A stretch of 64,000 nucleotides of DNA from Vibrio spartinae (lineage in GTDB: Bacteria > Pseudomonadota > Gammaproteobacteria > Enterobacterales > Vibrionaceae), in the NCBI RefSeq assembly GCF_024347135.1, contig NZ_AP024907.1:2843001-2907000 (forward strand), given 5' to 3'. The first letter of the stretch is position 1. Each line of letters opens with the position of its first letter. The notes under the pieces are model-generated. The model made no database searches and had not been told where the DNA came from. It saw nothing but the letters and a program-made list of their open reading frames with translations. Positions 1-64,000 of this stretch are shown here, in pieces. The position numbers and the translations under genes were made by a program.

Positions 1-606
1 CGAACTCACGACAATCACTTCCGTCGGACTGACAATATTCGCCATGCTTGGGTTCACTTCGGAGTCAAGGTATTCAAACTCAACCCCCATCACCGGAGAC
101 CAAGCCTCTTTATAATCTCCAAACACAATTTTCAGCAATAACTGAATGACCCGACGCTCTGTCGGTGTAAACTCACGTCCCTCGATTCTGGCGTGAAAAC
201 GGCCATCACCACCAAAGAAATTTTCCACCAAAATGAAGACCAAGCGCGCTTCCATAGTAATCAACGCGGTTCCTTTCAATGGACGGAAACGTACCATATT
301 CAGACTGGTCGGGACATACAATGTATTTTGGTACTCCCCAAACTTCATCATTTGTACGCCGTTAATCGACACTTCGGCTGTTTTTCTCAGCATATTAAAC
401 AAGCTGATACGTAAATGACGCGCAAATCGTTCGTTAATCAACTCAAGCGTCGGCATCCGTCCCCGGACAATGCGATCCTGTGAAGAAAAATCAAAACTGG
501 CCGCCTCATGCGAATCCGATTCAAACTCTTCTTCTTCATCATCATCGACACTATCGACGCCATGTAATAGCGCATCAATCTCGTCCTGGCTTAATAGATC
601 AGTCAC
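1..606 (-). CDS. fliM: Flagellar motor switch protein FliM (partial, C-terminus off the window)
   Basis: FliM is part of the C-ring switch. It binds phospho-CheY through its N-terminal segment and sits between FliG and FliN. The visible 202 codons begin with the characteristic LLSQDEIDALLHG segment (the CheY-binding helix), then an acidic linker, then the start of the middle CheC-like domain. The gene runs off base 1, so the C-terminal FliN-like domain is missing. I place the start at a GTG (606-604), preceded at a good distance by AGGTGAT and 7 bases after the fliL stop. No ATG in this frame fits the family N-terminus. It is cotranscribed with fliL and fliK. Confidence 0.95.
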   Translation of the reverse strand, partial: MTDLLSQDEIDALLHGVDSVDDDEEEEFESDSHEAASFDFSSQDRIVRGRMPTLELINERFARHLRISLFNMLRKTAEVSINGVQMMKFGEYQNTLYVPTSLNMVRFRPLKGTALITMEARLVFILVENFFGGDGRFHARIEGREFTPTERRVIQLLLKIVFGDYKEAWSPVMGVEFEYLDSEVNPSMANIVSPTEVIVVSS

Positions 607-613
607 ACATCAC

Positions 614-1120
614 CTATTGCATTACAAAATCAGTAAACAGAACACGTTCAATCACTGGCTCACCGACCGCTTTAGTCAGCGCAGTCTGAATATCTTTCGT
701 CGCCCGGTCACGTAACTCAATCCGACCATTGGGTGACCGTAGCTGTTCCACCGTCGCAGAAGCAAACGTCGAGAGCAGAGAACTTTCAATTAATGGGGAG
801 TGGTAACGGGCCTGATTTTCATTATCACTACCTCGAACCATCAGCTGAACTTTGATTTGCACCATCCGATCTCGCTTATCGCCCGCCACATTAAACACGA
901 ACGGTTGAGGCAAACTGACATAAGCTACCGGTTCATTATTGTTATCCGCCTGCTCAACACTCTGCTCAGGTGCTGCACTTGGTGACTCATCATCCGACCC
1001 CATCATAAAAAATGCAGCACCGCCACCAACCATCAGCAATACCACAAGGGCGATAATGATAATCAAAAGTTTCTTTTTGCCGCCGGATGCATCGTCTGCG
1101 ACACCATTTTCATCTGCCAT
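614..1120 (-). CDS. fliL: Flagellar basal body-associated protein FliL
   Basis: 168 residues. FliL is a single-pass inner-membrane protein next to the stator ring that supports torque generation. The sequence shows a short cytoplasmic N-terminus ending in a KKK positive patch, one transmembrane helix at about residues 18-41, an acidic/Gln-rich linker, and a periplasmic domain from about residue 65 containing the typical VQIKVQLMVRG strand and a C-terminal VLFTDFVMQ. It lies between fliK (37-base gap) and fliM (7-base gap) and reads in the same direction, as in other vibrios. Confidence 0.95.
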   Translation of the reverse strand: MADENGVADDASGGKKKLLIIIIALVVLLMVGGGAAFFMMGSDDESPSAAPEQSVEQADNNNEPVAYVSLPQPFVFNVAGDKRDRMVQIKVQLMVRGSDNENQARYHSPLIESSLLSTFASATVEQLRSPNGRIELRDRATKDIQTALTKAVGEPVIERVLFTDFVMQ

Positions 1121-1157
1121 AATTATCTCTGCATGTGCAACGTACTAATTTTTAACC

Positions 1158-3182
1158 TTATGCGTAATAACTAATCCCATCACGCTGTGAACTAACATCC
1201 ACATCAAGTTTAACACCTGTGTCTGGATTATCATCATGAAAAACTGAATCCTGCCCCGGTAAAGCGCCCCGTCCGGAGGACTGACCTTGCCCGGAAGCAG
1301 CATAACCTTGCTGTTGATGACCACTGCCTTGGTGCTGTACAGACGTTTCACCCAACTGTACGCCTTGCTGTGACAACATGTCTCTCAAACGAGGCATGGA
1401 GTGTTCAAGAGCTTCTCTGGCTTGCGGGGTTGCCACGGTAAAATGCACCGTTGCGGCATCACCAGACATATTCATCCGAATATGCATTCGTCCAAGTTCT
1501 GGCGGATCAAGACGGATATCAATATTTTTCAAATTTTTGGACATCATCATCTGAACCCGCTCCGAAAGCTGATCGGCAGCCATTGCATCTTTTGCCAAAT
1601 AAATTGACGTCGGAGTCTGGGCGGCATCGGCTCTGATATGACTCTGTACGCCCGAGGTCTGTTGACCCGCCAGCGATGACAGTTGATGGGCAATGTGTCC
1701 TTCTTTTCCCGTACCATCGTCAATCATTCCCTCAGGGCGAGCTTTACCATCTCCAAATCCAGCCAGACGCTGACGAATCCATTGCTCACGTCCGACTGCA
1801 CTCGCAGATAAAGTCTGTAATGCCGCCTGAGAAGCAGCGGAATCACCGGGAAGGTTGATAAGCGAATTGGTGGAACCATCACTCTGAATCGCCTGGGTCA
1901 ACGGATTCACCGGAACAGGTGTTGTCTGAGACAGTTGCTGAGCCGCAAACTGTTGTTGAGCCATATGCGTATGATGTCGCGGATCCGCTCTTGGCGGTAA
2001 TTCTTGATGCAAAGATTGCAGTAGCTTTTGTGATAGCGCAGCTTTTTCCATATTGCCTTCAGTACCAGATAATGCAGCGGCCTGAGTGTGTTCAACGCCA
2101 TCGGTTAGCGCCATATTCTGCATATCATCCTGATTAATAATATTCTGATTAATAATATTCTGATTTGGCACGCTGCGGATATTTGTCTCGGCAGCTATCT
2201 GATCCGGTGAAATGGTGACGTCTCGATGTACCGTATCTTTGGTCGGTACCTCGGATGAAACAGCAGCGGATGAAACAACCGATGGTCCACTGTCATTAAG
2301 TTGGGCGGATGCCTCTGTGAGCTGAGACAAATCAGCGGTCAAGGATTTCTCCCCTGTCAGTTGATGCGCATCCGATCCTTTACCTTGGGTTTGAGAAGAA
2401 GCGCTGCCCGATTCAACTTGAGACAACGGTAATTCTGAAGAGACGACCGCATTCTGAAGAGCATCGGCGTCTGTCACATTGACCGACTGCACTGTATTTG
2501 CTATGTGTTTGACAGGTTCAGTGACATCCGAGGCTGGCAATTTGTTGCCGTTTTGCGACACAAGCTGTTGTTCAGCGCCTTTAAGCCGGCTGAGTACCGC
2601 TTCCCCCTCTCCCATGGTCCGCAATGCAGCGTCTTTCTGTGCTGATGAAGCACTTTGCTCAGAAGGTTTCAAGGGAGACGGTGACGTTGTCGCATGGGAT
2701 GGCGAGTTTGACTCGGGACGAGGGGCATTCAGCGCAGCGGTATCACCATCGTGCTGATGTTGTCCGCCAGATGTTTTCACGGCCGCGATTTGCGCGTCAT
2801 CCACATCATCAATATTCTCAGACAAATGCTTCTGAGATTGCGTCTCAGATAAATCCACCTCAGCTTTAGACAGCTCTTTTCCAGAGACTTCTTGATCAGA
2901 TAGGTCTTGATCGGATAGGCCTTGATCGGACAATAGAGCATCCGCTGACATATCACCAGCAACATCCGATCCCCCTTCGGAACCTTTCGTCTCACCGCTC
3001 TCTACTGAAGACTTTCCAGAAGCTGAATCCTCTCCCTTAAATAAAGCGGCCAGTTTGGCAAAAAAGCCACCGGACTCTTGCGACGATTCAGCGACATCAC
3101 CAACAACGGCATCATCACTAACCGCTTTATGGTGAGACTGAGCTTTCTGTGTCCCCGACGTGGGCGTGAGGTTGATATTCAT
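1158..3182 (-). CDS. fliK: Flagellar hook-length control protein FliK
   Basis: 674 residues. FliK is a secreted molecular ruler that switches export specificity from hook to filament. The conserved part is the C-terminal domain at about residues 535-620, with the LRLDPPELG-type signature (here IRLDPPELGRMHIRM) followed by the ATPQAREAL and LRDMLSQQGV segments. The N-terminal two thirds are Ser/Gln/Ala-rich and low in complexity, as expected for the ruler part. The gene contains two in-frame 15-bp tandem repeats: LSDQ-type pentapeptides around residues 83-97, and a duplicated NQNII unit around residues 341-351. A sigma-54 promoter lies about 90 bases upstream. It heads fliK-fliL-fliM. Confidence 0.93.
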   Translation of the reverse strand: MNINLTPTSGTQKAQSHHKAVSDDAVVGDVAESSQESGGFFAKLAALFKGEDSASGKSSVESGETKGSEGGSDVAGDMSADALLSDQGLSDQDLSDQEVSGKELSKAEVDLSETQSQKHLSENIDDVDDAQIAAVKTSGGQHQHDGDTAALNAPRPESNSPSHATTSPSPLKPSEQSASSAQKDAALRTMGEGEAVLSRLKGAEQQLVSQNGNKLPASDVTEPVKHIANTVQSVNVTDADALQNAVVSSELPLSQVESGSASSQTQGKGSDAHQLTGEKSLTADLSQLTEASAQLNDSGPSVVSSAAVSSEVPTKDTVHRDVTISPDQIAAETNIRSVPNQNIINQNIINQDDMQNMALTDGVEHTQAAALSGTEGNMEKAALSQKLLQSLHQELPPRADPRHHTHMAQQQFAAQQLSQTTPVPVNPLTQAIQSDGSTNSLINLPGDSAASQAALQTLSASAVGREQWIRQRLAGFGDGKARPEGMIDDGTGKEGHIAHQLSSLAGQQTSGVQSHIRADAAQTPTSIYLAKDAMAADQLSERVQMMMSKNLKNIDIRLDPPELGRMHIRMNMSGDAATVHFTVATPQAREALEHSMPRLRDMLSQQGVQLGETSVQHQGSGHQQQGYAASGQGQSSGRGALPGQDSVFHDDNPDTGVKLDVDVSSQRDGISYYA

Positions 3183-3269
3183 ATCCAGTACTCTCGCAAA
3201 CCAAACCTAATTGATGGTATTTGCTATCACAGACAAATGACCTTGATGCAAACAACTTGATATTAAATA

Positions 3270-3285
3270 AGCAAAAAGTAAGCCA
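3270..3285 (-). promoter_or_regulatory. Sigma-54 promoter of the fliK operon
   Basis: The minus strand reads TGGCTTACTTTTTGCT, which matches the -24/-12 form TGGCAC-N5-TTGCW with the GG and GC at the correct spacing. It lies in the 164-base gap between fliJ and fliK. This agrees with FlrA- or FlrC-dependent class II/III control of flagellar operons in vibrios. Confidence 0.75.
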
Positions 3286-3346
3286 TATCTGTCAGAATAT
3301 TCATTCGGTTAGCAGTATTGTGATGTCCGATAGGGTAAGAATTCAC

Positions 3347-3787
3347 TTAAAATCGAGCTTTGCGGGCATACTGAATCGTTGTAAATTCATCGAGTTGCTT
3401 CTGCTCTCGTTTAATTTCAGCCTGTTGTTTTTCGGCCCGTTTCTTGTCTCGCAACCACTCATAAGAACGGCGTGTTTTGCGGACCTCAAGCCAATGTTCC
3501 TGACAGTTTTCAACTTGATCGATAAAATGCTGCTCTGCGCCTCTTTGTTTCGCAAGCGTCTCGTCTAACTGAGTTAAGAAGCGATTCAGATGTCCATACT
3601 GACTTGCCGTCAAGCCGGCTTTTCCCCGATCAATCATTTGGTGGCAATAATCCAGACGATACTGTTCAATCTGACTCACCTGACGGTAATAACCTTCAAG
3701 TTCCTGACGGGCGCTATTTAATGCGAGCACGGCTTTCTCTTCATTCTCTTTCACCTGTTCCAGCAAGAATTCCAGTGCATTTTCCAT
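3347..3787 (-). CDS. fliJ: Flagellar export chaperone/stalk protein FliJ
   Basis: 146 residues, highly charged and predicted to be almost entirely alpha-helical coiled coil (for example EWLRDKKRAEKQQAEIKREQ near the C-terminus). This is the usual length and composition for FliJ, which sits in the FliI hexamer like the gamma subunit of F1 ATPase and links it to FlhA. It starts one base after the fliI stop. It ends the fliE-J transcript, and a separate promoter for fliK follows. Confidence 0.9.
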   Translation of the reverse strand: MENALEFLLEQVKENEEKAVLALNSARQELEGYYRQVSQIEQYRLDYCHQMIDRGKAGLTASQYGHLNRFLTQLDETLAKQRGAEQHFIDQVENCQEHWLEVRKTRRSYEWLRDKKRAEKQQAEIKREQKQLDEFTTIQYARKARF

Positions 3788-3788
3788 A

Positions 3789-5117
3789 TCATTCAGAACC
3801 TATCTGCAAAACATTCTTCAACATACTGACACACATGTCATACGGCACGGTGTCTTTCATGCCTTGTTGCAGGTACATATCAATCTTCGGTTTGAGAGTA
3901 AATGCCTGATCAATTGCCGGATCAGAGCCTGGTTTATAAGCGCCAATCGACACCAGATCCTGATTTTTACGACAAACAGACAGAATTTGCCGCACTGCTT
4001 TTGACATCAGTTGATGTTCATCGGTCGTGATTTGAGGCATCACCCGACTCACCGACTTTTCAACATCAACCGCTGGATAATGACCGGCATCCGCCAGTTC
4101 CCGGGACAGAACAATATGGCCATCAAGAATGGCCCGTGACGCATCGGCAATCGGGTCCTGAAGATCATCCCCTTCCGTCAACACGGTAAAAAACGCGGTG
4201 ATCGACCCCTGATCGTCACTACCGTTCCCAGCTCGCTCAACCAACGCTGGCAGTTTGGCAAAGACCGAGGGCGGATATCCTTTCGTCGCCGGTGGTTCAC
4301 CGACTGAAAGCGCAATTTCCCGCTGTGCCTGAGCAAAACGGGTCAACGAATCCATCAATAATAAGACATCTAACCCTTGATCACGAAAATACTCAGCAAT
4401 CGTCAGCGCGGTCTGACACCCTTTGAGGCGCATTAGCGGCGATGAATCGGCCGGTGCGGCAACCACAACGGCCCGTTGACGGCCATCGATACCTAAAATT
4501 TCATCAATAAATTCTTTAACTTCTCGCCCACGTTCACCAATGAGACCAACCACCACGACTTGAGCCGTCGTTCCGCGGGTCATCATTCCCAATGTCACGG
4601 ACTTACCCACACCAGAACCGGCAAAAAGCCCGATACGCTGCCCCTTACCGACCGTCAATAATCCATTCACTGACTTCAGACCGACGTCCAGCGGCTCAGA
4701 GATTGGTTTACGCGCAAGGGGATTGATCGCGGCAGATTGAAAAGAAGCTTTATGTTCAGCATAAATCGGGCCTTTGCCATCCAGCGGCATCCCGACACCA
4801 TCAATCACTCTTCCCAACAATTCCATACCGACGGGGACACCGGTATCGCCGTGAATCGGTGTTACTTTCGCCCCGGGCAAAATACCCGAGACTTGCTCAC
4901 TCGGCATCAGATAAAGATGAGCGCCAGAGAAACCGACGACTTCCGCTTCAATCTCACCACTCATCGTTTCGACTTTACATAAACTGCCGATCGGTGCTTT
5001 ACACCCGGTGGCTTCCAGAGTCAGTCCGACCACCCGAACGAGACGACCAGAGGCAATCGGTCGGGAGGACAATCCCTGAGTTTTGTATTGTGCGAAACGC
5101 TCTTCTAACGCTAACAC
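3789..5117 (-). CDS. fliI: Flagellum-specific ATPase FliI
   Basis: 442 residues. FliI is the hexameric ATPase of the flagellar type III export apparatus, related to F1-beta. Visible features are the P-loop AGSGVGKS at residues 166-173, a Walker B stretch DVLLLMDSLTRFAQAQREI, and the family signature around PPATKGYPPSVFAKLP. Length is standard. The start is GTG at 5117, overlapping the end of fliH by 7 bases, which suggests translational coupling. It lies between fliH and fliJ as expected. Confidence 0.97.
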   Translation of the reverse strand: MLALEERFAQYKTQGLSSRPIASGRLVRVVGLTLEATGCKAPIGSLCKVETMSGEIEAEVVGFSGAHLYLMPSEQVSGILPGAKVTPIHGDTGVPVGMELLGRVIDGVGMPLDGKGPIYAEHKASFQSAAINPLARKPISEPLDVGLKSVNGLLTVGKGQRIGLFAGSGVGKSVTLGMMTRGTTAQVVVVGLIGERGREVKEFIDEILGIDGRQRAVVVAAPADSSPLMRLKGCQTALTIAEYFRDQGLDVLLLMDSLTRFAQAQREIALSVGEPPATKGYPPSVFAKLPALVERAGNGSDDQGSITAFFTVLTEGDDLQDPIADASRAILDGHIVLSRELADAGHYPAVDVEKSVSRVMPQITTDEHQLMSKAVRQILSVCRKNQDLVSIGAYKPGSDPAIDQAFTLKPKIDMYLQQGMKDTVPYDMCVSMLKNVLQIGSE

Positions 5118-5911
5118 GCATCACCACCATGTCGGTTTGCTTCACAGAAACTTTTCAGTGTGGTTCGGATTCGCTCTTCAATCCGGTAGCTGACACTCGA
5201 TTCCCCGGCCTCAATTTCAACATCACCGCGATTGAGAGATGGCTCACTCACTAAAGTCCAGTGCCGGAAATCAAGGTCTTCTTCTCCGTAGGACTGACGA
5301 ATGATCTCAACATCTTCCGAATTAAGTTTCAGTGTAATGTCATGGCCGGTAACCGGCAGTGACTCAACTGAAGATTTCACCGTATCCAGAATCACCTGAG
5401 GGTTCATCTGCACTTCAACCCGAACCACTTCTCTGACCAAAGCAAGCACCATATCGACCAGTTGACGTTCGACCTGTGCATTCATCAGTGCGAGGGGCTG
5501 GGCGAATTGATTCGCTAAATGAACAAAACTGGCGACATGTGCATCGATGATTTCCTGACCAGCCGTCAGGCCTTCACTTTGTCCGGTTTCTTGGCCTTCC
5601 TGATGCCCTGCCTGATAACCTTCTTCTTTACCTTTATCGTAACCTTGTCTGAAACCGGCTTCCTGGCCCTGATGCAGTCCTTCTTGATAAGCACCTTGAC
5701 GAATCAGTTCGATTTCATCGTCCGTCAATTCCAGCGGTTCCTCTTCTACCAAACGTTCCGCTTCCGGTATCCATCCCGGATCGTATTTCAGTGCCGTGTC
5801 TTTTGCTTGACCATGTATATCCGCAGTGTAATCAGGTAGCCCCCACACTTTGGCACGCTCAACATCAGTATCCATTCCCGGACGTAAGAATCCGCGTTTT
5901 CTGTCTGACAT
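5111..5911 (-). CDS. fliH: Flagellar assembly protein FliH
   Basis: 266 residues. FliH dimers bind and regulate the FliI ATPase and tether it to the C-ring. The central region at about residues 73-120 carries the family's glycine-repeat helices (repeated G-x-x-x-G, for example GYDKGKEEGYQAGHQEG), followed by a C-terminal V-ATPase subunit E-like domain. It lies 22 bases after fliG and overlaps fliI. Confidence 0.93.
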   Translation of the reverse strand: MSDRKRGFLRPGMDTDVERAKVWGLPDYTADIHGQAKDTALKYDPGWIPEAERLVEEEPLELTDDEIELIRQGAYQEGLHQGQEAGFRQGYDKGKEEGYQAGHQEGQETGQSEGLTAGQEIIDAHVASFVHLANQFAQPLALMNAQVERQLVDMVLALVREVVRVEVQMNPQVILDTVKSSVESLPVTGHDITLKLNSEDVEIIRQSYGEEDLDFRHWTLVSEPSLNRGDVEIEAGESSVSYRIEERIRTTLKSFCEANRHGGDAC

Positions 5912-5933
5912 CGTGACTCCTTAAACCAATCGA

Positions 5934-6980
5934 TCAGAGGAATTCATCAGCACCACCTGACAACATGATTTCACCGTTGTCAGCCATTCTGCGGGCAATC
6001 GCCAAAATTTCTTTCTGTGCAGCTTCCACATCCGAGACTTTAATTGGCGGCATCGCTTCAAGATCGTCTCTGAGCATTTCGGCTGCACGTTTAGACATAT
6101 TTTTGAAGATTTTCTCTTTCAGGGTGTCATCCGCACCTTTCAGTGCTTTCTGCAAGATATCCTGTGGCACATCCCGCAACAGTTTCTGGATTCCCTGATC
6201 ATCAACTTCAGCGAGGTTTTCAAAGACAAACATCAGATCCTGAATCTGCGTAGCCAGATCTTCATCCTGATCACGCATTTGCTCCATCAGGACGCCTTCA
6301 ACGTTATTATCGAGATAGTTCATAATATCGGCAGCGGCTTTCAGACCACCAATTTTCGCAGCTTGTGCGCCCGCTTGGCCGGCAAACTGTTTCTCCATAA
6401 TTTCATTCAATTCTGCCAATGCCGATGGCTGTACTTCCTCCAGATTAGCAATCCGCAGCATCAAGTCCAGTCGATCCCGTTCAGCAAATTGTGCCAAAAT
6501 TTCAGCCGATTGGTCTGGATCGAGATAAGACAAAACAATTGTCTGAATCTGAGGATGCTCATTGACTATAATGCTGGCGACCTGACGTGGGTCCATCCAT
6601 TTCAAAGAGTCCAAACCTTTTGAACCGGTTCCCAGCAGGATTTGATCCACTAGGTTATTAGCTTTATCTTCGCCTAAAGCCGCAACCAAGGCATTACGCA
6701 TAAAGTCTTCGCTGCCCATTCCGATATTGGTGTACTTCTGAATATCTTCCAGAAATGCCCGGTGGACAGCACTCACCTTACCCTGACTGAGCTCATTAGA
6801 ACGAGCCATCGCACTACCAACTCGCTGGACCTGTTTCGGTTCTAGGTGACGAATAATACCGGCAGCATCGTCCTCATTCAGACTCAACAAGAGGATTGCA
6901 GCTTTTTCATCGCCACTAATTGATCCGATATCAACGTCTTGAGGGACCAGATCACCGCCATTTTCTTTCTCATCAGCCAT
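5934..6980 (-). CDS. fliG: Flagellar motor switch protein FliG
   Basis: 348 residues. FliG is the rotor protein of the C-ring. Its C-terminal domain contacts the stator and its N-terminal domain binds FliF. The sequence shows the EHPQ motif (NEHPQIQTIVLSYL at about 138-151), the MRDDLEAMPPIKVSDVEAAQ region with charged torque residues near the C-terminus, and the armadillo-type middle helices. The start ATG at 6980 overlaps the fliF stop by 8 bases, so the two are probably translationally coupled. Confidence 0.97.
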   Translation of the reverse strand: MADEKENGGDLVPQDVDIGSISGDEKAAILLLSLNEDDAAGIIRHLEPKQVQRVGSAMARSNELSQGKVSAVHRAFLEDIQKYTNIGMGSEDFMRNALVAALGEDKANNLVDQILLGTGSKGLDSLKWMDPRQVASIIVNEHPQIQTIVLSYLDPDQSAEILAQFAERDRLDLMLRIANLEEVQPSALAELNEIMEKQFAGQAGAQAAKIGGLKAAADIMNYLDNNVEGVLMEQMRDQDEDLATQIQDLMFVFENLAEVDDQGIQKLLRDVPQDILQKALKGADDTLKEKIFKNMSKRAAEMLRDDLEAMPPIKVSDVEAAQKEILAIARRMADNGEIMLSGGADEFL

Positions 6981-8712
6981 CGTTCACCATCCAATTTTTC
7001 ACAACCTGAGCAGCGAGTTCCGGCTCATTGGCAACCAAGGCCCGTACCGCTTTCAGTACGTCTTCATCTTTATGTAAATTCGGTAAGTCAATCGTCGAAC
7101 CGAACTCGAACAAATCACCCGCTTCAATGTCTTCACCAATCAGGCTGGTTTCACCATCGGCACCAATCGGTACGCCATCGGGGCCATAAAGCTGGTCGTC
7201 ATCGTTACTTGCTGGGTTGATAAGTTTTTTCATTGCCGGACGAACCAATACCAGAATCACGACAATGATAACCAATGCACTTGCCAGCCAGCGGATCCAT
7301 TCGCCAAAGTTCGGGTTTTCCCATATCGGTACATCGGTGAGCGGTTCCATTTCAGGCTTGGCAAATTGCATACTTAAGACATTTAATAAATCGCCTCTTT
7401 GTTTACTATAGCCAATCGCACCGATCAGTACCTGACGCACAGCATTCAGCTGACTGTCAGACAAAGGTTTATAGGTGACCTCACCCGTATCCGGATTCAC
7501 AACCTCACGGTCTTTAATGGCAACGGAAACCGTCTGACGATTAATCACACCGGTTTGCTTCCGCTCATGACTCACTGTCGTGTTCAATTCGTAATTGCGC
7601 GTTGCTTCTTTATGGACCGACCCTTGACCGACGGTCGATCCATCTTTCATTTGTGCAACATCTTCCGGGATAGAAGAATCTGCCGGGGGTTGATTACTCA
7701 ACGCGCCGGGAACACCCGCGACAACATTTGCGTTGTTATAATCTTCAAGCGTGTATTCACTACGGGTTGATGGCTTTTTCGGGTCAAATTGACGACTAGT
7801 TTGTTCAATGGCACTGAAGTCCATTTCAACATCCACCTGCGCAGTATATTGCCCCAACCCGAGAATCGGGATCAGCACTGAATCAATTTTATCTTTGAGT
7901 GCCTGCTCTTGCTTACGCTCTAATTCTTGCTCTTTCCGACGTGCGGTTGATAAGGGGTCGGCCGACCCAGAGTTAAGCAGACGTCCATGTTGATCGGTGA
8001 CAGTAATGCGGGTGGTTTTCATGCCAGGTACGGCACTGGCAACCATATCAACAATCGAATCGATTTCTTCCTGTTTCAGATTTGCACCGGTTCTCAGCGT
8101 CAAAAAAACCGATGCTGAAGCTTCTTGATTTTGACGGACAAACACACTCGATTTAGGCATCGCCAGCAATACACGTGCTTTTCGCACCTGATTCATGGCT
8201 TCAATTGCTTTGGCTAACTGGCGCTCGCGGCTCAGTTTTAACCTCTCGATTTCAAGACGCTGTGAGACGCCGAACCCCATATCCTGAAGCAGAATATCAT
8301 CGCCGGCCTGTTTCTCCTGATTCAGACCAGCCCGGGCTAAATCCAATTTGAGTCCGCTGTATTCAGTGACCGGAACCAAAATCGTATTGCCATCGAGTTT
8401 GTAGTCTTTCTTGCTCTGATCGAGATAGTCCAGAATCGGGATTAACTCCTCGGTATCATAGGCTCCCAGTGGACGCATTTCCGGCTCTTTCACCCAGAAA
8501 AACAGCATCATGATCAAAGCGACACAAATAGAGATAGAAAGGACGAGAACAACCTGACGAATCAGGTCCAAATCACCGACGGCAAAATCGAAACGTGATG
8601 AACTTTTCTCATCCAAATCAGGATCTTGATGATCGACGGGCAAATCCGTATCTGCGGAAAGCGCCCCACCGTCGCTTAAAGTCAGGTCTGTCGATTGGTT
8701 ATCTTCGGCCAC
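6973..8712 (-). CDS. fliF: Flagellar MS-ring protein FliF
   Basis: 579 residues. FliF forms the membrane MS-ring on which the switch is built. Two transmembrane helices flank a large periplasmic part: TM1 at about residues 51-71 (VVLVLSISICVALIMMLFF) and TM2 at about 475-495 (WLASALVIIVVILVLVRP). The periplasmic RBM domains include the YscJ-like segment with RKARVLLAMP. The cytoplasmic C-terminus at about 545-579 is the FliG-binding tail. The start is GTG at 8712 with AGGTAAG upstream. It sits between fliE and fliG. Confidence 0.97.
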   Translation of the reverse strand: MAEDNQSTDLTLSDGGALSADTDLPVDHQDPDLDEKSSSRFDFAVGDLDLIRQVVLVLSISICVALIMMLFFWVKEPEMRPLGAYDTEELIPILDYLDQSKKDYKLDGNTILVPVTEYSGLKLDLARAGLNQEKQAGDDILLQDMGFGVSQRLEIERLKLSRERQLAKAIEAMNQVRKARVLLAMPKSSVFVRQNQEASASVFLTLRTGANLKQEEIDSIVDMVASAVPGMKTTRITVTDQHGRLLNSGSADPLSTARRKEQELERKQEQALKDKIDSVLIPILGLGQYTAQVDVEMDFSAIEQTSRQFDPKKPSTRSEYTLEDYNNANVVAGVPGALSNQPPADSSIPEDVAQMKDGSTVGQGSVHKEATRNYELNTTVSHERKQTGVINRQTVSVAIKDREVVNPDTGEVTYKPLSDSQLNAVRQVLIGAIGYSKQRGDLLNVLSMQFAKPEMEPLTDVPIWENPNFGEWIRWLASALVIIVVILVLVRPAMKKLINPASNDDDQLYGPDGVPIGADGETSLIGEDIEAGDLFEFGSTIDLPNLHKDEDVLKAVRALVANEPELAAQVVKNWMVNDG

Positions 8713-8757
8713 GTTGCTTACCTACAATACTTCAAAATTGATACCGAAACGTCACAG

Positions 8758-9069
8758 TTAAACCGGCATGTTCATCAGTTCTTTATAAGCATCAATGAGC
8801 TTATTTCGAACTTGTACGGTTGCATCAAATGCAACACTTGCTTTATTTCTTGCGATCATGACATCGGACAAAGACACACCGTCATCACCCCGATCAAAGC
8901 TCGTTTGCAGATTACTGGATGCCTGTTGTAATCCATTCACGTTGTTAATCGCTGTATTAAGCAGCTCACCAAAGTCAGCACTCACTGACTGTCCGGTTGG
9001 TGTCGTTGGTTTACCGCTGGCTTCCTGTATCATTGACTGCATTTCAGTCTGTAATCCATCTAGTCTCAT
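8758..9069 (-). CDS. fliE: Flagellar hook-basal body complex protein FliE
   Basis: 103 residues. FliE joins the MS-ring to the proximal rod. The family C-terminal region is clear: [23 protein letters not shown], then YKELMNMPV. The start ATG at 9069 follows a strong GGGGGAAC ribosome site. This is the first gene of fliEFGHIJ and has a sigma-54 promoter about 60 bases upstream. Confidence 0.95.
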
Positions 9070-9126
9070 AAGTTCCCCCCGATAGCCAAATCTTTGACTC
9101 GTATAACCGTTGCTTATCTCTTATCC

Positions 9127-9142
9127 AGCAATTAGTGTGCCA
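9127..9142 (-). promoter_or_regulatory. Sigma-54 promoter of the fliEFGHIJ operon
   Basis: The minus strand reads TGGCACACTAATTGCT, a full match to TGGCAC-N5-TTGCW with correct GG/GC spacing. It lies between the flrC stop (9158) and the fliE start (9069). FlrC or FlrA is the expected activator, since both are encoded just upstream. Confidence 0.9.
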
Positions 9143-9157
9143 TTTGATAAATAATAT

Positions 9158-10585
9158 TTACCCCGGAATATCAATCCCTGCATCTCTCATCTTCGCCAGC
9201 TTATAGCGCAAGGTTCTCGGACTAATCCCCAGACGCTCAGCCATCTCTTTCCGCCGTCCTTTACAAGCAACCAGAGTTTCCAGAATAATGGAATATTCCT
9301 GATCGCGAAGCTCACCTCCCAAATCAGAAATACTTGACTGATGGGTGCTCATCTCACTGTGAGCCACAGTTTTGACAGTCGGTGCTTCAACTGGTTGTGA
9401 TGTCGAGCGCGGCTGATCATTTTCAACCAATCTTTGTAAACTGCCGGCATCCTTCCAATCGACGCCTTCCAAGAGGATATGATCTTCGTCGATATTGCCA
9501 TTCTCACTCAAAATCAAAGCTCTCTGAATGACATTATCCAGTTCACGCACGTTACCGGGCCACGGATAAGACAGTAGTTTTTCAACGGCTGATGTTGCGA
9601 TCCGGGGCATTGCGATACCAAGCTTTTTACAGTGACGTTCAACCAAATGCTGCGCCAAAGGTTTGATGTCATCCTGACGCTCTCGCAGCGCTGGCCATGA
9701 AATGGGGAAAACATTCAGGCGATAGTATAAATCTTCGCGAAATTCACCTTCCTGAACATAGCTTTTTAAATCGCGGTTACTGGTCGCAAGCACTCTGACA
9801 TCCAATTGAATACTTTTACGGCTTCCCAGACGCTCTACTTCTCTTTCCTGTAGCACCCGTAATAGCTTGGCCTGAAGGTTCAAGTCCATTTCACTGATTT
9901 CATCGAGGAGAATGGTCCCACCTTGTGCTTGTTCAAATTTTCCGGGACAAGCTTGGATTGCGCCGGTGAAGGCCCCTTTCTCATAACCAAACAGGGTCGC
10001 TTCCAGCATATTGTCCGGAATCGCAGCACAATTGATCGCGATAAAAGGACCATCTTTTCGCAATGAGGCATTGTGAATGTAGCGAGACATCACCTCCTTT
10101 CCGGAGCCACTCGGCCCGAGAATCATGACATTTGCGTCAGTTTTAGCAACTTTCTCCGCTAAAGCGAGTAATTTCACACTTTTCTCATCAGCGACAACCG
10201 CATCGCCATTGTCATCTGATTTGACCGGGGCATAACGGCTGACCATATTCAGCAACACTTCAGGTGCAAATGGTTTCGCCATATAATCAATGGCACCTTC
10301 TTTCATCGCTGCAACGGCATCTTCAATATTGGCATATGCAGTCATCAGTAATACCGGGAGATTCGGCCAATGCTGTTTGATATTTCTCAATAATGCCAGA
10401 CCACCCATACCAGCCATTTGCACATCAGAGACCACGATATCAACGCCCTCTGATTTTAGCTTTACCAGTGCTTCTTCAGCACAATCAGCTTCGACCCATT
10501 CATAACCGGCCAGAGCTAAGGTATCCACCAATGCCTCGCGCAAACCTTCATCATCTTCAACAATTAATACTTTGCTCTGAGCCAT
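9158..10585 (-). CDS. flrC: Sigma-54-dependent response regulator FlrC
   Basis: 475 residues. FlrC is the activator of class III flagellar promoters and is phosphorylated by FlrB. The receiver domain (about 1-120) has the acidic pair D11/D12, phospho-acceptor D54 and K104. The AAA+ domain has a Walker A motif GPSGSGKE (157-164) and the sigma-54 contact loop GAFTGA (204-209). A Fis-type helix-turn-helix (RRKEMAERLGISPRTLRYKL) closes the protein. The start lies 2 bases after the flrB stop, and its ribosome site is inside the flrB end. Confidence 0.95.
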   Translation of the reverse strand: MAQSKVLIVEDDEGLREALVDTLALAGYEWVEADCAEEALVKLKSEGVDIVVSDVQMAGMGGLALLRNIKQHWPNLPVLLMTAYANIEDAVAAMKEGAIDYMAKPFAPEVLLNMVSRYAPVKSDDNGDAVVADEKSVKLLALAEKVAKTDANVMILGPSGSGKEVMSRYIHNASLRKDGPFIAINCAAIPDNMLEATLFGYEKGAFTGAIQACPGKFEQAQGGTILLDEISEMDLNLQAKLLRVLQEREVERLGSRKSIQLDVRVLATSNRDLKSYVQEGEFREDLYYRLNVFPISWPALRERQDDIKPLAQHLVERHCKKLGIAMPRIATSAVEKLLSYPWPGNVRELDNVIQRALILSENGNIDEDHILLEGVDWKDAGSLQRLVENDQPRSTSQPVEAPTVKTVAHSEMSTHQSSISDLGGELRDQEYSIILETLVACKGRRKEMAERLGISPRTLRYKLAKMRDAGIDIPG

Positions 10586-10587
10586 GA

Positions 10588-11640
10588 TTACTCTCCTGCC
10601 TCTGAATTCTTATGAGAAACCGTCCGCTCCAGAGGAAGACACATCGTGAAACATGCACCGTCCCCTTCTTCAGAAATCAAGTCTAGATGCCCATCGTGTG
10701 CACGACAAACCATCTGAACAACCGCAAGCCCTAACCCCGTTCCCTGCGAACGCGTGGTAAAAAAAGGCTCCATAATTTTATTTTGCATCTCAGCAGCAAT
10801 TCCCGGCCCGTTATCCTGTACAGAAATCTTCAACATATTTTGGACAGGTCGGAAGAACACATCAATCTGAGCACCTTTCCCGCTATTCTGAATCGCATTC
10901 ATCACCAAATTACTCAACGCTGAAGCGATTGCATTGGGATTTCCCAGCAAAGCCGTATCCGGATGTTCGATTTCTTGCCCGTAGTCGATCTGATGACTTT
11001 GTATCGCCGTTTCGACCATTGGATAAAATTCCTGAACTAACGCATCAAGTGTAAAGGATTTGACGACTTTATTATCGCCTCCCTTGGCAAACAGCAGCAT
11101 GTCATTGACTTGTTTATCCAAATCATGCAACCGATCCATCAATTTCGTTTGAAAACGTTCACGTGTTGCAGCCGATAACTGAGGCGCAGCAAGGTTAGAC
11201 GCATACAGCATCGCACTCGATAAAGGGGTGCGAACCTGATGTGCCAATGACGCCACCATTCGGCCCAGTGAAGAGAGCCGTTGTAAATCACTCACTCGCG
11301 CCTGAAGCAAACGGGTTTCGGTTAAATCGGTAATGAGGATCAGTTGACCAGTTGACGATGCTGAGATCGCGAGCCGCACTTTTCTGCCATTGCGTAGCGA
11401 AATTTCGTGTCCATCATCTTCTTTCGGTGCAAAAGCAGACTGAATCACAGCGTACCAGCGTTCACCGACTAATGGAATTTCCAGCAGCCGAACCGCTTCA
11501 GGATTTGCCTCACGGACAATGCCCTGCGTATCCAACAAAATAACGCCGGCAGGCATGACATCCAGTACCTGTTTGTATCGTTCAACCTGATCTTCTATCG
11601 AATCGAGATGAGAAAGCTGTTGTGACTGAGATTCTTGCAT
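10588..11640 (-). CDS. flrB: Two-component sensor kinase FlrB
   Basis: 350 residues with no transmembrane segment, so it is cytoplasmic, as known for FlrB/FleS. A PAS domain (about 20-110) is followed by a dimerisation helix with phospho-acceptor H134 in SLAHQVRTPLSSA, and an HATPase domain with the N box (LSNLVMNAIQNSGKG) and G boxes DNGPGIA and GTGLGLAVVQ. It phosphorylates FlrC. It is first in the flrBC operon and has its own sigma-54 promoter. Confidence 0.94.
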   Translation of the reverse strand: MQESQSQQLSHLDSIEDQVERYKQVLDVMPAGVILLDTQGIVREANPEAVRLLEIPLVGERWYAVIQSAFAPKEDDGHEISLRNGRKVRLAISASSTGQLILITDLTETRLLQARVSDLQRLSSLGRMVASLAHQVRTPLSSAMLYASNLAAPQLSAATRERFQTKLMDRLHDLDKQVNDMLLFAKGGDNKVVKSFTLDALVQEFYPMVETAIQSHQIDYGQEIEHPDTALLGNPNAIASALSNLVMNAIQNSGKGAQIDVFFRPVQNMLKISVQDNGPGIAAEMQNKIMEPFFTTRSQGTGLGLAVVQMVCRAHDGHLDLISEEGDGACFTMCLPLERTVSHKNSEAGE

Positions 11641-11679
11641 ATCCGTTTTCTGTTCTGTAAAAACAACAATAGTCTGAAA

Positions 11680-11695
11680 AGCAAAAAGCGTTCCA
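11680..11695 (-). promoter_or_regulatory. Sigma-54 promoter of flrBC
   Basis: The minus strand reads TGGAACGCTTTTTGCT, which fits TGGCAC-N5-TTGCW with one change and correct spacing. It is about 40 bases before the flrB ATG. The master activator FlrA, encoded immediately upstream, is the expected regulator. The element sits inside an inverted repeat: AGTCTG at 11671-11676 and CAGACT at 11694-11699. Confidence 0.85.
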
Positions 11696-11774
11696 GACTA
11701 TTTTTTATATAAAATTCAATCTATTACATCAACAGAAGAAATATGATGACAATATATTGACTCTTTTCTGACGT

Positions 11775-13244
11775 TTAACGGTTCATCTCATATTTTTTCA
11801 TCTTTTCAACCAGCGTCGTTCTGCGCATCCCTAGCATGTCTGCAGCACGGGCAACCACACCATCTTGAGCATCCAAGGCTTGATTAATCAGATTCACTTC
11901 CAGCTCTGCCAACAATTCCTTGAGATTAACACCTTCAGGGGGCAAGGATTGAGGCGCATTCACATGGTTTATCAAATCCTGCTCTACATCACTCAGTTGA
12001 AAATCTTCAGAAAAAATGTCTGCCAGTACATCCCGTTCCTGCTCTTCAATACTACTGTAACGACTCACCTCCGGTTGGAATTCCGGAATATCGCTGTAGC
12101 GATATTTGGTTGGTAAGTGATTGACATCAATCAAGCTATTTGGAAAAAGAATGATCATCCGTTCAACCAAATTCGCTAATTCCCGAACATTTCCCGGCCA
12201 ATGATGTTCCATCAGCGACTGAATCGCTCGCGGCGTAAAACAGATAGGTGAAGCCCCTTCGGATTCCATGCGCGTCAGCAGTTCTTGAATTAACAAAGGA
12301 ATGTCGTCTTTACGCTCTTTCAACGCAGGCATTTCAATCGGAAAAACATTCAATCGATAATAGAGATCTTCGCGGAATAATTCCTTATTGATCATCGATT
12401 CCAGATTGCGATGCGTTGCTGCAATGACACGAACGTTAACTTTAATCGTGGCATTACCGCCAACCCGTTCAAAACAGCGTTCTTGCAACACACGCAGCAA
12501 CTTCACCTGCATTGCCATTGGCATATCACCAATTTCATCCAGAAATAAGGTTCCGCCTTCTGCCAATTCAAACCGACCTTTACGTGCCGTGAGTGCCCCG
12601 GTAAATGCACCTTTTTCATGCCCAAAAAGTTCACTTTCCAATAAATCGGCAGGGATCGCACCACAGTTAATCGGCACAAAAGGACCGTTACGTCGCGGTG
12701 AATGATAATGGACATTGCGTGCAACAACTTCTTTCCCAGTTCCGGATTCACCGAGAATCAGCACATTAGCATCCGTTCCTGAAACTTGCTCAATCAAATG
12801 ACGGACATCTTGAATGCCGGAACTCTGTCCGACTAAACTTCTGAACAGCGTTGTTTTACGCCCAGAGGTAAATACAGAAATGCCTTTACGTCCCAGAAAA
12901 TCCTTACAATGCCTCAGCGCTTCAGCTAACTGAGGATAATTGAGAGGCAAATCAAGTTCGCCAACATAATTAGAGAATGCTTCCAAAGAGTAAGGCTGTT
13001 GATCCATCATCAACAGTGGGATATGAGAGAGATCCTGTAAACGTGTCTGCGCCATCGCAGACAGATGTCCACTTTGCAACGAACCAAGCAGACAGCCAGC
13101 CCATACGTCAGACCAATCAATCTGTTCAAATTGAGACGATTCGATTACCTCGCAAGGTTCACCGACAAAATCCAAAATAATACTGATTTGCTGACGAATT
13201 GCAGGATTATCCTCAATCACGAGCAGTTTCGCTAAACCTTGCAT
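11775..13244 (-). CDS. flrA: Flagellar master regulator FlrA (FleQ family, sigma-54 activator)
   Basis: 489 residues from the chosen start. FlrA is the class I regulator at the top of the vibrio flagellar hierarchy, and its family is inhibited by c-di-GMP. The N-terminal receiver-like domain has no aspartate where a phospho-acceptor would be (WAGCLLGSL around 48-56), as usual for FleQ/FlrA. The AAA+ domain has Walker A GESGTGKE (165-172) and GAFTGA (212-217). The C-terminal helix-turn-helix is [20 protein letters not shown] chose ATG 13244 because homologues begin MQ-LAKLLVI. An in-frame ATG at 13265 is also possible, and neither has a strong ribosome site. Confidence 0.93.
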
Positions 13245-13371
13245 AGGTAAGTATATTGCCTTCATCCATTAGGTTATTGTTGCCGTTGAATTTCTACGTT
13301 GACCTGGTGAGATATCGTTTACTCAATCTATCTCTAGATAAACATAGACAAAAACTCAGACGACCAGCAAC

Positions 13372-13404
13372 AAAAAAGCCACTAATCTATAGTGATAGTG
13401 GCTT
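13372..13404 (-). terminator. Intrinsic terminator after fliS
   Basis: The stem AGCCACTA/TAGTGGCT has an 11-base loop and is followed on the minus strand by a run of six T. It lies about 80 bases after the fliS stop and would end the flaG-fliD-flaI-fliS transcript before flrA. Confidence 0.75.
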
Positions 13405-13445
13405 CTATTCTATTGAATTCAAAAAATATGGCAATACGAAGACGC

Positions 13446-13466
13446 CACTCAATCATCGATTGAGTG
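13446..13466. repeat. Perfect 9-bp hairpin just after fliS
   Basis: CACTCAATC-ATC-GATTGAGTG is a perfect stem with a 3-base loop, 19 bases beyond the fliS stop and upstream of the T-tailed terminator. It has no T-run of its own. It may protect the mRNA 3' end or be a protein-binding palindrome, and the sequence does not say which. Confidence 0.6.
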
Positions 13467-13484
13467 AGATTCTTCCAATAAAAC

Positions 13485-13895
13485 CTATGCACCCACTTCA
13501 GAAGAAGTGAGATGGTGATACTCTGAAGGTATCTGATCCCAAGCCGATTTTATTTCTCGAATGATATCAATTACATCATCAAGCAGCTCTGGTTCATTGA
13601 GATGATTTGCCTGTGTAATTTGGGTAATCACAAATTCGTAAAGCTGATCTAGGTTTCTGGCAATATCCCCACCATCTTCCATTGATAAACAACTCCGTAG
13701 ACTGATGATGATGTCCAAGGCCTTACCTAAACGCTCACCTTTGACAGGAATATTGCCTTGCATCATCGCCGCTTTGCCCTGTATCAGTCGCTCAATCGCG
13801 CCGGCCATCAGCATCTGTACGACTTTATGTGGTGAGGCAGCACTGAGCTGGCTGTCCACTGATACTTTTTTGTAAGCCTGTAAAGAACCACGCAT
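13485..13895 (-). CDS. fliS: Flagellin export chaperone FliS
   Basis: 136 residues. FliS is a cytosolic four-helix chaperone that binds the C-terminal helices of flagellin and prevents early polymerisation. Family hallmarks are an N-terminal AYKKVSVDSQLSAASPHKVVQMLM and the central RSCLSMEDGGDIARNLDQLYEFV. A good ribosome site (GAGGA) precedes the ATG. It follows flaI (12-base gap), as in other vibrios. Confidence 0.95.
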   Translation of the reverse strand: MRGSLQAYKKVSVDSQLSAASPHKVVQMLMAGAIERLIQGKAAMMQGNIPVKGERLGKALDIIISLRSCLSMEDGGDIARNLDQLYEFVITQITQANHLNEPELLDDVIDIIREIKSAWDQIPSEYHHLTSSEVGA

Positions 13896-13907
13896 AGTCT
13901 TCCTCTT

Positions 13908-14213
13908 TCATAAAAACTTCTTGTACTGCTGAACAGATTTATTCCCATACCGGTACTTTTTCAGTGAATGACCGATACCTGATGTTTTCAGTTGCATCTC
14001 TTCAACCAGTCGTTGGGTGCGTTCGATTGCACACTGCCACGGCTCTGAACGTGAGAACTGTTGATTTTCTGACGCTTCCTGAACCAATACCTGCAATATC
14101 TGATCCCTTTTATCGACTAATCGGTGAATTACTTCAGTATTTATTTCTTCTTCCTGAAGATGTTCACTAATTTCGTGATCAAGATCACTTAATTGACTCA
14201 GATGATTATCCAT
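13908..14213 (-). CDS. flaI: FlaI / FliT-like flagellar chaperone
   Basis: 101 residues, charged and helical, with no transmembrane segment. Position is the main evidence: between fliD and fliS, where vibrios carry flaI and enterobacteria carry fliT, the FliD chaperone. Size fits. Its ATG overlaps the fliD stop by 8 bases, which suggests coupling to fliD translation. FliT-like function is inferred, because primary sequence similarity to FliT is low. Confidence 0.8.
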   Translation of the reverse strand: MDNHLSQLSDLDHEISEHLQEEEINTEVIHRLVDKRDQILQVLVQEASENQQFSRSEPWQCAIERTQRLVEEMQLKTSGIGHSLKKYRYGNKSVQQYKKFL

Positions 14214-16206
14214 TTGACGAACCTAATGCATTCATCATCCCTGACAGCTGGCTTTGCATTTTACTTGTTGCATCCTGCATCGCCAGAAACTTATCATGAG
14301 TTCGTTGTTCTAATGTGTTCATCCGGCGATCCAGTGCCTCTTGGTTATCGTCCAAACGACGGTTCTGTTCAACCATACTCTTTTCTCGAGTACGCAGAGA
14401 CCCAGTCACACCGGTCATCCCTTGAATCGCGTCTTCAACTCTTTTGGCAAAACCATCCCGGCCACCAAAAAACTCACCAAGTTTATTAAAATTGTTGTTC
14501 AGTTGCCGGGTTAGCATATCTTCGTTGATTTCCAATGTGCCTTGCCGGGTCGTTGTAATACCAAACTCCGTGAGTGTTTTTAAATTTTCAGGCGCTTGCT
14601 TGATCTGAGAAGAAAAAACCCGTTTCATCCGGGAGTCCGCATTACGGACAACACTGTCACCCGCAAGTGGCCCGGCTTGGCCTGTCTTTGGATCCACATT
14701 TGATAGCTCTTTCGACAGCTGGTAAAACTGATTGTATGCACTGACGAATTTGTGAATATCATCTTTGACCGTATCCCGGTCATACTCAATATCAATTTCC
14801 GCAGGTGGCTGATTGGCTTTCGTTTTTCCTTTGACTTTTAAATCAACACCATCAATCGCATTTTCAATAATGTTGTTCTTGCTTGACAGAGTCGCAACCC
14901 CATCCAACATAACTTTGGCATCCTGAGCAGACTGAACTTCTGACATCCCTTGATAGGCATCAAATGCTTGCTGAGCGGCTTGCAGTTCAGATTGCACTTT
15001 TTCCACTTTTTCGATGTAAGCCCGCTCTTCCGGCGATAATCGCGCGCGTTCCTGTGCTTTCGCTTCCTCTGGTGTCATTTGACCAGAGCGAACGGCAGCT
15101 TCGATATCTGCTTCTTCCTGTGCTAACTTTTTCTGCAGCTTATCTTGCGCTTCTTTAGGCGTTACGTACGAATCATATAATGTTCCTGATGCGGCATTTG
15201 ACCATCCGGGCACATTGGAAGACTTATCGATCGTACTTTGATCCAGTTCCGGTTGCGGCTCTTGATAAGAGTCTAACAACGTCCCGGATGCTGTTTCCGA
15301 CCACCCGGGAATGCGATCTTCAGGACGGACATAATCTTGCGCTTTTTTCGCAGCCTCTGCGGCTGCATTGGCAGCAGTGTCCGATAATTCGCTCGTTGCA
15401 GATGCGTCGGGTTGGGCTTTTTCAGCAGCTTGGCGGATCTCATCCGCGACAGACTGATCAACGGCTCGGGCTGCCGTTTCTAATTTTTCGGCAACTTTCC
15501 CTGCGATTTTTTGCTGTTCTGGTGTGAGCGGCGTAATCAGTTGTTGCGCTTGAGAACGTGCTTGTTCTAAATCCTTAACCCGTTGCTCCAGCGTTTTATA
15601 TTCCAGTTTTTTTAAGCTACTACCATTGGGCGCATCAGCGCCTATCTGGATTTTATTATCTTGGCCGGATTGGTTTGAAGCAATAATGAGACGAGGACCG
15701 TCGATATCATTAATCACAGAGGCGCGAACCCCTGGGTTCCCTTCCGCAGCATTAATGCCGTTCACGACATCTTTCAGACGTGAATTTGATTGAATATCAA
15801 CGGTAAAACGACGGTTGTCGAGTGAAATATGCAGCTTACCCGGCCCAAATTTCTCATCTTCCGTAAAAACGTTAGATGCAACTTTATGACTTTGGGCAAG
15901 CTGCAACACATCGATAGCGTATCTTCCTGCGATGGCATCAGTTGTCGCTGTCGCTGAGACGACATTTTCATTGGTCGTATCAACTTTTCGCAATGCAAAC
16001 GCTTTTTCTTGGCGAAAATTTGCCATGAGCGTTTTCATTGTATCCAACGACTCTCCGAGTCGGCCGTAGGCACTAATACTGGCATTATTTTGCGTCCGCT
16101 GATTATCGATCCGTTGCTGCTTGGGAACACGCTCCGAATCGACAATCTTACGAACCATGGAATTAATATCCATGCCAGAATTCATCCCTAACGGGCCCAG
16201 ACTCAT
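14206..16206 (-). CDS. fliD: Flagellar hook-associated protein 2 / filament cap FliD
   Basis: 666 residues, longer than enterobacterial FliD but normal for vibrios. The N-terminal D0/D1 helix (GMNSGMDINSMVRKIVDSERVP) and the C-terminal FliD domain with coiled-coil tail (RTREKSMVEQNRRLDDNQEALDRRMNTL) mark the family. Between them, at about 205-420, is an extended Ala/Glu/Gln-rich helical insertion containing two copies of a PGWS-x-x-ASGTL-x-DSY motif. A ribosome site GAGGTGA precedes the ATG. It follows flaG by 20 bases. Confidence 0.95.
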   Translation of the reverse strand: MSLGPLGMNSGMDINSMVRKIVDSERVPKQQRIDNQRTQNNASISAYGRLGESLDTMKTLMANFRQEKAFALRKVDTTNENVVSATATTDAIAGRYAIDVLQLAQSHKVASNVFTEDEKFGPGKLHISLDNRRFTVDIQSNSRLKDVVNGINAAEGNPGVRASVINDIDGPRLIIASNQSGQDNKIQIGADAPNGSSLKKLEYKTLEQRVKDLEQARSQAQQLITPLTPEQQKIAGKVAEKLETAARAVDQSVADEIRQAAEKAQPDASATSELSDTAANAAAEAAKKAQDYVRPEDRIPGWSETASGTLLDSYQEPQPELDQSTIDKSSNVPGWSNAASGTLYDSYVTPKEAQDKLQKKLAQEEADIEAAVRSGQMTPEEAKAQERARLSPEERAYIEKVEKVQSELQAAQQAFDAYQGMSEVQSAQDAKVMLDGVATLSSKNNIIENAIDGVDLKVKGKTKANQPPAEIDIEYDRDTVKDDIHKFVSAYNQFYQLSKELSNVDPKTGQAGPLAGDSVVRNADSRMKRVFSSQIKQAPENLKTLTEFGITTTRQGTLEINEDMLTRQLNNNFNKLGEFFGGRDGFAKRVEDAIQGMTGVTGSLRTREKSMVEQNRRLDDNQEALDRRMNTLEQRTHDKFLAMQDATSKMQSQLSGMMNALGSSNG

Positions 16207-16226
16207 CCAATCACCTCAAAATAACG

Positions 16227-16670
16227 TTACACTTTGGTCATCAAAAGACCAGATCGATGATCCTGATCTCTGGCCAAGCGTCGCAAGACAACAAGTATCT
16301 CTTCTTCCGGAATCTGACGAATTACATCACCGGTATCAGCTTCGTAAATCGTCACCACATCCCGTCCGGACTCTTCATCAACTCGAAACGACAATCCTTT
16401 ATTGAGTGAAGAAACAAATTCATGCATCTGCTTCATCACTTGGGCTCGCTGTTCTTCGTTAATTCGCTTCCGCTCTTTTGACACTTTTTCTACTGTCTGA
16501 GCGGAATCCGCTTGCCGCACTTTCATCTCTTCGGCAAGCTTGTCCATTCGTTCTGCGTCTTTATTCACAGAAACACTTCTTGCACTATTACTGTCATTCT
16601 CTGAAGCAATTTTAGTGCCATTTTGTGAGCCGTAAGGCTGGATGTTCGATGTGTAGGATGAAACTTCCAT
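16227..16670 (-). CDS. flaG: FlaG family flagellar protein
   Basis: 147 residues. The C-terminal FlaG domain (about 90-130) has the conserved FRVDEESGRDVVTIYEADT followed by GDVIRQIPEEE. The N-terminal half is variable, charged and Ser-rich. In related polarly flagellated bacteria FlaG affects filament length. It lies between the proximal flagellin and fliD, the usual vibrio order. Confidence 0.93.
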   Translation of the reverse strand: MEVSSYTSNIQPYGSQNGTKIASENDSNSARSVSVNKDAERMDKLAEEMKVRQADSAQTVEKVSKERKRINEEQRAQVMKQMHEFVSSLNKGLSFRVDEESGRDVVTIYEADTGDVIRQIPEEEILVVLRRLARDQDHRSGLLMTKV

Positions 16671-16708
16671 AACAATCTCCCTTCCACCTCATTGGGTTCA
16701 AATCATCA

Positions 16709-16738
16709 GACTACTTTGACCCCAAGCTCAAAATAGTC
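16709..16738. repeat. Imperfect hairpin between flagellin and flaG
   Basis: The arms are GACTACTTTGA and TCAAAATAGTC, an 11-bp stem with one mismatch. They lie 7 bases before the end of the gap that follows the flagellin stop. No T-run follows, so this may only weaken read-through into flaG or stabilise the flagellin mRNA 3' end. Confidence 0.45.
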
Positions 16739-16744
16739 CGTTGA

Positions 16745-17875
16745 TTACCCCAATAGACTAAGAGCTGCAGATGGAGCCTGCTTCGCCTGCGCCAGTACCG
16801 AGGTACTTGCTTGTTGCAGAATTTGAGACTTGGTCATCTGCGTTGTTTCTTTTGCATAATCAGTATCTTTAATACGACTCCGTGATGCATTCACGTTTTC
16901 GTTAATATTTTCAAGGTTACTGATTGCATGTCCGAAGCGGTTTTGGAAAGCCCCCAAAGAAGCCCGTTGACTATCAACCGATTTCAGCGCACCATCAAGG
17001 ACAGCTACCGCCAGTTGAGAACCACCGACAGTCGAAACATCGACACTCTGAACGGTCATATCCTGACCTTCACCGAAACCGATTTCAGAGCCCAGTCCAC
17101 CACCGATGGTGACATCACCAGTTACTTTTTGTGAAGAAGCAAATAGCTGTAATTTGCCACCATCTCCAACAGAAGCCTGAATGTCACTATTCTGCCCATT
17201 AATGTAAGTCGCTACCTCTTCCAGATCATCGCCAGTTTTCGCATTAATCGTCAACTCTTGGGCGTCACCGTCTTTATTAGTATAACTCAAGGTGAGATCG
17301 GTTGCGTTAGAGACCATCCAGTCTGGAGATTTTCCTTCTTGCGCAACATATGCACGCCCCCCCATATTTTGCGTATCGGTTCGCATGCTACCCATCGTCA
17401 AAGATACGGCTTCACCAGAATCAGCACCGATCTGAAAAGATTTGCTACCAAACGTCCCATTGAGGAGTTTATTTCCCCCGAACGATGTCGTTTCAGCAAT
17501 CCGGTCCAGCTCATCATTTAATGCTGAAACCTCTTCCTGAATCGCATTACGATCCGCACTCGAGTTAGAACCATTCGAAGATTGCAGAGACAGATCCCGC
17601 ATTCGCTGCAAGATGGATGTGGTTTCATTCATCGCACCTTCAGCAGTTTGTGCAATTGAAATGCCATCATTCGCATTTCTAACCGCCATATCTAACCCGT
17701 TACTTTGCGAGGTTAAGCGATTCGAAATTTGCAACCCTGCGGCATCATCTTTCGCACTGTTAATCCGGTAACCGGAAGACAGTCGCTCCATTGATTTCTG
17801 AGCGCTATCCGCAGCATTATTCAAATAACGCTGCGCGGTCATACCCGAGATATTGGTATTTACACTAATTGGCAT
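16745..17875 (-). CDS. Flagellin (position of V. cholerae flaB)
   Basis: 376 residues. Filament subunit with the conserved N-terminal D0/D1 ([26 protein letters not shown]) and C-terminal D1/D0 ending in ALSLLG. The variable middle is short, as in vibrios. It is the proximal member of a three-flagellin group next to flaG. A strong ribosome site AAAGGAG precedes the ATG, and a good sigma-28 promoter is about 80 bases upstream. Naming differs between species (flaB in V. cholerae order, flaA in V. parahaemolyticus order), so no symbol is given. Confidence 0.96.
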
Positions 17876-17955
17876 ATTGATCTCCTTTAACGGATAGTTG
17901 ATGTGCTGCTGTGTCTCTCACCTCACTTTCACACATCTCATTTCTCTCAATCTTG

Positions 17956-17982
17956 TTAACGGCTAGGGATCTATATCCTTTA
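17956..17982 (-). promoter_or_regulatory. Sigma-28 (FliA) promoter of the proximal flagellin
   Basis: The minus strand has TAAA, 15 bases, then GCCGTTAA. This differs at one base from the enteric form TAAA-N15-GCCGATAA. Confidence 0.9.
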
Positions 17983-18077
17983 GAATATTTTTAATTTTTT
18001 TATTCAATCGGCCCATTGTGTAAAAAAAGCGTGAATCACTTCAAAATTTATTGTCTAGATAACATCTCTCAATACAA

Positions 18078-18103
18078 AAAAATCCAGCCGAAGCTGGATT
18101 TTT
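18078..18103 (-). terminator. Intrinsic terminator of the second flagellin
   Basis: An 11-bp stem AAAAATCCAGC/GCTGGATTTTT with a 4-base loop, 29 bases after the flagellin stop. It is almost the same sequence as the terminator after flaC at 61349-61374. Confidence 0.9.
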
Positions 18104-18131
18104 AAACAAAGTCTGTCTTGTAGTGAATGGC

Positions 18132-19265
18132 TTATCCAAGCAGGCTCAATGCTGAGTTTGGTGCTTGTTTGGCCTGTGCCAGAATCGAACTTGATGCCTG
18201 ACCCAGAATCTGAGATTTGGTCAATGCAGTTGTTTCTTTCGCAAAGTCGGTATCTTTGATTCGGCTCTTCGATGCATTCACATTCTCATTAATGTTATCC
18301 AAGTTACTGGTTGCATGGTTGAATCGGTTCTGGAATGCACCCAGTTCAGCACGGTGACTATCAACATACTTTAATGCTGAGTCAATGATAGCAACCGACT
18401 GTTGTGCGCCACCGACAGAAGTCACATCAATGGTATCGACGGTGACACCTTTCCCTTCGCCAATCCCTAACTCGCCCGCTAATGCACCACCAAATGTAAC
18501 ATCACCATCAACTTTATTATTGCCAGCAAAGACTTGTAGTTTGCCATCCTGATCAACTGACGCTTTAATCGCATCGGTCTGACCATTGATGTAGGTTGCA
18601 AGCTCTTCAATATCATCACCCGCTTTAGCAGAGATAGCGATGTTTTGCTCTTGTCCGTCTTTGTCTATCAGATTGATTTGGAGATCATTCTGCCCGGCCT
18701 GAACGGTCCAGTTTTTGTCCTTACCATTTTCCGCGATATAACTGGTACCACCCATCTGGCTATTATCGCTGCGCATATTTTTCAGGTTCAGCATAACGGC
18801 TTCACCATTATCAGCACCAATCTGGAAGGATTTCGTCTGGAAAGTACCGTTTAAGAGCTTGTTACCACCAAAAGAGGTTGTTTCCGCAATCCGATTCAGT
18901 TCGTCATTCAGTGCTGTCACTTCTTCTTGAATCGCAACTCGATCAGATTTAGAGTTCGAGCCATTCGAAGACTGGAGTGACAAATCACGCATCCGTTGCA
19001 GAATGTTAGTGGTTTCGTTCATTGCCCCTTCAGCGGTTTGCGCAATAGAGATACCATCATTCGCGTTGCGTACAGCGACATCTAAGCCGCGGCTTTGTAC
19101 ATTCAAGCGATTCGAAATTTGCAGACCTGCAGCATCATCTTTCGCGCTATTGATTTTAAAGCCTGATGATAAACGTTCCATTGATGAATTCTGAGCTTGT
19201 GTTGCAGAATTCAGGTAACGTTGTGCGGTCATTGCTGATACGTTTGTGTTTACATTCACTGCCAT
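18132..19265 (-). CDS. Flagellin (position of V. cholerae flaD)
   Basis: 377 residues with the full flagellin N- and C-terminal domains (ends ALSLLG). It is very similar along its whole length to the flaC-position flagellin at 61395-62528. The two also share a leader hairpin and a terminator, which suggests duplication or gene conversion between the two flagellin loci. A ribosome site GGAGAAG precedes the ATG. A sigma-28-like promoter lies about 85-110 bases upstream. Confidence 0.95.
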
Positions 19266-19280
19266 GATGACTTCTCCAAT

Positions 19281-19318
19281 TGATTTTCCGATGTTTCCGG
19301 TTTCCGACGTCTCGGAAA
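19281..19318 (-). promoter_or_regulatory. Flagellin mRNA leader with CGGAAA repeats and hairpin
   Basis: Between promoter and start codon the minus strand contains TTTCCGA-GACG-TCGGAAA (19301-19318), a 7-bp stem, then two more (C/T)CGGAAA copies before the GGAG ribosome site. The same arrangement precedes flaC (62546-62596), so it is probably a functional 5' leader element. The ligand is unknown. GGA motifs resemble CsrA sites. Confidence 0.55.
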
Positions 19319-19347
19319 ACCAAGTAGCTCTCTCAAAGTTACTTTTA

Positions 19348-19374
19348 TTAACGACGTGGATGGGGAAATCTTAA
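19348..19374 (-). promoter_or_regulatory. Sigma-28-like promoter of the second flagellin
   Basis: The minus strand has TTAA, 15 bases, then GTCGTTAA. The spacing is right, with changes from the best form in both boxes. Confidence 0.7.
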
Positions 19375-19847
19375 GGATTTTTTTGATTTTTTCTCGACAA
19401 AAAGTCCAATTGCGTAAGGAGTGAGCAATCGATCAAATTCATTGCACTTTTCGCTAAAGATGTACTCAAACCGGACGATACAGGGCGTTTTTCTTTTATT
19501 TGTTGCGACTCATCAACAGCAGCAGAACGGTGACATAGATAAACCGTTCATACCTTTTTAACCTTTTCTACAACAAATCCTTTCTTCTACTCGATATGAG
19601 AGAACACTAGACGAGTGGAAGACATATCGAATAAATCAGAGGGGAGTCAGCGATCGTAGCAGCGTCAAATCACTCAGCGCATATACTCACCGGATATAAT
19701 GTGAGCGGCTCAATCATTCACAATATAAAGGACCATCATTCACTGGGTGAATAGGATTCGTCTGATTGGCATCGGAACCCGTGCGTTGCTGCAAAACTGT
19801 AAGCCCAAAACGAGATGCAGCACTTATCTCAATCGTCTTTTATTTCC
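19375..19847. other. Intergenic DNA between flagellins two and three
   Basis: No credible coding sequence. The left part is A/T-rich promoter upstream DNA. Around 19741-19815 the plus strand has a stretch loosely like the 3' part of a cobalamin riboswitch (AATAGGA, then GGAACCCG, then ACTGTAAGCCC), but no gene follows on that strand. TGCTGCA at about 19793 could pair with TGCAGCA at about 19815. The right edge passes into 16-bp tandem repeats. Confidence 0.4.
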
Positions 19848-19911
19848 AGACTGATTTACCTCAAGACTGGTCTATCTTAATACTGATCTACCTTAATACT
19901 GATCTACCTTA
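19848..19911. repeat. Four 16-bp tandem repeats crossing the end of flagellin three
   Basis: The units start at 19848, 19864, 19880 and 19896. The last two are identical (ATACTGATCTACCTTA) and the first two are degenerate. The fourth unit contains the flagellin stop codon (19904-19906) and part of its last codons. Confidence 0.85.
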
Positions 19912-21037
19912 ATAAGTATAACGCCATATTGGGCTGTCTTTTGGCTTGTGCCAAAATTGACATACTGACCCGCTGCAAGATCTGTTGCTTCATGCTTTGG
20001 GTTGCTTCCCGGGCATAATCCGTATCCCGAATACGGCTTCTGGAAGTGGCCAGATTCTCATGAATATTGTCTAAATTCTGGATGGCATGTCCGAAGCGAT
20101 TCTGAAATGCGCCCAGTTCAGCTCGGTTTTTATCGACGAACGATAAAGCCGTATCTAAGACGGAAACAGCCCGCTGCGCACCGCCGACCTGAGTAATATC
20201 GAGATTATTGACCGATTCATAGCCCATCACACCAATTTGCAGTTCACTGGCGAGCGAGCCACTGAAATCCATCGTGCCGGCAGTCTCTTTGCCGGCCATA
20301 AATATCTGCAGTTGTCCGTGCTCATTCACTGAGGCAGAGACTTGATCGGTCTGGCCATTGATATAGGTTGCTAACTGTTCAATATCATCCCCGGCTTTGG
20401 CTTCAATATCAATCTGCTGATCTGCCCCTTGTGCATCCTTAAAACGCATGGTGAGCTGATTCTGATCCGACTGAACGCGCCAATCCGATGGGGGCACCTT
20501 CTGGGCAAGATAGCTAAACCCACCCATATCGAGCGTGTCGGTACGCATGTTACTGAACGAAAGCTGTACCGCTTCTCCGGCACTCGCACCGATCTGAAAA
20601 GATGAGGTGCCGAAAGAGCCGTTCAATAACTTTCTGCCACCGAAAGAGGTCGTCTCCGCAATGCGGTTCAACTCATCATTCAGGGCAACATATTCTTCTT
20701 GCAAAGCTTGCCGATCCGCTTGGGAGTTAGAACCGTTGGCCGACTGTAGCGCCAAGTCACGCATTCGCTGTAAGAGCGAGGTACTTTCCTGCATCGCGCC
20801 TTCTGCGGTCTGCATGATTGAAATACCATCATTTGCATTTCTCACCGCAACATCCAGCCCGCTCATTTGTGTCCCCAAGCGATTTGATATCTGCAAACCG
20901 GCCGCATCATCTCTTGCATGATTAATACGGTAACCGGAAGATAAACGCTCCATCGCTTGTACCCAGGCACTGTTTGCCTGATTGACATAATGCTGAGCCA
21001 GCAATGCCGATATATTGGTATTGACTGTAATTGCCAT
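19904..21037 (-). CDS. Divergent flagellin (position of V. cholerae flaE)
   Basis: 377 residues. The flagellin N- and C-terminal domains are present, but the protein diverges from its neighbours in usually invariant parts: [20 protein letters not shown] in the first helix, RINHARDD instead of RINSAKDD, and a C-terminus PNMALYLLR instead of the usual PSAALSLLG type. The last residues overlap a 16-bp tandem repeat. I chose ATG 21037 (MAITVNTN), which aligns with other flagellins and has AGGTGA upstream. An in-frame GTG at 21046 is the alternative. It may be a minor filament subunit. Confidence 0.93.
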
Positions 21038-21070
21038 AATTTTCACCTAAAATCACTCAGGATTTTCCCC

Positions 21071-21097
21071 CTATCGGTGTTTTCAGGGATATCTTTA
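21071..21097 (-). promoter_or_regulatory. Sigma-28-like promoter of flagellin three
   Basis: The minus strand has TAAA, 15 bases, then ACCGATAG, 34 bases before the start ATG. Two changes from the enteric -10 box GCCGATAA. Confidence 0.75.
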
Positions 21098-21100
21098 GTG

Positions 21101-21126
21101 AAAAAAACCGAGCACTCAGGCTCGGT
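21101..21126 (-). terminator. Intrinsic terminator of the DyP peroxidase gene
   Basis: The minus strand has ACCGAGC-CTGAGT-GCTCGGT followed by seven T. It is 48 bases after the DyP stop and only a few bases upstream of the flagellin promoter, so it insulates the flagellin gene from read-through. Confidence 0.9.
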
Positions 21127-21173
21127 CACATTATGTACAGCTATGATGAGATGAATCTTATAATAAAGCGTAT

Positions 21174-22076
21174 TTATCGGATGGTCAGTGACTGTAACAT
21201 CCCGGCTGACGGCGCAAAAAAGTAAGCGCCAGTGACCGCGTGGGTAAACCGGAGCATTTGATCTGTTTTACCATCACGTTCACCATACATACTCTCTAAC
21301 ATCGCCTGAAAGTTATGCAGGGTCTGGCAATATGCAATGAAGAGTAAGCCATGATCACCACTCACCGTTCCATATGGCAAGCTATGTCTGAGGATTTTCA
21401 GCCCTTGACCGTTTTCTTTCAAATCGACACGCCCGACATGAGATGCAGCCGGCACATCATCTAATTCAACTGAATCGTCTTTCGTTCTGCCGATCACTTT
21501 CTCCTGAGCGGCAATGTTCAATCTTTCCCATGCCGGCAACTGGTGAACAAACCGCTGCATCATCACATAGCTTCCACCAGCAAATTCACCATCGTGGATG
21601 AGTGCAACGTCCTGACGCCCTTCATCTTTCGGATTTTCAGTGCCGTCAATGAATCCTGTCATATCCCGCGCATCGAGATAACGATATCCATAGGTTTCAT
21701 CAATCATGTCCACCCATTCGGAAATACCACTCATCAGTTGGCGTAACACATAAAACAGTAAGTCATGGCGCTGACCGTGCACATGAATCAAAAAATCGAC
21801 GTCGGTCACGGGCGCACTGATATCCCCCTGACCTAATGGGGTAAAATCCACCAACTCCGGTGGTAAAGCCGCGTCGAATTGTTTCCAGAATGAATGACTG
21901 AATGCAATGGAGAGGGACAGGTCAGCACCGGGCTGAGATGCATTCAGTGTCTCGACCAGATCCGGTAAAGATTGTAACTGACGCAATACTGATGCCGCTT
22001 CTTGCTTGACTTTAAAGATGGCATACAGCGCAAATGGTCCGGGTTCTGGCAAAATTGCAGTTTGAGGATGAGACAT
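21174..22076 (-). CDS. DyP-type (YfeX-like) haem peroxidase
   Basis: 300 residues from ATG 22076, chosen because AGGGATC precedes it and the family N-terminus fits. The in-frame ATG 39 bases earlier adds an unconserved stretch. Dye-decolourising peroxidases reduce H2O2 with haem b. Visible are the GxxDG motif GFIDG (about 141-145, catalytic Asp), a probable proximal haem His (H213 in ASHVGRVD) and the distal Arg (R230 in ILRHSLPYG). No Tat or Sec signal is seen, so it is cytoplasmic like YfeX. It is next to the iron-import block but has its own terminator. The upstream DNA is a 15-bp repeat tract. Confidence 0.93.
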   Translation of the reverse strand: MSHPQTAILPEPGPFALYAIFKVKQEAASVLRQLQSLPDLVETLNASQPGADLSLSIAFSHSFWKQFDAALPPELVDFTPLGQGDISAPVTDVDFLIHVHGQRHDLLFYVLRQLMSGISEWVDMIDETYGYRYLDARDMTGFIDGTENPKDEGRQDVALIHDGEFAGGSYVMMQRFVHQLPAWERLNIAAQEKVIGRTKDDSVELDDVPAASHVGRVDLKENGQGLKILRHSLPYGTVSGDHGLLFIAYCQTLHNFQAMLESMYGERDGKTDQMLRFTHAVTGAYFFAPSAGMLQSLTIR

Positions 22077-22190
22077 AAAAGATCCCTGATGTGTAGTTGT
22101 CTTGGGCCACATCATACTCTGTCATGCGTGAAGAACAAACTGCTAACGTCGCGATCTAAACAAGCCACGCAGAGCATCAGTCTTACGACC

Positions 22191-22265
22191 ATTTGTCATG
22201 CAGCGATTTGTCATATAATTATTTGTCATATAGGTTTTTTTTATATAAGCATTTGTCATATAACC
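22191..22265. repeat. Five 15-bp tandem repeats upstream of the DyP gene
   Basis: Units begin at 22191, 22206, 22221, 22236 and 22251. Four begin with ATTTGTCAT and the fourth unit is degenerate (T-rich). Three 16-bp spaced CTTACA motifs follow at about 22275-22310. They lie between the flavin-lipoprotein stop and the DyP start. They may be regulator sites or simple replication-slippage products. Confidence 0.8.
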
Positions 22266-22306
22266 TCCGGGCTCTTACAAATCCTCGGCCTTACATATCA
22301 CCTGCC

Positions 22307-23173
22307 TTACAAATAGCGCTGCTGGAGTAACGTCAATGCAAAATAGTAGCCATCCGGGCCCATCCAGTAATTGACGAGATTCTCGACGCTCTGGCTGGTA
22401 TTGGTTGCGCCAGCCAGACCGTCAACGGTGAAACGGTCTTGGTTGTTTTCATGGGGAGCACCCACGCGAAATCGTGCCTGACCATCAGCAAGCACCTGTT
22501 TGCCTTGAAACTGAGCAAGCCACTGCTCATTTGTCATAATCTTGCCCCCTAGCGCTGGAGTCTCTCCCTGCTCATAAAAGCGGATCCGATGAATCGACAG
22601 CGTTTTAAGATCTAAGGACAGATAACCTTTCAACATGGACAAATATCCCTGCCCTTCAAGCGGTACAACCAACTGTTTCCCCATATTTTGGGGCGTCTCC
22701 TGTCTGGCAGTTTCCTTTTCTACTGAACTGTTTTTCTCTACTGAACCGTTCTCGCCTAAATCATAACCATCAACGATATACGCCATCACCCATTGGTCAC
22801 GGCTCGCCAAATGCGCAAGATTCTGTTTGGCATCCAGCGTCTGCCGGGTCAGCGTATGATGTATAACGCGGTCCCGATAACGCGCAATCGTGTCCGGTTC
22901 ATCCGTCAGCGTGTGATTTTCCATATTCAGTAATACGGGGTGAAAGTACGTCTTGATTAAGTTCGCCGTACTATCGTGAACCGTACCGAGACCGGCCACA
23001 GCCAACAATGTTCGTTTCTCATCACGCTGTATGATTTTATGGTGCTGCACTTTCGATGATGATGTTACGGACGCTTGCTGCCCGGTTCCGGCATGATTTT
23101 CATCATCAAAACAACCACCAAGGAGCATGACGCCCGGTAGCATGATCAGTGAGAGTAGCGATTGATATTTCAT
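22307..23173 (-). CDS. Lipoprotein with NqrC-like FMN-attachment domain
   Basis: 288 residues. The N-terminus is a lipoprotein signal (LLGGC, lipidated C21). The C-terminal half resembles the periplasmic domain of NqrC: GQGYLSMLKGYLSL, then FYEQGETPALGGK (about 199-211) and DGLAGATNTS (251-260). In NqrC/RnfG the Thr of this D-x-x-(S/T/A)-GAT motif, here T257, carries FMN by a phosphodiester bond made by ApbE. Unlike NqrC, the protein has no transmembrane helix and is lipid-anchored. It is last in the FTR1-P19 block, 119 bases after the PCuAC gene. I infer a one- or two-electron periplasmic redox role, perhaps iron reduction. Two 18-bp repeats (22720-22755) encode a short Ser/Val/Glu/Lys stretch. 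Confidence 0.8.
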   Translation of the reverse strand: MKYQSLLSLIMLPGVMLLGGCFDDENHAGTGQQASVTSSSKVQHHKIIQRDEKRTLLAVAGLGTVHDSTANLIKTYFHPVLLNMENHTLTDEPDTIARYRDRVIHHTLTRQTLDAKQNLAHLASRDQWVMAYIVDGYDLGENGSVEKNSSVEKETARQETPQNMGKQLVVPLEGQGYLSMLKGYLSLDLKTLSIHRIRFYEQGETPALGGKIMTNEQWLAQFQGKQVLADGQARFRVGAPHENNQDRFTVDGLAGATNTSQSVENLVNYWMGPDGYYFALTLLQQRYL

Positions 23174-23255
23174 CTTGAACGATTACATCCTGATAGCAAA
23201 AAAAAACAGTGAAACAAACATGAACGGAAAAACAGACGTAAAAGCGCGAACACAT

Positions 23256-23309
23256 GTTAGCGAGTCGACGTACGTTAACGAATCGACGTCCGTTAACGAA
23301 TCGACATAG
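23256..23309. repeat. Three 18-bp tandem repeats across the end of the PCuAC gene
   Basis: Units start at 23256, 23274 and 23292. The second and third differ at few positions. The stop codon of the PCuAC gene (23293-23295) lies in the third unit, so each unit carries a further in-frame TAA or similar stop after it. Confidence 0.85.
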
Positions 23310-23745
23310 GTACCACCCTTGCGATGACCCTCACCAAGCCTTGATTGGTATGCAGTATCAGACTCACAAATTCCCCCCGTTGTAGCGGCCGGGTGAATCC
23401 CATGAGCATGATGTGTGAAGTATTGGGCGTTAACGCAAGTTTCTGATGTGCAGCAACCGTAATCTGCTCGACCGGATACATCTCACGCTGACCACTTTTA
23501 TAGGTGGTGGCATGCAACATGATCTGTTTAAAGCGTTGACCGGTGACTTCACGAATAATGAGCGGCTTATCTGAACGGTTATAAATGGTCATTTTTGACC
23601 CGGTGGCACTGGCATTGCGTTGCGGCATAAATATCTCCGCTTTGCCGACTTCGATGTTCTCGGCTAAGGTTGCTGCAAATACCATACGGGTCACCGCCAT
23701 CAACACGAAAATCAGCCCCATACGACACCATGAAAAGTTCGTCAC
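23293..23745 (-). CDS. PCuAC-type periplasmic copper chaperone
   Basis: 150 residues with a Sec signal peptide (cleavage near MVFA-ATLAE). The family's Cu(I)-binding pattern H-x10-M-x21-H-x-M is complete: H78, M89, H111 and M113 (HIMLMGF). PCuAC proteins deliver copper in the periplasm, classically to cytochrome oxidase. Here no oxidase gene is near. The gene lies between tlpA-like and NqrC-like genes in an FTR1-P19 iron block, so a link to the copper site known in P19 proteins is plausible but inferred. The start is a GTG with TAGGA upstream, 9 bases after the preceding stop. Confidence 0.85.
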   Translation of the reverse strand: MTNFSWCRMGLIFVLMAVTRMVFAATLAENIEVGKAEIFMPQRNASATGSKMTIYNRSDKPLIIREVTGQRFKQIMLHATTYKSGQREMYPVEQITVAAHQKLALTPNTSHIMLMGFTRPLQRGEFVSLILHTNQGLVRVIARVVPMSIR

Positions 23746-23754
23746 TGTATTGTC

Positions 23755-24246
23755 CTATTCCTGAATCAAATTAACGTAATGATCGAGATCCATCCCGGAT
23801 GAGTACCCCATATGAATTATTTTCAGAACACCTTGGCGATCAATAAAAAAAGTCGTGGGGGTGGCAATCACCTGATAACGTTCCTGAGTAATCCCAAGCT
23901 GATCGAGCCCGAGCGGCAGCGTAACGCCTAATTGATCAGCAAAAGCAGAGAGGTTTTCAGGGTGTGGGTCAATCCCGACCCCGATAAACTGCAATTTATC
24001 GGGGTGCGCCTCTGCATATTTTTGCCACGCTTTCATCATCACCAAGCAAGCCCCACAGGTTGATGACCAAAACTCAACAACGACCGGTTTACCGCGAACC
24101 TGTTGCAAGGTCATCTGCTGCTCATGCGCATCCATCACCGCTAAATCCGGGGCTGGTGCACCGACAGCCAGCGCCTGCTCTTTACAACCACTGAGCATCA
24201 CCAGCACGCTCATCAATACGCTGAGGCCTATCCGCTTAATGACCAT
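23755..24246 (-). CDS. TlpA-like thioredoxin lipoprotein
   Basis: 163 residues from ATG 24246, which has GAGGAA upstream and gives a proper lipoprotein signal (VMLSGC, C21). A start 30 bases earlier would bury it. It has a thioredoxin fold of the TlpA/AhpC-TSA group with active site CGAC (64-67) in EFWSSTCGACLVM and the cis-Pro segment VIATPTTFFID. It is a periplasmic thiol reductase anchored to a membrane. Campylobacter jejuni p19 loci also carry TlpA-like thioredoxins downstream of the ABC genes, so it belongs to this system. It overlaps the ATPase gene by 11 bases. Confidence 0.9.
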   Translation of the reverse strand: MVIKRIGLSVLMSVLVMLSGCKEQALAVGAPAPDLAVMDAHEQQMTLQQVRGKPVVVEFWSSTCGACLVMMKAWQKYAEAHPDKLQFIGVGIDPHPENLSAFADQLGVTLPLGLDQLGITQERYQVIATPTTFFIDRQGVLKIIHMGYSSGMDLDHYVNLIQE

Positions 24247-24910
24247 TGATGTATTCCTCACCCATGTATTTGCCATGCTGCAAACGAATGATCCGGTCAG
24301 TATAACGACCTAAATCCGGGTTATGCGTCACCATAATAATGGTTCGGTTCTGTTGATGCAGACGTTGGAATATCTCCAAAACAATCCGCTCATTCGCTTC
24401 ATCCAGATTGCCGGTCGGCTCATCGGCAAATAATATCGGACACTCATTGACCAACGCCCGGGCAATACAGACCCGCTGCTGCTCCCCTCCCGATAATTGA
24501 CTGGGTAAATGATTGATGCGGTCCTCAAGCCCAACGTCTGCCAGCACTTTTTTTGCAGCGTCGATATCCGTGACACTATGGTAGTGCTGCGCCAACATCA
24601 CATTTTCTAACGCGGTCAAATAAGGGATCAGATGGAACTGCTGGAACAACAATCCTATTTTTTCAGCCCGGAATGCGCGCCGCCCATCTTCATCAAGACT
24701 CGCGGCATGATGCCCGTCGAGAATGACTTGTCCTTCCGTCGCTGTATCAAGACAACTCAGGATATTCATCAGGGTGGTTTTACCCGAACCGGATGCGCCC
24801 ATGATGGCCACGAATTCTCCCCGACGAATGGAAAGATTGATATTATCCAATGCACTCACATGCTCAAAACGCTTACACAATCCCTTAGTTTCGATGACAA
24901 ATTCAGACAC
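24236..24910 (-). CDS. ABC transporter ATPase (LolD/MacB type)
   Basis: 224 residues. Complete nucleotide-binding subunit: Walker A GASGSGKT (38-45), Q-loop LLFQQFHL, signature LSGGEQQ (139-145), Walker B ILFADEP (159-165) and the switch H196. It matches the LolD/MacB/FtsE class that works with FtsX-like permeases, and two such permeases lie directly upstream with a 1-base gap. These ABC systems are mostly mechanotransmitters or periplasmic-side exporters, not importers. The equivalent in the C. jejuni p19 locus is cj1663. Confidence 0.93.
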   Translation of the reverse strand: MSEFVIETKGLCKRFEHVSALDNINLSIRRGEFVAIMGASGSGKTTLMNILSCLDTATEGQVILDGHHAASLDEDGRRAFRAEKIGLLFQQFHLIPYLTALENVMLAQHYHSVTDIDAAKKVLADVGLEDRINHLPSQLSGGEQQRVCIARALVNECPILFADEPTGNLDEANERIVLEIFQRLHQQNRTIIMVTHNPDLGRYTDRIIRLQHGKYMGEEYINGH

Positions 24911-24911
24911 A

Positions 24912-26048
24912 TTACTCTCCTTTCAACACTTTCGCCGGATCCACTTTCATGGCGCGTAAAGTCGGGATGATTGCAGCCACCAGCGCAGCACAAACAGATA
25001 AAATCATTGTGATAATAAAGACCGGCAAACGCAGATCAATTGATGCACTAAACACCGTTTGCCCAAGGATTTGAGCAAGGATATAACCGAGACCTAATCC
25101 CATCACAATCGCTGCAATGGTCATTAACAATGTCTCTGACAAAATTTGCCGGGTAATCGCTCGATGGGATGCTCCCAGCGCTTTTTGCAATGCAAATTCA
25201 TGGCGGCGCTCACCAATCATTGCCGTCAGTGTTGTATTCACACACAGGGTAGAAAGTATCAGAATCACCACCGCAACCACGCCCATCAGGAGTTTGATTT
25301 TATTCAGCACTTTTCCTTCTGACGCAGAGACTTTCAGAATCGGGCGAATGGTCAGGTTCGGGTAACGGGCTTTAAGACGTGCGGCATACTGGTTCACCTG
25401 CCCCTGAGCATTATCGATACTAAACATGGCGTAATTGGCCTGATCAGGCTGGTGGAGCCATTTTTGTAGCATCGAAATATTGACGATCAAATAGTTATCT
25501 TCATCTGCACCGGCATCGATAATGCCTTTAATGGTAAAAGTATGCCGGGTATCCCCCTGAATCAGACTCAGTTGAGAGCCGACCTTCACTTCTAGCTTCT
25601 TCGCCAGATTGGTCCCAATCATCGCATTGCGTTGGTCAAAAGATACACCAACCCATTCCCCTTGAACCTGCCAATACGGCACCAGATCTTTCAATTGGGA
25701 AAAATCAACGCCCATCGCCACCACTTTTTCTAAATCGGATTGCACCACCCCATACAGATACGGGCTGGATGCCACTAACTGAGCCTGTGGTGCCAAAGCC
25801 AACATAGCGCGGTAATCGTGAGTCGATAACGTCGAAGAATCAGCATCCGGACCAACATAAAAATTCGCCCCGTAATGACGCAGTTCATGACTCATTTTCT
25901 GGTTGATATCGAAATAAACACCAGCCATGGCGGTCACAATTGCCGCCCCCATGGTCAGCGCAGCAAGCACCACAACCACCCGACGCAAACGCAGTTTCAG
26001 GGAACGAATGATCAGCAGGTTTTGCATCGAATGTTTATTTACGGCCAT
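24912..26048 (-). CDS. FtsX/MacB-like ABC permease, second of two
   Basis: 378 residues from ATG 26048, chosen because GAGG lies 6 bases upstream. Other in-frame ATGs are at 26078 and 26027. Topology is FtsX-like: one TM near the N-terminus (about 25-45), a large periplasmic MacB_PCD-like domain, then three C-terminal TMs with the conserved RRHEFALQKALGASHRAI coupling region. The end is ALVAAIIPTLRAMKVDPAKVLKGE, a classic MacB-type tail. It overlaps the first permease by 14 bases. The pair probably forms a heterodimer. Confidence 0.9.
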   Translation of the reverse strand: MAVNKHSMQNLLIIRSLKLRLRRVVVVLAALTMGAAIVTAMAGVYFDINQKMSHELRHYGANFYVGPDADSSTLSTHDYRAMLALAPQAQLVASSPYLYGVVQSDLEKVVAMGVDFSQLKDLVPYWQVQGEWVGVSFDQRNAMIGTNLAKKLEVKVGSQLSLIQGDTRHTFTIKGIIDAGADEDNYLIVNISMLQKWLHQPDQANYAMFSIDNAQGQVNQYAARLKARYPNLTIRPILKVSASEGKVLNKIKLLMGVVAVVILILSTLCVNTTLTAMIGERRHEFALQKALGASHRAITRQILSETLLMTIAAIVMGLGLGYILAQILGQTVFSASIDLRLPVFIITMILSVCAALVAAIIPTLRAMKVDPAKVLKGE

Positions 26049-27318
26049 ACAAAACCTCGATTGGATAAAGTGCGGCAATTCGTCGGGAAGGGAAATAGGT
26101 ACCGCATATGGTCATGATGACCGAGATAACCAAAATGAGCGGGATAATGATCCAGTGAAAAGGGATAAACGATCCAAACAGGGCATACCCCATCACTTTG
26201 GACAATCCCCATCCGGCAGCACATCCCAGTATGCCGCCCAGCAAACCGCACACGATAGATTCAGCATAAAATAACAAGTACACCTGCCAATTATGGGCAC
26301 CGAGGGATTTCATCAACCCAATCTCTTTAGAACGCTGTAAAATTGCGTTGGTCATCAGAGAAGCGATCCCCATCGAGGCAGCAACAAATGCGGCTAATGT
26401 CACCATAAACAATAAACTCTGAATTTTACGAATGACGATGCCTTCCGATGCCGCGACTTGCCAAACAGGACGAACAGCCGCGTTACTTAACGCTTTTTCT
26501 AATTGGTAGGAGATGGAAGAAACAAATGCGGTACAAAACCATAAGTCATATTCATCAGAATCTAACGATTCCAGATTGTCCCGCGCTTTTTTCGACAACG
26601 CATTTTCAGGCACTGTCAACGCAGAGACTTTAATACTTTCCACACGCCCTGCCAGTCCCAGCAATGCCTGACCAACATGTAACGGCACAATAACGGACGC
26701 TTCCTCGGCACTACCATTGGTCAAAATGCCGGTAATGGTGACCTGTTCATGGTGTTGTTTACCGGCTAACGTTAACTGGTCACCAATGTGCCAGCCCATC
26801 CGGCTGGCCAGTGCGGTTCCGACCAACGCCTGCTGTTTGGTATCCTCCGGCCACTGTCCCTGTACTTTCCAATACTGAGAGATAATCTTGTTACCGGTGT
26901 GATAATCCGGCTCATCCGGGACAGCAAGGTGCTGATCAAAGAACGTGCCGACAATGGGGACCTCACTCTGCCCGTGATTGATGGTCACAACCCCGCGCAC
27001 ATAAGGGGCAAACCCGATGATATTATTCCGCCAGAAGATGTTTTTGATATTGGGTAATTCCGACGCCAGTAACAAGCTATCTTTATCCATGTCCGTCAGC
27101 GTATGTTTCAACATGTAAGGCAGATTCACCTGACCTTCTGGTTTAATTTCGATGTTGGCACCATAGCGCTTCATCTCAACCGACATCTTGTCACCAATCG
27201 TAATCGAAATAGCCAGCAACGCTGAAATTAACCCTGCCGCCAGAAAAATAGTGGTCGTTGCCAGCACTTTCCGGCCACGGTCATGACGCCATGACTGACG
27301 AAGCATTGTCCATAGCAT
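26035..27318 (-). CDS. FtsX/MacB-like ABC permease, first of two
   Basis: 427 residues. An N-terminal TM (about 17-39), a periplasmic domain of about 260 residues, then three TMs with the coupling segment RSKEIGLMKSLGAHNWQV and the tail SRRIAALYPIEVLYG. The start ATG shares bases with the stop of the DUF2318 gene (TAATG), so translation is coupled. Together with the next permease and the ATPase it forms an ABC module whose substrate is unknown, corresponding to cj1661-cj1663 in C. jejuni. Confidence 0.9.
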   Translation of the reverse strand: MLWTMLRQSWRHDRGRKVLATTTIFLAAGLISALLAISITIGDKMSVEMKRYGANIEIKPEGQVNLPYMLKHTLTDMDKDSLLLASELPNIKNIFWRNNIIGFAPYVRGVVTINHGQSEVPIVGTFFDQHLAVPDEPDYHTGNKIISQYWKVQGQWPEDTKQQALVGTALASRMGWHIGDQLTLAGKQHHEQVTITGILTNGSAEEASVIVPLHVGQALLGLAGRVESIKVSALTVPENALSKKARDNLESLDSDEYDLWFCTAFVSSISYQLEKALSNAAVRPVWQVAASEGIVIRKIQSLLFMVTLAAFVAASMGIASLMTNAILQRSKEIGLMKSLGAHNWQVYLLFYAESIVCGLLGGILGCAAGWGLSKVMGYALFGSFIPFHWIIIPLILVISVIMTICGTYFPSRRIAALYPIEVLYGRK

Positions 27319-28718
27319 TATTGTGCCCCTCCTATCGCTGAACTCTGATCAACGTAGCCCCAAGGGTTATCACGGAATGCATCGTAAGAGTTCTGCTCAG
27401 TAAAGAAATAGGTTTTCCCCCCGAAGGTATAACTAAACGGGGCATCGAGATTGGTCAGCGATTTACCGTTCACCGGATCAACCACGGTAATCTTCACCAC
27501 ATCGCTGAAATACTGAAGACCCGATTCAAGCATCACTTTCCCGATGACGATCTCATTATTGGTCAACGACCATTTCTTAATCGGAATCGGGTTACATCCG
27601 CCCGGGTTACCAATCGACGGAATAAAGATATGTACACCACAGGCCAGACAGATCACCTGATCACCATCCTGAATATACCCCGCATCACCACACAACATGC
27701 AGGCATCCAGGACCACACCAAACTTCATTTCACCGGGGTAGCGATCAATGATAAAAAAGCGCACCACTTTACCGTCACTCGCAATCCACTGATAACGGTG
27801 TAACTTGCCGTCTTTCAGGGTATCGGTGATCGGAATGTGGACCGCATCATCGGCGGACAACGTCATCGTCTGCGCCGGTGAACGCGTTGGCGGCTGAGAC
27901 GCCACGGCATCCCAGTACAGTAAACTGCAAAAAATCATCACCAAGCTGACAGCGAAACTTTTCGCCCGGCGACGGTGAATATTCAGTTGGGCCTGAAGTT
28001 TACGTCTTGCGATGGGCTGCTGTTGTGCTTTCACTGCATTTTTCAACGGCTTCACATCACTCCACATCATGATACTCAGTGGAATCAGACTCAGTGCCAG
28101 CACACAATACGCATACAACCAGAAGAAATTGGTCACTTTTGAAACGTAACTCAACAGTCCCTGATACAGATCGATCATCTGTAACTTCATCCCAGCCAGA
28201 ATCACCTCTCCGGAGAGCGGTAAAATTGCCAGTAAAATGAAGATGAAAAAGACGCTATTTTTTAAGATACGCGAGCGCTGTTCGAAAACTTTACCGGTAA
28301 AAAAGTAAACCGAACCAATTAAAACAAACCCGAATAGCAAGGCGGTCACATTCAGGATCAGTTCGGTATTGATCACACTGGTGGCAGTCATCATGTCCAG
28401 TTTTGCAATTCGGGCCCACATAAATGCGGCCAATACCGTCACAATCGCCTGCCAGACCAACAACACCCGGGTCGGTCGGGTACTCAGTAAACCGTAGCCC
28501 AATAACAACAGGCATATCACGATGTAGGCACAGCCGATAGAGAAAATATAGACTTGGCTGTAAGGCAACAACGTATAAGCACAAACCCCAATGACAACAG
28601 GCAGCACAAACCACCAGAACCTTTGCTTATACGACGTATTCGCACCCGACCAAAGCAAGCCGAACATCATCGCGGGGAGAAGAAAGTGGGAAAGAACCTG
28701 AGAAAGATAAAAACTCAT
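27318..28718 (-). CDS. DUF2318 membrane protein with Cys clusters and YHS-like tail
   Basis: 466 residues. About seven to eight hydrophobic helices fill residues 1-270. The periplasmic C-terminal part (from about 285) has the DUF2318 pattern C340-x2-C343, C357-x2-C360 and C375 in GGCNP, likely metal or Fe-S ligands. Residues 413-452 (DPVNGKSL, then YTFGGKTYFFTEQ and DAFRDNP) look like a YHS metal-binding domain whose usual cysteines are gone. Homologues such as cj1660 lie beside p19 genes. A role in electron transfer or iron handling for P19/FTR1 is inferred. Confidence 0.88.
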   Translation of the reverse strand: MSFYLSQVLSHFLLPAMMFGLLWSGANTSYKQRFWWFVLPVVIGVCAYTLLPYSQVYIFSIGCAYIVICLLLLGYGLLSTRPTRVLLVWQAIVTVLAAFMWARIAKLDMMTATSVINTELILNVTALLFGFVLIGSVYFFTGKVFEQRSRILKNSVFFIFILLAILPLSGEVILAGMKLQMIDLYQGLLSYVSKVTNFFWLYAYCVLALSLIPLSIMMWSDVKPLKNAVKAQQQPIARRKLQAQLNIHRRRAKSFAVSLVMIFCSLLYWDAVASQPPTRSPAQTMTLSADDAVHIPITDTLKDGKLHRYQWIASDGKVVRFFIIDRYPGEMKFGVVLDACMLCGDAGYIQDGDQVICLACGVHIFIPSIGNPGGCNPIPIKKWSLTNNEIVIGKVMLESGLQYFSDVVKITVVDPVNGKSLTNLDAPFSYTFGGKTYFFTEQNSYDAFRDNPWGYVDQSSAIGGAQ

Positions 28719-28802
28719 ATCCGCTCACATGATAAATTTTTTCAGGTGACTTTGACCAAGAGCAAAGCCACCTTTGTATGAATCCCAGACTTGGCGGGAG
28801 GT

Positions 28803-29321
28803 TTAATTCAGACCAACATATTTAAATTTGTAATTCACATCAAAAGGCTTGTACCAACGGCCAACGCCTGTTGCTTCATCGGTGTGACGAAGCAGACCAC
28901 CTTTCGATGGTGGGTCAATATGGAAAGAAAGCTCATAATTACCCACACCAAGCATTTTCACATTTGAACCATAATGAGGACCGTCTGAGGCAATCATTGG
29001 CATGAAAGTCCCCTGTTGAGTTTTACCGGTATCCAAGTTCTTCATTTTGTAGCTGATCGTCAGGTACGGAATCCATTCACCAGCCGCAAAGCCATTTTTA
29101 TTGCCTTTCAGTGCATGAATGTCCGCTTCAAGGTGAACATCTGCCTGAGAAGCGGCCATCATCATACCTTGGGGTTCCATCGTGACCGGTTCCAGATAAA
29201 CAGCGGCCAGTTCCATACCGTTCATTTCAACGGTCTCCCCTGCCGGGTGTTCACCCGCAATCGCTGCGGTCCCAAATGTCATTGCTGAAATCGCAACTGG
29301 AATTAAAAATTTATTCGTCAT
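28803..29321 (-). CDS. P19/Tp34 family periplasmic iron-transport protein (FetP-like)
   Basis: 172 residues with a Sec signal peptide (cleavage near AAIAGEH). P19-family proteins are periplasmic dimers that bind Cu and Fe and work with FTR1 permeases. The family core is visible: the DVHLEADIHAL strand with two His, a Met-rich loop EPQGMMMAAS before it, and FHIDPPSKGG with another His. It follows FTR1 by 55 bases, the pairing seen in FetMP of Escherichia coli and in C. jejuni. Confidence 0.93.
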   Translation of the reverse strand: MTNKFLIPVAISAMTFGTAAIAGEHPAGETVEMNGMELAAVYLEPVTMEPQGMMMAASQADVHLEADIHALKGNKNGFAAGEWIPYLTISYKMKNLDTGKTQQGTFMPMIASDGPHYGSNVKMLGVGNYELSFHIDPPSKGGLLRHTDEATGVGRWYKPFDVNYKFKYVGLN

Positions 29322-29376
29322 TAAAATTATTCCTTCAATAAAAAGTTGTCACAGACTGAAATTGCCATAGATTGAG

Positions 29377-31305
29377 CTACGCGGTTTGTCTACCCTGACG
29401 CCGAATGACGAACAATGCCAAAATCGCGGCTGCAACCAGCGCGAGTTGAGGTATTAACGTTTCAGCATAAGGATAAACCCCCAACAAACTGATTTGCGGA
29501 ACTGCCTCTATGAGTGTCGGGTTAAAGACTTTGGCTTCAATAAGTTCTAAAACACCGTTACCGGCAAAGACAAATGCCATCAGATACATAAATCCACCGG
29601 TGAAGATAAAGAAAGGTTTGAGTGGTAATTTCACGACGCTATAACGCATCAAGAAAAAGATAACCGTTAGAATCACGATCCCCACACCGAGCCCGCTCAA
29701 GATCCCGATGAGTGAATTTGATGAACCGTCAGCCCCCAGCGCATAATAGAACAGCACGGTTTCGGCACCTTCACGGTAAACGGCTAGAAAGCTGGCGAAC
29801 CACAGACCGGCAATCGAACCTGCGGTGAGTGAGCGGGATAATTTATTTTCGAGATACTGTTTCCAATGGGTTGCTTCCACTTTCGACAGCAACCAGTAAC
29901 TCATCATGAACAGCACCACAACCGCGATCAGCATTGTGATACCTTCCAGCATTTCGCGACTCGCGCCAGCATTGGTAAACAACCACTGGAACAGGGCCGC
30001 TGTGATCAAACTGCATATCACGCCAACCACGACGGAATTCTTGATAATATAGAGTTTGTCGGTATGGTCGTTCTTGACCAGATAAGCGGTAATTGCAGCG
30101 ACAATCAGTAACGCTTCCAAACCTTCACGGAGAATAATGGTGAGGCTGGCGATAAACATTGCCCAAATCCCCTGACTACCGCCGCCTAACATGCTGGCAC
30201 CTTGGTCCAGACTACGACTCAATGCCTGTTGTTGCGCCTGAATATCAGCCAGTTCAGAGCGGGCTTTCATCATACTGACCAGACGGGTAAAGTAACCTTC
30301 CAGTTCAGATTTCAGTGCACTATCCCGCGCACCAATAGCATTTTCCATGCCTGTTGATTCGAAGCGATCAAAATACGTATCCTGAACCGCTATCATCGCA
30401 TCAGCAACCTGACCTTGTTGGTAGCGGTCAACCGCCTGAGCGATAGCAGCATCAATGCCGGTTATCACTGATTGCCAGTCTTGCTTGACGTCTGAATGCT
30501 CAACTTCCTGAGTCTGTTTCTGATCATCACGAGTCGCTGGCAGCCCCGGGAGATCATCTTTCAGCCCTTGTGTCAGCGTGGCAACCTGATAACCAAATGC
30601 GACCAAACGTTGCATGGCATATGGCTGATCGGCCAAATCAATCATGGCTTTGAACATGTCATTATATTGCGCGGCTTTTGCACCGGAACGATTCAGGCGG
30701 ATGGCGGTTTCCAGATCAGAGTTTTTATAACCATCAAATTGTGCCTGTCGTATCAGCTTCACTGCGGCTTCCCGCTTTGCCTGTTGCGCCTGTTCTGTCT
30801 CAGCCTGAGTTGACGTGCGATAACTGGCCAAACCTTGGTTAACCAGCCGTTCAATGGTCAGAACTTGCTCTCGCCAGTAAGGTAAAATTGACGCATGATG
30901 GATGTTCGCCGTTTCCGCGACCAACTGTGTTCCTGATTCCAGAATCGAGGGAACTGATGCGATTTGAGTTTTGAGCCAGTCGACATTTTCCTTCACGTCA
31001 TCGAGCGACGCCTGATTGCCAATCATCTTCCGAATTTCACTAAATTTAGCTTCTAGCTGATACGCGTATTTCTGGGAATAATTAATTCGGATGGGGCCTT
31101 CCAGACCTTCAAACACTTCAAAATATGCCATTTGCACCGTGTGCTTCGCTTGTACAGCATCACCATGCGCATAAAGTTGTACCGTGGTATCCAGACGCGT
31201 ATTGATATCATCCGCAGCAGCCTGATAATCAAGCACCGCTGCTGCAACAGAGTAATTAAAAGTAAAAATCGTAGTAATAATGAAAAGCTTTACCAGCTTT
31301 AACAT
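29377..31305 (-). CDS. FTR1 family iron permease with N-terminal periplasmic domain (FetM-like)
   Basis: 642 residues from ATG 31305 (AGGA 8 bases upstream; two earlier in-frame ATGs give a worse signal). A signal peptide is followed by a helical periplasmic region of about 360 residues, then about seven TMs. Two FTR1 iron motifs R-E-x-x-E are present, REGLE (393-397) and REGAE (511-515), each at the start of a membrane helix. The long N-terminal part is typical of bacterial FetM-type members. It is the first gene of the block and follows a promoter overlapped by a Fur-like site. Confidence 0.93.
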   Translation of the reverse strand: MLKLVKLFIITTIFTFNYSVAAAVLDYQAAADDINTRLDTTVQLYAHGDAVQAKHTVQMAYFEVFEGLEGPIRINYSQKYAYQLEAKFSEIRKMIGNQASLDDVKENVDWLKTQIASVPSILESGTQLVAETANIHHASILPYWREQVLTIERLVNQGLASYRTSTQAETEQAQQAKREAAVKLIRQAQFDGYKNSDLETAIRLNRSGAKAAQYNDMFKAMIDLADQPYAMQRLVAFGYQVATLTQGLKDDLPGLPATRDDQKQTQEVEHSDVKQDWQSVITGIDAAIAQAVDRYQQGQVADAMIAVQDTYFDRFESTGMENAIGARDSALKSELEGYFTRLVSMMKARSELADIQAQQQALSRSLDQGASMLGGGSQGIWAMFIASLTIILREGLEALLIVAAITAYLVKNDHTDKLYIIKNSVVVGVICSLITAALFQWLFTNAGASREMLEGITMLIAVVVLFMMSYWLLSKVEATHWKQYLENKLSRSLTAGSIAGLWFASFLAVYREGAETVLFYYALGADGSSNSLIGILSGLGVGIVILTVIFFLMRYSVVKLPLKPFFIFTGGFMYLMAFVFAGNGVLELIEAKVFNPTLIEAVPQISLLGVYPYAETLIPQLALVAAAILALFVIRRQGRQTA

Positions 31306-31338
31306 AACAAACATCCTGCGAGCCAATCACAAATAAAA

Positions 31339-31367
31339 ATACTAAAGAAAATAGTTATCATTTGCAA
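31339..31367 (-). promoter_or_regulatory. Promoter of the FTR1 operon with overlapping Fur-box-like site
   Basis: On the minus strand TTGCAA, 17 bases, then TAGTAT form a -35/-10 pair. The 19-base stretch at 31347-31365 (GCAAATGATAACTATTTTC) matches the classical Fur consensus GATAATGATAATCATTATC at 14 of 19 positions and lies over the -35 box and spacer. This predicts repression by Fur with iron. Confidence 0.7.
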
Positions 31368-31749
31368 TAGAAAGATTTTGTTACATTTGAAATGTTACAT
31401 TCGGAAAATGAATCCAGAGAGGAAGATATAACACGAGGTCATGATTTATGAATGGCATTCATACAGGTCGCGATCTGAAACGCAACCCGATTTCAAAACC
31501 GTGTTCGAACCTGTTGGAATAATGAGTACCACTCAGAAAAGAGAAAGGACAAAAGCCAGAACATTCTGGCTTTTAGGCTTGCGTATTGTTGCCCCACAAC
31601 CAAGGATAACCGTCAGCCAATTCAGCCAAGAACATAATTCGAGCATGACCCGCGCTACCCTTGAAAAGATCAGAGGAGCCATGAACCATCATTGATTATG
31701 TTGATTTTCATACAGTAAAGCGCGATGAAACGATATCCGTTTTCTCGCC
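31368..31749. other. Intergenic DNA between FTR1 and the winged-helix gene
   Basis: No convincing gene. Just upstream of the FTR1 promoter, TGTTACATT occurs twice, 14 bases apart (31380 and 31394), a possible second operator. A terminator hairpin is at 31551-31574. The rest shows no structure I can identify. Confidence 0.4.
31551..31574 (-). terminator. Intrinsic terminator after the winged-helix gene
   Basis: AAAAGCCAGA and TCTGGCTTTT form a 10-bp stem with a 4-base loop, symmetric enough to work in both directions. It lies downstream of the minus-strand winged-helix gene and upstream of the FTR1 promoter. Confidence 0.7.
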
Positions 31750-32037
31750 CTAAAGGGATTTACCCAGACTGGCAGCTATATCATCTTGACGTTCAACAAT
31801 CCATTGACTATCAAATGGTCCCCAATCGGACAACCGGTAGTACCCGTCATTGTGTCGTCTCCCGTCTTGGATAAACATGAGTTGAATGCCGATAGCCGGT
31901 AATGCTTTCAACACATCCTGAATTGTGCGACGAGGCCACCCGGTATGTTCAATTAATCTGGGGACATTTGGCCTGTCTAGATTTTCAACCAAGTAAGCTA
32001 AATAAAGCCTTCTTGCAAAAACAGGACTCAATTCCAT
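31750..32037 (-). CDS. Winged-helix DNA-binding domain protein
   Basis: 95 residues. A small conserved vibrio protein with a helix-turn-helix-like segment at about 20-50 (NVPRLIEHTGWPRRTIQDVLKALP) and a wing-like strand with GRRHNDGYYRLSDWGPFDS. The start is ATG 32037 because AGGAGGTG lies directly before it. The in-frame GTG 6 bases upstream is part of that ribosome site. Target genes are unknown. It is divergent from yffB-dapE. Confidence 0.75.
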   Translation of the reverse strand: MELSPVFARRLYLAYLVENLDRPNVPRLIEHTGWPRRTIQDVLKALPAIGIQLMFIQDGRRHNDGYYRLSDWGPFDSQWIVERQDDIAASLGKSL

Positions 32038-32240
32038 TGACACCTCCTATTCACGTGCCAGCCCATTATTTCGGTTTTCACACAAAGAGTGTTGCGTTCG
32101 ATCAATAACTTCATTTTTATCTGTCACTCGATGAATAAAATGCCTCTCATATCAATCAAGCTGCTGTAAATCACGACTTTGTCAGCGCACTCACTTCCTG
32201 CTACGATGCGCTCACAGCCTGCTCTAATTTGAGGAATCAT

Positions 32241-32588
32241 ATGACCATTACGCTTTATGGCATCCCCAACTGCGACACCATAAAAAAAGCACGTCGCTGG
32301 TTAGATGCTGAAAATATCGACTATCGATTTCACGATTTCCGTAAAGACGGAATCCACGCTGAACTCGTTGAAGAATTTTGTCACAATTTAGGATGGGACA
32401 AGGTGGTCAATAAACGTGGCACAACCTATAGACAACTGACTCAAGCACAAAAAGACAGCTTAAACAGTACAACCGCGATTCCCCTATTGGTTGAATCCCC
32501 AGCCATGATTAAACGTCCGGTTTTGGTGGTAGGTAACACTTTCCACCTTGGTTTTTCTCCTGAACAATACTCTGAGATATTTGCATAG
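32241..32588 (+). CDS. yffB: ArsC/Spx-family protein YffB
   Basis: 115 residues. Thioredoxin-fold protein of the ArsC/Spx family with a single N-terminal active cysteine (C11 in [17 protein letters not shown]) and the late KRPVLVVG strand. No arsenate-reductase activity is established for the YffB branch. It sits 14 bases before dapE, the same pairing as in E. coli. The start ATG follows GAGGAA and drops four residues of the longer frame. Confidence 0.9.
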
Positions 32589-32602
32589 AAAGGAACAAAT
32601 GG

Positions 32603-33739
32603 ATGAGCGATAGTCCGGTACTCGCCCTTGCTAAAGAATTAATTTGTCGTCGTTCGGTTACACCGGAAGACGCAGGATGCCAAGACTTAATGATAGAACG
32701 GCTCAAGGCTCTCGGCTTTGACGTTGAAATCATGGTTTTTGAAGACACCACCAACTTTTGGGCCCGACGAGGGACACAAGCCCCCCTATTTGCCTTTGCC
32801 GGCCATACCGATGTTGTGCCTGCCGGAAAAGCAGAACTATGGCATACCCCCCCATTTGAACCGACCGTCATTGATAACTATCTGCATGGCCGTGGCGCAG
32901 CGGACATGAAAGGGTCACTCGCCTGTATGATTGTTGCGGTTGAGCGCTTTATTGCAGCGCATCCTGACCATCAAGGGTCCATTGCATTTCTGATCACATC
33001 GGATGAAGAAGGTCCGTTTATTAACGGCACAACCCGGGTTGTCGATACATTAGTGGCACGGGATGAAATCATTGACATGTGTATTGTCGGAGAACCCTCC
33101 AGCACCCACGCCGTCGGTGATGTGGTCAAAAATGGTCGCCGAGGTTCACTGACCGGTGATTTAGTCGTCAAAGGAATGCAAGGCCATGTCGCCTATCCTC
33201 ATTTAGCCAATAATCCGGTCCATCAGGCACTGCCCGCATTGACCGAACTTGCCGCGATTCAATGGGATGAAGGGAATGAATTTTTCCCGCCGACGAGCTT
33301 TCAGATTCCAAATGTACAAGCGGGAACCGGTGCATCCAATGTGATTCCGGGTGAATTCCATGTCCAATTTAACTTCCGTTACAGTACGGAACTGACAGCA
33401 GAAGAGATTCAGCGTCGCGTGCATTCCACATTTGATGCCCATGGTCTGGATTATGATCTGAAATGGACTTTGAATGGCAAACCGTTTCTAACTGATGCCG
33501 GTAGCCTTGTGGAAGCCGTTACCCAGTCTGTCAGCCAGATTAACCATAAAGAACCGGCACTACTCACAACCGGCGGAACATCCGACGGTCGGTTTATCGC
33601 ACAGATGGGCGCTCAGGTTGTTGAACTCGGTCCGGTCAATGCGACGATTCACAAAGTCAATGAATGTGTCAGTATCCCTGACCTTGAGAAATTGACCGAT
33701 ATGTATCAACACACATTGAACAACTTACTGGCCCGATGA
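32603..33739 (+). CDS. dapE: Succinyl-diaminopimelate desuccinylase DapE
   Basis: 378 residues. A di-zinc hydrolase that releases L,L-diaminopimelate from its N-succinyl form in lysine and peptidoglycan synthesis. Zinc and catalytic residues are in place: H68 and D70 ([11 protein letters not shown]), D101 (ADMKG), E135/E136 (TSDEEGP), and the late TGGTSDGRF. Normal length. dapA, from the same pathway, is 3 kb away on the other strand. Confidence 0.97.
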
Positions 33740-33740
33740 T

Positions 33741-34424
33741 ATGACGCCTGAGCAATTAACCGGAAAAAGTGAGCAACATCTGCAAGCATGTCTTGTGGAT
33801 ACCAAAACCTTCCTGATCCATCCGCAGGTTGCTCAAGATTTTCTGGCGTTGAAACAGGCCGCTCACCAAGCCGGATTCCAGTTACAAATTGCCAGCGGAT
33901 TCCGTAATTTTCAGCAGCAGCTTGCGATCTGGAATCTAAAATTCTCAGGAGAACGGCCGCTGCTCGACTCACAAAGTCGGCCGCTCGATGCTTCAAACAT
34001 GCCAGAGCAAGAAAAAGTTCTGGCCATTTTACGCTGGTCGGCACTTCCCGGCGCCAGCCGGCATCATTGGGGTACAGACTTTGATGTCTATGACAGAAAT
34101 GCGTTACCCGCCAATGAATCGCTGCGTCTGGAACCATGGGAATATCAATCCGGTCATCAGGCTCACTTTTCGGCATGGTTAACCAAACACCTCTCCCAAT
34201 TTGGTTTTTTCCTGCCGTATCAGCGGGATCGGGGCGGTGTGTCGGTCGAACCTTGGCATATCAGTCATCATCTCGTTGCAACACAATGTCTGAATCAAAT
34301 GTCACCTGACATCATCTTTCAGGCATTGGCTGACGAGTCGATCGCAGGCAAAAATACGATCCACAAAATGTGCCATACTATCTACACCCAATTTGTCATC
34401 AATATCGAACAGAGCGGTGCGTAA
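33741..34424 (+). CDS. M15 family D-Ala-D-Ala carboxypeptidase-like protein
   Basis: 227 residues. VanY-type peptidase domain: ASGFRNFQQQLAIWN, the zinc motif with H108 and D115 (SRHHWGTDFD), and H173 in EPWHISH. No signal peptide is obvious. It starts one base after the dapE stop, so it is in the same operon. It probably trims or recycles peptidoglycan peptides, which fits the dapE link, but the substrate is not shown. Confidence 0.9.
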   Translation: MTPEQLTGKSEQHLQACLVDTKTFLIHPQVAQDFLALKQAAHQAGFQLQIASGFRNFQQQLAIWNLKFSGERPLLDSQSRPLDASNMPEQEKVLAILRWSALPGASRHHWGTDFDVYDRNALPANESLRLEPWEYQSGHQAHFSAWLTKHLSQFGFFLPYQRDRGGVSVEPWHISHHLVATQCLNQMSPDIIFQALADESIAGKNTIHKMCHTIYTQFVINIEQSGA

Positions 34425-34425
34425 T

Positions 34426-34617
34426 ATGGATTTCCTGACTTCACCCTGGTTCATCATCACCGTCATTATCAGCATCATTATTGGCAATATTGCCGCGCTA
34501 AAATATCTGACGCCCAAAAACCTCGATAAGCTAACCAAGAAACAGGGAAATGATTTAGATCGATTGATCGAGTTAGATAAAAAACATCAACAAGAGATCA
34601 AAAAAAGGGATGAATAA
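34426..34617 (+). CDS. DUF2897 family small membrane protein
   Basis: 63 residues. One N-terminal transmembrane helix (about 8-28, WFIITVIISIIIGNIAAL) followed by a charged helix ending KKHQQEIKKRDE. Start ATG 34426, one base after the stop of the M15 gene. This small family is common in vibrios and has no known function. Confidence 0.8.
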   Translation: MDFLTSPWFIITVIISIIIGNIAALKYLTPKNLDKLTKKQGNDLDRLIELDKKHQQEIKKRDE

Positions 34618-34629
34618 TCATCCCTTTTT
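34602..34629. terminator. Bidirectional terminator between DUF2897 and bamC
   Basis: A 12-bp stem AAAAAGGGATGA/TCATCCCTTTTT with loop ATAA. It overlaps the DUF2897 stop and serves both this gene and the convergent bamC. Confidence 0.9.
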
Positions 34630-34644
34630 ATCGCAAATCACCGT

Positions 34645-35667
34645 CTAGTGCGATTGATGAAACAATGCTGATAGCGCGTCAGAAAAAGCTTTAAGCTTTT
34701 CTTCAGTAACAGGTTTATCACCCTTGCCTGTGATATTAACAGACGTCCGGTTACCTAAGTCTCCCAACAATAATGTATATGTACCGTTATCAAGAGAAAT
34801 CGGTGCAACACCAAGCGCTTGCCAGACTTCATCATCCGGTTGGCTGAATTTAACTTTTATCGTACCTTGAGAGCGGTTGCGATCTTCAACACTAAAACCA
34901 ATCTTAGCCAAGGTATCTGGCAGGCGTTGCCACATATTGGTATATGGTGTTCTGGCAATCACAACTGGCAAACCACTGCGATCAGCTCCCATGGCGACGG
35001 CAATCTGTTGAGCCATTTGACGAGATTTCCTCGCCGCTTCTGCCTGAGCCTGTCGATCATATTGCGTCGTTATCGCATTCGCCATGATCACGGTATAACG
35101 ATTCTGAATGTAGATCGCTTTTTCTGCTGCCGAATCACGCTGCTGCATGTCCAACAAAGAGACCTGAATACCGTATTTTTTCCCCTGCTGTAAACGGGTA
35201 TAGCGATATCTCGCTTTCACGGGTGCAACTTCATCTTCTGCTGACCATGATATCCAAGCGGTATCAATCAGCGACGGGCGAGACTGCGAACGTGCGACTT
35301 GATGCTGCTCTAAATACTGTGAAATGACATGCCAGATTTCATCAGCAAGCTGTGGTTGCACAGTCCAGAATGTAACTTGGTTCTTCTCACTGTCGATCCG
35401 CACCCCCGGGATCAAAGCCAACACGGATTGAGGCGGACGAATATCCACATGTTCCCCCAATCCACCCTGGAATTTTCCATCCGGAATATCGTAATTGTGA
35501 TAGCGCTGTAATTCAGCATCCTGAGGCATTTTCCAAGCCGTAGATAATTTTGCGTTTAAATAATCAAAGTCGCCTTCTGCTGTCTGTCGTGTCAACGCAC
35601 TATTAGAACATCCAGACATCATGAATACAGCCAGTGAACTACAAACCAGCTGATTGAAAAATTTCAT
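34645..35667 (-). CDS. bamC: Outer membrane assembly lipoprotein BamC
   Basis: 340 residues. Lipoprotein subunit of the BAM complex, which inserts beta-barrels in the outer membrane. Signal with lipobox MSGC (C20), a conserved unstructured N-terminal part that binds BamD (DGKFQGGLGEHVDIRPP), then two helix-grip domains. It is downstream of dapA on the same strand, as in E. coli, with a 226-base gap in which I see no gene. Confidence 0.94.
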   Translation of the reverse strand: MKFFNQLVCSSLAVFMMSGCSNSALTRQTAEGDFDYLNAKLSTAWKMPQDAELQRYHNYDIPDGKFQGGLGEHVDIRPPQSVLALIPGVRIDSEKNQVTFWTVQPQLADEIWHVISQYLEQHQVARSQSRPSLIDTAWISWSAEDEVAPVKARYRYTRLQQGKKYGIQVSLLDMQQRDSAAEKAIYIQNRYTVIMANAITTQYDRQAQAEAARKSRQMAQQIAVAMGADRSGLPVVIARTPYTNMWQRLPDTLAKIGFSVEDRNRSQGTIKVKFSQPDDEVWQALGVAPISLDNGTYTLLLGDLGNRTSVNITGKGDKPVTEEKLKAFSDALSALFHQSH

Positions 35668-35893
35668 TCATACTCCTACACGAAAACCAAAGCTCGGCTC
35701 CGTACAACTATTCTCGTACAACGATTGCCATCCCATGATGCTGGCACAGCAATCAAACCTCAATATACATACCCAAAGTGTTCACCAAACCAAACAACAT
35801 TCAGTCCGGCAAACTATCTGTCTCGAAATCGATCTTTTTCTCGCAACTCATCTTTTCCAGAAACATTTCCCGATACAGATATTCGTCAAAAAC

Positions 35894-36772
35894 CTATCGT
35901 AATCCGGCAGAAGCCAACGCCTGTAATACAACCGACTGATGGGATTCTGATAATTCGGTCATGGGTAAACGTAACAAGCCGCCATCAATCAATCCCATTT
36001 GATGGGCTGCCCACTTCACTGGGATCGGGCTCGACTCAACAAACAAGTTTTTATGCAGAGCCATTAACTTTTCATTCAACGCTTCAGCGGCATCAAACTG
36101 CCCGTCTAAGGCAAGATGCACCATTTGTGCCATTGCTGCTGCTGCAACATTGTTGGTCACGGAAATCACCCCATGACCACCCAACTTGATAAATTCCAAT
36201 CCAGTCGAGTCATCACCGCTCAGTAAGACAAAGTCTTCGCCGCAAAGTTCACGATGTTTCGCGACCCGACTCAAATCACCGGTCGCATCTTTAATACCGA
36301 TAATGTTTTTCAGTTCAGCTAAGCGCGCGACAGTTTCCGGCTGCATATCCACCGCCGTGCGGCCCGGTACGTTATATAAAATCAGCGGGATATCGGTCTC
36401 TTCTGCAATGGCTTTATAGTGAAGGAACAAACCTTCTTGCGTGGGTTTGTTGTAATAAGGCGTGACACTCAAGAATCCGGAAATACCGGTATTACACAAC
36501 AGACGGCTAAATGTCAGAGATTCGTGTGTCGCATTCGCACCTGTCCCGGCAATCACAGGAATACGGTCTTGTGCATACTCAACGGTTTTTGAGACAACTT
36601 TGACATGCTCTTCAATGGTCAGTGTTGCAGATTCTCCAGTGGTGCCAACAGACACAATCGCATCGGTTCCAGCATCTACATGAAAATCGACCAATTTTTT
36701 GAGACTTCCGTAGTCTACTTCTCCATCGCTATCAAAAGGGGTAATTAGTGCGACTATACTTCCAGAAAACAT
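35894..36772 (-). CDS. dapA: 4-hydroxy-tetrahydrodipicolinate synthase DapA
   Basis: 292 residues from ATG 36772. This start has GGAG upstream and gives the family N-terminus [13 protein letters not shown]; the frame is open 90 bases further. DapA condenses pyruvate and aspartate semialdehyde at the entry to lysine synthesis. Schiff-base K161 (GIKDATGDL), Y133 and T44/T45 are present. Confidence 0.97.
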
Positions 36773-37148
36773 GTCTTTCTCCATAAGTTGAATCTCACTG
36801 CATGGTACTGTAAGGATACTGAGAAACACAAGTGAATAAGTTCGCTTATTTGAGTAAAACAAGAGAATCTATCCAAATGATTTATCGGGGTTGTTGCTTG
36901 ATGTTTCGGGGAATATTTGTCCGGATGAATCGAATTTCAGTTTTCGTGCAGTCTGACTTGAGTCTCTCTGACTCTCAGGGTATAAAAACCCGAGAATATT
37001 AGAGTGCGACGACTAGACAGTACCATTTGTTATTGATAAACAGACACACACTAACAATATAAAAACGCACAAAACAGGACGTAGCTAACGATACGACCTA
37101 ACCATACGGTGCCATATCACTTAAATTGAGAGAGTAAGGACAAAAATC
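36773..37148. other. Divergent intergenic region between dapA and bcp
   Basis: No gene found. In E. coli gcvR lies between dapA and bcp, and it is absent here. A GGGT-ATAAAA-ACCC inverted repeat around 36978-36992 and TAAGGA before bcp are the only elements I can point to. Confidence 0.4.
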
Positions 37149-37613
37149 ATGACAATCGAAGCTGGACAAACTGCACCAGATTTCACCCTGAATGACCAAG
37201 ACAACAACCCTGTGACGCTCTCCGAGCTGCAAGGAAAGAAGGTCTTGATCTACTTCTACCCACGCGCTTCAACACCTGGCTGTACCGTTCAGGCGCAAGG
37301 GCTGCGTGATACGAAAGCAGAGCTAGATGCCCACAACGTTATTATTCTTGGGGTCAGCCCAGACACACCGAAAAAGCTGACTAACTTTATCGACAAACAA
37401 GCGCTTAACTTCACCTTGCTCGCTGATGAAGATCATGCTGTTTGTGAAAAATACGGGGTTTGGCAACTCAAGAAGTTTATGGGCCGTGAAAACATGGGCG
37501 TCGTCAGAACAAGCTTCTTGATCAATGAATCAGGTGAACTTGAGCATGTATTTAACAAGTTCAAGACGAAAGATCACCATCAAGTCGTATTGGATTACCT
37601 CAATAGCAAATAA
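37149..37613 (+). CDS. bcp: Thiol peroxidase Bcp (PrxQ family)
   Basis: 154 residues. Thioredoxin-dependent peroxidase that reduces H2O2 and organic peroxides. Peroxidatic C45 is in STPGCTVQAQGLRD. The resolving cysteine found at position 50 in E. coli Bcp is Gln here, so the enzyme may act as a 1-Cys type or use C99 (DHAVCEKYGVW). TAAGGA precedes the ATG. Confidence 0.95.
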   Translation: MTIEAGQTAPDFTLNDQDNNPVTLSELQGKKVLIYFYPRASTPGCTVQAQGLRDTKAELDAHNVIILGVSPDTPKKLTNFIDKQALNFTLLADEDHAVCEKYGVWQLKKFMGRENMGVVRTSFLINESGELEHVFNKFKTKDHHQVVLDYLNSK

Positions 37614-37643
37614 TCGTCCATCCGCTTTTAACGGTCTGCTGAC

Positions 37644-37679
37644 CGACTTGAATGCAGACTTGTTGGTGCATTCAAGTCG
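37644..37679. repeat. 13-bp inverted repeat downstream of bcp
   Basis: CGACTTGAATGCA and TGCATTCAAGTCG form a perfect 13-bp stem with a 10-base loop, 30 bases after the bcp stop. No T-run follows, so it is not a standard terminator, but it may stabilise the bcp mRNA. Confidence 0.7.
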
Positions 37680-37774
37680 CAGGTTTACTTATGATTCACG
37701 GGGGCGGCATCAGTTTTACTCCCCCAAATTACCATTAGGTTATATTGGATTATCGGGTCTGAATCCGATGTAAA

Positions 37775-37798
37775 AATGCCAGCCTGACGGCTGGCATT
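37775..37798 (-). terminator. Intrinsic terminator of the MCP gene
   Basis: AATGCCAGCC/GGCTGGCATT, 10-bp stem, loop of 4, followed on the minus strand by TTTT(A). 32 bases after the MCP stop. Confidence 0.85.
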
Positions 37799-37829
37799 AT
37801 GCTTGGCAAATCTCATCATTCAATCAAGA

Positions 37830-39701
37830 TCAAACAATAAACTGGTTCAACAGTTTTTCCTGTTGATGAACCTTATCAACCTGTAACTGCGTGGCATTGC
37901 TTGCCCCTTTGGCAGAGTCAGCAACGTCACCACTGATATCTTTAATTTTCACCATGTTATTGTTGATTTCTTCAGCAACTAGACTTTGCTCTTCCGCTGC
38001 CGAAGCGATCTGCATATTCATATCACTAATCTGTTGAATAGCTTGACTGATGCGCTGTAATGCCTGATTGGCAATATGCGATTTATCAACCGCTTCAGCC
38101 GCCTTCCCTTTACTCTCGCTCATCGCGGCAGATACAGAAGACGCACCGGATTGCAATTGCTCAATCATGGTTCGAATCTCGGTTGTTGATTTCTGCGTCC
38201 GCTGTGCCAGCGTGCGCACTTCGTCAGCAACAACAGCAAATCCACGTCCGGAGTCTCCCGCTCTGGCCGCCTCAATCGCAGCATTCAATGCCAACAGATT
38301 GGTTTGATCCGCAATCTCATTAATCACTTCCAGAATCGTTTCAATATTCGTTGTCGCAGACTCCAATTGTGTGACTTCTTCAACTGCTTGATCAATTCTT
38401 GCTGAGAGTTCATTAATGGACTGCGTGGTATAGCTGACAACCTCAGCCCCTTCATTTGACGCATCATCTGCTTCTTTTGCTGCCGTCGCTGCATTTTGTG
38501 CGTTATGAGCAACTTCAGACGCGGTTGCAGCCATCTCATTCATCGCTGTTGCAAGCTGATCCACTTCCAGCATCTGGGATTGCATACCTTCAGCTGAGTG
38601 ACTCGAATGAGTGGCAATCGTTTTGATACCATCGAGAATATCACTACTAATTTCTTTCGACTGGCTGATTTGATGCTGTAGCTTTTCGGTAAACTTGTTG
38701 AAACCAATCGCTAACGTCGCAAATTCATGATCCAAATCGGTTTCCAGTCGTTTGGTTAAATCGCCCTCACCGGAAGCAATATCGTCAATTGCTGTATTCA
38801 GGATACCGAGTGGACGAATGAGTCGTTTAATCAGAAGGGATAGCAAGATCAAGCTGATAATCACACCAGCCAGCGTATATAGAATAGAGCTGTTTCTTAA
38901 TGAAGAAAGTGTACTAAAAGCGATAGATTCATCAATCACAGCACCAACATACCAATGCTCACTCGGCACTTCAGTAAAGTTAATCAGGTAATTTTTACCA
39001 TCAATTTCCACACGCTGCATACCAGTTTTCAACTGGGCACCGGGTAGATAATCGGTAAATTTCTTCCCATTATATTCTCGGTTCGGATGGGCAATAGTTT
39101 CCCCTTTTTCAGTCACAATAAACAGGTGACCGGCATCGAAAAGGTTGACGGAGTTCACCACATTCGAGAGACCTGAGAGGTCCAGATCATAATACATCCC
39201 GCCAACCCACTGACCATTTTTATAAATAGGTGTCGCGATAGAAATAATGATTTTCTTCGACGTGAAGTCTATATAAGGTTCGGTGACGTACATTTTCCCT
39301 TGTTTTTTAACATCAACGTACCAAGGCCGTTTCCTCGGATCATAATCCGGTGTTGGTTCCCAGTTATCATCGTTCTCGATCACTGCACCGTCATCGGCAT
39401 ACCCCACTCCAACAGCGACGAAATCTGATTTGAGCGTGGGGGTTTCTAACACATTCTTGACGTAATCCCGATTATTGGGATCCAATTGAATAATTTCTGT
39501 CATTGAATGAGCCATTGCTTCTTTCGCTCGCATATCAGTCGTGATGCTACTCTTCACGCCTGAAACTAACTCTTGTAAACTGCTGTAAACTAAGGACTCA
39601 AAGCTACTTCTAACCGTTCTTAATTGTTGCAAGGACAACAACAAAATCGTCACGATCAAGAGTAACGATGACGCTGCTACTATCTTTTGGCTAAACCTCA
39701 T
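37830..39701 (-). CDS. Methyl-accepting chemotaxis protein with dCACHE sensor
   Basis: 623 residues from ATG 39701 (AGAGG upstream); the open frame extends 12 residues more. TM1 at about 8-30, a periplasmic double-Cache domain (about 35-270, with [22 protein letters not shown] and [11 protein letters not shown]), TM2 about 275-297, HAMP, then the signalling domain with hairpin core [21 protein letters not shown]. Ligand unknown; dCACHE MCPs often bind amino acids. No C-terminal CheR-tethering pentapeptide is seen (it ends NQFIV). It is an orphan receptor that feeds the polar flagellum encoded to the left. Confidence 0.94.
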
Positions 39702-39830
39702 AGCAAACCTCTCTGACACCATAATAAAAAACCACATTTATCAACACGACAAATGTGAAAACAAATCTTAAATATCCAAAAAATACGGTCTCTTTAATTA
39801 TTATATGTATAAATACCGATTTTTATAATT

Positions 39831-40910
39831 TTATGACACAGTTTGTGAAGGTTCATCCTCTAATTCACCAGAGGGTAAGGCATGCCAAACTGCTTTCACT
39901 AAAGTCGCCAGAGGGATGGCAAAGAACACACCCCAAAAACCCCACATCCCACCAAAAACCAGCACTGCGACGATAATCGCAACCGGATGAAGATTAACCG
40001 CTTCAGAAAACAAAACCGGAACAAGCACATTACCGTCAAGCGTCTGAATCACACCGTAAACAACCAATAACCAATAAAATGGTGGTGTAAACCCCCATTG
40101 AAAAATACCGACAATCGCAACCGGGATCGTCACAGCGGCCGCACCGATATAGGGAATAAGCACAGAAAAACCGACAGCTACAGAAAGTAGTACAGAGTAC
40201 CGTAAATCCAAAATGGCAAACGCAATGTAGCTCACTCCACCAACAATCAGGATTTCCAGCACTTTGCCACGAATATAATTCGAAATTTGTTCATTCATTT
40301 CGAGCCAGACTTTGGTTACCAATTTCCGATTTCTGGGCATGATATTGCTGGCCGTGTTGAGCATCTCACCCTTATCTTTCAGGAGAAAGAAAATCAGCAG
40401 CGGGACTAATATCAGGTACACCGCTAATGTCGCAATACTCACCAAAGAGGCCAACGAACCTTTAACGACACTTTCACCAAAATGCAGAGCTTGATTCTTA
40501 ATGTTGTCCATCATCGGTTCGACAATCGCCAGATCAGCCAGCTCCGGGTATTTTTCCGGCACGGTACTGATCAGATGTTGTAACTGACTATACATGTTCG
40601 GAATATCATTAATCAGGTTGCCGACTTGGTTCCAAATCGTTGGAATCAGCACGAAGACAGCGACCAACATCAAACTAACGAAGACAGCAATCACCAGAAT
40701 CACACTCAACGTTCTTGGTATCCCCAGCCGAACCATCTGCATGATTGGCCACTCCAGCAGATAAGCCAGCACAATGGCAACCAGAAGCGGCGCAATTAAA
40801 TGCCCCATAAAATAGATAATCAGAAACCCGAAGAATAACATCGCAAAAAGGCTAACGGCATGAGGATCAGAAAAGCGCCGTTTGTACCACCGATTCAACA
40901 TATCGAACAT
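39831..40910 (-). CDS. perM: AI-2E family transporter PerM
   Basis: 359 residues with about seven to eight transmembrane helices in the AI-2E transporter/PerM pattern: an N-terminal pair, a long amphipathic periplasmic segment, then IPYIGAAAVTIPVAIVG and the GFWGVFFAIPLATLVKA end. The family moves small molecules, but the substrate of PerM is not established. It is divergent from bepA, as in V. cholerae. Confidence 0.88.
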   Translation of the reverse strand: MFDMLNRWYKRRFSDPHAVSLFAMLFFGFLIIYFMGHLIAPLLVAIVLAYLLEWPIMQMVRLGIPRTLSVILVIAVFVSLMLVAVFVLIPTIWNQVGNLINDIPNMYSQLQHLISTVPEKYPELADLAIVEPMMDNIKNQALHFGESVVKGSLASLVSIATLAVYLILVPLLIFFLLKDKGEMLNTASNIMPRNRKLVTKVWLEMNEQISNYIRGKVLEILIVGGVSYIAFAILDLRYSVLLSVAVGFSVLIPYIGAAAVTIPVAIVGIFQWGFTPPFYWLLVVYGVIQTLDGNVLVPVLFSEAVNLHPVAIIVAVLVFGGMWGFWGVFFAIPLATLVKAVWHALPSGELEDEPSQTVS

Positions 40911-41347
40911 GTAATGACGTCCTTTTTATTACTTGAAGTTGAGAATAATCATCGAATTTCTTATATTCCGCGGATATATGCACATAGGCCAATGTGATCT
41001 GAGAATATTCTAAGCTGTTTTTTTATTGATATTATCAGATATAAGAAAGCCAGCTTCATCACTAAAGTATTGCTTTCTGGCATTGATGTTAAACCATAAA
41101 ACAAAGAAGATAAGGCTGCACTATGTGTGTCAATCGGAAGGAAATAGCGTTTCATGCTTTCACTTGATGCTTACTATAGGGTTGTTATTGTATAGTGTTT
41201 TACAACGTATGCCACCGTTAATCATGCCGTAGAATAGGAAAATGGATCGCATAAAATCGGTCTGCTGCCGATATCGGCACGTCGGGGAAACCAATAACGG
41301 AAGAAAAGGTCCTATAGTCAGGACTGCAAAGGAAAAATAGTATTAAT
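40911..41347. other. Divergent intergenic region between perM and bepA
   Basis: 437 bases without a credible gene. A/T-rich in the middle. I could not identify a promoter or operator with confidence. Confidence 0.4.
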
Positions 41348-42808
41348 ATGATGAGTCTACCAATCAGAAGTTTACTCTGTTCATGCCTGTCTGTATCGAT
41401 ATTGTTATCTGCATCAGTCTCGGCTGATACCAATGATCTTCCTGATATCGGCACGGTCGCTGGTGCGACACTGAGTATTGATCAGGAAGAACAATATGGC
41501 GACGCTTACATGCGGATTCTCCGTAGCAGACAACCCATTATCAATGACCCAGTGTTAAATGAATACATTAATACACTGGGACACCGCTTGGTTTCACATG
41601 CCAATGATGTGAAAACGCCATTTACTTTTTTCCTGATTCGCAACCGCGAAATCAATGCGTTTGCTTTCTTCGGCGGCCACGTTGCTCTGCATTCAGGACT
41701 ATTTTTACATACCCGGACAGAAAGTGAGCTAGCCTCGGTCATGGCGCATGAAATTGCCCACATCACCCAGCGCCATCTCGCCAGAAGCATGGAAGCAGAA
41801 GCCAAACGCTCTCCGGCAACCATTGCGGCACTTGCAGGCTCGCTCTTATTAGCGATTGCTGCTCCCGAAGCGGGGATCGCGGCAATCACAGCGACAACTG
41901 CGGGCTCAGTTCAGAGTCAGATCAACTATACCCGGGCAAATGAAAAAGAAGCCGATCGTTTTGGCATTGAAACCTTGGCAAAATCGGGATTTGATCCCTA
42001 CGCCATGCCACGATTTTTTGGCAAATTATCCGCAGAATATCAATACTCCAGCCATCCGCCTGCCATGCTGCTGACTCACCCTTTACCGGATAGCCGGATC
42101 ACCGACAGCCGAGCCAGAGCACAACACTATAAACATGCGAATCTCCCTTACGCGAAGGACTATCAATTAGCCCGCGCCAGAGTCGTCGTGCGCTATGCGG
42201 GAATCGACGACAAAGCAGCACTGGATTGGTTACAACGCCAACGGAAAAAGAACGACCCGGTTATTCAAGCTGCCTGTGATTACGGTACCGCACTGGTCTA
42301 TCTCGACAATAAACAGTACGATAAAGCGGCGCCTATTCTGGAACGCCTGCTCAAGGCCGATCCGCAAAATAACTTTTATCTTGATGCCGCATCCGATCTC
42401 TATATCGGGCAGGGAAAAGCCAAGCAATCGATTCAATTACTCGCACAAGCACTGAAACAGTCGCCTCACAATTCCGTCCTGACGATTAACGATGCCAATG
42501 CTTTAATGGCGGACAAACAATATCAGCGTGCAGTACAGACACTACAACGCTATACCCACAATCATCCAGATGATCCGAATGGCTGGTCTATACTCTCACA
42601 AGCCAGTAATCATGTGGGGAATCAACAGGAAGAATACGCAGCTCGCGCTGAATTGTTTGCGCTGAAAGCAAACTGGGATCAAGCGATCCAGTATTATACC
42701 CGGGCCAGCCAACTCGCCAAATTAGGCAGTTTGGAGCAAGCCCGCTACGATGCAAGAATCGACCAACTCATTACCCAGCGGGAACAATTCCTCGCTTTAC
42801 AAAAATAA
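41348..42808 (+). CDS. bepA: Periplasmic M48 metalloprotease/chaperone BepA
   Basis: 486 residues. Signal peptide (cleavage near SVSA-DTND), an M48 protease domain with HEIAH (134-138) and the third-ligand segment NEKEADRFG, then TPR repeats to the C-terminus (for example ACDYGTALVYLDNKQYDKAAPILERLL). BepA degrades stalled LptD and aids BAM. Two consecutive ATGs are possible. It heads bepA-arsC-flavodoxin on the plus strand. Confidence 0.94.
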   Translation: MMSLPIRSLLCSCLSVSILLSASVSADTNDLPDIGTVAGATLSIDQEEQYGDAYMRILRSRQPIINDPVLNEYINTLGHRLVSHANDVKTPFTFFLIRNREINAFAFFGGHVALHSGLFLHTRTESELASVMAHEIAHITQRHLARSMEAEAKRSPATIAALAGSLLLAIAAPEAGIAAITATTAGSVQSQINYTRANEKEADRFGIETLAKSGFDPYAMPRFFGKLSAEYQYSSHPPAMLLTHPLPDSRITDSRARAQHYKHANLPYAKDYQLARARVVVRYAGIDDKAALDWLQRQRKKNDPVIQAACDYGTALVYLDNKQYDKAAPILERLLKADPQNNFYLDAASDLYIGQGKAKQSIQLLAQALKQSPHNSVLTINDANALMADKQYQRAVQTLQRYTHNHPDDPNGWSILSQASNHVGNQQEEYAARAELFALKANWDQAIQYYTRASQLAKLGSLEQARYDARIDQLITQREQFLALQK

Positions 42809-42826
42809 TCCGTTCAAGGAGTCATT

Positions 42827-43758
<932 letters not shown>

Positions 43759-43778
43759 ACCGTCGCGTTCAAAAAAAT

Positions 43779-43801
43779 AAGGGCCTGAATAGCCCTTGTT
43801 T
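43779..43801. terminator. Terminator between the flavodoxin gene and the DUF2066 gene
   Basis: AAGGGC/GCCCTT with a 7-base loop. T-rich DNA flanks it on both sides (TTGTTTT on plus, TATTTTTTT on minus), so it can serve both convergent genes. Confidence 0.75.
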
Positions 43802-43828
43802 TCACATCTATTTTAATGACATATATCG

Positions 43829-45193
43829 TTACGGTGTATCTTGAGGCATCTGACCCTGGGACACCGTATCTCCTGAAGCCTCTGCCTGAGAATCATCATC
43901 TGATTGCTCGGTCACAGGGTGCTGACGCCACTGATATTGCAATGAAGATCGGCCAAGGTTTACTGGCGGATTGACCATCACCTGAGAATCAACATCATTC
44001 ACGGACTTATTTCCCGTCGAATTCTTAAGCGCGTCCCCTTCGGGCGATGGTTGAGATAGTGGTTGCTCAGACAATTTTTTCTCAGACAATGGTTGCTCAG
44101 GCAGCGCTTGGTCAGTCACTGTTCCGTTAACGGCTGTCTCTTCAGATAAAGAGTGTTGCTCCGCTTGAGAAGGCGTAGCGGGTTGTTCATCGAATCCCAT
44201 CTCGCCATCGGGCTTAGGCAGTTGTTCAATCAAATTGAGTGAAGCAAGCTCTTGTTCAAATTCTTCCTGAGTGGTTAACAGATGAACCCGGAATGTTACC
44301 TCATCCCCTTGAATTTGGATGACATCGACACTCGCTACAGAGCTGAGCTGGTTGAGCGCTTGTTCCAGTTTGAAAAAATGAACGGCCCGGCTTAAATGTT
44401 TCACATTAAGAATCATCGAATGGGACGATTGCCCAGCAACCACCACCCGATTTTTCTTGGCATAATATTGCGTTAATTGATGAATCAACTGTGCGAGTTC
44501 ATCGTTACCATTTAAACGCCCGCTCATTGGTGGCACCGAAATATCTAACAGTTTTTCTGGTGTTTGATCGTAGAGCTTCCAGTTCAGCGTGTCTGACTGA
44601 GCCCGAATAATCAAAATTGCATCCGGATGATAACGCTCACTCGCATCACGAATAGGCTGAAGAAACTCACCCCAGATATCCGATGCTTCAATACTGGTAA
44701 TATCGTCAAAATCACCGACAGGGACGATAAGAGGCAACCCCCGTTTTTCAGCCAGTTGTTTCAATTGCTGAACATTCGCATTCGCAACGTTTTCCCATGC
44801 GATATTACGCTGAAAGTTTTGATCTTCAACATACCAGACGAGAATAGTGGCTCGTTTTACCGGCCAGAAAGGGAGTTGTGCCTGAGTCAGCAATGTCCGT
44901 ATCTGCTTGGCACTAAACTGCATTTTGACTATCTTTTGATCATCTTTCTGACCATAGCTAATCTGAGACAAATAAAGACGATTTCGAGACAGCGCTTTCT
45001 TAACCACTGGGTTATTTACAGCGTCTTGCTCCCCGGTCGCCCGAATAATCACATTTTCCATGCCCTGAATTCGAGCCTGGGATTCATCTTGCTCTTGATC
45101 AAGCGTGACTTCCGAACGATAAATATTGACCTGAGTTGCCGCATAACCGGAAAAAGTCAGGCATAACAAAATCAGACAAGCGAAATTTCGCAT
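43829..45193 (-). CDS. DUF2066 periplasmic protein
   Basis: 454 residues from ATG 45193, which gives a signal peptide (MRNFACLILLCLTFSGYAA). The DUF2066 part is about 20-330. The last 110 residues are low-complexity, Ser/Gln/Glu-rich, with LSEQP-type pentapeptides encoded by four 15-bp tandem units at 44061-44120. Function unknown. Divergent from uraA, as in other gammaproteobacteria. Confidence 0.85.
   Translation of the reverse strand: MRNFACLILLCLTFSGYAATQVNIYRSEVTLDQEQDESQARIQGMENVIIRATGEQDAVNNPVVKKALSRNRLYLSQISYGQKDDQKIVKMQFSAKQIRTLLTQAQLPFWPVKRATILVWYVEDQNFQRNIAWENVANANVQQLKQLAEKRGLPLIVPVGDFDDITSIEASDIWGEFLQPIRDASERYHPDAILIIRAQSDTLNWKLYDQTPEKLLDISVPPMSGRLNGNDELAQLIHQLTQYYAKKNRVVVAGQSSHSMILNVKHLSRAVHFFKLEQALNQLSSVASVDVIQIQGDEVTFRVHLLTTQEEFEQELASLNLIEQLPKPDGEMGFDEQPATPSQAEQHSLSEETAVNGTVTDQALPEQPLSEKKLSEQPLSQPSPEGDALKNSTGNKSVNDVDSQVMVNPPVNLGRSSLQYQWRQHPVTEQSDDDSQAEASGDTVSQGQMPQDTP
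44061..44120. repeat. Four 15-bp tandem repeats inside the DUF2066 gene
   Basis: Units start at 44061, 44076, 44091 and 44106, each containing a core like TTGCTCAG-CA. They stay in frame and code for pentapeptides of the LSEKK/LSEQP/LPEQA type. Confidence 0.85.
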
Positions 45194-45379
45194 AGTAATC
45201 CAAAATACATCAACAATCGTGTCCCGATCATAAGCAACTATTGGTTTCCCGGCAAGAAAACCCTGCCACAATGACAAATATTCCTGCTCCCCCCTGGCAA
45301 AAAATAGCATCCTTGAAGCATGGCAAACGTTTCAATAAGTGATAGAATCCTCAAAATTTGTCTTAATCAGGGAAAAAAC

Positions 45380-46621
45380 ATGAAAAATGCCATATTAGGC
45401 GTGCAGATGCTCTTTGTTGCATTCGGCGCGCTGGTTCTGGTTCCGCTACTCACGGGACTCGATCCAAACGTCGCTCTCTTTGGCGCCGGTATCGGAACCC
45501 TTCTTTTTCAACTTATCACCCGTCGCTCCGTCCCTATCTTCCTCGCTTCTTCTTTCGCTTTCATTGCACCAATCCTCTACGGCGTTCAAGCTTGGGGCAT
45601 ACCTGCCACAATGGGTGGCCTAGTTGCTGCCGGAATCGTCTATGTTTTGCTAGGCGGATTAATCCGAGTCAATGGCGCAGATTTTATCCATAAACTTCTG
45701 CCACCCGTTGTCATTGGCCCAATCATTATGGTGATTGGACTCGGGCTTGCCCCAACAGCCGTCAATATGGCACTGGGAAAAACTGGGGATGGTTCCATTC
45801 AATTAATTGATGGACAGGTGGCCCTCTGGATTTCATGTGTTTCGTTGTTTACAACAATTCTCATCAGTGTCTTTGCCCGCGGCATGTTTAAACTGCTCCC
45901 GATTTTCGGTGGCATTATTGCCGGTTATACACTGAGCCTGATTTTTGATGTGGTCAGTTTTGAAGCGGTTGAGAATGCGGCTTGGTTCTCACTCCCCCAC
46001 TTCACCATGCCTGAATTTAATATTAATGCCATTCTGTTTATGATTCCGGTTGCCATTGCACCGGCCGTCGAACATGTGGGGGATATTCTTTCTATCTCCA
46101 ATGTCACCGGCAAAAATTACCTGAAAAAACCGGGTCTGCACCGCACTATTGCCGGTGACGGCATTGCAACCATCGCAGCAGCAATGGTTGGAGCACCACC
46201 CAATACAACCTACAGTGAAGTCACTGGTGCAGTCATGCTCACCAAAGCGTTCAATCCCGTGATTATGACTTGGGCGGCCGTGACTGCCATTATTTTAGCG
46301 CTGGTCGGCAAACTCGGCGCTTTACTCCAAACCATCCCCGTACCAGTGATGGGCGGTATTATGATTTTGTTATTCGGCTCCATTGCTTCGGTCGGTTTGA
46401 ATACCCTGATCAAGAATCATGTTGATCTGCACCGATCAAGAAATCTGGTGATTGTCTCGGTGACCTTGGTATTTGGTATTGGCGGTATGGCCTTCGGTAT
46501 TGGTGAGTTCAGCTTGCAGGGGATCAGTCTCTGTGGTGTCGTTGCTATCTTATTAAATCTAATCTTGCCAAATGACTTGGGCGAAAACCATGTCGTTGAC
46601 AATGCGCAGATGGAAGACTAA
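45380..46621 (+). CDS. uraA: Uracil permease UraA
   Basis: 413 residues from ATG 45380 (CAGGGA upstream); the frame is open 60 bases earlier. A nucleobase:H+ symporter of the NAT/NCS2 family with about 14 membrane segments. Family landmarks: GVQMLFVAFGALVLVPLLTGL, AIAPAVEHVGDI with the substrate-binding Glu, and the NTTYSE loop. It is alone in its transcription unit. Confidence 0.94.
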   Translation: MKNAILGVQMLFVAFGALVLVPLLTGLDPNVALFGAGIGTLLFQLITRRSVPIFLASSFAFIAPILYGVQAWGIPATMGGLVAAGIVYVLLGGLIRVNGADFIHKLLPPVVIGPIIMVIGLGLAPTAVNMALGKTGDGSIQLIDGQVALWISCVSLFTTILISVFARGMFKLLPIFGGIIAGYTLSLIFDVVSFEAVENAAWFSLPHFTMPEFNINAILFMIPVAIAPAVEHVGDILSISNVTGKNYLKKPGLHRTIAGDGIATIAAAMVGAPPNTTYSEVTGAVMLTKAFNPVIMTWAAVTAIILALVGKLGALLQTIPVPVMGGIMILLFGSIASVGLNTLIKNHVDLHRSRNLVIVSVTLVFGIGGMAFGIGEFSLQGISLCGVVAILLNLILPNDLGENHVVDNAQMED

Positions 46622-46639
46622 TACACCGCATCTCCCATG

Positions 46640-46673
46640 AAAAATCCCGGGAGCGTTAACGCCCGGGATTTTT
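46640..46673 (+). terminator. Intrinsic terminator of uraA
   Basis: AAAAATCCCGGG / CCCGGGATTTTT-type stem with 10-base inner loop, 19 bases after the uraA stop and followed by T. Confidence 0.9.
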
Positions 46674-46698
46674 TATCCGCTTTGAAAATGTTGGTGGT

Positions 46699-47220
46699 TT
46701 ATTGATGTTCCAACCCTGTAGATTCACTCTCTAAACACGATCCATTCTCTAAACACAGTGGTAAAAATTTTGCGCGGGTCAGATCCGCCAGATCCCGAGG
46801 GGCTAATTCAATTTCCAGCCCTCTCCTACCCGCACTGACGCAAATCGTTTCTTGGTTCTCAGCACTGGTGTGAATAAATGTCGGCAACATTTTCTTCTGA
46901 CCGAGTGGGCTGATGCCACCAACCACATACCCCGTTATTTTCTGTGCAATGTCAGGATTTGCCATTTCCGCTTTTTTTACACCAGCCGCTTTTGCCGCCA
47001 GTTTTAAATTCAGCTTTTGCTCAACCGGAATAATCGCGACAGCCAACGCTTTAGGTTCTCCGTTCAGAGCGAACAGCAATGTCTTAAATACCTGCTTCGG
47101 ATCCTGCCCGAGCACTTCAGCCGCTTCCAGCCCGAAACTGGTATGATTCGGATCATGTTCATACTGATGGATTATATGAGAAATTTTCTTTTTCTTTGCC
47201 AAACGAATTGCAGGAGTCAT
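46699..47220 (-). CDS. ybaK: Cys-tRNA(Pro) deacylase YbaK
   Basis: 173 residues. Trans-acting editing enzyme that hydrolyses Cys-tRNA(Pro) made by ProRS. The fold and landmarks fit: TSFGLEAAEVLGQDPKQVFKTLLF (with the active Lys), and YVVGGISPLGQKK. The ribosome site AGGA is upstream. Normal length. Confidence 0.94.
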   Translation of the reverse strand: MTPAIRLAKKKKISHIIHQYEHDPNHTSFGLEAAEVLGQDPKQVFKTLLFALNGEPKALAVAIIPVEQKLNLKLAAKAAGVKKAEMANPDIAQKITGYVVGGISPLGQKKMLPTFIHTSAENQETICVSAGRRGLEIELAPRDLADLTRAKFLPLCLENGSCLESESTGLEHQ

Positions 47221-47271
47221 ACGTCAGTCCTTTTTATCAATCAAGCAATGTGCCGCCTTCAGAAATGGAAA

Positions 47272-47291
47272 AGGCGGCAATTTTGCCGCCT
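47272..47291 (-). terminator. Intrinsic terminator of ushA
   Basis: AGGCGGCAA/TTGCCGCCT stem followed on the minus strand by TTTT. A further TGCCGCCTT at 47251-47259 can pair with AAGGCGGCA in competition. Confidence 0.85.
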
Positions 47292-47329
47292 CAAGTAAAA
47301 ATCACTCGGGAATCCGAGTCAAACACTTT

Positions 47330-49024
47330 TTATTGATAGGTGATCTCACCTTGCGGCTGATATAACGAAGCATCAACAGGACTATGGGTCTGTAAATACT
47401 CTTTTAAAACATCAGCATCGACAAATCCGGTATTCACATAGCCGACATGCTCCGTCAGTTTTGGATACCCATCGCCACCAGCAGCATTAAAGCTTGGAAT
47501 AGTAAACCGATAGGTTTGTGTCATCTGGATCGGCGCACCACCAATTTTCACATCAGACACACCAGCAGCACTGACCGTCATGGAAAGACCGGCAAACTGC
47601 GCATAGGCCCCCGAATCAACGGGTTTGGTCGCAACCTGATTCAGATAGTCGATCACTTCGGCACCAGACATATCGACATAGGTGATAATATTGGCAAAAG
47701 GTTGTACTTTCAGCACATCTTTATAAGTGACATCCCCGGATTCAATGGAATCCCGAACCCCACCGGAGTTCATCACAGCAAAGTCAGCGTTGACTTTATC
47801 CTGATGTGCCATGGCGATTAAATGACCCAGATTGGTTTGCTGGAAACGCACCACATTTCTGTCACCTTCCAGACGCCCTTGTACTGTGGCAATTTTTTGC
47901 TCTAATTTAGCCTTGCCTTTCTCTTCGTAAGGCGTCAAAAACTTCAGTAACGCTGGATCTTCTGGTATCTGTTCATCGACCAACACGCGCTGCTTCTTGC
48001 CATTGTGCATCACTTTTTTCTTAAGATTGACCGGTATCAGTTGATAACTGACCATCTTCAGCTGACCATTGCGGAACTCATAGTCTGCCCGACCGACATA
48101 TTTGCCCCACTCATGCGCCTGAACAATGTACGTCCCGTTTTGCATATCCGGCTGACAATCATCCCCTGGTTGAAAATGTGTGTCCGCAACGTTCGGAGCT
48201 TCCATACAAACCGGCTCCTGAGAATGGCCGCCGACAATCATGTCCAAAGCTCCCGGCGCCAGGTAGCGAGCGAGGGCCACATCACCCGGTGCATTGATGC
48301 CATGTTGACCATTGACGTAATGCCCCATATGCGTCACAGCAAAAATCAAATCCGGCTGTTCCGTTTTTTTCAGCGTCGCAATCACTTTCTTTGCTTCAAC
48401 TTTCGGATCCCTGAATTCAACATTGCCGATATATTCCGGATTACCGATTTTCGCGGTATCTTCTGTTGTCAAACCAATCACCGCGATACTAATCCCCTGC
48501 TCATCAAAGATTTTATACGGGCGGAACAGTCGTTTACCGGTAGTCTTGTCATAAATATTGGCTGAGAGCATCGGGAAATTAGCCCATAGGCGCTGTTTGA
48601 ATAACACGGCCAATGGGTTATCAAACTCGTGGTTGCCAACCGCCATGGCATCGTATCCGATAATATTCATCCCTTTAAAATCGGGCTCGGCATCCTGCAA
48701 ATCTGATTCCGGGACACCGGTGTTGATATCCCCGCCAGAAAATAGCAGCATACTGCCGCCTTCGGCTGCCACTTCCTGACGAATCTGATCAATCAGTGTT
48801 TTTCGGGCAGACATACCATATTCATCATATTTGTTCTTCCAGAACCGACCATGATGATCATTGGTGTGAAGTACCGTCAGATGGTACGTTTCATCCTGAT
48901 GCCACTGTTTTTGAGGGGTTGTGGTACATCCCCACAACAATACAAGTAGCAGCGCGCTAAAAATGGTTTTCGAATGACGCCATTGCGTTGAAAACAATTG
49001 AGTTAAAATAAGTGGTAATCGCAT
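47330..49024 (-). CDS. ushA: 5'-nucleotidase / UDP-sugar hydrolase lipoprotein (UshA/NutA)
   Basis: 564 residues from ATG 49024 (AGGA upstream). Surface or periplasmic enzyme that removes phosphate from nucleotides for scavenging. Unlike E. coli UshA it has a lipobox (LLWGC, C33), as vibrio 5'-nucleotidases do. Metal-site motifs are HTNDHHGRF (53-61) and VGNHEFDNP; the substrate site FNAAGGDGYP is near the C-terminus. A candidate promoter is at 49130-49158. Confidence 0.94.
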   Translation of the reverse strand: MRLPLILTQLFSTQWRHSKTIFSALLLVLLWGCTTTPQKQWHQDETYHLTVLHTNDHHGRFWKNKYDEYGMSARKTLIDQIRQEVAAEGGSMLLFSGGDINTGVPESDLQDAEPDFKGMNIIGYDAMAVGNHEFDNPLAVLFKQRLWANFPMLSANIYDKTTGKRLFRPYKIFDEQGISIAVIGLTTEDTAKIGNPEYIGNVEFRDPKVEAKKVIATLKKTEQPDLIFAVTHMGHYVNGQHGINAPGDVALARYLAPGALDMIVGGHSQEPVCMEAPNVADTHFQPGDDCQPDMQNGTYIVQAHEWGKYVGRADYEFRNGQLKMVSYQLIPVNLKKKVMHNGKKQRVLVDEQIPEDPALLKFLTPYEEKGKAKLEQKIATVQGRLEGDRNVVRFQQTNLGHLIAMAHQDKVNADFAVMNSGGVRDSIESGDVTYKDVLKVQPFANIITYVDMSGAEVIDYLNQVATKPVDSGAYAQFAGLSMTVSAAGVSDVKIGGAPIQMTQTYRFTIPSFNAAGGDGYPKLTEHVGYVNTGFVDADVLKEYLQTHSPVDASLYQPQGEITYQ

Positions 49025-49255
49025 AATATTCCTGCCAATTCTGATCCCTGACATGACTGTCCGTTGCTATTCAGGCCACCTTGATAGACCTGAATATAAG
49101 TTAGCCCTATACATTAACTGATAAACAATACTATAAAATTATGAACTTAAGGTCACAAATATTTGATGATGTGATCACACGTCAGATACCCATTCGCCAG
49201 AGCCCGTATCACATTGATTGACTGTCAGGCCAGCATTCAGCCCCCAACAACAGAT
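49025..49255. other. Upstream region of ushA
   Basis: The ushA promoter is at 49130-49158. A 10-base palindrome TGTGATCACA at 49170-49179 is just upstream, possibly a regulator half-site pair. The rest shows nothing. Confidence 0.4.
49130..49158 (-). promoter_or_regulatory. Candidate sigma-70 promoter of ushA
   Basis: TTGTGA, 17 bases, then TATAGT on the minus strand, about 105 bases before the ATG. Confidence 0.5.
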
Positions 49256-49286
49256 ATAAAAAAACCATCGCATAAGACGATGGTTT
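49256..49286 (-). terminator. Intrinsic terminator of kdsA
   Basis: AAACCATCG/CGATGGTTT with a 7-base loop, followed on the minus strand by TTTTT. About 40 bases after the kdsA stop. Confidence 0.9.
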
Positions 49287-49326
49287 CTATTGTTTTGATG
49301 AGTCATGTCTTTATCTGTAAAACAAT

Positions 49327-50202
<876 letters not shown>

Positions 50203-51018
50203 TTAGTGGATTGTTACGGCTGTACTACGCAACAAATTCACCTGATTTTTCAATAATTCAGCGGCGGGATCATTCGGGCAATGCTCAATAAAATACTGAT
50301 AATCCGAAAGCGCCACCTGATGACATTCCAGTTGTTGATATATAAATCCACGGTCACGAATTTCATAAGGATCATCAGGGACAAACGTCAATGCCAGATC
50401 GGTACACTTCAACGCCAAAGTATAACGTTCTTCACGCATCAACGCACTTTTCAGTAATGCCAGCCAGCGTCCGATGATCGTCGGGTGATCGCTCACCTGA
50501 AGGTGTTTCGGCTTTAATTTGGCAAGTGGTCCTTTGCTACCAATCAACCAAGCTTGTAACGTATGCTTCGACACATATTCGCCAGAAAATGGATTCAAAT
50601 ACACAAGCTCTTCATCGGACCAGGCAACCTGAATCAAAAACTGGGTCGGAAACATCACCGGCTTCAGCGGAAATCCGAGTCGATGACTAAAGTACAACAA
50701 CAGTGCGCCCAAGCTGACAGGAATGCCTTTGCGATGCTCCAGCACCTGATCAATGAATGCATTACGAGACTCAAAATAAGCCTCGTGATCACCGGAAAAT
50801 CCCCAATCCTGGTAGAATAGTTGTAAAAAAGCGGCAAACCGTGCTTTGGGCTCGGCATCATCATCCAGATACGCTTCAGCTTCATGAGCCATCTTCACTA
50901 ATGTCTGTTCTGCCCACGCAACCCGAGTCTCAGGATTAATGGCCTGATTCAGTACCAGTGCACCGTCCACCAGCGCCATCGCATCAAAATCTTCGTCAAA
51001 TAATTCAATCATAGACAT
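50203..51018 (-). CDS. sirB1: SirB1 family protein (transglutaminase-like/TPR)
   Basis: 271 residues. The N-terminal transglutaminase-like part (RKGIPVSLGALLLYFSHRLGFPLKPV and FPTQFLIQV) is followed by TPR-like repeats to the C-terminus. Function unknown. It starts 12 bases after sirB2. Two ATGs, 6 bases apart, are equally possible starts. Confidence 0.88.
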   Translation of the reverse strand: MSMIELFDEDFDAMALVDGALVLNQAINPETRVAWAEQTLVKMAHEAEAYLDDDAEPKARFAAFLQLFYQDWGFSGDHEAYFESRNAFIDQVLEHRKGIPVSLGALLLYFSHRLGFPLKPVMFPTQFLIQVAWSDEELVYLNPFSGEYVSKHTLQAWLIGSKGPLAKLKPKHLQVSDHPTIIGRWLALLKSALMREERYTLALKCTDLALTFVPDDPYEIRDRGFIYQQLECHQVALSDYQYFIEHCPNDPAAELLKNQVNLLRSTAVTIH

Positions 51019-51030
51019 ATCGGCCCAGTA

Positions 51031-51414
51031 TTAATGCATCAATATCGGTAACTTGGTCCAAGAAATGTTTGCAGCCATGGCAACCCAGCCGAGCGCACCA
51101 AGGAATGCTAAACTCCGCAGCAGCTTACCCCGACCTAGTTTCAAGGTAAAAACGCCTAATGCGATATAAGCCAGCATACACATGAGTTTTTCAGTCAACC
51201 AAGCGGCCTCTGGCGTAAAAGGAATAAAGCCGGTCACCACGCACAATGCAACACCGGATAACAGCAGTAATGTATCTATCACATGCGGTGCGACTTTCAA
51301 AAAACGATGATGAAGCGCTTGAGAATTCATCATCATCAGCCCGTAGCGAAGACAAAATAAAGCGATACTGGTCACAATGGTGAATAGGTGAAAATATTTT
51401 AATCCCAGATACAT
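51031..51414 (-). CDS. sirB2: SirB2 family membrane protein
   Basis: 127 residues with four membrane helices and the family His-Val-Ile-Asp-Thr-Leu-Leu segment (VAPHVIDTLLLLSG). Ribosome site AGAGGA is clear. Function unknown. The pair sirB1/sirB2 downstream of prmC is conserved in gammaproteobacteria. Confidence 0.9.
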   Translation of the reverse strand: MYLGLKYFHLFTIVTSIALFCLRYGLMMMNSQALHHRFLKVAPHVIDTLLLLSGVALCVVTGFIPFTPEAAWLTEKLMCMLAYIALGVFTLKLGRGKLLRSLAFLGALGWVAMAANISWTKLPILMH

Positions 51415-51453
51415 AAACGTCCTCTTATGGGCACTCTTTTAGCAAAAATAAAA

Positions 51454-52311
51454 CTAGGGCAGAAAGCAACCGACTGTCACGCGATCATTGCCAGAATCAT
51501 CTTGCTCAGTGCGGACAGACTGATAACCCAGAGATTGCAGTAATCCTCTGACTAATTCAGCTTGCTCATAACCGTGTTCAAACAGCAGCCATCCCTGAGG
51601 TTGCAGGTATTGCTTTGCCGCGACTGCAATGGTTCTGATATCCGCCAGCCCCTGCTCTTCTGCAACCAAGGCAGACAGCGGTTCAAAACGAACATCTCCA
51701 CGTTGTAAATGCGGGTCGTCCGCATCAATATAAGGTGGATTTGAGACAATTAAAGCAAATTTCGTACCTGCATCAACACCATCAAACCAATTTGCCTGAT
51801 GAAACCGCACATTAGTGATACCCAACTGAGCCGCATTCGCCTTCGCTAACTCGCAGGCTTCCGGCTGAATATCAACCCCGGTCACATTGATATCGGGTAA
51901 CTCAGAAGCCAGAGCCAAAGCAATAGCGCCAGTACCAGTGCCCAAGTCCAAGATAGGCCCTGTGACTTCCCGCGCCTTTTCCAAAGCAATAATCACCAGA
52001 CATTCGGTATCCGGACGTGGAATCAACGTGGCCGAGGAGACTTGTAGCGGCAAAGACCAGAATTCTCGTTGTCCAAGAATGTATGCAATCGGCTCACCGT
52101 TCTGACGGCGAGTCAATAATTTAGCAAACCCGTTGAGCTGAGATTCAGTGAGCGTTTTCTCGGGCCATGTCAGTAAATATGAACGGGGTTTGTCCAGAAC
52201 GTGGCAAAGTAATACCGCGGCATCAATCGCAGGCGAAGGACTGCCGCTTTCCGATAACACGGCAGTGCTGTAACGGGTTAATTCGTCGATTCGACTTGGA
52301 AGAGACATCAT
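51454..52311 (-). CDS. prmC: Release factor glutamine methyltransferase PrmC
   Basis: 285 residues. Methylates the Gln of the GGQ motif in RF1/RF2. SAM motif DLGTGTG (122-128) and substrate motif NPPY (191-194) are present. It begins 3 bases after the prfA stop, so the enzyme and its substrate RF1 are cotranscribed. ATG 52308 is an alternative start. Confidence 0.96.
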   Translation of the reverse strand: MMSLPSRIDELTRYSTAVLSESGSPSPAIDAAVLLCHVLDKPRSYLLTWPEKTLTESQLNGFAKLLTRRQNGEPIAYILGQREFWSLPLQVSSATLIPRPDTECLVIIALEKAREVTGPILDLGTGTGAIALALASELPDINVTGVDIQPEACELAKANAAQLGITNVRFHQANWFDGVDAGTKFALIVSNPPYIDADDPHLQRGDVRFEPLSALVAEEQGLADIRTIAVAAKQYLQPQGWLLFEHGYEQAELVRGLLQSLGYQSVRTEQDDSGNDRVTVGCFLP

Positions 52312-52314
52312 CGA

Positions 52315-53403
52315 TTAGCGTTGCTCAGCCAAGGCTGCCAAGAGATCAGCCTGATGTTCTTGAATAATCGGACCGATCAAGCCATCCAACTCTCCATCCA
52401 TCACTTCTGAAAGACGGTACAGCGTCAGATTGATCCGGTGATCAGAGACCCGCCCTTGCGGATAATTGTAAGTTCGGATACGGTCACTGCGATCACCACT
52501 GCCTAGCAAATTACGCCGGGTATCTGAGACTTCAGCTGCCCGTTTCGCTTCTTCAGCCTGAGCTAACCGAGCCGCCAGTACAGACATCGCTTTGGCTTTG
52601 TTTTTATGCTGAGAACGTTCATCCTGACACTCAACGACCACGCCTGTCGGCAAGTGAGTAATCCGAATGGCAGAATCAGTGGTGTTGACGTGCTGACCAC
52701 CAGCGCCCGAAGAACGGAAGGTGTCGATTTTTAGATCACTGGCTTTAATCTCGGGTAACTCTGCTTCCGGTATTTCCGGCATAATAGCGACCGTACAAGC
52801 GGAGGTATGAACCCTTCCCTGTGATTCCGTTGCCGGAACTCGCTGAACCCGGTGACCACCAGATTCGAATTTCAACGTCCCGTAAATGTCTTCGCCACTG
52901 ACTTTCGCAATCATCTCTTTATAGCCACCATGTTCAGCTTCACTGAATGACATGACTTCAATACGCCATCCTTTTCTTTCAGCAAAACGGCTATACATGC
53001 GGAACAGATCACCCGCAAAAATACCCGCTTCATCGCCCCCGGCACCGGCACGAATCTCAAGAAAACAATTCCGCTCATCATTTGGGTCTTTCGGTAGCAA
53101 TAATATCTGTAGTGTATCGGTGAGTTGCTCAATCGATGCTTGTGCTGCCTCAATCTCTTCCTGAGCCATTTCTCGCATCTCTGCGTCATCTTCTTTCGCC
53201 ATTTCTTCGGCAGCAACTAAATCTTCTTGCGCCTGCTGATACGCTTGAAAACATTGAGTCACTTCTTCAAGTTGAGAATACTCTTTTGATAACGCACGGA
53301 ATCGATTTTGATCCCCAATAATGTCAGGATCACCGAGCAGGTGCTGAACTTCCTCATAGCGCTCAGCGAGCGTTTCAAGCTTTTGTAAAATTGACGCTTT
53401 CAT
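52315..53403 (-). CDS. prfA: Peptide chain release factor 1
   Basis: 362 residues. RF1 reads UAA and UAG. The recognition tripeptide PAT (190-192) distinguishes it from RF2, and the catalytic GGQ is at 235-237 in [15 protein letters not shown]. Between hemA and prmC as usual. Confidence 0.98.
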
Positions 53404-53435
53404 AGTTTCTTCTTTATACGGAAATAATATCGAAA

Positions 53436-54692
53436 TTAAAGATTATCAAGCCCCAGACTCTGTCTGATTATAGCCAACTTCGCAGGTTCTCCCTGCTCGG
53501 CAGCTTGCTGTAATGCACGGGTCGGCGCATGAATTAATTTGTTGGTTAACTTATAACTGAGTTCCTGAAGGATTTTCTCTGGATCGCCCCCCGACGCGAG
53601 CGCCTGAAGACTTTTATGCACCAGCTCTTCACGAAGATGATTCGCACTGTCACGGTAATCGCGGATACTATCAACAGCCTGTAATGACCGCATCCAGCTC
53701 ATGAACGCTGCGCTTTCTTCACTGACAATCGCTTCAGCCTGAATCGCTTCAACCTTTCTCTGTTCGATATTGCTGTCAACAATCGACTGCAAATCATCGA
53801 CACTATACAGGTAAGCATCACCAATCTCGCTAACTTCCGCCTCAACATCTCTCGGCACTGCAATATCAACCAGTAACATGGGTTGATGACGCCGGGCTTT
53901 AAGGGCTTTCTCCACCATCCCTTTGCCGATTATCGGCAAAGGACTGGCGGTCGAGCTAATCACAATATCAGCTTTGGCAAGGTGTTCCGGGATCTCTTGT
54001 AAACGAATCACCTGCGCATCGAATTGCGCCGCCAATCCCATCGCCCTTTCCCGGGTGCGATTCGCCACTATAATTTTCTGACAACCATTGGCAGCGAGAT
54101 GCTTTGCCACTAACTCGATGGTCTCTCCGGCACCGACTAATAATACGGTAGCATGGGTCAAAGATTCGAAAATATGTTTTGCCAGCGTACAGGCCGCATA
54201 AGCCACAGAGACAGCATTGCCACCGATATCCGTTTCAGTCCGGACTCTTTTGGCAACTGAGAATGCTTTCTGAAAGAGTTTCTCTGTCGCGGCATCAACG
54301 GATGCCAGCTCCTTCGATTCTGAATACGCTTGCTTAACCTGCCCGAGAATTTGAGGCTCCCCTAAAACCAAAGAATCGAGGCCACAACAGACCCGCATTA
54401 AATGGCGGATTGCGGCTTGCTCTTCATGAATATAAATGCTCGGTTTTAACTCTTGAGGATTAACACGGTGAAACTCAGACAACCAATCGATCAAACGTCC
54501 TTTACTCGTTGGTTTTATCTCACAGTACACTTCTGTACGGTTACAGGTCGAAAGTATCACACTCCCTTTAACATCCGCATATTCCTGAAGCTGACTCAGC
54601 GCTTCAGGAAGCTTCTCTGGCCCAAACGCAACTTTTTCACGCAGTTCCAGAGGCGCTGTTTGATGATTTATTCCAATGGCAAGTAAGGACAT
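53436..54692 (-). CDS. hemA: Glutamyl-tRNA reductase HemA
   Basis: 418 residues. First step of C5-pathway haem synthesis. Catalytic C50 in [17 protein letters not shown] domain [17 protein letters not shown], and a C-terminal dimerisation helix. Divergent from lolB with a 168-base gap, where TATAGT at 54812 is a possible -10 for one direction. Confidence 0.97.
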
Positions 54693-54860
54693 CGACTGGA
54701 GGTACTCTGATCACATCTTTAAGGGGTAAGACAGGAATTTTACTGTATGCCCTTATTGAAGAAAAGACTTTAACGGATTTGTTTTTATAACTTCGTGATA
54801 TCAATGCTATAGTATTTTTGTTTTAAAGAACCCATTTTTCGACCAAAAAAAGCCGTATTT

Positions 54861-55469
54861 ATGACTTATCGTATCCTCCAAGTATTTCTGACTATCATCA
54901 TTTTAGCTGGCTGTAGCAGCGTTCAGACACCACTTCAACCCGTGGAATGGCAATCACATCAGCAGCGTCTCCAACAGATCAGCACTTATCAAATCGCGGG
55001 GAAACTTGGCTACATATCGCCACAAGAACGTCGCTCGCTCAATTTTCAATGGCAGAAATCCGACCATCATAGTCAACTGCGTCTAACCACATTTCTGGGG
55101 CAAACCGTATTGAAGATGGATATTGATTCGCAACGCGCAGAAGCCGAGACCTATGAGGGACAACATTATACAGCGCAGACACCGGAATTATTACTGCATC
55201 AACTGACCGGACTGAATATTCCCCTGAGCTCGCTCAGCCAATGGATTCTGGGCCGACCGGCCTTTGCGGATACATTTTCTCTCAAGCCGGATAACACGCT
55301 GGATAGTCTAGAGAAAAAACTCGCCAATCAACAGTGGCGAGTACAGTATAAAACATACACTGCCGTGATCTTCAAAGGTCAGCAACTTCCGCTTCCCGAG
55401 CGTTTATTCCTGCAACAAGGGCCAACCAAAATCAATATCCATATCTCGCAATGGAAAGTCACACAATGA
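54861..55469 (+). CDS. lolB: Outer membrane lipoprotein receptor LolB
   Basis: 202 residues. LolB accepts lipoproteins from LolA and inserts them in the outer membrane. Lipobox LAGC (C18), then the family core [20 protein letters not shown]. Its stop overlaps the ispE start (ATGA). Confidence 0.94.
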
Positions 55470-56359
55470 ATACATCAGATATTATCAATACCGGCCAAAC
55501 CGTCTGGCCATCACCAGCCAAACTAAATTTGTTTCTCTACATCACTGGTCAACGGGATGATGGTTATCATGAGTTGCAAACACTTTTCCAGTTTCTCGAT
55601 TACGGGGATGAGCTGACGATCCGAGTCAATACGAGCGGTGACATCTCAGTCTCTCCGGCAATTGATGGCGTACCGTTGCATGATAATCTGATCTGGAAAG
55701 CCGCCCGACAACTTCAGCACAACACACAAACATCGTTGGGTGCGGATATTCACTTACATAAAATATTACCGATGGGTGGCGGGATCGGGGGAGGGTCATC
55801 CAATGCAGCGACGGCCTTAGTCGCACTCAATCATCTTTGGCAATGCGGGTTATCCCAAAGTCAACTGGCTGAAATCGGATTGCAACTCGGTGCTGATGTG
55901 CCCGTTTTCGTCGAAGGCCATGCAGCATACGCAGAAGGTGTCGGAGAAAAGCTGACACGCGTCACCCCGCAAGAAAAATGGTACCTGGTTGTCAGACCCG
56001 ATGTCAGTATTTCAACTGCCGCCATTTTTTCGCATCCCAAATTAACTAGAAACACGCTCAAGCGAGATCTGGCAACGCTTTTGCAAACTCCGTACGAAAA
56101 CGATTGCGAAAAAATTGTCCGAAAGCTCTACCCAGAGGTTGATAAGCAACTTTCATGGCTGCTACAATACGCGCCGTCGAGATTGACCGGGACTGGGTCA
56201 TGTGTTTTTGCTGAATTTACGAACAAAAATGAAGCACAACATGTTCTTTCCCGTTTGCCGGATGGAGTTTCTGCTTTTGTAGCAAAAGGATCTAATATTT
56301 CGCCGCTGAAAGAAACTTTAACAGGCTATACTCATTGTTGTGAAGACAACCCTTGTTAA
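55466..56359 (+). CDS. ispE: 4-diphosphocytidyl-2-C-methyl-D-erythritol kinase IspE
   Basis: 297 residues from ATG 55466, which overlaps the lolB stop and has GGAAAG upstream. GHMP kinase in the MEP isoprenoid pathway. Motifs: [21 protein letters not shown], phosphate loop [17 protein letters not shown] and [10 protein letters not shown]. Standard gammaproteobacterial order lolB-ispE-prs-pth-ychF. Confidence 0.96.
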
Positions 56360-56464
56360 GATGGAAAGTGACACTAGGTCAGTTCACCATCATGGCAGAG
56401 TATGATCAATCGGCCCACACCCAACCTAAATTTAAATACTGGACGCAACCCTGAGGTTTCCACC

Positions 56465-57409
56465 GTGCCTGATATGAAGCTATTTGCCGGTAACGCTACC
56501 CCTGAACTAGCCCAACGTATTGCTGATCGCTTGTATATTTCTCTTGGAGATGCTGCTGTTTCCCGTTTTTCAGACGGTGAAGTTGCAGTACAAATCAACG
56601 AGAATGTGCGAGGAAGCGACGTATTTCTCATTCAATCAACCTGTGCACCAACCAACGACAACCTGATGGAACTCGTGGTGATGATTGATGCGATGCGCCG
56701 TGCTTCAGCAGGCCGTATTACCGCTGTTATCCCTTATTTTGGATATGCTCGCCAAGACCGTCGTGTCCGTTCTGCCCGTGTACCAATTACCGCGAAAGTC
56801 GTCGCTGACTTTCTTTCGAACGTTGGTGTTGACCGCGTACTGACGATCGATCTACATGCTGAACAGATTCAAGGTTTCTTCGATGTTCCTGTTGATAACA
56901 TTTTTGGAACACCCGTTTTACTTGAAGATATGAAAGCAAGAAGTCTGGAAGACCCAGTCGTCGTATCACCTGATCTGGGTGGTGTTGTCCGCGCACGCGC
57001 AACAGCGAAAGCACTCGGGGATATTGATATTGCGATTGTTGATAAACGCCGTCCTCGCGCTAACGTGTCTGAAGTGATGAACCTTATTGGTGATGTTGAA
57101 GGCCGTGACTGTGTCATCGTCGATGATATGATCGATACCGGTGGCACACTCTGTAAAGCCGCTGAAGCTTTAAAAGCACGTGGGGCAAAACGCGTTTTTG
57201 CTTACGCGACTCATGCCGTATTCTCAGGTAATGCAGCGAAGAATATTAAGAACTCCGTTCTTGATCAGGTCATTATCACCGATTCCATAAAGCTTTCGAA
57301 AGAAATGGAAGCAACAGGTCGTGTGACTCAGTTGACCCTCTCAACCATGCTCGCCGAAGCCATTCGCCGTATCAGTAACGAAGAGTCAATCTCAGCGATG
57401 TTCAATTAA
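56465..57409 (+). CDS. prs: Ribose-phosphate pyrophosphokinase Prs
   Basis: 314 residues from a GTG at 56465 (GAGG upstream, 8 bases). This gives the known N-terminus PDMKLFAGN, and E. coli prs also starts with GTG. The frame is open 63 bases earlier. Makes PRPP from ribose-5-phosphate and ATP. The flexible loop YARQDRR and the PRPP-binding DDMIDTGGT are present. Confidence 0.96.
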
Positions 57410-57426
57410 TTGCTCATTTCTGTTTT

Positions 57427-57455
57427 AAAAAGCATCTCCCCGGAGATGCTTTTTT
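57427..57455 (+). terminator. Intrinsic terminator of prs
   Basis: AAAAAGCATCTCC / GGAGATGCTTTTT, 13-bp stem with a 2-base loop (or 12 with 4), 18 bases after the stop. Confidence 0.93.
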
Positions 57456-57609
57456 ATTTCCTCAATGTTTCGCCATTAACTTTGATTCCCTAAAAACCGG
57501 TTGCTGCATTAATCATCACAATTTATGCCGTTTCTCAGGAAGTTTGGGGATAAAAAATTCTGTGCTATCATACCGCGCTTTTCATTGTAGACATCAGGGG
57601 AGCCTGACT

Positions 57610-58200
57610 GTGAGTCAACCCATAAAACTACTTGTTGGGCTAGCCAATCCAGGCCCAGAGTACGCAAGAACAAGACATAACGCAGGAGCATGGGTCATTG
57701 AAGAACTCGCCCGTGTTCACCATACAGTGTTAAAAAATGAGCCCAAATTTTTTGGCCTGACGGGTCGAATGACCATTCAAGGCCAGGATTTACGTTTACT
57801 GATTCCGACAACGTATATGAACTTATCCGGAAAAGCCGTATCCGCTCTGGCAAAGTTTTATCAGATCCAGCCGGAAGAGATTATGGTCGCTCACGATGAG
57901 CTCGACTTACCGCCAGGTGTTGCTAAATTTAAACAGGGTGGCAGTCATGGCGGTCATAATGGCTTGAAAGATACCATCAGTAAGCTGGGCAATAACAAAG
58001 AATTCTACCGTCTCCGGATAGGCATTGGTCATCCGGGACATAAAGATAAAGTTACAGGTTATGTGTTAGGTAAGGCACCTGAAAAAGAACAGGAATGCCT
58101 CGATGCCGCTGTAGACGAGTCTGTCCGCTGTTTGGACATACTGCTCAAAGAAGGTCTTACGAAAGCACAAAATCGTTTACACACATTCAAAGCTGAATAA
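57610..58200 (+). CDS. pth: Peptidyl-tRNA hydrolase
   Basis: 196 residues from a GTG at 57610 (AGGGGA upstream) that matches the family start [14 protein letters not shown]. Catalytic N13, H23 (TRHNAGAW) and D96 (HDELDLPPG) are present. Separated from ychF by 10 bases. Confidence 0.96.
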
Positions 58201-58210
58201 GGTTATAGTC

Positions 58211-59302
58211 ATGGGGTTTAAATGTGGCATTGTTGGTTTACCAAACGTTGGCAAATCAACACTTTTTAACGCTTTAACCAAAGCAGGAATTGAAGCGGCA
58301 AATTTTCCGTTTTGTACGATCGAACCAAATACAGGTATCGTTCCGGTTCCGGATTTGCGTCTTGATGCGCTCGCTAAAATTGTAAACCCTCAACGGGTAT
58401 TGCCGACAACCATGGAGTTCGTCGATATTGCCGGTTTAGTTGCCGGAGCATCGAAAGGTGAAGGGCTGGGCAACAAATTTTTAGCCAATATTCGGGAAAC
58501 AGATGCAATTGGCCATGTGGTTCGTTGTTTCGAAAACGAAAACATTGTGCACGTCTCTGGCAAAGTGTCTCCGATCGAAGATATCGAAGTCATTAACTTA
58601 GAACTGGCTTTGGCCGATTTAGACACTTGTGAACGAGCAATTCAACGCCAAGCCAAACGCGCTAAAGGTGGTGATAAAGCGGCAAAATTTGAAATTTCCG
58701 TACTGGAAAAAATTCTCCCCGTGCTCACCGAAGGCGGGATGGCTCGTAGTGTAACACTAGCAAAAGAAGAATTGACAGCCATTGGTTATCTCAATTTCCT
58801 TACCCTCAAGCCAACCATGTATATCGCGAACGTGAATGAAGATGGTTTTGAAAATAACCCTTATCTGGATGCCGTTCGAGAATTTGCGACACAAGAAAAC
58901 AATGTTGTCGTTGCTGTATGTGCTGCTATTGAGTCAGAACTCTCCGAGTTGGATGATGATGAACGAGATGAGTTCCTTGCCGATCTGGGCATTGAAGAAC
59001 CGGGATTGAACCGTGTGATTCGTTCAGGTTACGAACTCCTCGAACTGCATACCTATTTTACGGCTGGTGTGAAAGAAGTCAGAGCTTGGACAATCCCGAT
59101 TGGTTCAACAGGCCCACAAGCGGCCGGAAAAATTCATACAGACTTCGAACGTGGTTTCATCCGCGCTGAAGTCGTTGGTTATGATGATTTCATTCAGTAC
59201 AATGGTGAGAGTGGCGCAAAAGAAGCAGGCAAGTGGCGTCTGGAAGGGAAAGATTATATTGTCAAAGATGGCGATGTGATCCATTTCCGCTTCAACGTCT
59301 AA
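58211..59302 (+). CDS. ychF: Redox-regulated ATPase YchF/OLA1
   Basis: 363 residues. Obg-related P-loop protein that prefers ATP. G1 motif GLPNVGKST (9-17), [10 protein letters not shown], a coiled-coil insertion around 130-175, and a C-terminal TGS domain ending [15 protein letters not shown]. Cotranscribed with pth. Confidence 0.97.
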
Positions 59303-59325
59303 TCCGACTGCAAATATTCGCTGAA

Positions 59326-59352
59326 AATAAGGCTTTCAATAGAGGGCCTTAT
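59326..59352 (+). terminator. Weak terminator-like hairpin after ychF
   Basis: ATAAGGC and GCCTTAT with a 12-base loop; only a short T-rich tail follows. Confidence 0.4.
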
Positions 59353-59512
59353 GTTGTACCCCTCCATTATTTCATCTTTTGAAACATCAATCCTGAATCG
59401 CTCATCATCACTCTCAGCCAATTGATTTGCGAGTTATTTTGTCTATAAACAGCGCGGTTTGACTAAAAAAAAAACGAACAGTTGTTTTTCATCGATTTAT
59501 TCAAAAAAACTA

Positions 59513-59541
59513 TTGACGCTCTCAAGCCATATCCGCATAAT
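59513..59541 (+). promoter_or_regulatory. Promoter of the tRNA array
   Basis: TTGACG, 17 bases, CATAAT, then a GC-rich discriminator (GCGCTCC), as in stringently controlled stable-RNA promoters. A T/A-rich stretch precedes it (possible UP element). The first tRNA begins 44 bases later. Confidence 0.85.
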
Positions 59542-59585
59542 GCGCTCCGTTCGCAGGATTATGGCTTTCCTGTTCTGGGGTTTGT

Positions 59586-59662
59586 GGCTACGTAGCTCAG
59601 CTGGTTAGAGCACATCACTCATAATGATGGGGTCACAGGTTCGAATCCCGTCGTAGCCACCA
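59586..59662 (+). tRNA. tRNA-Met (CAU), copy 1
   Basis: 77 bases with CCA encoded. Acceptor GGCTACG/CGTAGCC, loop CTCATAA with anticodon CAT. Matches elongator tRNA-Met, not initiator. Confidence 0.97.
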
Positions 59663-59705
59663 TTTCCTAAGTACTTTTAACATGAAAAGTCTTTAGGAAA
59701 GAAAT

Positions 59706-59790
59706 GCGGAAGTGGCGAAATTGGTAGACGCACCAGATTTAGGTTCTGGCGCCGCAAGGTGTGAGAGTTCAAGTCTCTCCTTCCGCACCA
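59706..59790 (+). tRNA. tRNA-Leu (UAG), copy 1
   Basis: 85 bases with CCA, long variable arm. Anticodon loop TTTAGGT. Acceptor GCGGAAG/CTTCCGC. Confidence 0.97.
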
Positions 59791-59827
59791 TATTTAAGAT
59801 GACTTTTTTAAGCGAAGTTATCACAAC

Positions 59828-59902
59828 AGGTCTATAGCCAAGTGGTAAGGCAACGGGTTTTGATCCCGTCATCCCCTGGTTCGAATCCAGGTAGACCTGC
59901 CA
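59828..59902 (+). tRNA. tRNA-Gln (UUG), copy 1
   Basis: 75 bases with CCA; acceptor AGGTCTA/TAGACCT, anticodon loop TTTTGAT. Confidence 0.97.
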
Positions 59903-59909
59903 TATATTA

Positions 59910-59944
59910 TTTGTCTCAATCTGGGAAAAAGAGATTGAAACAAA
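59910..59944. repeat. Long hairpin in the Gln-Met spacer
   Basis: A 13-bp stem with one mismatch (arms 59910-59922 and 59932-59944), loop of 9. A likely processing or stabilising structure in the tRNA precursor. Confidence 0.6.
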
Positions 59945-59980
59945 TCGCGGGATTGATTATATTGTCTCGCTCAAAAATGA

Positions 59981-60057
59981 GGCTACGTAGCTCAGCTGGT
60001 TAGAGCACATCACTCATAATGATGGGGTCACAGGTTCGAATCCCGTCGTAGCCACCA
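59981..60057 (+). tRNA. tRNA-Met (CAU), copy 2
   Basis: Identical to copy 1 over 77 bases. First gene of the first 424-bp cassette. Confidence 0.97.
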
Positions 60058-60082
60058 TATTAAATTCTTTTGCTACTGATAT

Positions 60083-60169
60083 GCGGTGGTGGCGGAATTG
60101 GTAGACGCGCTAGCTTCAGGTGCTAGTGTCCGTTAGGACGTGAGGGTTCAAGTCCCTCCCTCCGCACCA
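60083..60169 (+). tRNA. tRNA-Leu (CAG), copy 1
   Basis: 87 bases with CCA. Anticodon loop TTCAGGT. The acceptor stem GCGGTGG/CCTCCGC contains a T5-T68 mismatch. Confidence 0.95.
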
Positions 60170-60185
60170 AGCAAAAGAATATTAC

Positions 60186-60260
60186 AGGTCTATAGCCAAG
60201 TGGTAAGGCAACGGGTTTTGATCCCGTCATTCCCTGGTTCGAGTCCAGGTAGACCTGCCA
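60186..60260 (+). tRNA. tRNA-Gln (UUG), copy 2
   Basis: Differs from copy 1 at two positions (ATTCCC for ATCCCC; T-loop TTCGAGT for TTCGAAT). Confidence 0.97.
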
Positions 60261-60267
60261 TATCAAG

Positions 60268-60306
60268 TGACTTTGAACAATATGTTGAAAGTCAGAGCGA
60301 AAGCTC
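60268..60306 (+). repeat. Gln-Leu spacer double hairpin, copy 1
   Basis: Stem TGACTTT/AAAGTCA with inner AACA/TGTT, then GAGC-GAAA-GCTC with a GNRA tetraloop. Repeated at 60525-60563 and 60979-61017. Confidence 0.7.
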
Positions 60307-60319
60307 AACAATGAACAAT

Positions 60320-60404
60320 GCGGAAGTGGCGAAATTGGTAGACGCACCAGATTTAGGTTCTGGCGCCGCAAGGTGTGAGAGTTCAAGTCTCTCCTTCCGC
60401 ACCA
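60320..60404 (+). tRNA. tRNA-Leu (UAG), copy 2
   Basis: Identical to copy 1. Confidence 0.97.
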
Positions 60405-60441
60405 TAGTTAAGATAACGTCTTTAAGCGAAGTTATCACAAT

Positions 60442-60516
60442 AGGTCTATAGCCAAGTGGTAAGGCAACGGGTTTTGATCCCGTCATCCCCTGGTTCGAAT
60501 CCAGGTAGACCTGCCA
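60442..60516 (+). tRNA. tRNA-Gln (UUG), copy 3
   Basis: Identical to Gln copy 1. The Leu(UAG)-Gln unit here is 197 bases, exactly like 59706-59902. Confidence 0.97.
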
Positions 60517-60524
60517 ATATTAAA

Positions 60525-60563
60525 TGACTTTGGACAACACGTTGAAAGTCAGAGCGAAAGCTC
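60525..60563 (+). repeat. Gln-Leu spacer double hairpin, copy 2
   Basis: Same structure as at 60268. The inner loop has changed (GGACAACACGTTG), while both outer stems and the GAAA tetraloop are kept. Confidence 0.65.
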
Positions 60564-60576
60564 AACAATAAACAAT

Positions 60577-60661
60577 GCGGAAGTGGCGAAATTGGTAGAC
60601 GCACCAGATTTAGGTTCTGGCGCCGCAAGGTGTGAGAGTTCAAGTCTCTCCTTCCGCACCA
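60577..60661 (+). tRNA. tRNA-Leu (UAG), copy 3
   Basis: Identical to copy 1. Confidence 0.97.
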
Positions 60662-60691
60662 CGGTTTTGTTATCACACAGATAACTGATAT

Positions 60692-60768
60692 GGCTACGTA
60701 GCTCAGCTGGTTAGAGCACATCACTCATAATGATGGGGTCACAGGTTCAAATCCCGTCGTAGCCACCA
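60692..60768 (+). tRNA. tRNA-Met (CAU), copy 3
   Basis: One base different from the other copies: the T-loop reads TTCAAAT instead of TTCGAAT. First gene of the second 424-bp cassette. Confidence 0.96.
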
Positions 60769-60793
60769 TATTAAATTCTTTTGCTACTGATAT

Positions 60794-60880
60794 GCGGTGG
60801 TGGCGGAATTGGTAGACGCGCTAGCTTCAGGTGCTAGTGTCCGTTAGGACGTGAGGGTTCAAGTCCCTCCCTCCGCACCA
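60794..60880 (+). tRNA. tRNA-Leu (CAG), copy 2
   Basis: Identical to Leu(CAG) copy 1, including the T5-T68 mismatch. Confidence 0.95.
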
Positions 60881-60896
60881 AGCAAAAGAATATTAC

Positions 60897-60971
60897 AGGT
60901 CTATAGCCAAGTGGTAAGGCAACGGGTTTTGATCCCGTCATTCCCTGGTTCGAGTCCAGGTAGACCTGCCA
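60897..60971 (+). tRNA. tRNA-Gln (UUG), copy 4
   Basis: Identical to Gln copy 2. Confidence 0.97.
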
Positions 60972-60978
60972 TATCAAG

Positions 60979-61017
60979 TGATTTTGAACAATATGTTGAA
61001 AGTCAGAGCGAAAGCTC
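60979..61017 (+). repeat. Gln-Leu spacer double hairpin, copy 3
   Basis: As at 60268 with one C to T change that turns a G-C pair to G-U, so the stem is kept. Confidence 0.65.
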
Positions 61018-61030
61018 AACAATAAACAAT

Positions 61031-61115
61031 GCGGAAGTGGCGAAATTGGTAGACGCACCAGATTTAGGTTCTGGCGCCGCAAGGTGTGAGAGTTCAAGTC
61101 TCTCCTTCCGCACCA
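61031..61115 (+). tRNA. tRNA-Leu (UAG), copy 4
   Basis: Identical to copy 1. Last gene of the array. Confidence 0.97.
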
Positions 61116-61122
61116 TGACTCT

Positions 61123-61147
61123 AACCCAGACAAATGTCTGGGTTTTC
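61123..61147 (+). terminator. Intrinsic terminator of the tRNA array
   Basis: AACCCAGACA / TGTCTGGGTT followed by TTCTTTT, 8 bases after the last tRNA. Confidence 0.92.
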
Positions 61148-61348
61148 TTTTATCTGAACCGCGTAAATCACGTCTGATGACAACCGATTGTAGTACTTGT
61201 TTTGATTAGAATATCCGGATGAATAGGCTGGAATCGGCATACGATAAAGGTGTTGATATCCTTGTTTTTCTTGTTTGAGAAAACAGGGATGGTGATTTGT
61301 GAGGTGCTATCAATTCAGCGCCGACTTGGTTCCATTTGCTAGGCATAA

Positions 61349-61374
61349 AAAAATCCAGCCGTAGCTGGATTTTT
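61349..61374 (-). terminator. Intrinsic terminator of flaC
   Basis: AAAAATCCAGC/GCTGGATTTTT, 11-bp stem, loop of 4, T-run on the minus strand. Near-copy of 18078-18103. Confidence 0.92.
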
Positions 61375-61394
61375 GCTCGTAAGGATAAAATAAA

Positions 61395-62528
61395 TTATCC
61401 AAGTAATCCTAATGCAGCACTTGGTGCTTGTTTCGCTTGTGCCAAAACAGAGCTTGATGCCTGAGAAAGGATTTGGGACTTCGTCAATGCTGTGGTTTCT
61501 TTCGCAAAATCGGTATCTTTGATCCGGCTCTTTGAAGCATTCACATTCTCATTGATGTTATCCAAGTTACTGATCGCATGTCCAAAACGGTTTTGGAATG
61601 CGCCAAGTTCAGCACGATGACTATCCACATACTTCAGTGCAGCATCAACGACAGCAACCGATTGTTGAGAACCGCCAACCGAAGTTACATCAATACTACT
61701 AACGGTTGTCGCTTTACCTTCACCGATACCAAGCTCACCAGCAAGACTGCCACCGAAGCTCACTGAACCATCCACTTTATTACTATCCGTGAATAACTGC
61801 AGTTTACCTTCATCATCAACAGACGCTTTCACCATGTCAGTCTGACCATTGATATAGGTCGCCAACTCTTCAATATCATCACCCGCTTTGGCATTGATAT
61901 TAATGGTTTGCTCGCCATTGAGTTTGTCATTGACTGTAATGGACAGATCGTTGGCACCATTTTGTACTTGCCAGTTTTTCCCCTTACCATTCTCAGCAAT
62001 ATAAGACATACCGCCCATCATGCTATTGTCGCTACGCATATCTTTCAGGTGGAGCATGACAGCTTCACCGCTGTCAGAACCAATCTGGAAAGATTTGGTC
62101 TCGAAAGTACCATTGAGAAGCTTATTACCGCCGAATGATGTTGTTTCCGCAACACGGTTTAATTCATCATTCAATGCTGTAATTTCTTCCTGAATCGCAA
62201 CACGATCCGATTTCGAGTTAGAACCATTCGAAGATTGAAGAGACAAGTCTCTCATCCGTTGCAGAATGCTGGTTGTTTCATTCATTGCCCCTTCCGCAGT
62301 CTGAGCAATTGAAATACCGTCATTCGCGTTACGAACAGCAACACCCAATCCTCGGCTTTGAACACTCAAACGATTTGAGATTTGAAGGCCAGCCGAATCA
62401 TCCTTAGCACTGTTGATTCGATATCCTGAGGATAAGCGTTCCATTGATGAGTTCATCGACTGCGTAGCACTGTTAAGATAGCGCTGTGCCGTCATCGCAG
62501 AAACGTTCGTGTTAACATTAACCGCCAT
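61395..62528 (-). CDS. flaC: Flagellin (position of V. cholerae flaC)
   Basis: 377 residues with both conserved flagellin ends ([18 protein letters not shown] and [10 protein letters not shown]). It is close to the 18132-19265 flagellin across its full length. The symbol follows position between ychF and flaA as in V. cholerae. A ribosome site GGAGAA, a repeat-rich leader and a sigma-28-like promoter lie upstream. Two small oddities at normally fixed places are DDSAG (usually DDAAG) and GLGVAVRN (usually GLDVAVRN). Confidence 0.95.
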
Positions 62529-62545
62529 AGTGGTTTCTCCTATTG

Positions 62546-62596
62546 ATTTTCCGACGTCGCGGAAATTCTTGACTGTTTTCCGACGTCTCGGAAAAC
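62546..62596 (-). promoter_or_regulatory. flaC leader with two palindromes and CGGAAA motifs
   Basis: A 9-bp stem GTTTTCCGA/TCGGAAAAC (62575-62596) and a second TTTCCG/CGGAAA pair (62548-62565) lie between promoter and start. The same motif precedes the flagellin at 18132-19265. Confidence 0.6.
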
Positions 62597-62621
62597 TATA
62601 GTTCTCTCAAAGTTCGATCTT

Positions 62622-62648
62622 TTAGCGACTCAAAATGAATTTCCTTTA
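62622..62648 (-). promoter_or_regulatory. Sigma-28-like promoter of flaC
   Basis: TAAA, 15 bases, GTCGCTAA on the minus strand. The -35 box is perfect; the -10 box has two changes. Confidence 0.75.
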
Positions 62649-63071
62649 GAAAAAAGAAGGGGTTTTCGTAGTGAAGGGATCGTCCAGAAGAGAAAATGAG
62701 AGAGACAACACAAATCTCATATAAAACTCGGAAAAGACTCAAGTTTTTCCTCATGGTGCCGAGGGGTAGGAATTGATGCTGCCGATTAACGGCTCACAAT
62801 AGCGCTGAAGTCATTTGATTTGGAGATAAGGAATTGATATGACGGGAAAAGAAAAAGCCCCTTATCTTTGAGAGAACCGGGGCTATTAGTGGTAGTCAAT
62901 CATGTGGAGATCAAGAGAAATGAACACATCATGACTAACCGGGTGTATGATGAGGAATGAATATAAAACAGGTGTAAAACTTGAGAGCGCTTTATACCAT
63001 CCACAAATCACACTTTACCAAAAAAGCTTTATCACATACCCACGTCTGAGCTGCATGATAAAGCTCTGCTA
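62649..63071. other. Intergenic DNA between flaC and flaA
   Basis: It carries the flaA terminator (62850-62884) and, beside it, the upstream flank of the flaC promoter. No gene or further element is seen. Confidence 0.5.
62850..62884 (-). terminator. Probable terminator of flaA
   Basis: AGCCCC/GGGGCT with a 17-base loop, then TTTTTCTTTT on the minus strand. It lies about 190 bases after the flaA stop, so the mRNA would have a long 3' end. Confidence 0.65.
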
Positions 63072-64000
63072 CTACTGCAATAGTGACATTGCAGAGTTTG
63101 GTAACTGTTTTGCCTGAGCAAGTATTGAAGTACCTGCCTGTTGCAATATTTGAGCTTTTGTCATCTGCGTCGTTTCTTTCGCAAAGTCGGTATCTTTAAT
63201 CCGGCTCTTCGACGCTTCAACATTTTCCTGTATGTTCGACAAATTATTGATACTGTGGCTTAAACGGTTCTGTTTTGCCCCTAAATCTGCACGTTGAGAG
63301 TCAACATACTGAAGCGCAGCATCAAGCACACCGACCGAGTTCTGCGAACTACCAACATCCATAATATTAGTGCTCTGAACCGTCGTATTCTGTCCAGGCC
63401 CGCCGTTCAGACCCAACTCAGAGGCCAACCCGCCAGAAACGGAGAGATTACCCTGAAGGTTAGACTCCGCCATAAAGAGCTGGAGGTGTCCTTCATCATC
63501 CACAGAAGCGGTGACATCATCTACCTGCCCATTGAGGTAAGTTGCCAACTCTTCGATGTCATCACCAGATTTCGCCATGACATCCACTGAAACCTGTTCG
63601 CCATTTTTCTTGGTAAACTCGAATTTCAGATCCCGAGCATTCTCGGGAACCCCCCAATGCATGTCTTTCGGTTGTTCGGACACAAATGTCTGACCGCCCA
63701 TACGGAAATCATCAGCACGAATACTGGTGAGACCAACAATGATCGCTTCACCGGAGCTGGCACCAATCTGGAAAGCTGACTCACCAAACGTACCGTTCAA
63801 CAGTTTCCGACCACCGAATGAGGTTGTTTCTGCGATTCGGTTCAATTCATCCTGAAGGGCCGTATACTCTTCATTCAGCGCCTTACGCTCAGATGGGGAG
63901 TTCGTCCCGTTTGCAGACTGGAGTGACAAATCTCGCATCCGTTGCAATATACTGGTTGACTCATTCATTGCCCCTTCAGCAGTCTGTGCAATCGAAATAC
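63072..64000 (-). CDS. flaA: Flagellin FlaA (partial, N-terminus off the window)
   Basis: 309 codons are visible; the N-terminal helix continues past base 64000, and the frame is open to the edge ([16 protein letters not shown]). The sequence fits V. cholerae FlaA, the flagellin essential for the filament there: [58 protein letters not shown] and the end [10 protein letters not shown]. In V. cholerae flaA uses a sigma-54 promoter; that region is outside this window. Confidence 0.95.

Follow-up and report, generated by a model that had tools for sequence, protein, structure and literature searches.

A predicted FetMP-type iron-import block of Vibrio spartinae with a co-inherited PCuAC copper chaperone and NqrC-like flavin lipoprotein

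The closest described systems to the locus reported here are the fetMP-type iron-import clusters. C. jejuni fetMP-fetABCDEF (cj1658-cj1665), fetMP of E. coli F11 and fetMP-fls of Y. pestis and Salmonella share the order FTR1-P19-DUF2318-permease-permease-ATPase-thioredoxin, and Fur boxes are reported for known loci of this type in the accessible text of two papers (PMC10783030; PMC7285068). P19 binds copper in solved structures, its Mn/Fe site lying about 7 Å from the copper (available portion of PMC9174327), and Cu-bound FtrA oxidises Fe2+ (available portion of PMC11966278). An FMN-binding member beside P19 has been published as well (PMC6083913, PMC8238504), Meheust et al. counting 260 clusters, mostly Gram-positive, with FMN_bind beside FTR1-P19; their supplementary table may already list Vibrio. 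The flavin part is thus not new as a class, and the doubt in an earlier note on this DNA whether such a member had been described is removed. PCuAC in an FTR1-P19 cluster found no mention in the open-access papers searched, under spellings other than PCu(A)C, and neither PCuAC nor an NqrC-like lipoprotein is mentioned in the accessible parts of published descriptions of the C. jejuni, E. coli, Yersinia and Salmonella fetMP loci.

In the window (the whole 64,000-nucleotide stretch of Vibrio spartinae DNA that was analysed), nine genes run on the - strand from 31326 to 22307, adjacent genes overlapping or narrowly spaced in the ORF list (Table 1). The ORFs and Pfam searches, in which each gene's best match exceeded the curated cut-off, reproduced the order proposed in the earlier note (FTR1, P19, DUF2318, FtsX, FtsX, ABC ATPase, TlpA, PCuAC, NqrC-like). 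The likeness to the C. jejuni p19 block drawn there is borne out by domains and order, and its setting among flagellar and housekeeping genes is consistent with the ORFs of the window. FTR1, P19 and DUF2318-FtsX-FtsX-ATPase-thioredoxin, by which a FetMP-FetABC(D)E cluster is recognised, are all found in the block. By predicted products, the first seven genes match the FetMP-FetABCDE (FTR1-P19) cluster type of Campylobacter and Enterobacterales, and the block is very probably an iron importer.

The translated FTR1 permease contains two REXXE motifs, REGLE and REGAE; its ORF start is listed as TTG, with in-frame ATGs a little further downstream. P19 matches E. coli FetP (3nrp) at 2.4e-77, with HLEADIH, FMPM, DGPHYG and RHTD identical, stretches that include the conserved residues of the copper site and of the acidic metal site, the assignment being in part after PMC9174327. 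The DUF2318 domain of the FetA-like protein possesses a CxxC-x13-CxxC-x14-C arrangement, which fits the published pattern CxxC-x13-CxxC-x14,15-C (PMC6083913). Its YHS domain, absent from the earlier note, likewise occurs in the C. jejuni DUF2318 protein. The Fur-box-like site upstream of FTR1, scored against what we take to be the Fur consensus, was already covered by the block as first drawn, which ended at 31367; by the same measure the score upstream of the block is near chance in five relatives (L198, L203, L204, L086 and L087). A DyP gene lies downstream of the block in 4/16 PCuAC loci, and is possibly the tail of the block transcript in the window's clade only.

Table 1. Features of the iron-import block and its flanks (positions are those of the window)
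Feature	Position	Strand	Size (aa)	Evidence and remarks
Fur-box-like site upstream of FTR1	31347..31365	-		14/19 consensus positions, reached by 1/200 shuffles
FetM-like FTR1 iron permease	29377..31326	-	649	PF03239 1.8e-43
FetP/P19 periplasmic Cu/Fe protein	28803..29321	-	172	PF10634 3.2e-65
FetA-like membrane protein	27318..28718	-		DUF2318/FtrD-like PF10080 2.6e-28; C-terminal YHS PF04945 1.1e-8
FetB-like FtsX/MacB_PCD permease	26035..27318	-		Pfam
FetC-like FtsX/MacB_PCD permease	24912..26078	-		Pfam; start uncertain
FetD-like ABC ATPase	24236..24910	-		Pfam
TlpA/ResA-like thioredoxin lipoprotein, FetE position	23755..24276	-		AhpC-TSA 4e-19; lipobox LSGC; active site CGAC
PCuAC copper chaperone	23293..23745	-	150	PF04314 9.3e-20, 71 bits vs cut-off 29.4; GTG start
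NqrC-like FMN_bind lipoprotein	22307..23173	-	288	PF04205 5.5e-10, 40.2 bits vs 22; lipobox LGGC
DyP-type peroxidase	21174..22115	-		PF20628 4.5e-60
Terminator-like hairpin after DyP gene	21106..21127	-		scan with 12 sites vs shuffles mean 11.2

The PCuAC protein matches DR1885 (1x9l) at 8.3e-18 in a profile comparison, and its ligands H78, M89, H111 and M113 form the motif H-X10-M-X21-H-X-M, which recurs in 16/16 of the loci described below. The flavin protein was also compared by profile, matching solved NqrC (7xk3) at 3.2e-53 over most of its length. The description "NqrC-like" stands as a statement of similarity, but the NqrC cut-offs are not reached (98.3 vs 144 for TIGR01938, 126.6 vs 255 for NF003749). 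NqrC of Na+-NQR lies in the nqr operon, whereas the window gene is outside it, the genome's own nqr genes being found elsewhere (L194). The FMN proteins of two relatives fall below the NqrC cut-offs (L197) or barely over TIGR01938 (L200; 146.7 vs 144). Unlike NqrC, which has a membrane anchor, 14/16 block FMN proteins possess a lipobox, missing in L203 and L204. In the motif DGLAGAT257 the presumed flavin-accepting Thr is present in 15/16 loci and replaced by Ser in L200. The flavinylation motif presumably reads D-G-x-(S/T)-G-A-T; at the S/T position the window has Ala254, in contrast to the Ser/Thr of all 15 others, and Thr257 and DG..GAT are kept. Three ApbE loci occur in the window's genome.

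All 16 distinct loci found to carry PCuAC of this subfamily are complete FTR1-P19 blocks in which TlpA precedes the PCuAC gene and the FMN gene follows it, the hosts being Vibrio, an Aliivibrio MAG, Pasteurella atlantica and one further MAG. These loci comprise a genus sample and a contig search, minus three duplicates (L196, L199, L202). With 16/16 in such a position the extension is no chance neighbour, and the assignment of the last two genes to the block is upheld. Among the 148 genomes of the genus sample, P19 is present in 13 and the full block in 10, which supports the suggestion that it may be accessory; TlpA-PCuAC-FMN is found in 10/10 of these blocks. The best ten PCuAC matches are precisely the ten blocks (39-99% identity), the eleventh being 30% identical (E 5.1e-12). 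The block FMN proteins come from these ten genomes too; the remaining matches, among those listed, look NqrC-like. The wider search of genome contigs placed 9/9 confirmed PCuAC relatives inside such a block; since a sequence had to contain either of two exact peptide patterns to be picked up, the search misses relatives that have diverged further.

The pair lying beside unrelated loci had been named as speaking against the earlier reading; this was seen in 0/16 loci, within the reach of the search. FTR1-P19 without the pair is found in 50 of the 66 full blocks collected, so that the pair is an add-on and not core. The block is followed by cytochrome c in 21/66 cases, of which two have no recognised TlpA, and by PCuAC-FMN in 16/66, counts which are a census and not a frequency, as six of the 16 PCuAC loci (L197, L198, L200, L201, L203, L204) entered via the PCuAC search and some contigs stop near the block. 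In a core tree for which 16 of the 50 blocks lacking PCuAC were taken, the PCuAC blocks formed one clade (FastTree support 1.00), and core distances correlated with those of PCuAC plus FMN (r = 0.87; reached by 0/5000 permutations). A single gain followed by vertical descent is the probable history of the pair, and the 16 loci thus amount to about one event. It is likely that the pair works together with the importer; since the two genes accompany the block in related bacteria, the importer may bring along a copper supply and an electron carrier of its own. No sign of a plasmid origin was found: neither the block (nucleotide) nor PCuAC (tblastn) had a match in 72,556 plasmid records. A survey of the phylum with the DUF2318 model gave 5/388 genomes above the cut-off, and 10 at E <= 0.001; it adds no new class because all five loci above the cut-off keep the same gene order.

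The window's genome was searched for clients and partners of PCuAC. The copy in the block was the only PCuAC detected. The Sco family (PF02630) gave four matches, none above 25.9 bits against a cut-off of 22.8, and two of them below it; the top match is a thiol peroxidase, a further one is the block's own TlpA, and no real Sco was found by this search. Nor was a CuA-type oxidase subunit found, the sole COX2-family match having no CxxxCxxxHxxM, which we take to be the CuA motif. With no other PCuAC, Sco or CuA-type subunit found, the usual client of PCuAC looks absent from this genome. The chance that P19 is the main copper client appears about even on the sequence evidence, and P19 is not generally dependent on PCuAC, given the 50/66 collected full blocks without it. 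An extra Met, located in the loop of P19 that precedes HLEADIH and present in 16/16 PCuAC blocks vs 0/50 others in the full-core set, was considered as a PCuAC contact and rejected: FtrA-type P19s from loci without PCuAC share it (L118, L120, L122, L123) and the 16 blocks are one clade, so that it is no evidence of contact.

The gene order, domains, copper ligands, flavin-accepting residue and co-inheritance are properties of the sequences themselves. The reading that we somewhat favour, the direction of electron flow set aside, is a FetMP-type importer with a co-inherited extension, in which PCuAC would serve Cu-P19 and the FMN lipoprotein would be a one-electron carrier. P19 would bind iron, oxidise Fe2+ at its copper site and hand Fe3+ to the FTR1 permease; PCuAC would deliver or maintain the copper of P19, and TlpA would maintain the required state of thiols. 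The NqrC-like lipoprotein, flavinylated by ApbE, would link P19/FetA to membrane electron pools in the slot of the relatives' small cytochrome c, and a role as one-electron carrier in place of that cytochrome is reasonably likely. Whether the flavin takes electrons from Cu(I)-P19 or gives them to ferric iron is a nearly even choice, leaning slightly to the former. One further block (L155) contains NosL, presumably of a copper-chaperone family, and an FMN protein. In an FMN tree that included 14 of the 15 FMN proteins from the other blocks, with five of ten outside candidate loci removed by a length filter, the L155 protein groups with NqrC instead. Only tentatively can this be widened to the view that FetMP systems in general lack a copper supply and a one-electron carrier; PCuAC would then metallate P19 as a ferroxidase-like iron donor to FTR1, an NqrC-derived flavin lipoprotein would recycle the electron, and the arrangement would have re-arisen with NosL.

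A ferric reductase, in which electrons from TlpA and the FMN lipoprotein would turn chelated Fe3+ into Fe2+ that is then taken up, and PCuAC would only recycle copper or shield the periplasm from it, has been proposed in print for the FMN and thioredoxin members (PMC6083913, PMC8238504), and the published Fet model, in the accessible text of PMC10783030, has FetE/F relaying reducing power. The same text suggests, however, that FetE/F are oxidases in vivo, and FTR1-family permeases are regarded as oxidase-dependent in the available portions of PMC11966278 and PMC9174327; reduction also leaves PCuAC without a clear role, and we regard it as rather unlikely. More doubtful still is a PCuAC that supplies copper in general, to the cbb3 CuB site of a heme-copper oxidase or to another cuproenzyme (Cu/Zn SOD, NosZ or a multicopper oxidase being candidates), and shares only its regulation with the iron genes. 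Oxidase chaperones are known among PCuAC proteins (accessible part of PMC8267372) and the block copy is the sole one found in this genome, but no CuA motif or real Sco accompanies it and the linkage to P19 blocks holds in every locus. Moreover, G118, G080 and G030 have a separate PCuAC, a strong Sco match and a CuA oxidase besides the block PCuAC, and G142 has a separate PCuAC and Sco, its COX2 match being without the CuA motif.

The PCuAC branches are longer than those of the core, and outside its closest relatives the window PCuAC shows 37-58% identity, which would suit a PCuAC fold repurposed to carry iron, or a chelate of iron and copper, through the periplasm alongside the first carrier; the soft H/M/H/M ligands in 16/16 loci suit Cu(I) and not iron, making this the least probable reading. 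Scarcely more probable is that the FMN gene, perhaps with PCuAC, forms a separate transcription unit and is a mere neighbour. The PCuAC-FMN gap of 119 bp (23174-23292) is the single loose joint of the window block, and its three closest relatives have gaps of 44, 69 and 95 bp; L203, with an uncertain FMN start, has one of 138 bp. Eleven of the 15 remaining distinct loci, however, have a gap of -26 to 23 bp, and the gene order is the same in 16/16. No terminator-like site was found within the gap, or anywhere on the - strand from 24437 to 21127, by a scan whose yield (12 sites) was not above that of shuffles (mean 11.2).

Set against known systems, the C. jejuni cluster has a second thioredoxin, and the eighth place, a cytochrome or hypothetical protein in other fetMP-type clusters (PMC6083913), is here PCuAC. 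The Gram-positive and Spirochaete clusters share an FMN-binding seventh gene beside FTR1-P19 but, as described, it replaces the thioredoxin (PMC6083913, PMC8238504), whereas TlpA, PCuAC and the NqrC-like FMN protein occur together in the window. FtrABCD/FtrAPBCD of Brucella, Bordetella and Rubrivivax resemble it in P19 (FtrA) and FTR1 (FtrC); as described in the accessible text of PMC11966278, their copper partner is the cupredoxin FtrB rather than the chaperone PCuAC, and they are without the DUF2318/FtsX/ABC core. One sampled Vibrio (L091) has, by eye, an Ftr-like set instead. The PCuAC-Sco oxidase copper relay employs the same chaperone family and ligand motif, but the window operon has no Sco and its genome no detected CuA motif. 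In C. jejuni the connection of the copper-delivery gene ccoI to p19 is said to need further work (available portion of PMC8267372); as PCuAC was found only with P19 blocks and its usual client was not found, the question of P19 copper supply becomes directly testable here. The exchange of cytochrome c, FMN protein and thioredoxin at one operon position likewise offers a natural handle on the unsolved FetMP electron path. The locus is thus a known type of iron-import block, here extended by a copper chaperone and a flavin protein that are inherited with it.

The earlier note had read nine genes in a row on one strand, and their order was confirmed. In order, their products carry FTR1, P19 (Iron_transport), FtrD-like (DUF2318) plus YHS, two FtsX/MacB_PCD, ABC ATPase, TlpA/ResA-like thioredoxin, PCuAC and FMN_bind domains, the best Pfam match of every gene being above its curated cut-off. 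The YHS domain is C-terminal in the FtrD-like protein (Pfam); such a domain is also on record for C. jejuni FetA (PMC10783030). Translation of the FTR1 gene revealed REGLE and REGAE, the DUF2318 domain contains CxxC-x13-CxxC-x14-C, and the TlpA protein possesses CGAC and a lipobox. P19 matches the solved E. coli FetP (2.4e-77) with the metal-site segments unchanged. An adverse result concerns the Fur-like box, whose score in five relatives is close to chance.

Coordinates of the block and of neighbouring or related features
Feature	Sequence	Coordinates	Strand	Remarks
Nine-gene block, FTR1 through FMN_bind	window	31326-22307	-	
DyP-type peroxidase gene	window	21174-22115		after block; no signal peptide obvious by eye
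Three consecutive flagellin-like genes	window	16745-21046		named by eye; the one adjoining the DyP gene appears most divergent
13 tRNA genes	window	59586-61115		Met/Leu/Gln only, order repeated (ARAGORN)
P19, small cupredoxin-like, short FTR1, imelysin-like, DyP-like genes	L091 (G024, Vibrio)	4707-8661		named by eye
FTR1-P19 block, then NosL, further FtsX + ABC pair	L155 (G547)	2870-8398		NqrC-like FMN protein follows
FMN gene	L203 (Pasteurella atlantica)	10367-11122		no in-frame ATG at 5' end; signal-peptide-like start in different frame (broken gene or assembly error)

The assignment of the PCuAC and FMN genes to the FTR1-P19 block, also made in that note, is borne out by a gene-neighbourhood survey, the order being identical in all 16 distinct loci. 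P19 occurs in 13 of the 148 genomes of the genus. Ten of these possess the full core, followed in every case by TlpA-PCuAC-FMN, and the remaining three have other P19 types without the core. The ten best PCuAC matches in the 148 genomes (39-99% identity) are those of the ten blocks, the eleventh being 30% identical (E 5.1e-12). The FMN proteins of the blocks belong to the same ten genomes and share 26-81% identity with the window copy; the others among the matches listed look NqrC-like. A pattern scan with the PCuAC alignment over 84,980 species genomes gave nine confirmed loci, every one inside an FTR1-P19 block: Vibrio sp. MEBiC08052, V. ruber, V. salinus, V. harveyi, V. albus, an Aliivibrio MAG, Vibrio sp. 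HA2012, Pasteurella atlantica and the MAG "Proteobacteria bacterium DOLZORAL124". Three of these genomes were already in the count, hence the total of 16. A profile search of 5.8 billion proteins returned 57 matches with a jump from 2e-30 at the 35th to 6e-15 at the 36th, their genomic context being known only where loci were fetched. Of the 15 loci besides the window's, 11 have PCuAC and FMN genes that overlap or lie at most 23 bp apart.

From these sequence features we infer every functional step of a mechanism in which the FTR1 permease would have copper-P19 as its redox partner, P19 would receive its copper from PCuAC, and the FMN lipoprotein would act as a one-electron carrier in the slot held by cytochrome c in relatives.

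The PCuAC residues H78, M89, H111 and M113 form H-X10-M-X21-H-X-M, the published PCuAC motif (PMC8267372), which was found in 16 of 16 block members. Among solved structures, D. radiodurans DR1885 comes closest (8.3e-18, profile A1). PCuAC and Sco together serve copper oxidases (PMC8267372). No second PCuAC was found in the window's genome, and the lone COX2-family match there lacks the CuA motif. Sco-family matches in this genome number four, and two of them stay under the cut-off of 22.8 bits. The top match, at 25.9 bits, proved to be a thiol peroxidase by NCBIfam (239 vs 140 bits), and another is the TlpA of the block itself. Among the ten genus genomes with the block, G118, G080 and G030 contain an additional PCuAC, a strong Sco and a CuA oxidase, and G142 an additional PCuAC and Sco without the CuA motif. 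The other six have neither a strong Sco match nor the CuA motif (G054 has no COX2 match at all; G098 and G102 have a second PCuAC), and the block PCuAC therefore occurs without a CuA pathway. Within the block, P19 is the known copper protein. Cu-bound FtrA oxidises Fe2+ (PMC11966278), and the copper and Mn/Fe sites of P19 are ~7 A apart (PMC9174327). A loop methionine of P19 that at first seemed specific was rejected as such, being present also in FtrA proteins.

The ninth protein resembles NqrC across most of its length (3.2e-53, profile A2) and falls below the NqrC cut-offs; of two relatives checked, that of L197 is also below and that of L200 barely over one (146.7 vs 144). The nqr genes proper lie elsewhere in the window's genome, which has three ApbE loci. 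Fourteen of the 16 block FMN proteins have a lipobox, the exceptions being those of L204 and L203, the latter gene having a doubtful 5' end. All but one of the 16 have the presumed flavin-accepting Thr, the exception being L200 with Ser. This Ser counts against the reading, as does the imperfect flavin motif of the window copy, DGLAGAT, with Ala where the 15 other loci carry Ser/Thr.

P19 was found in 60 of the 394 genomes of the order. Pooled over all searches, 66 distinct full-core blocks, window included, were compared by the genes after the ATPase, named with local profiles seeded from Pfam-checked proteins; sampling is uneven and the counts are not frequencies: DUF4418-type (25), cytochrome c (21, two without recognised TlpA), TlpA-PCuAC-FMN (16), TlpA alone (2), TlpA-NosL-FMN (one, L155) and TlpA-NosL (one, L160). 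The absence of PCuAC from 50 of the 66 counts against its proposed role, as does the single gain event that probably underlies all 16 loci. In a core tree taking in 16 of those 50, the PCuAC blocks form one clade (support 1.00), and PCuAC+FMN distances track core distances (r = 0.87, 0/5000 permutations); the pair was therefore probably acquired in a single event and has since been inherited together with the core in both Vibrionaceae and Pasteurellaceae. NosL is a copper-chaperone family. The FMN protein of L155, on a long branch, groups with Vibrio NqrC (SH-aLRT 95), apart from the block FMN proteins, which form a separate side of the tree (92, short branch). This one locus hints that NosL and an NqrC-like flavoprotein were paired a second time, independently, downstream of the same core. 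In L160 (G624) the FTR1-P19 block is likewise followed by NosL and a further FtsX and ABC pair, without the NqrC-like protein.

A DyP gene lies behind the block in 4 of the 16 PCuAC loci, and upstream on the opposite strand in L143, L146, L149, L150 and L154, all cytochrome-c-type. The other FTR1 system likewise includes a DyP, EfeB. The L091 set, named by eye, would be an FtrAB/EfeUOB-like mixture. In L118, L120 and L122 the gene after the FtrA-type P19 gene encodes, judged by eye, a porin-like protein (455-480 aa), perhaps FtrP, the fifth component named in the literature. Two Vibrio genomes, G028 and G111 (L092, L093, L094), have other P19-family genes, with one locus each carrying a tandem pair and no FtrD core.

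As to the direction of the electrons, published suggestions on FMN/thioredoxin members favour reduction (PMC6083913, PMC8238504); the model of PMC10783030 relays reducing power, and that paper also suggests that FetE/F are oxidases in vivo. Neither a PCuAC member in an FTR1-P19 cluster nor TlpA, PCuAC and FMN together turned up in searches of the open-access literature, and Vibrio is not among the 33 species given by Liu et al. The FTR1-P19 core is already known, and so, as a class, is an FMN protein beside P19.
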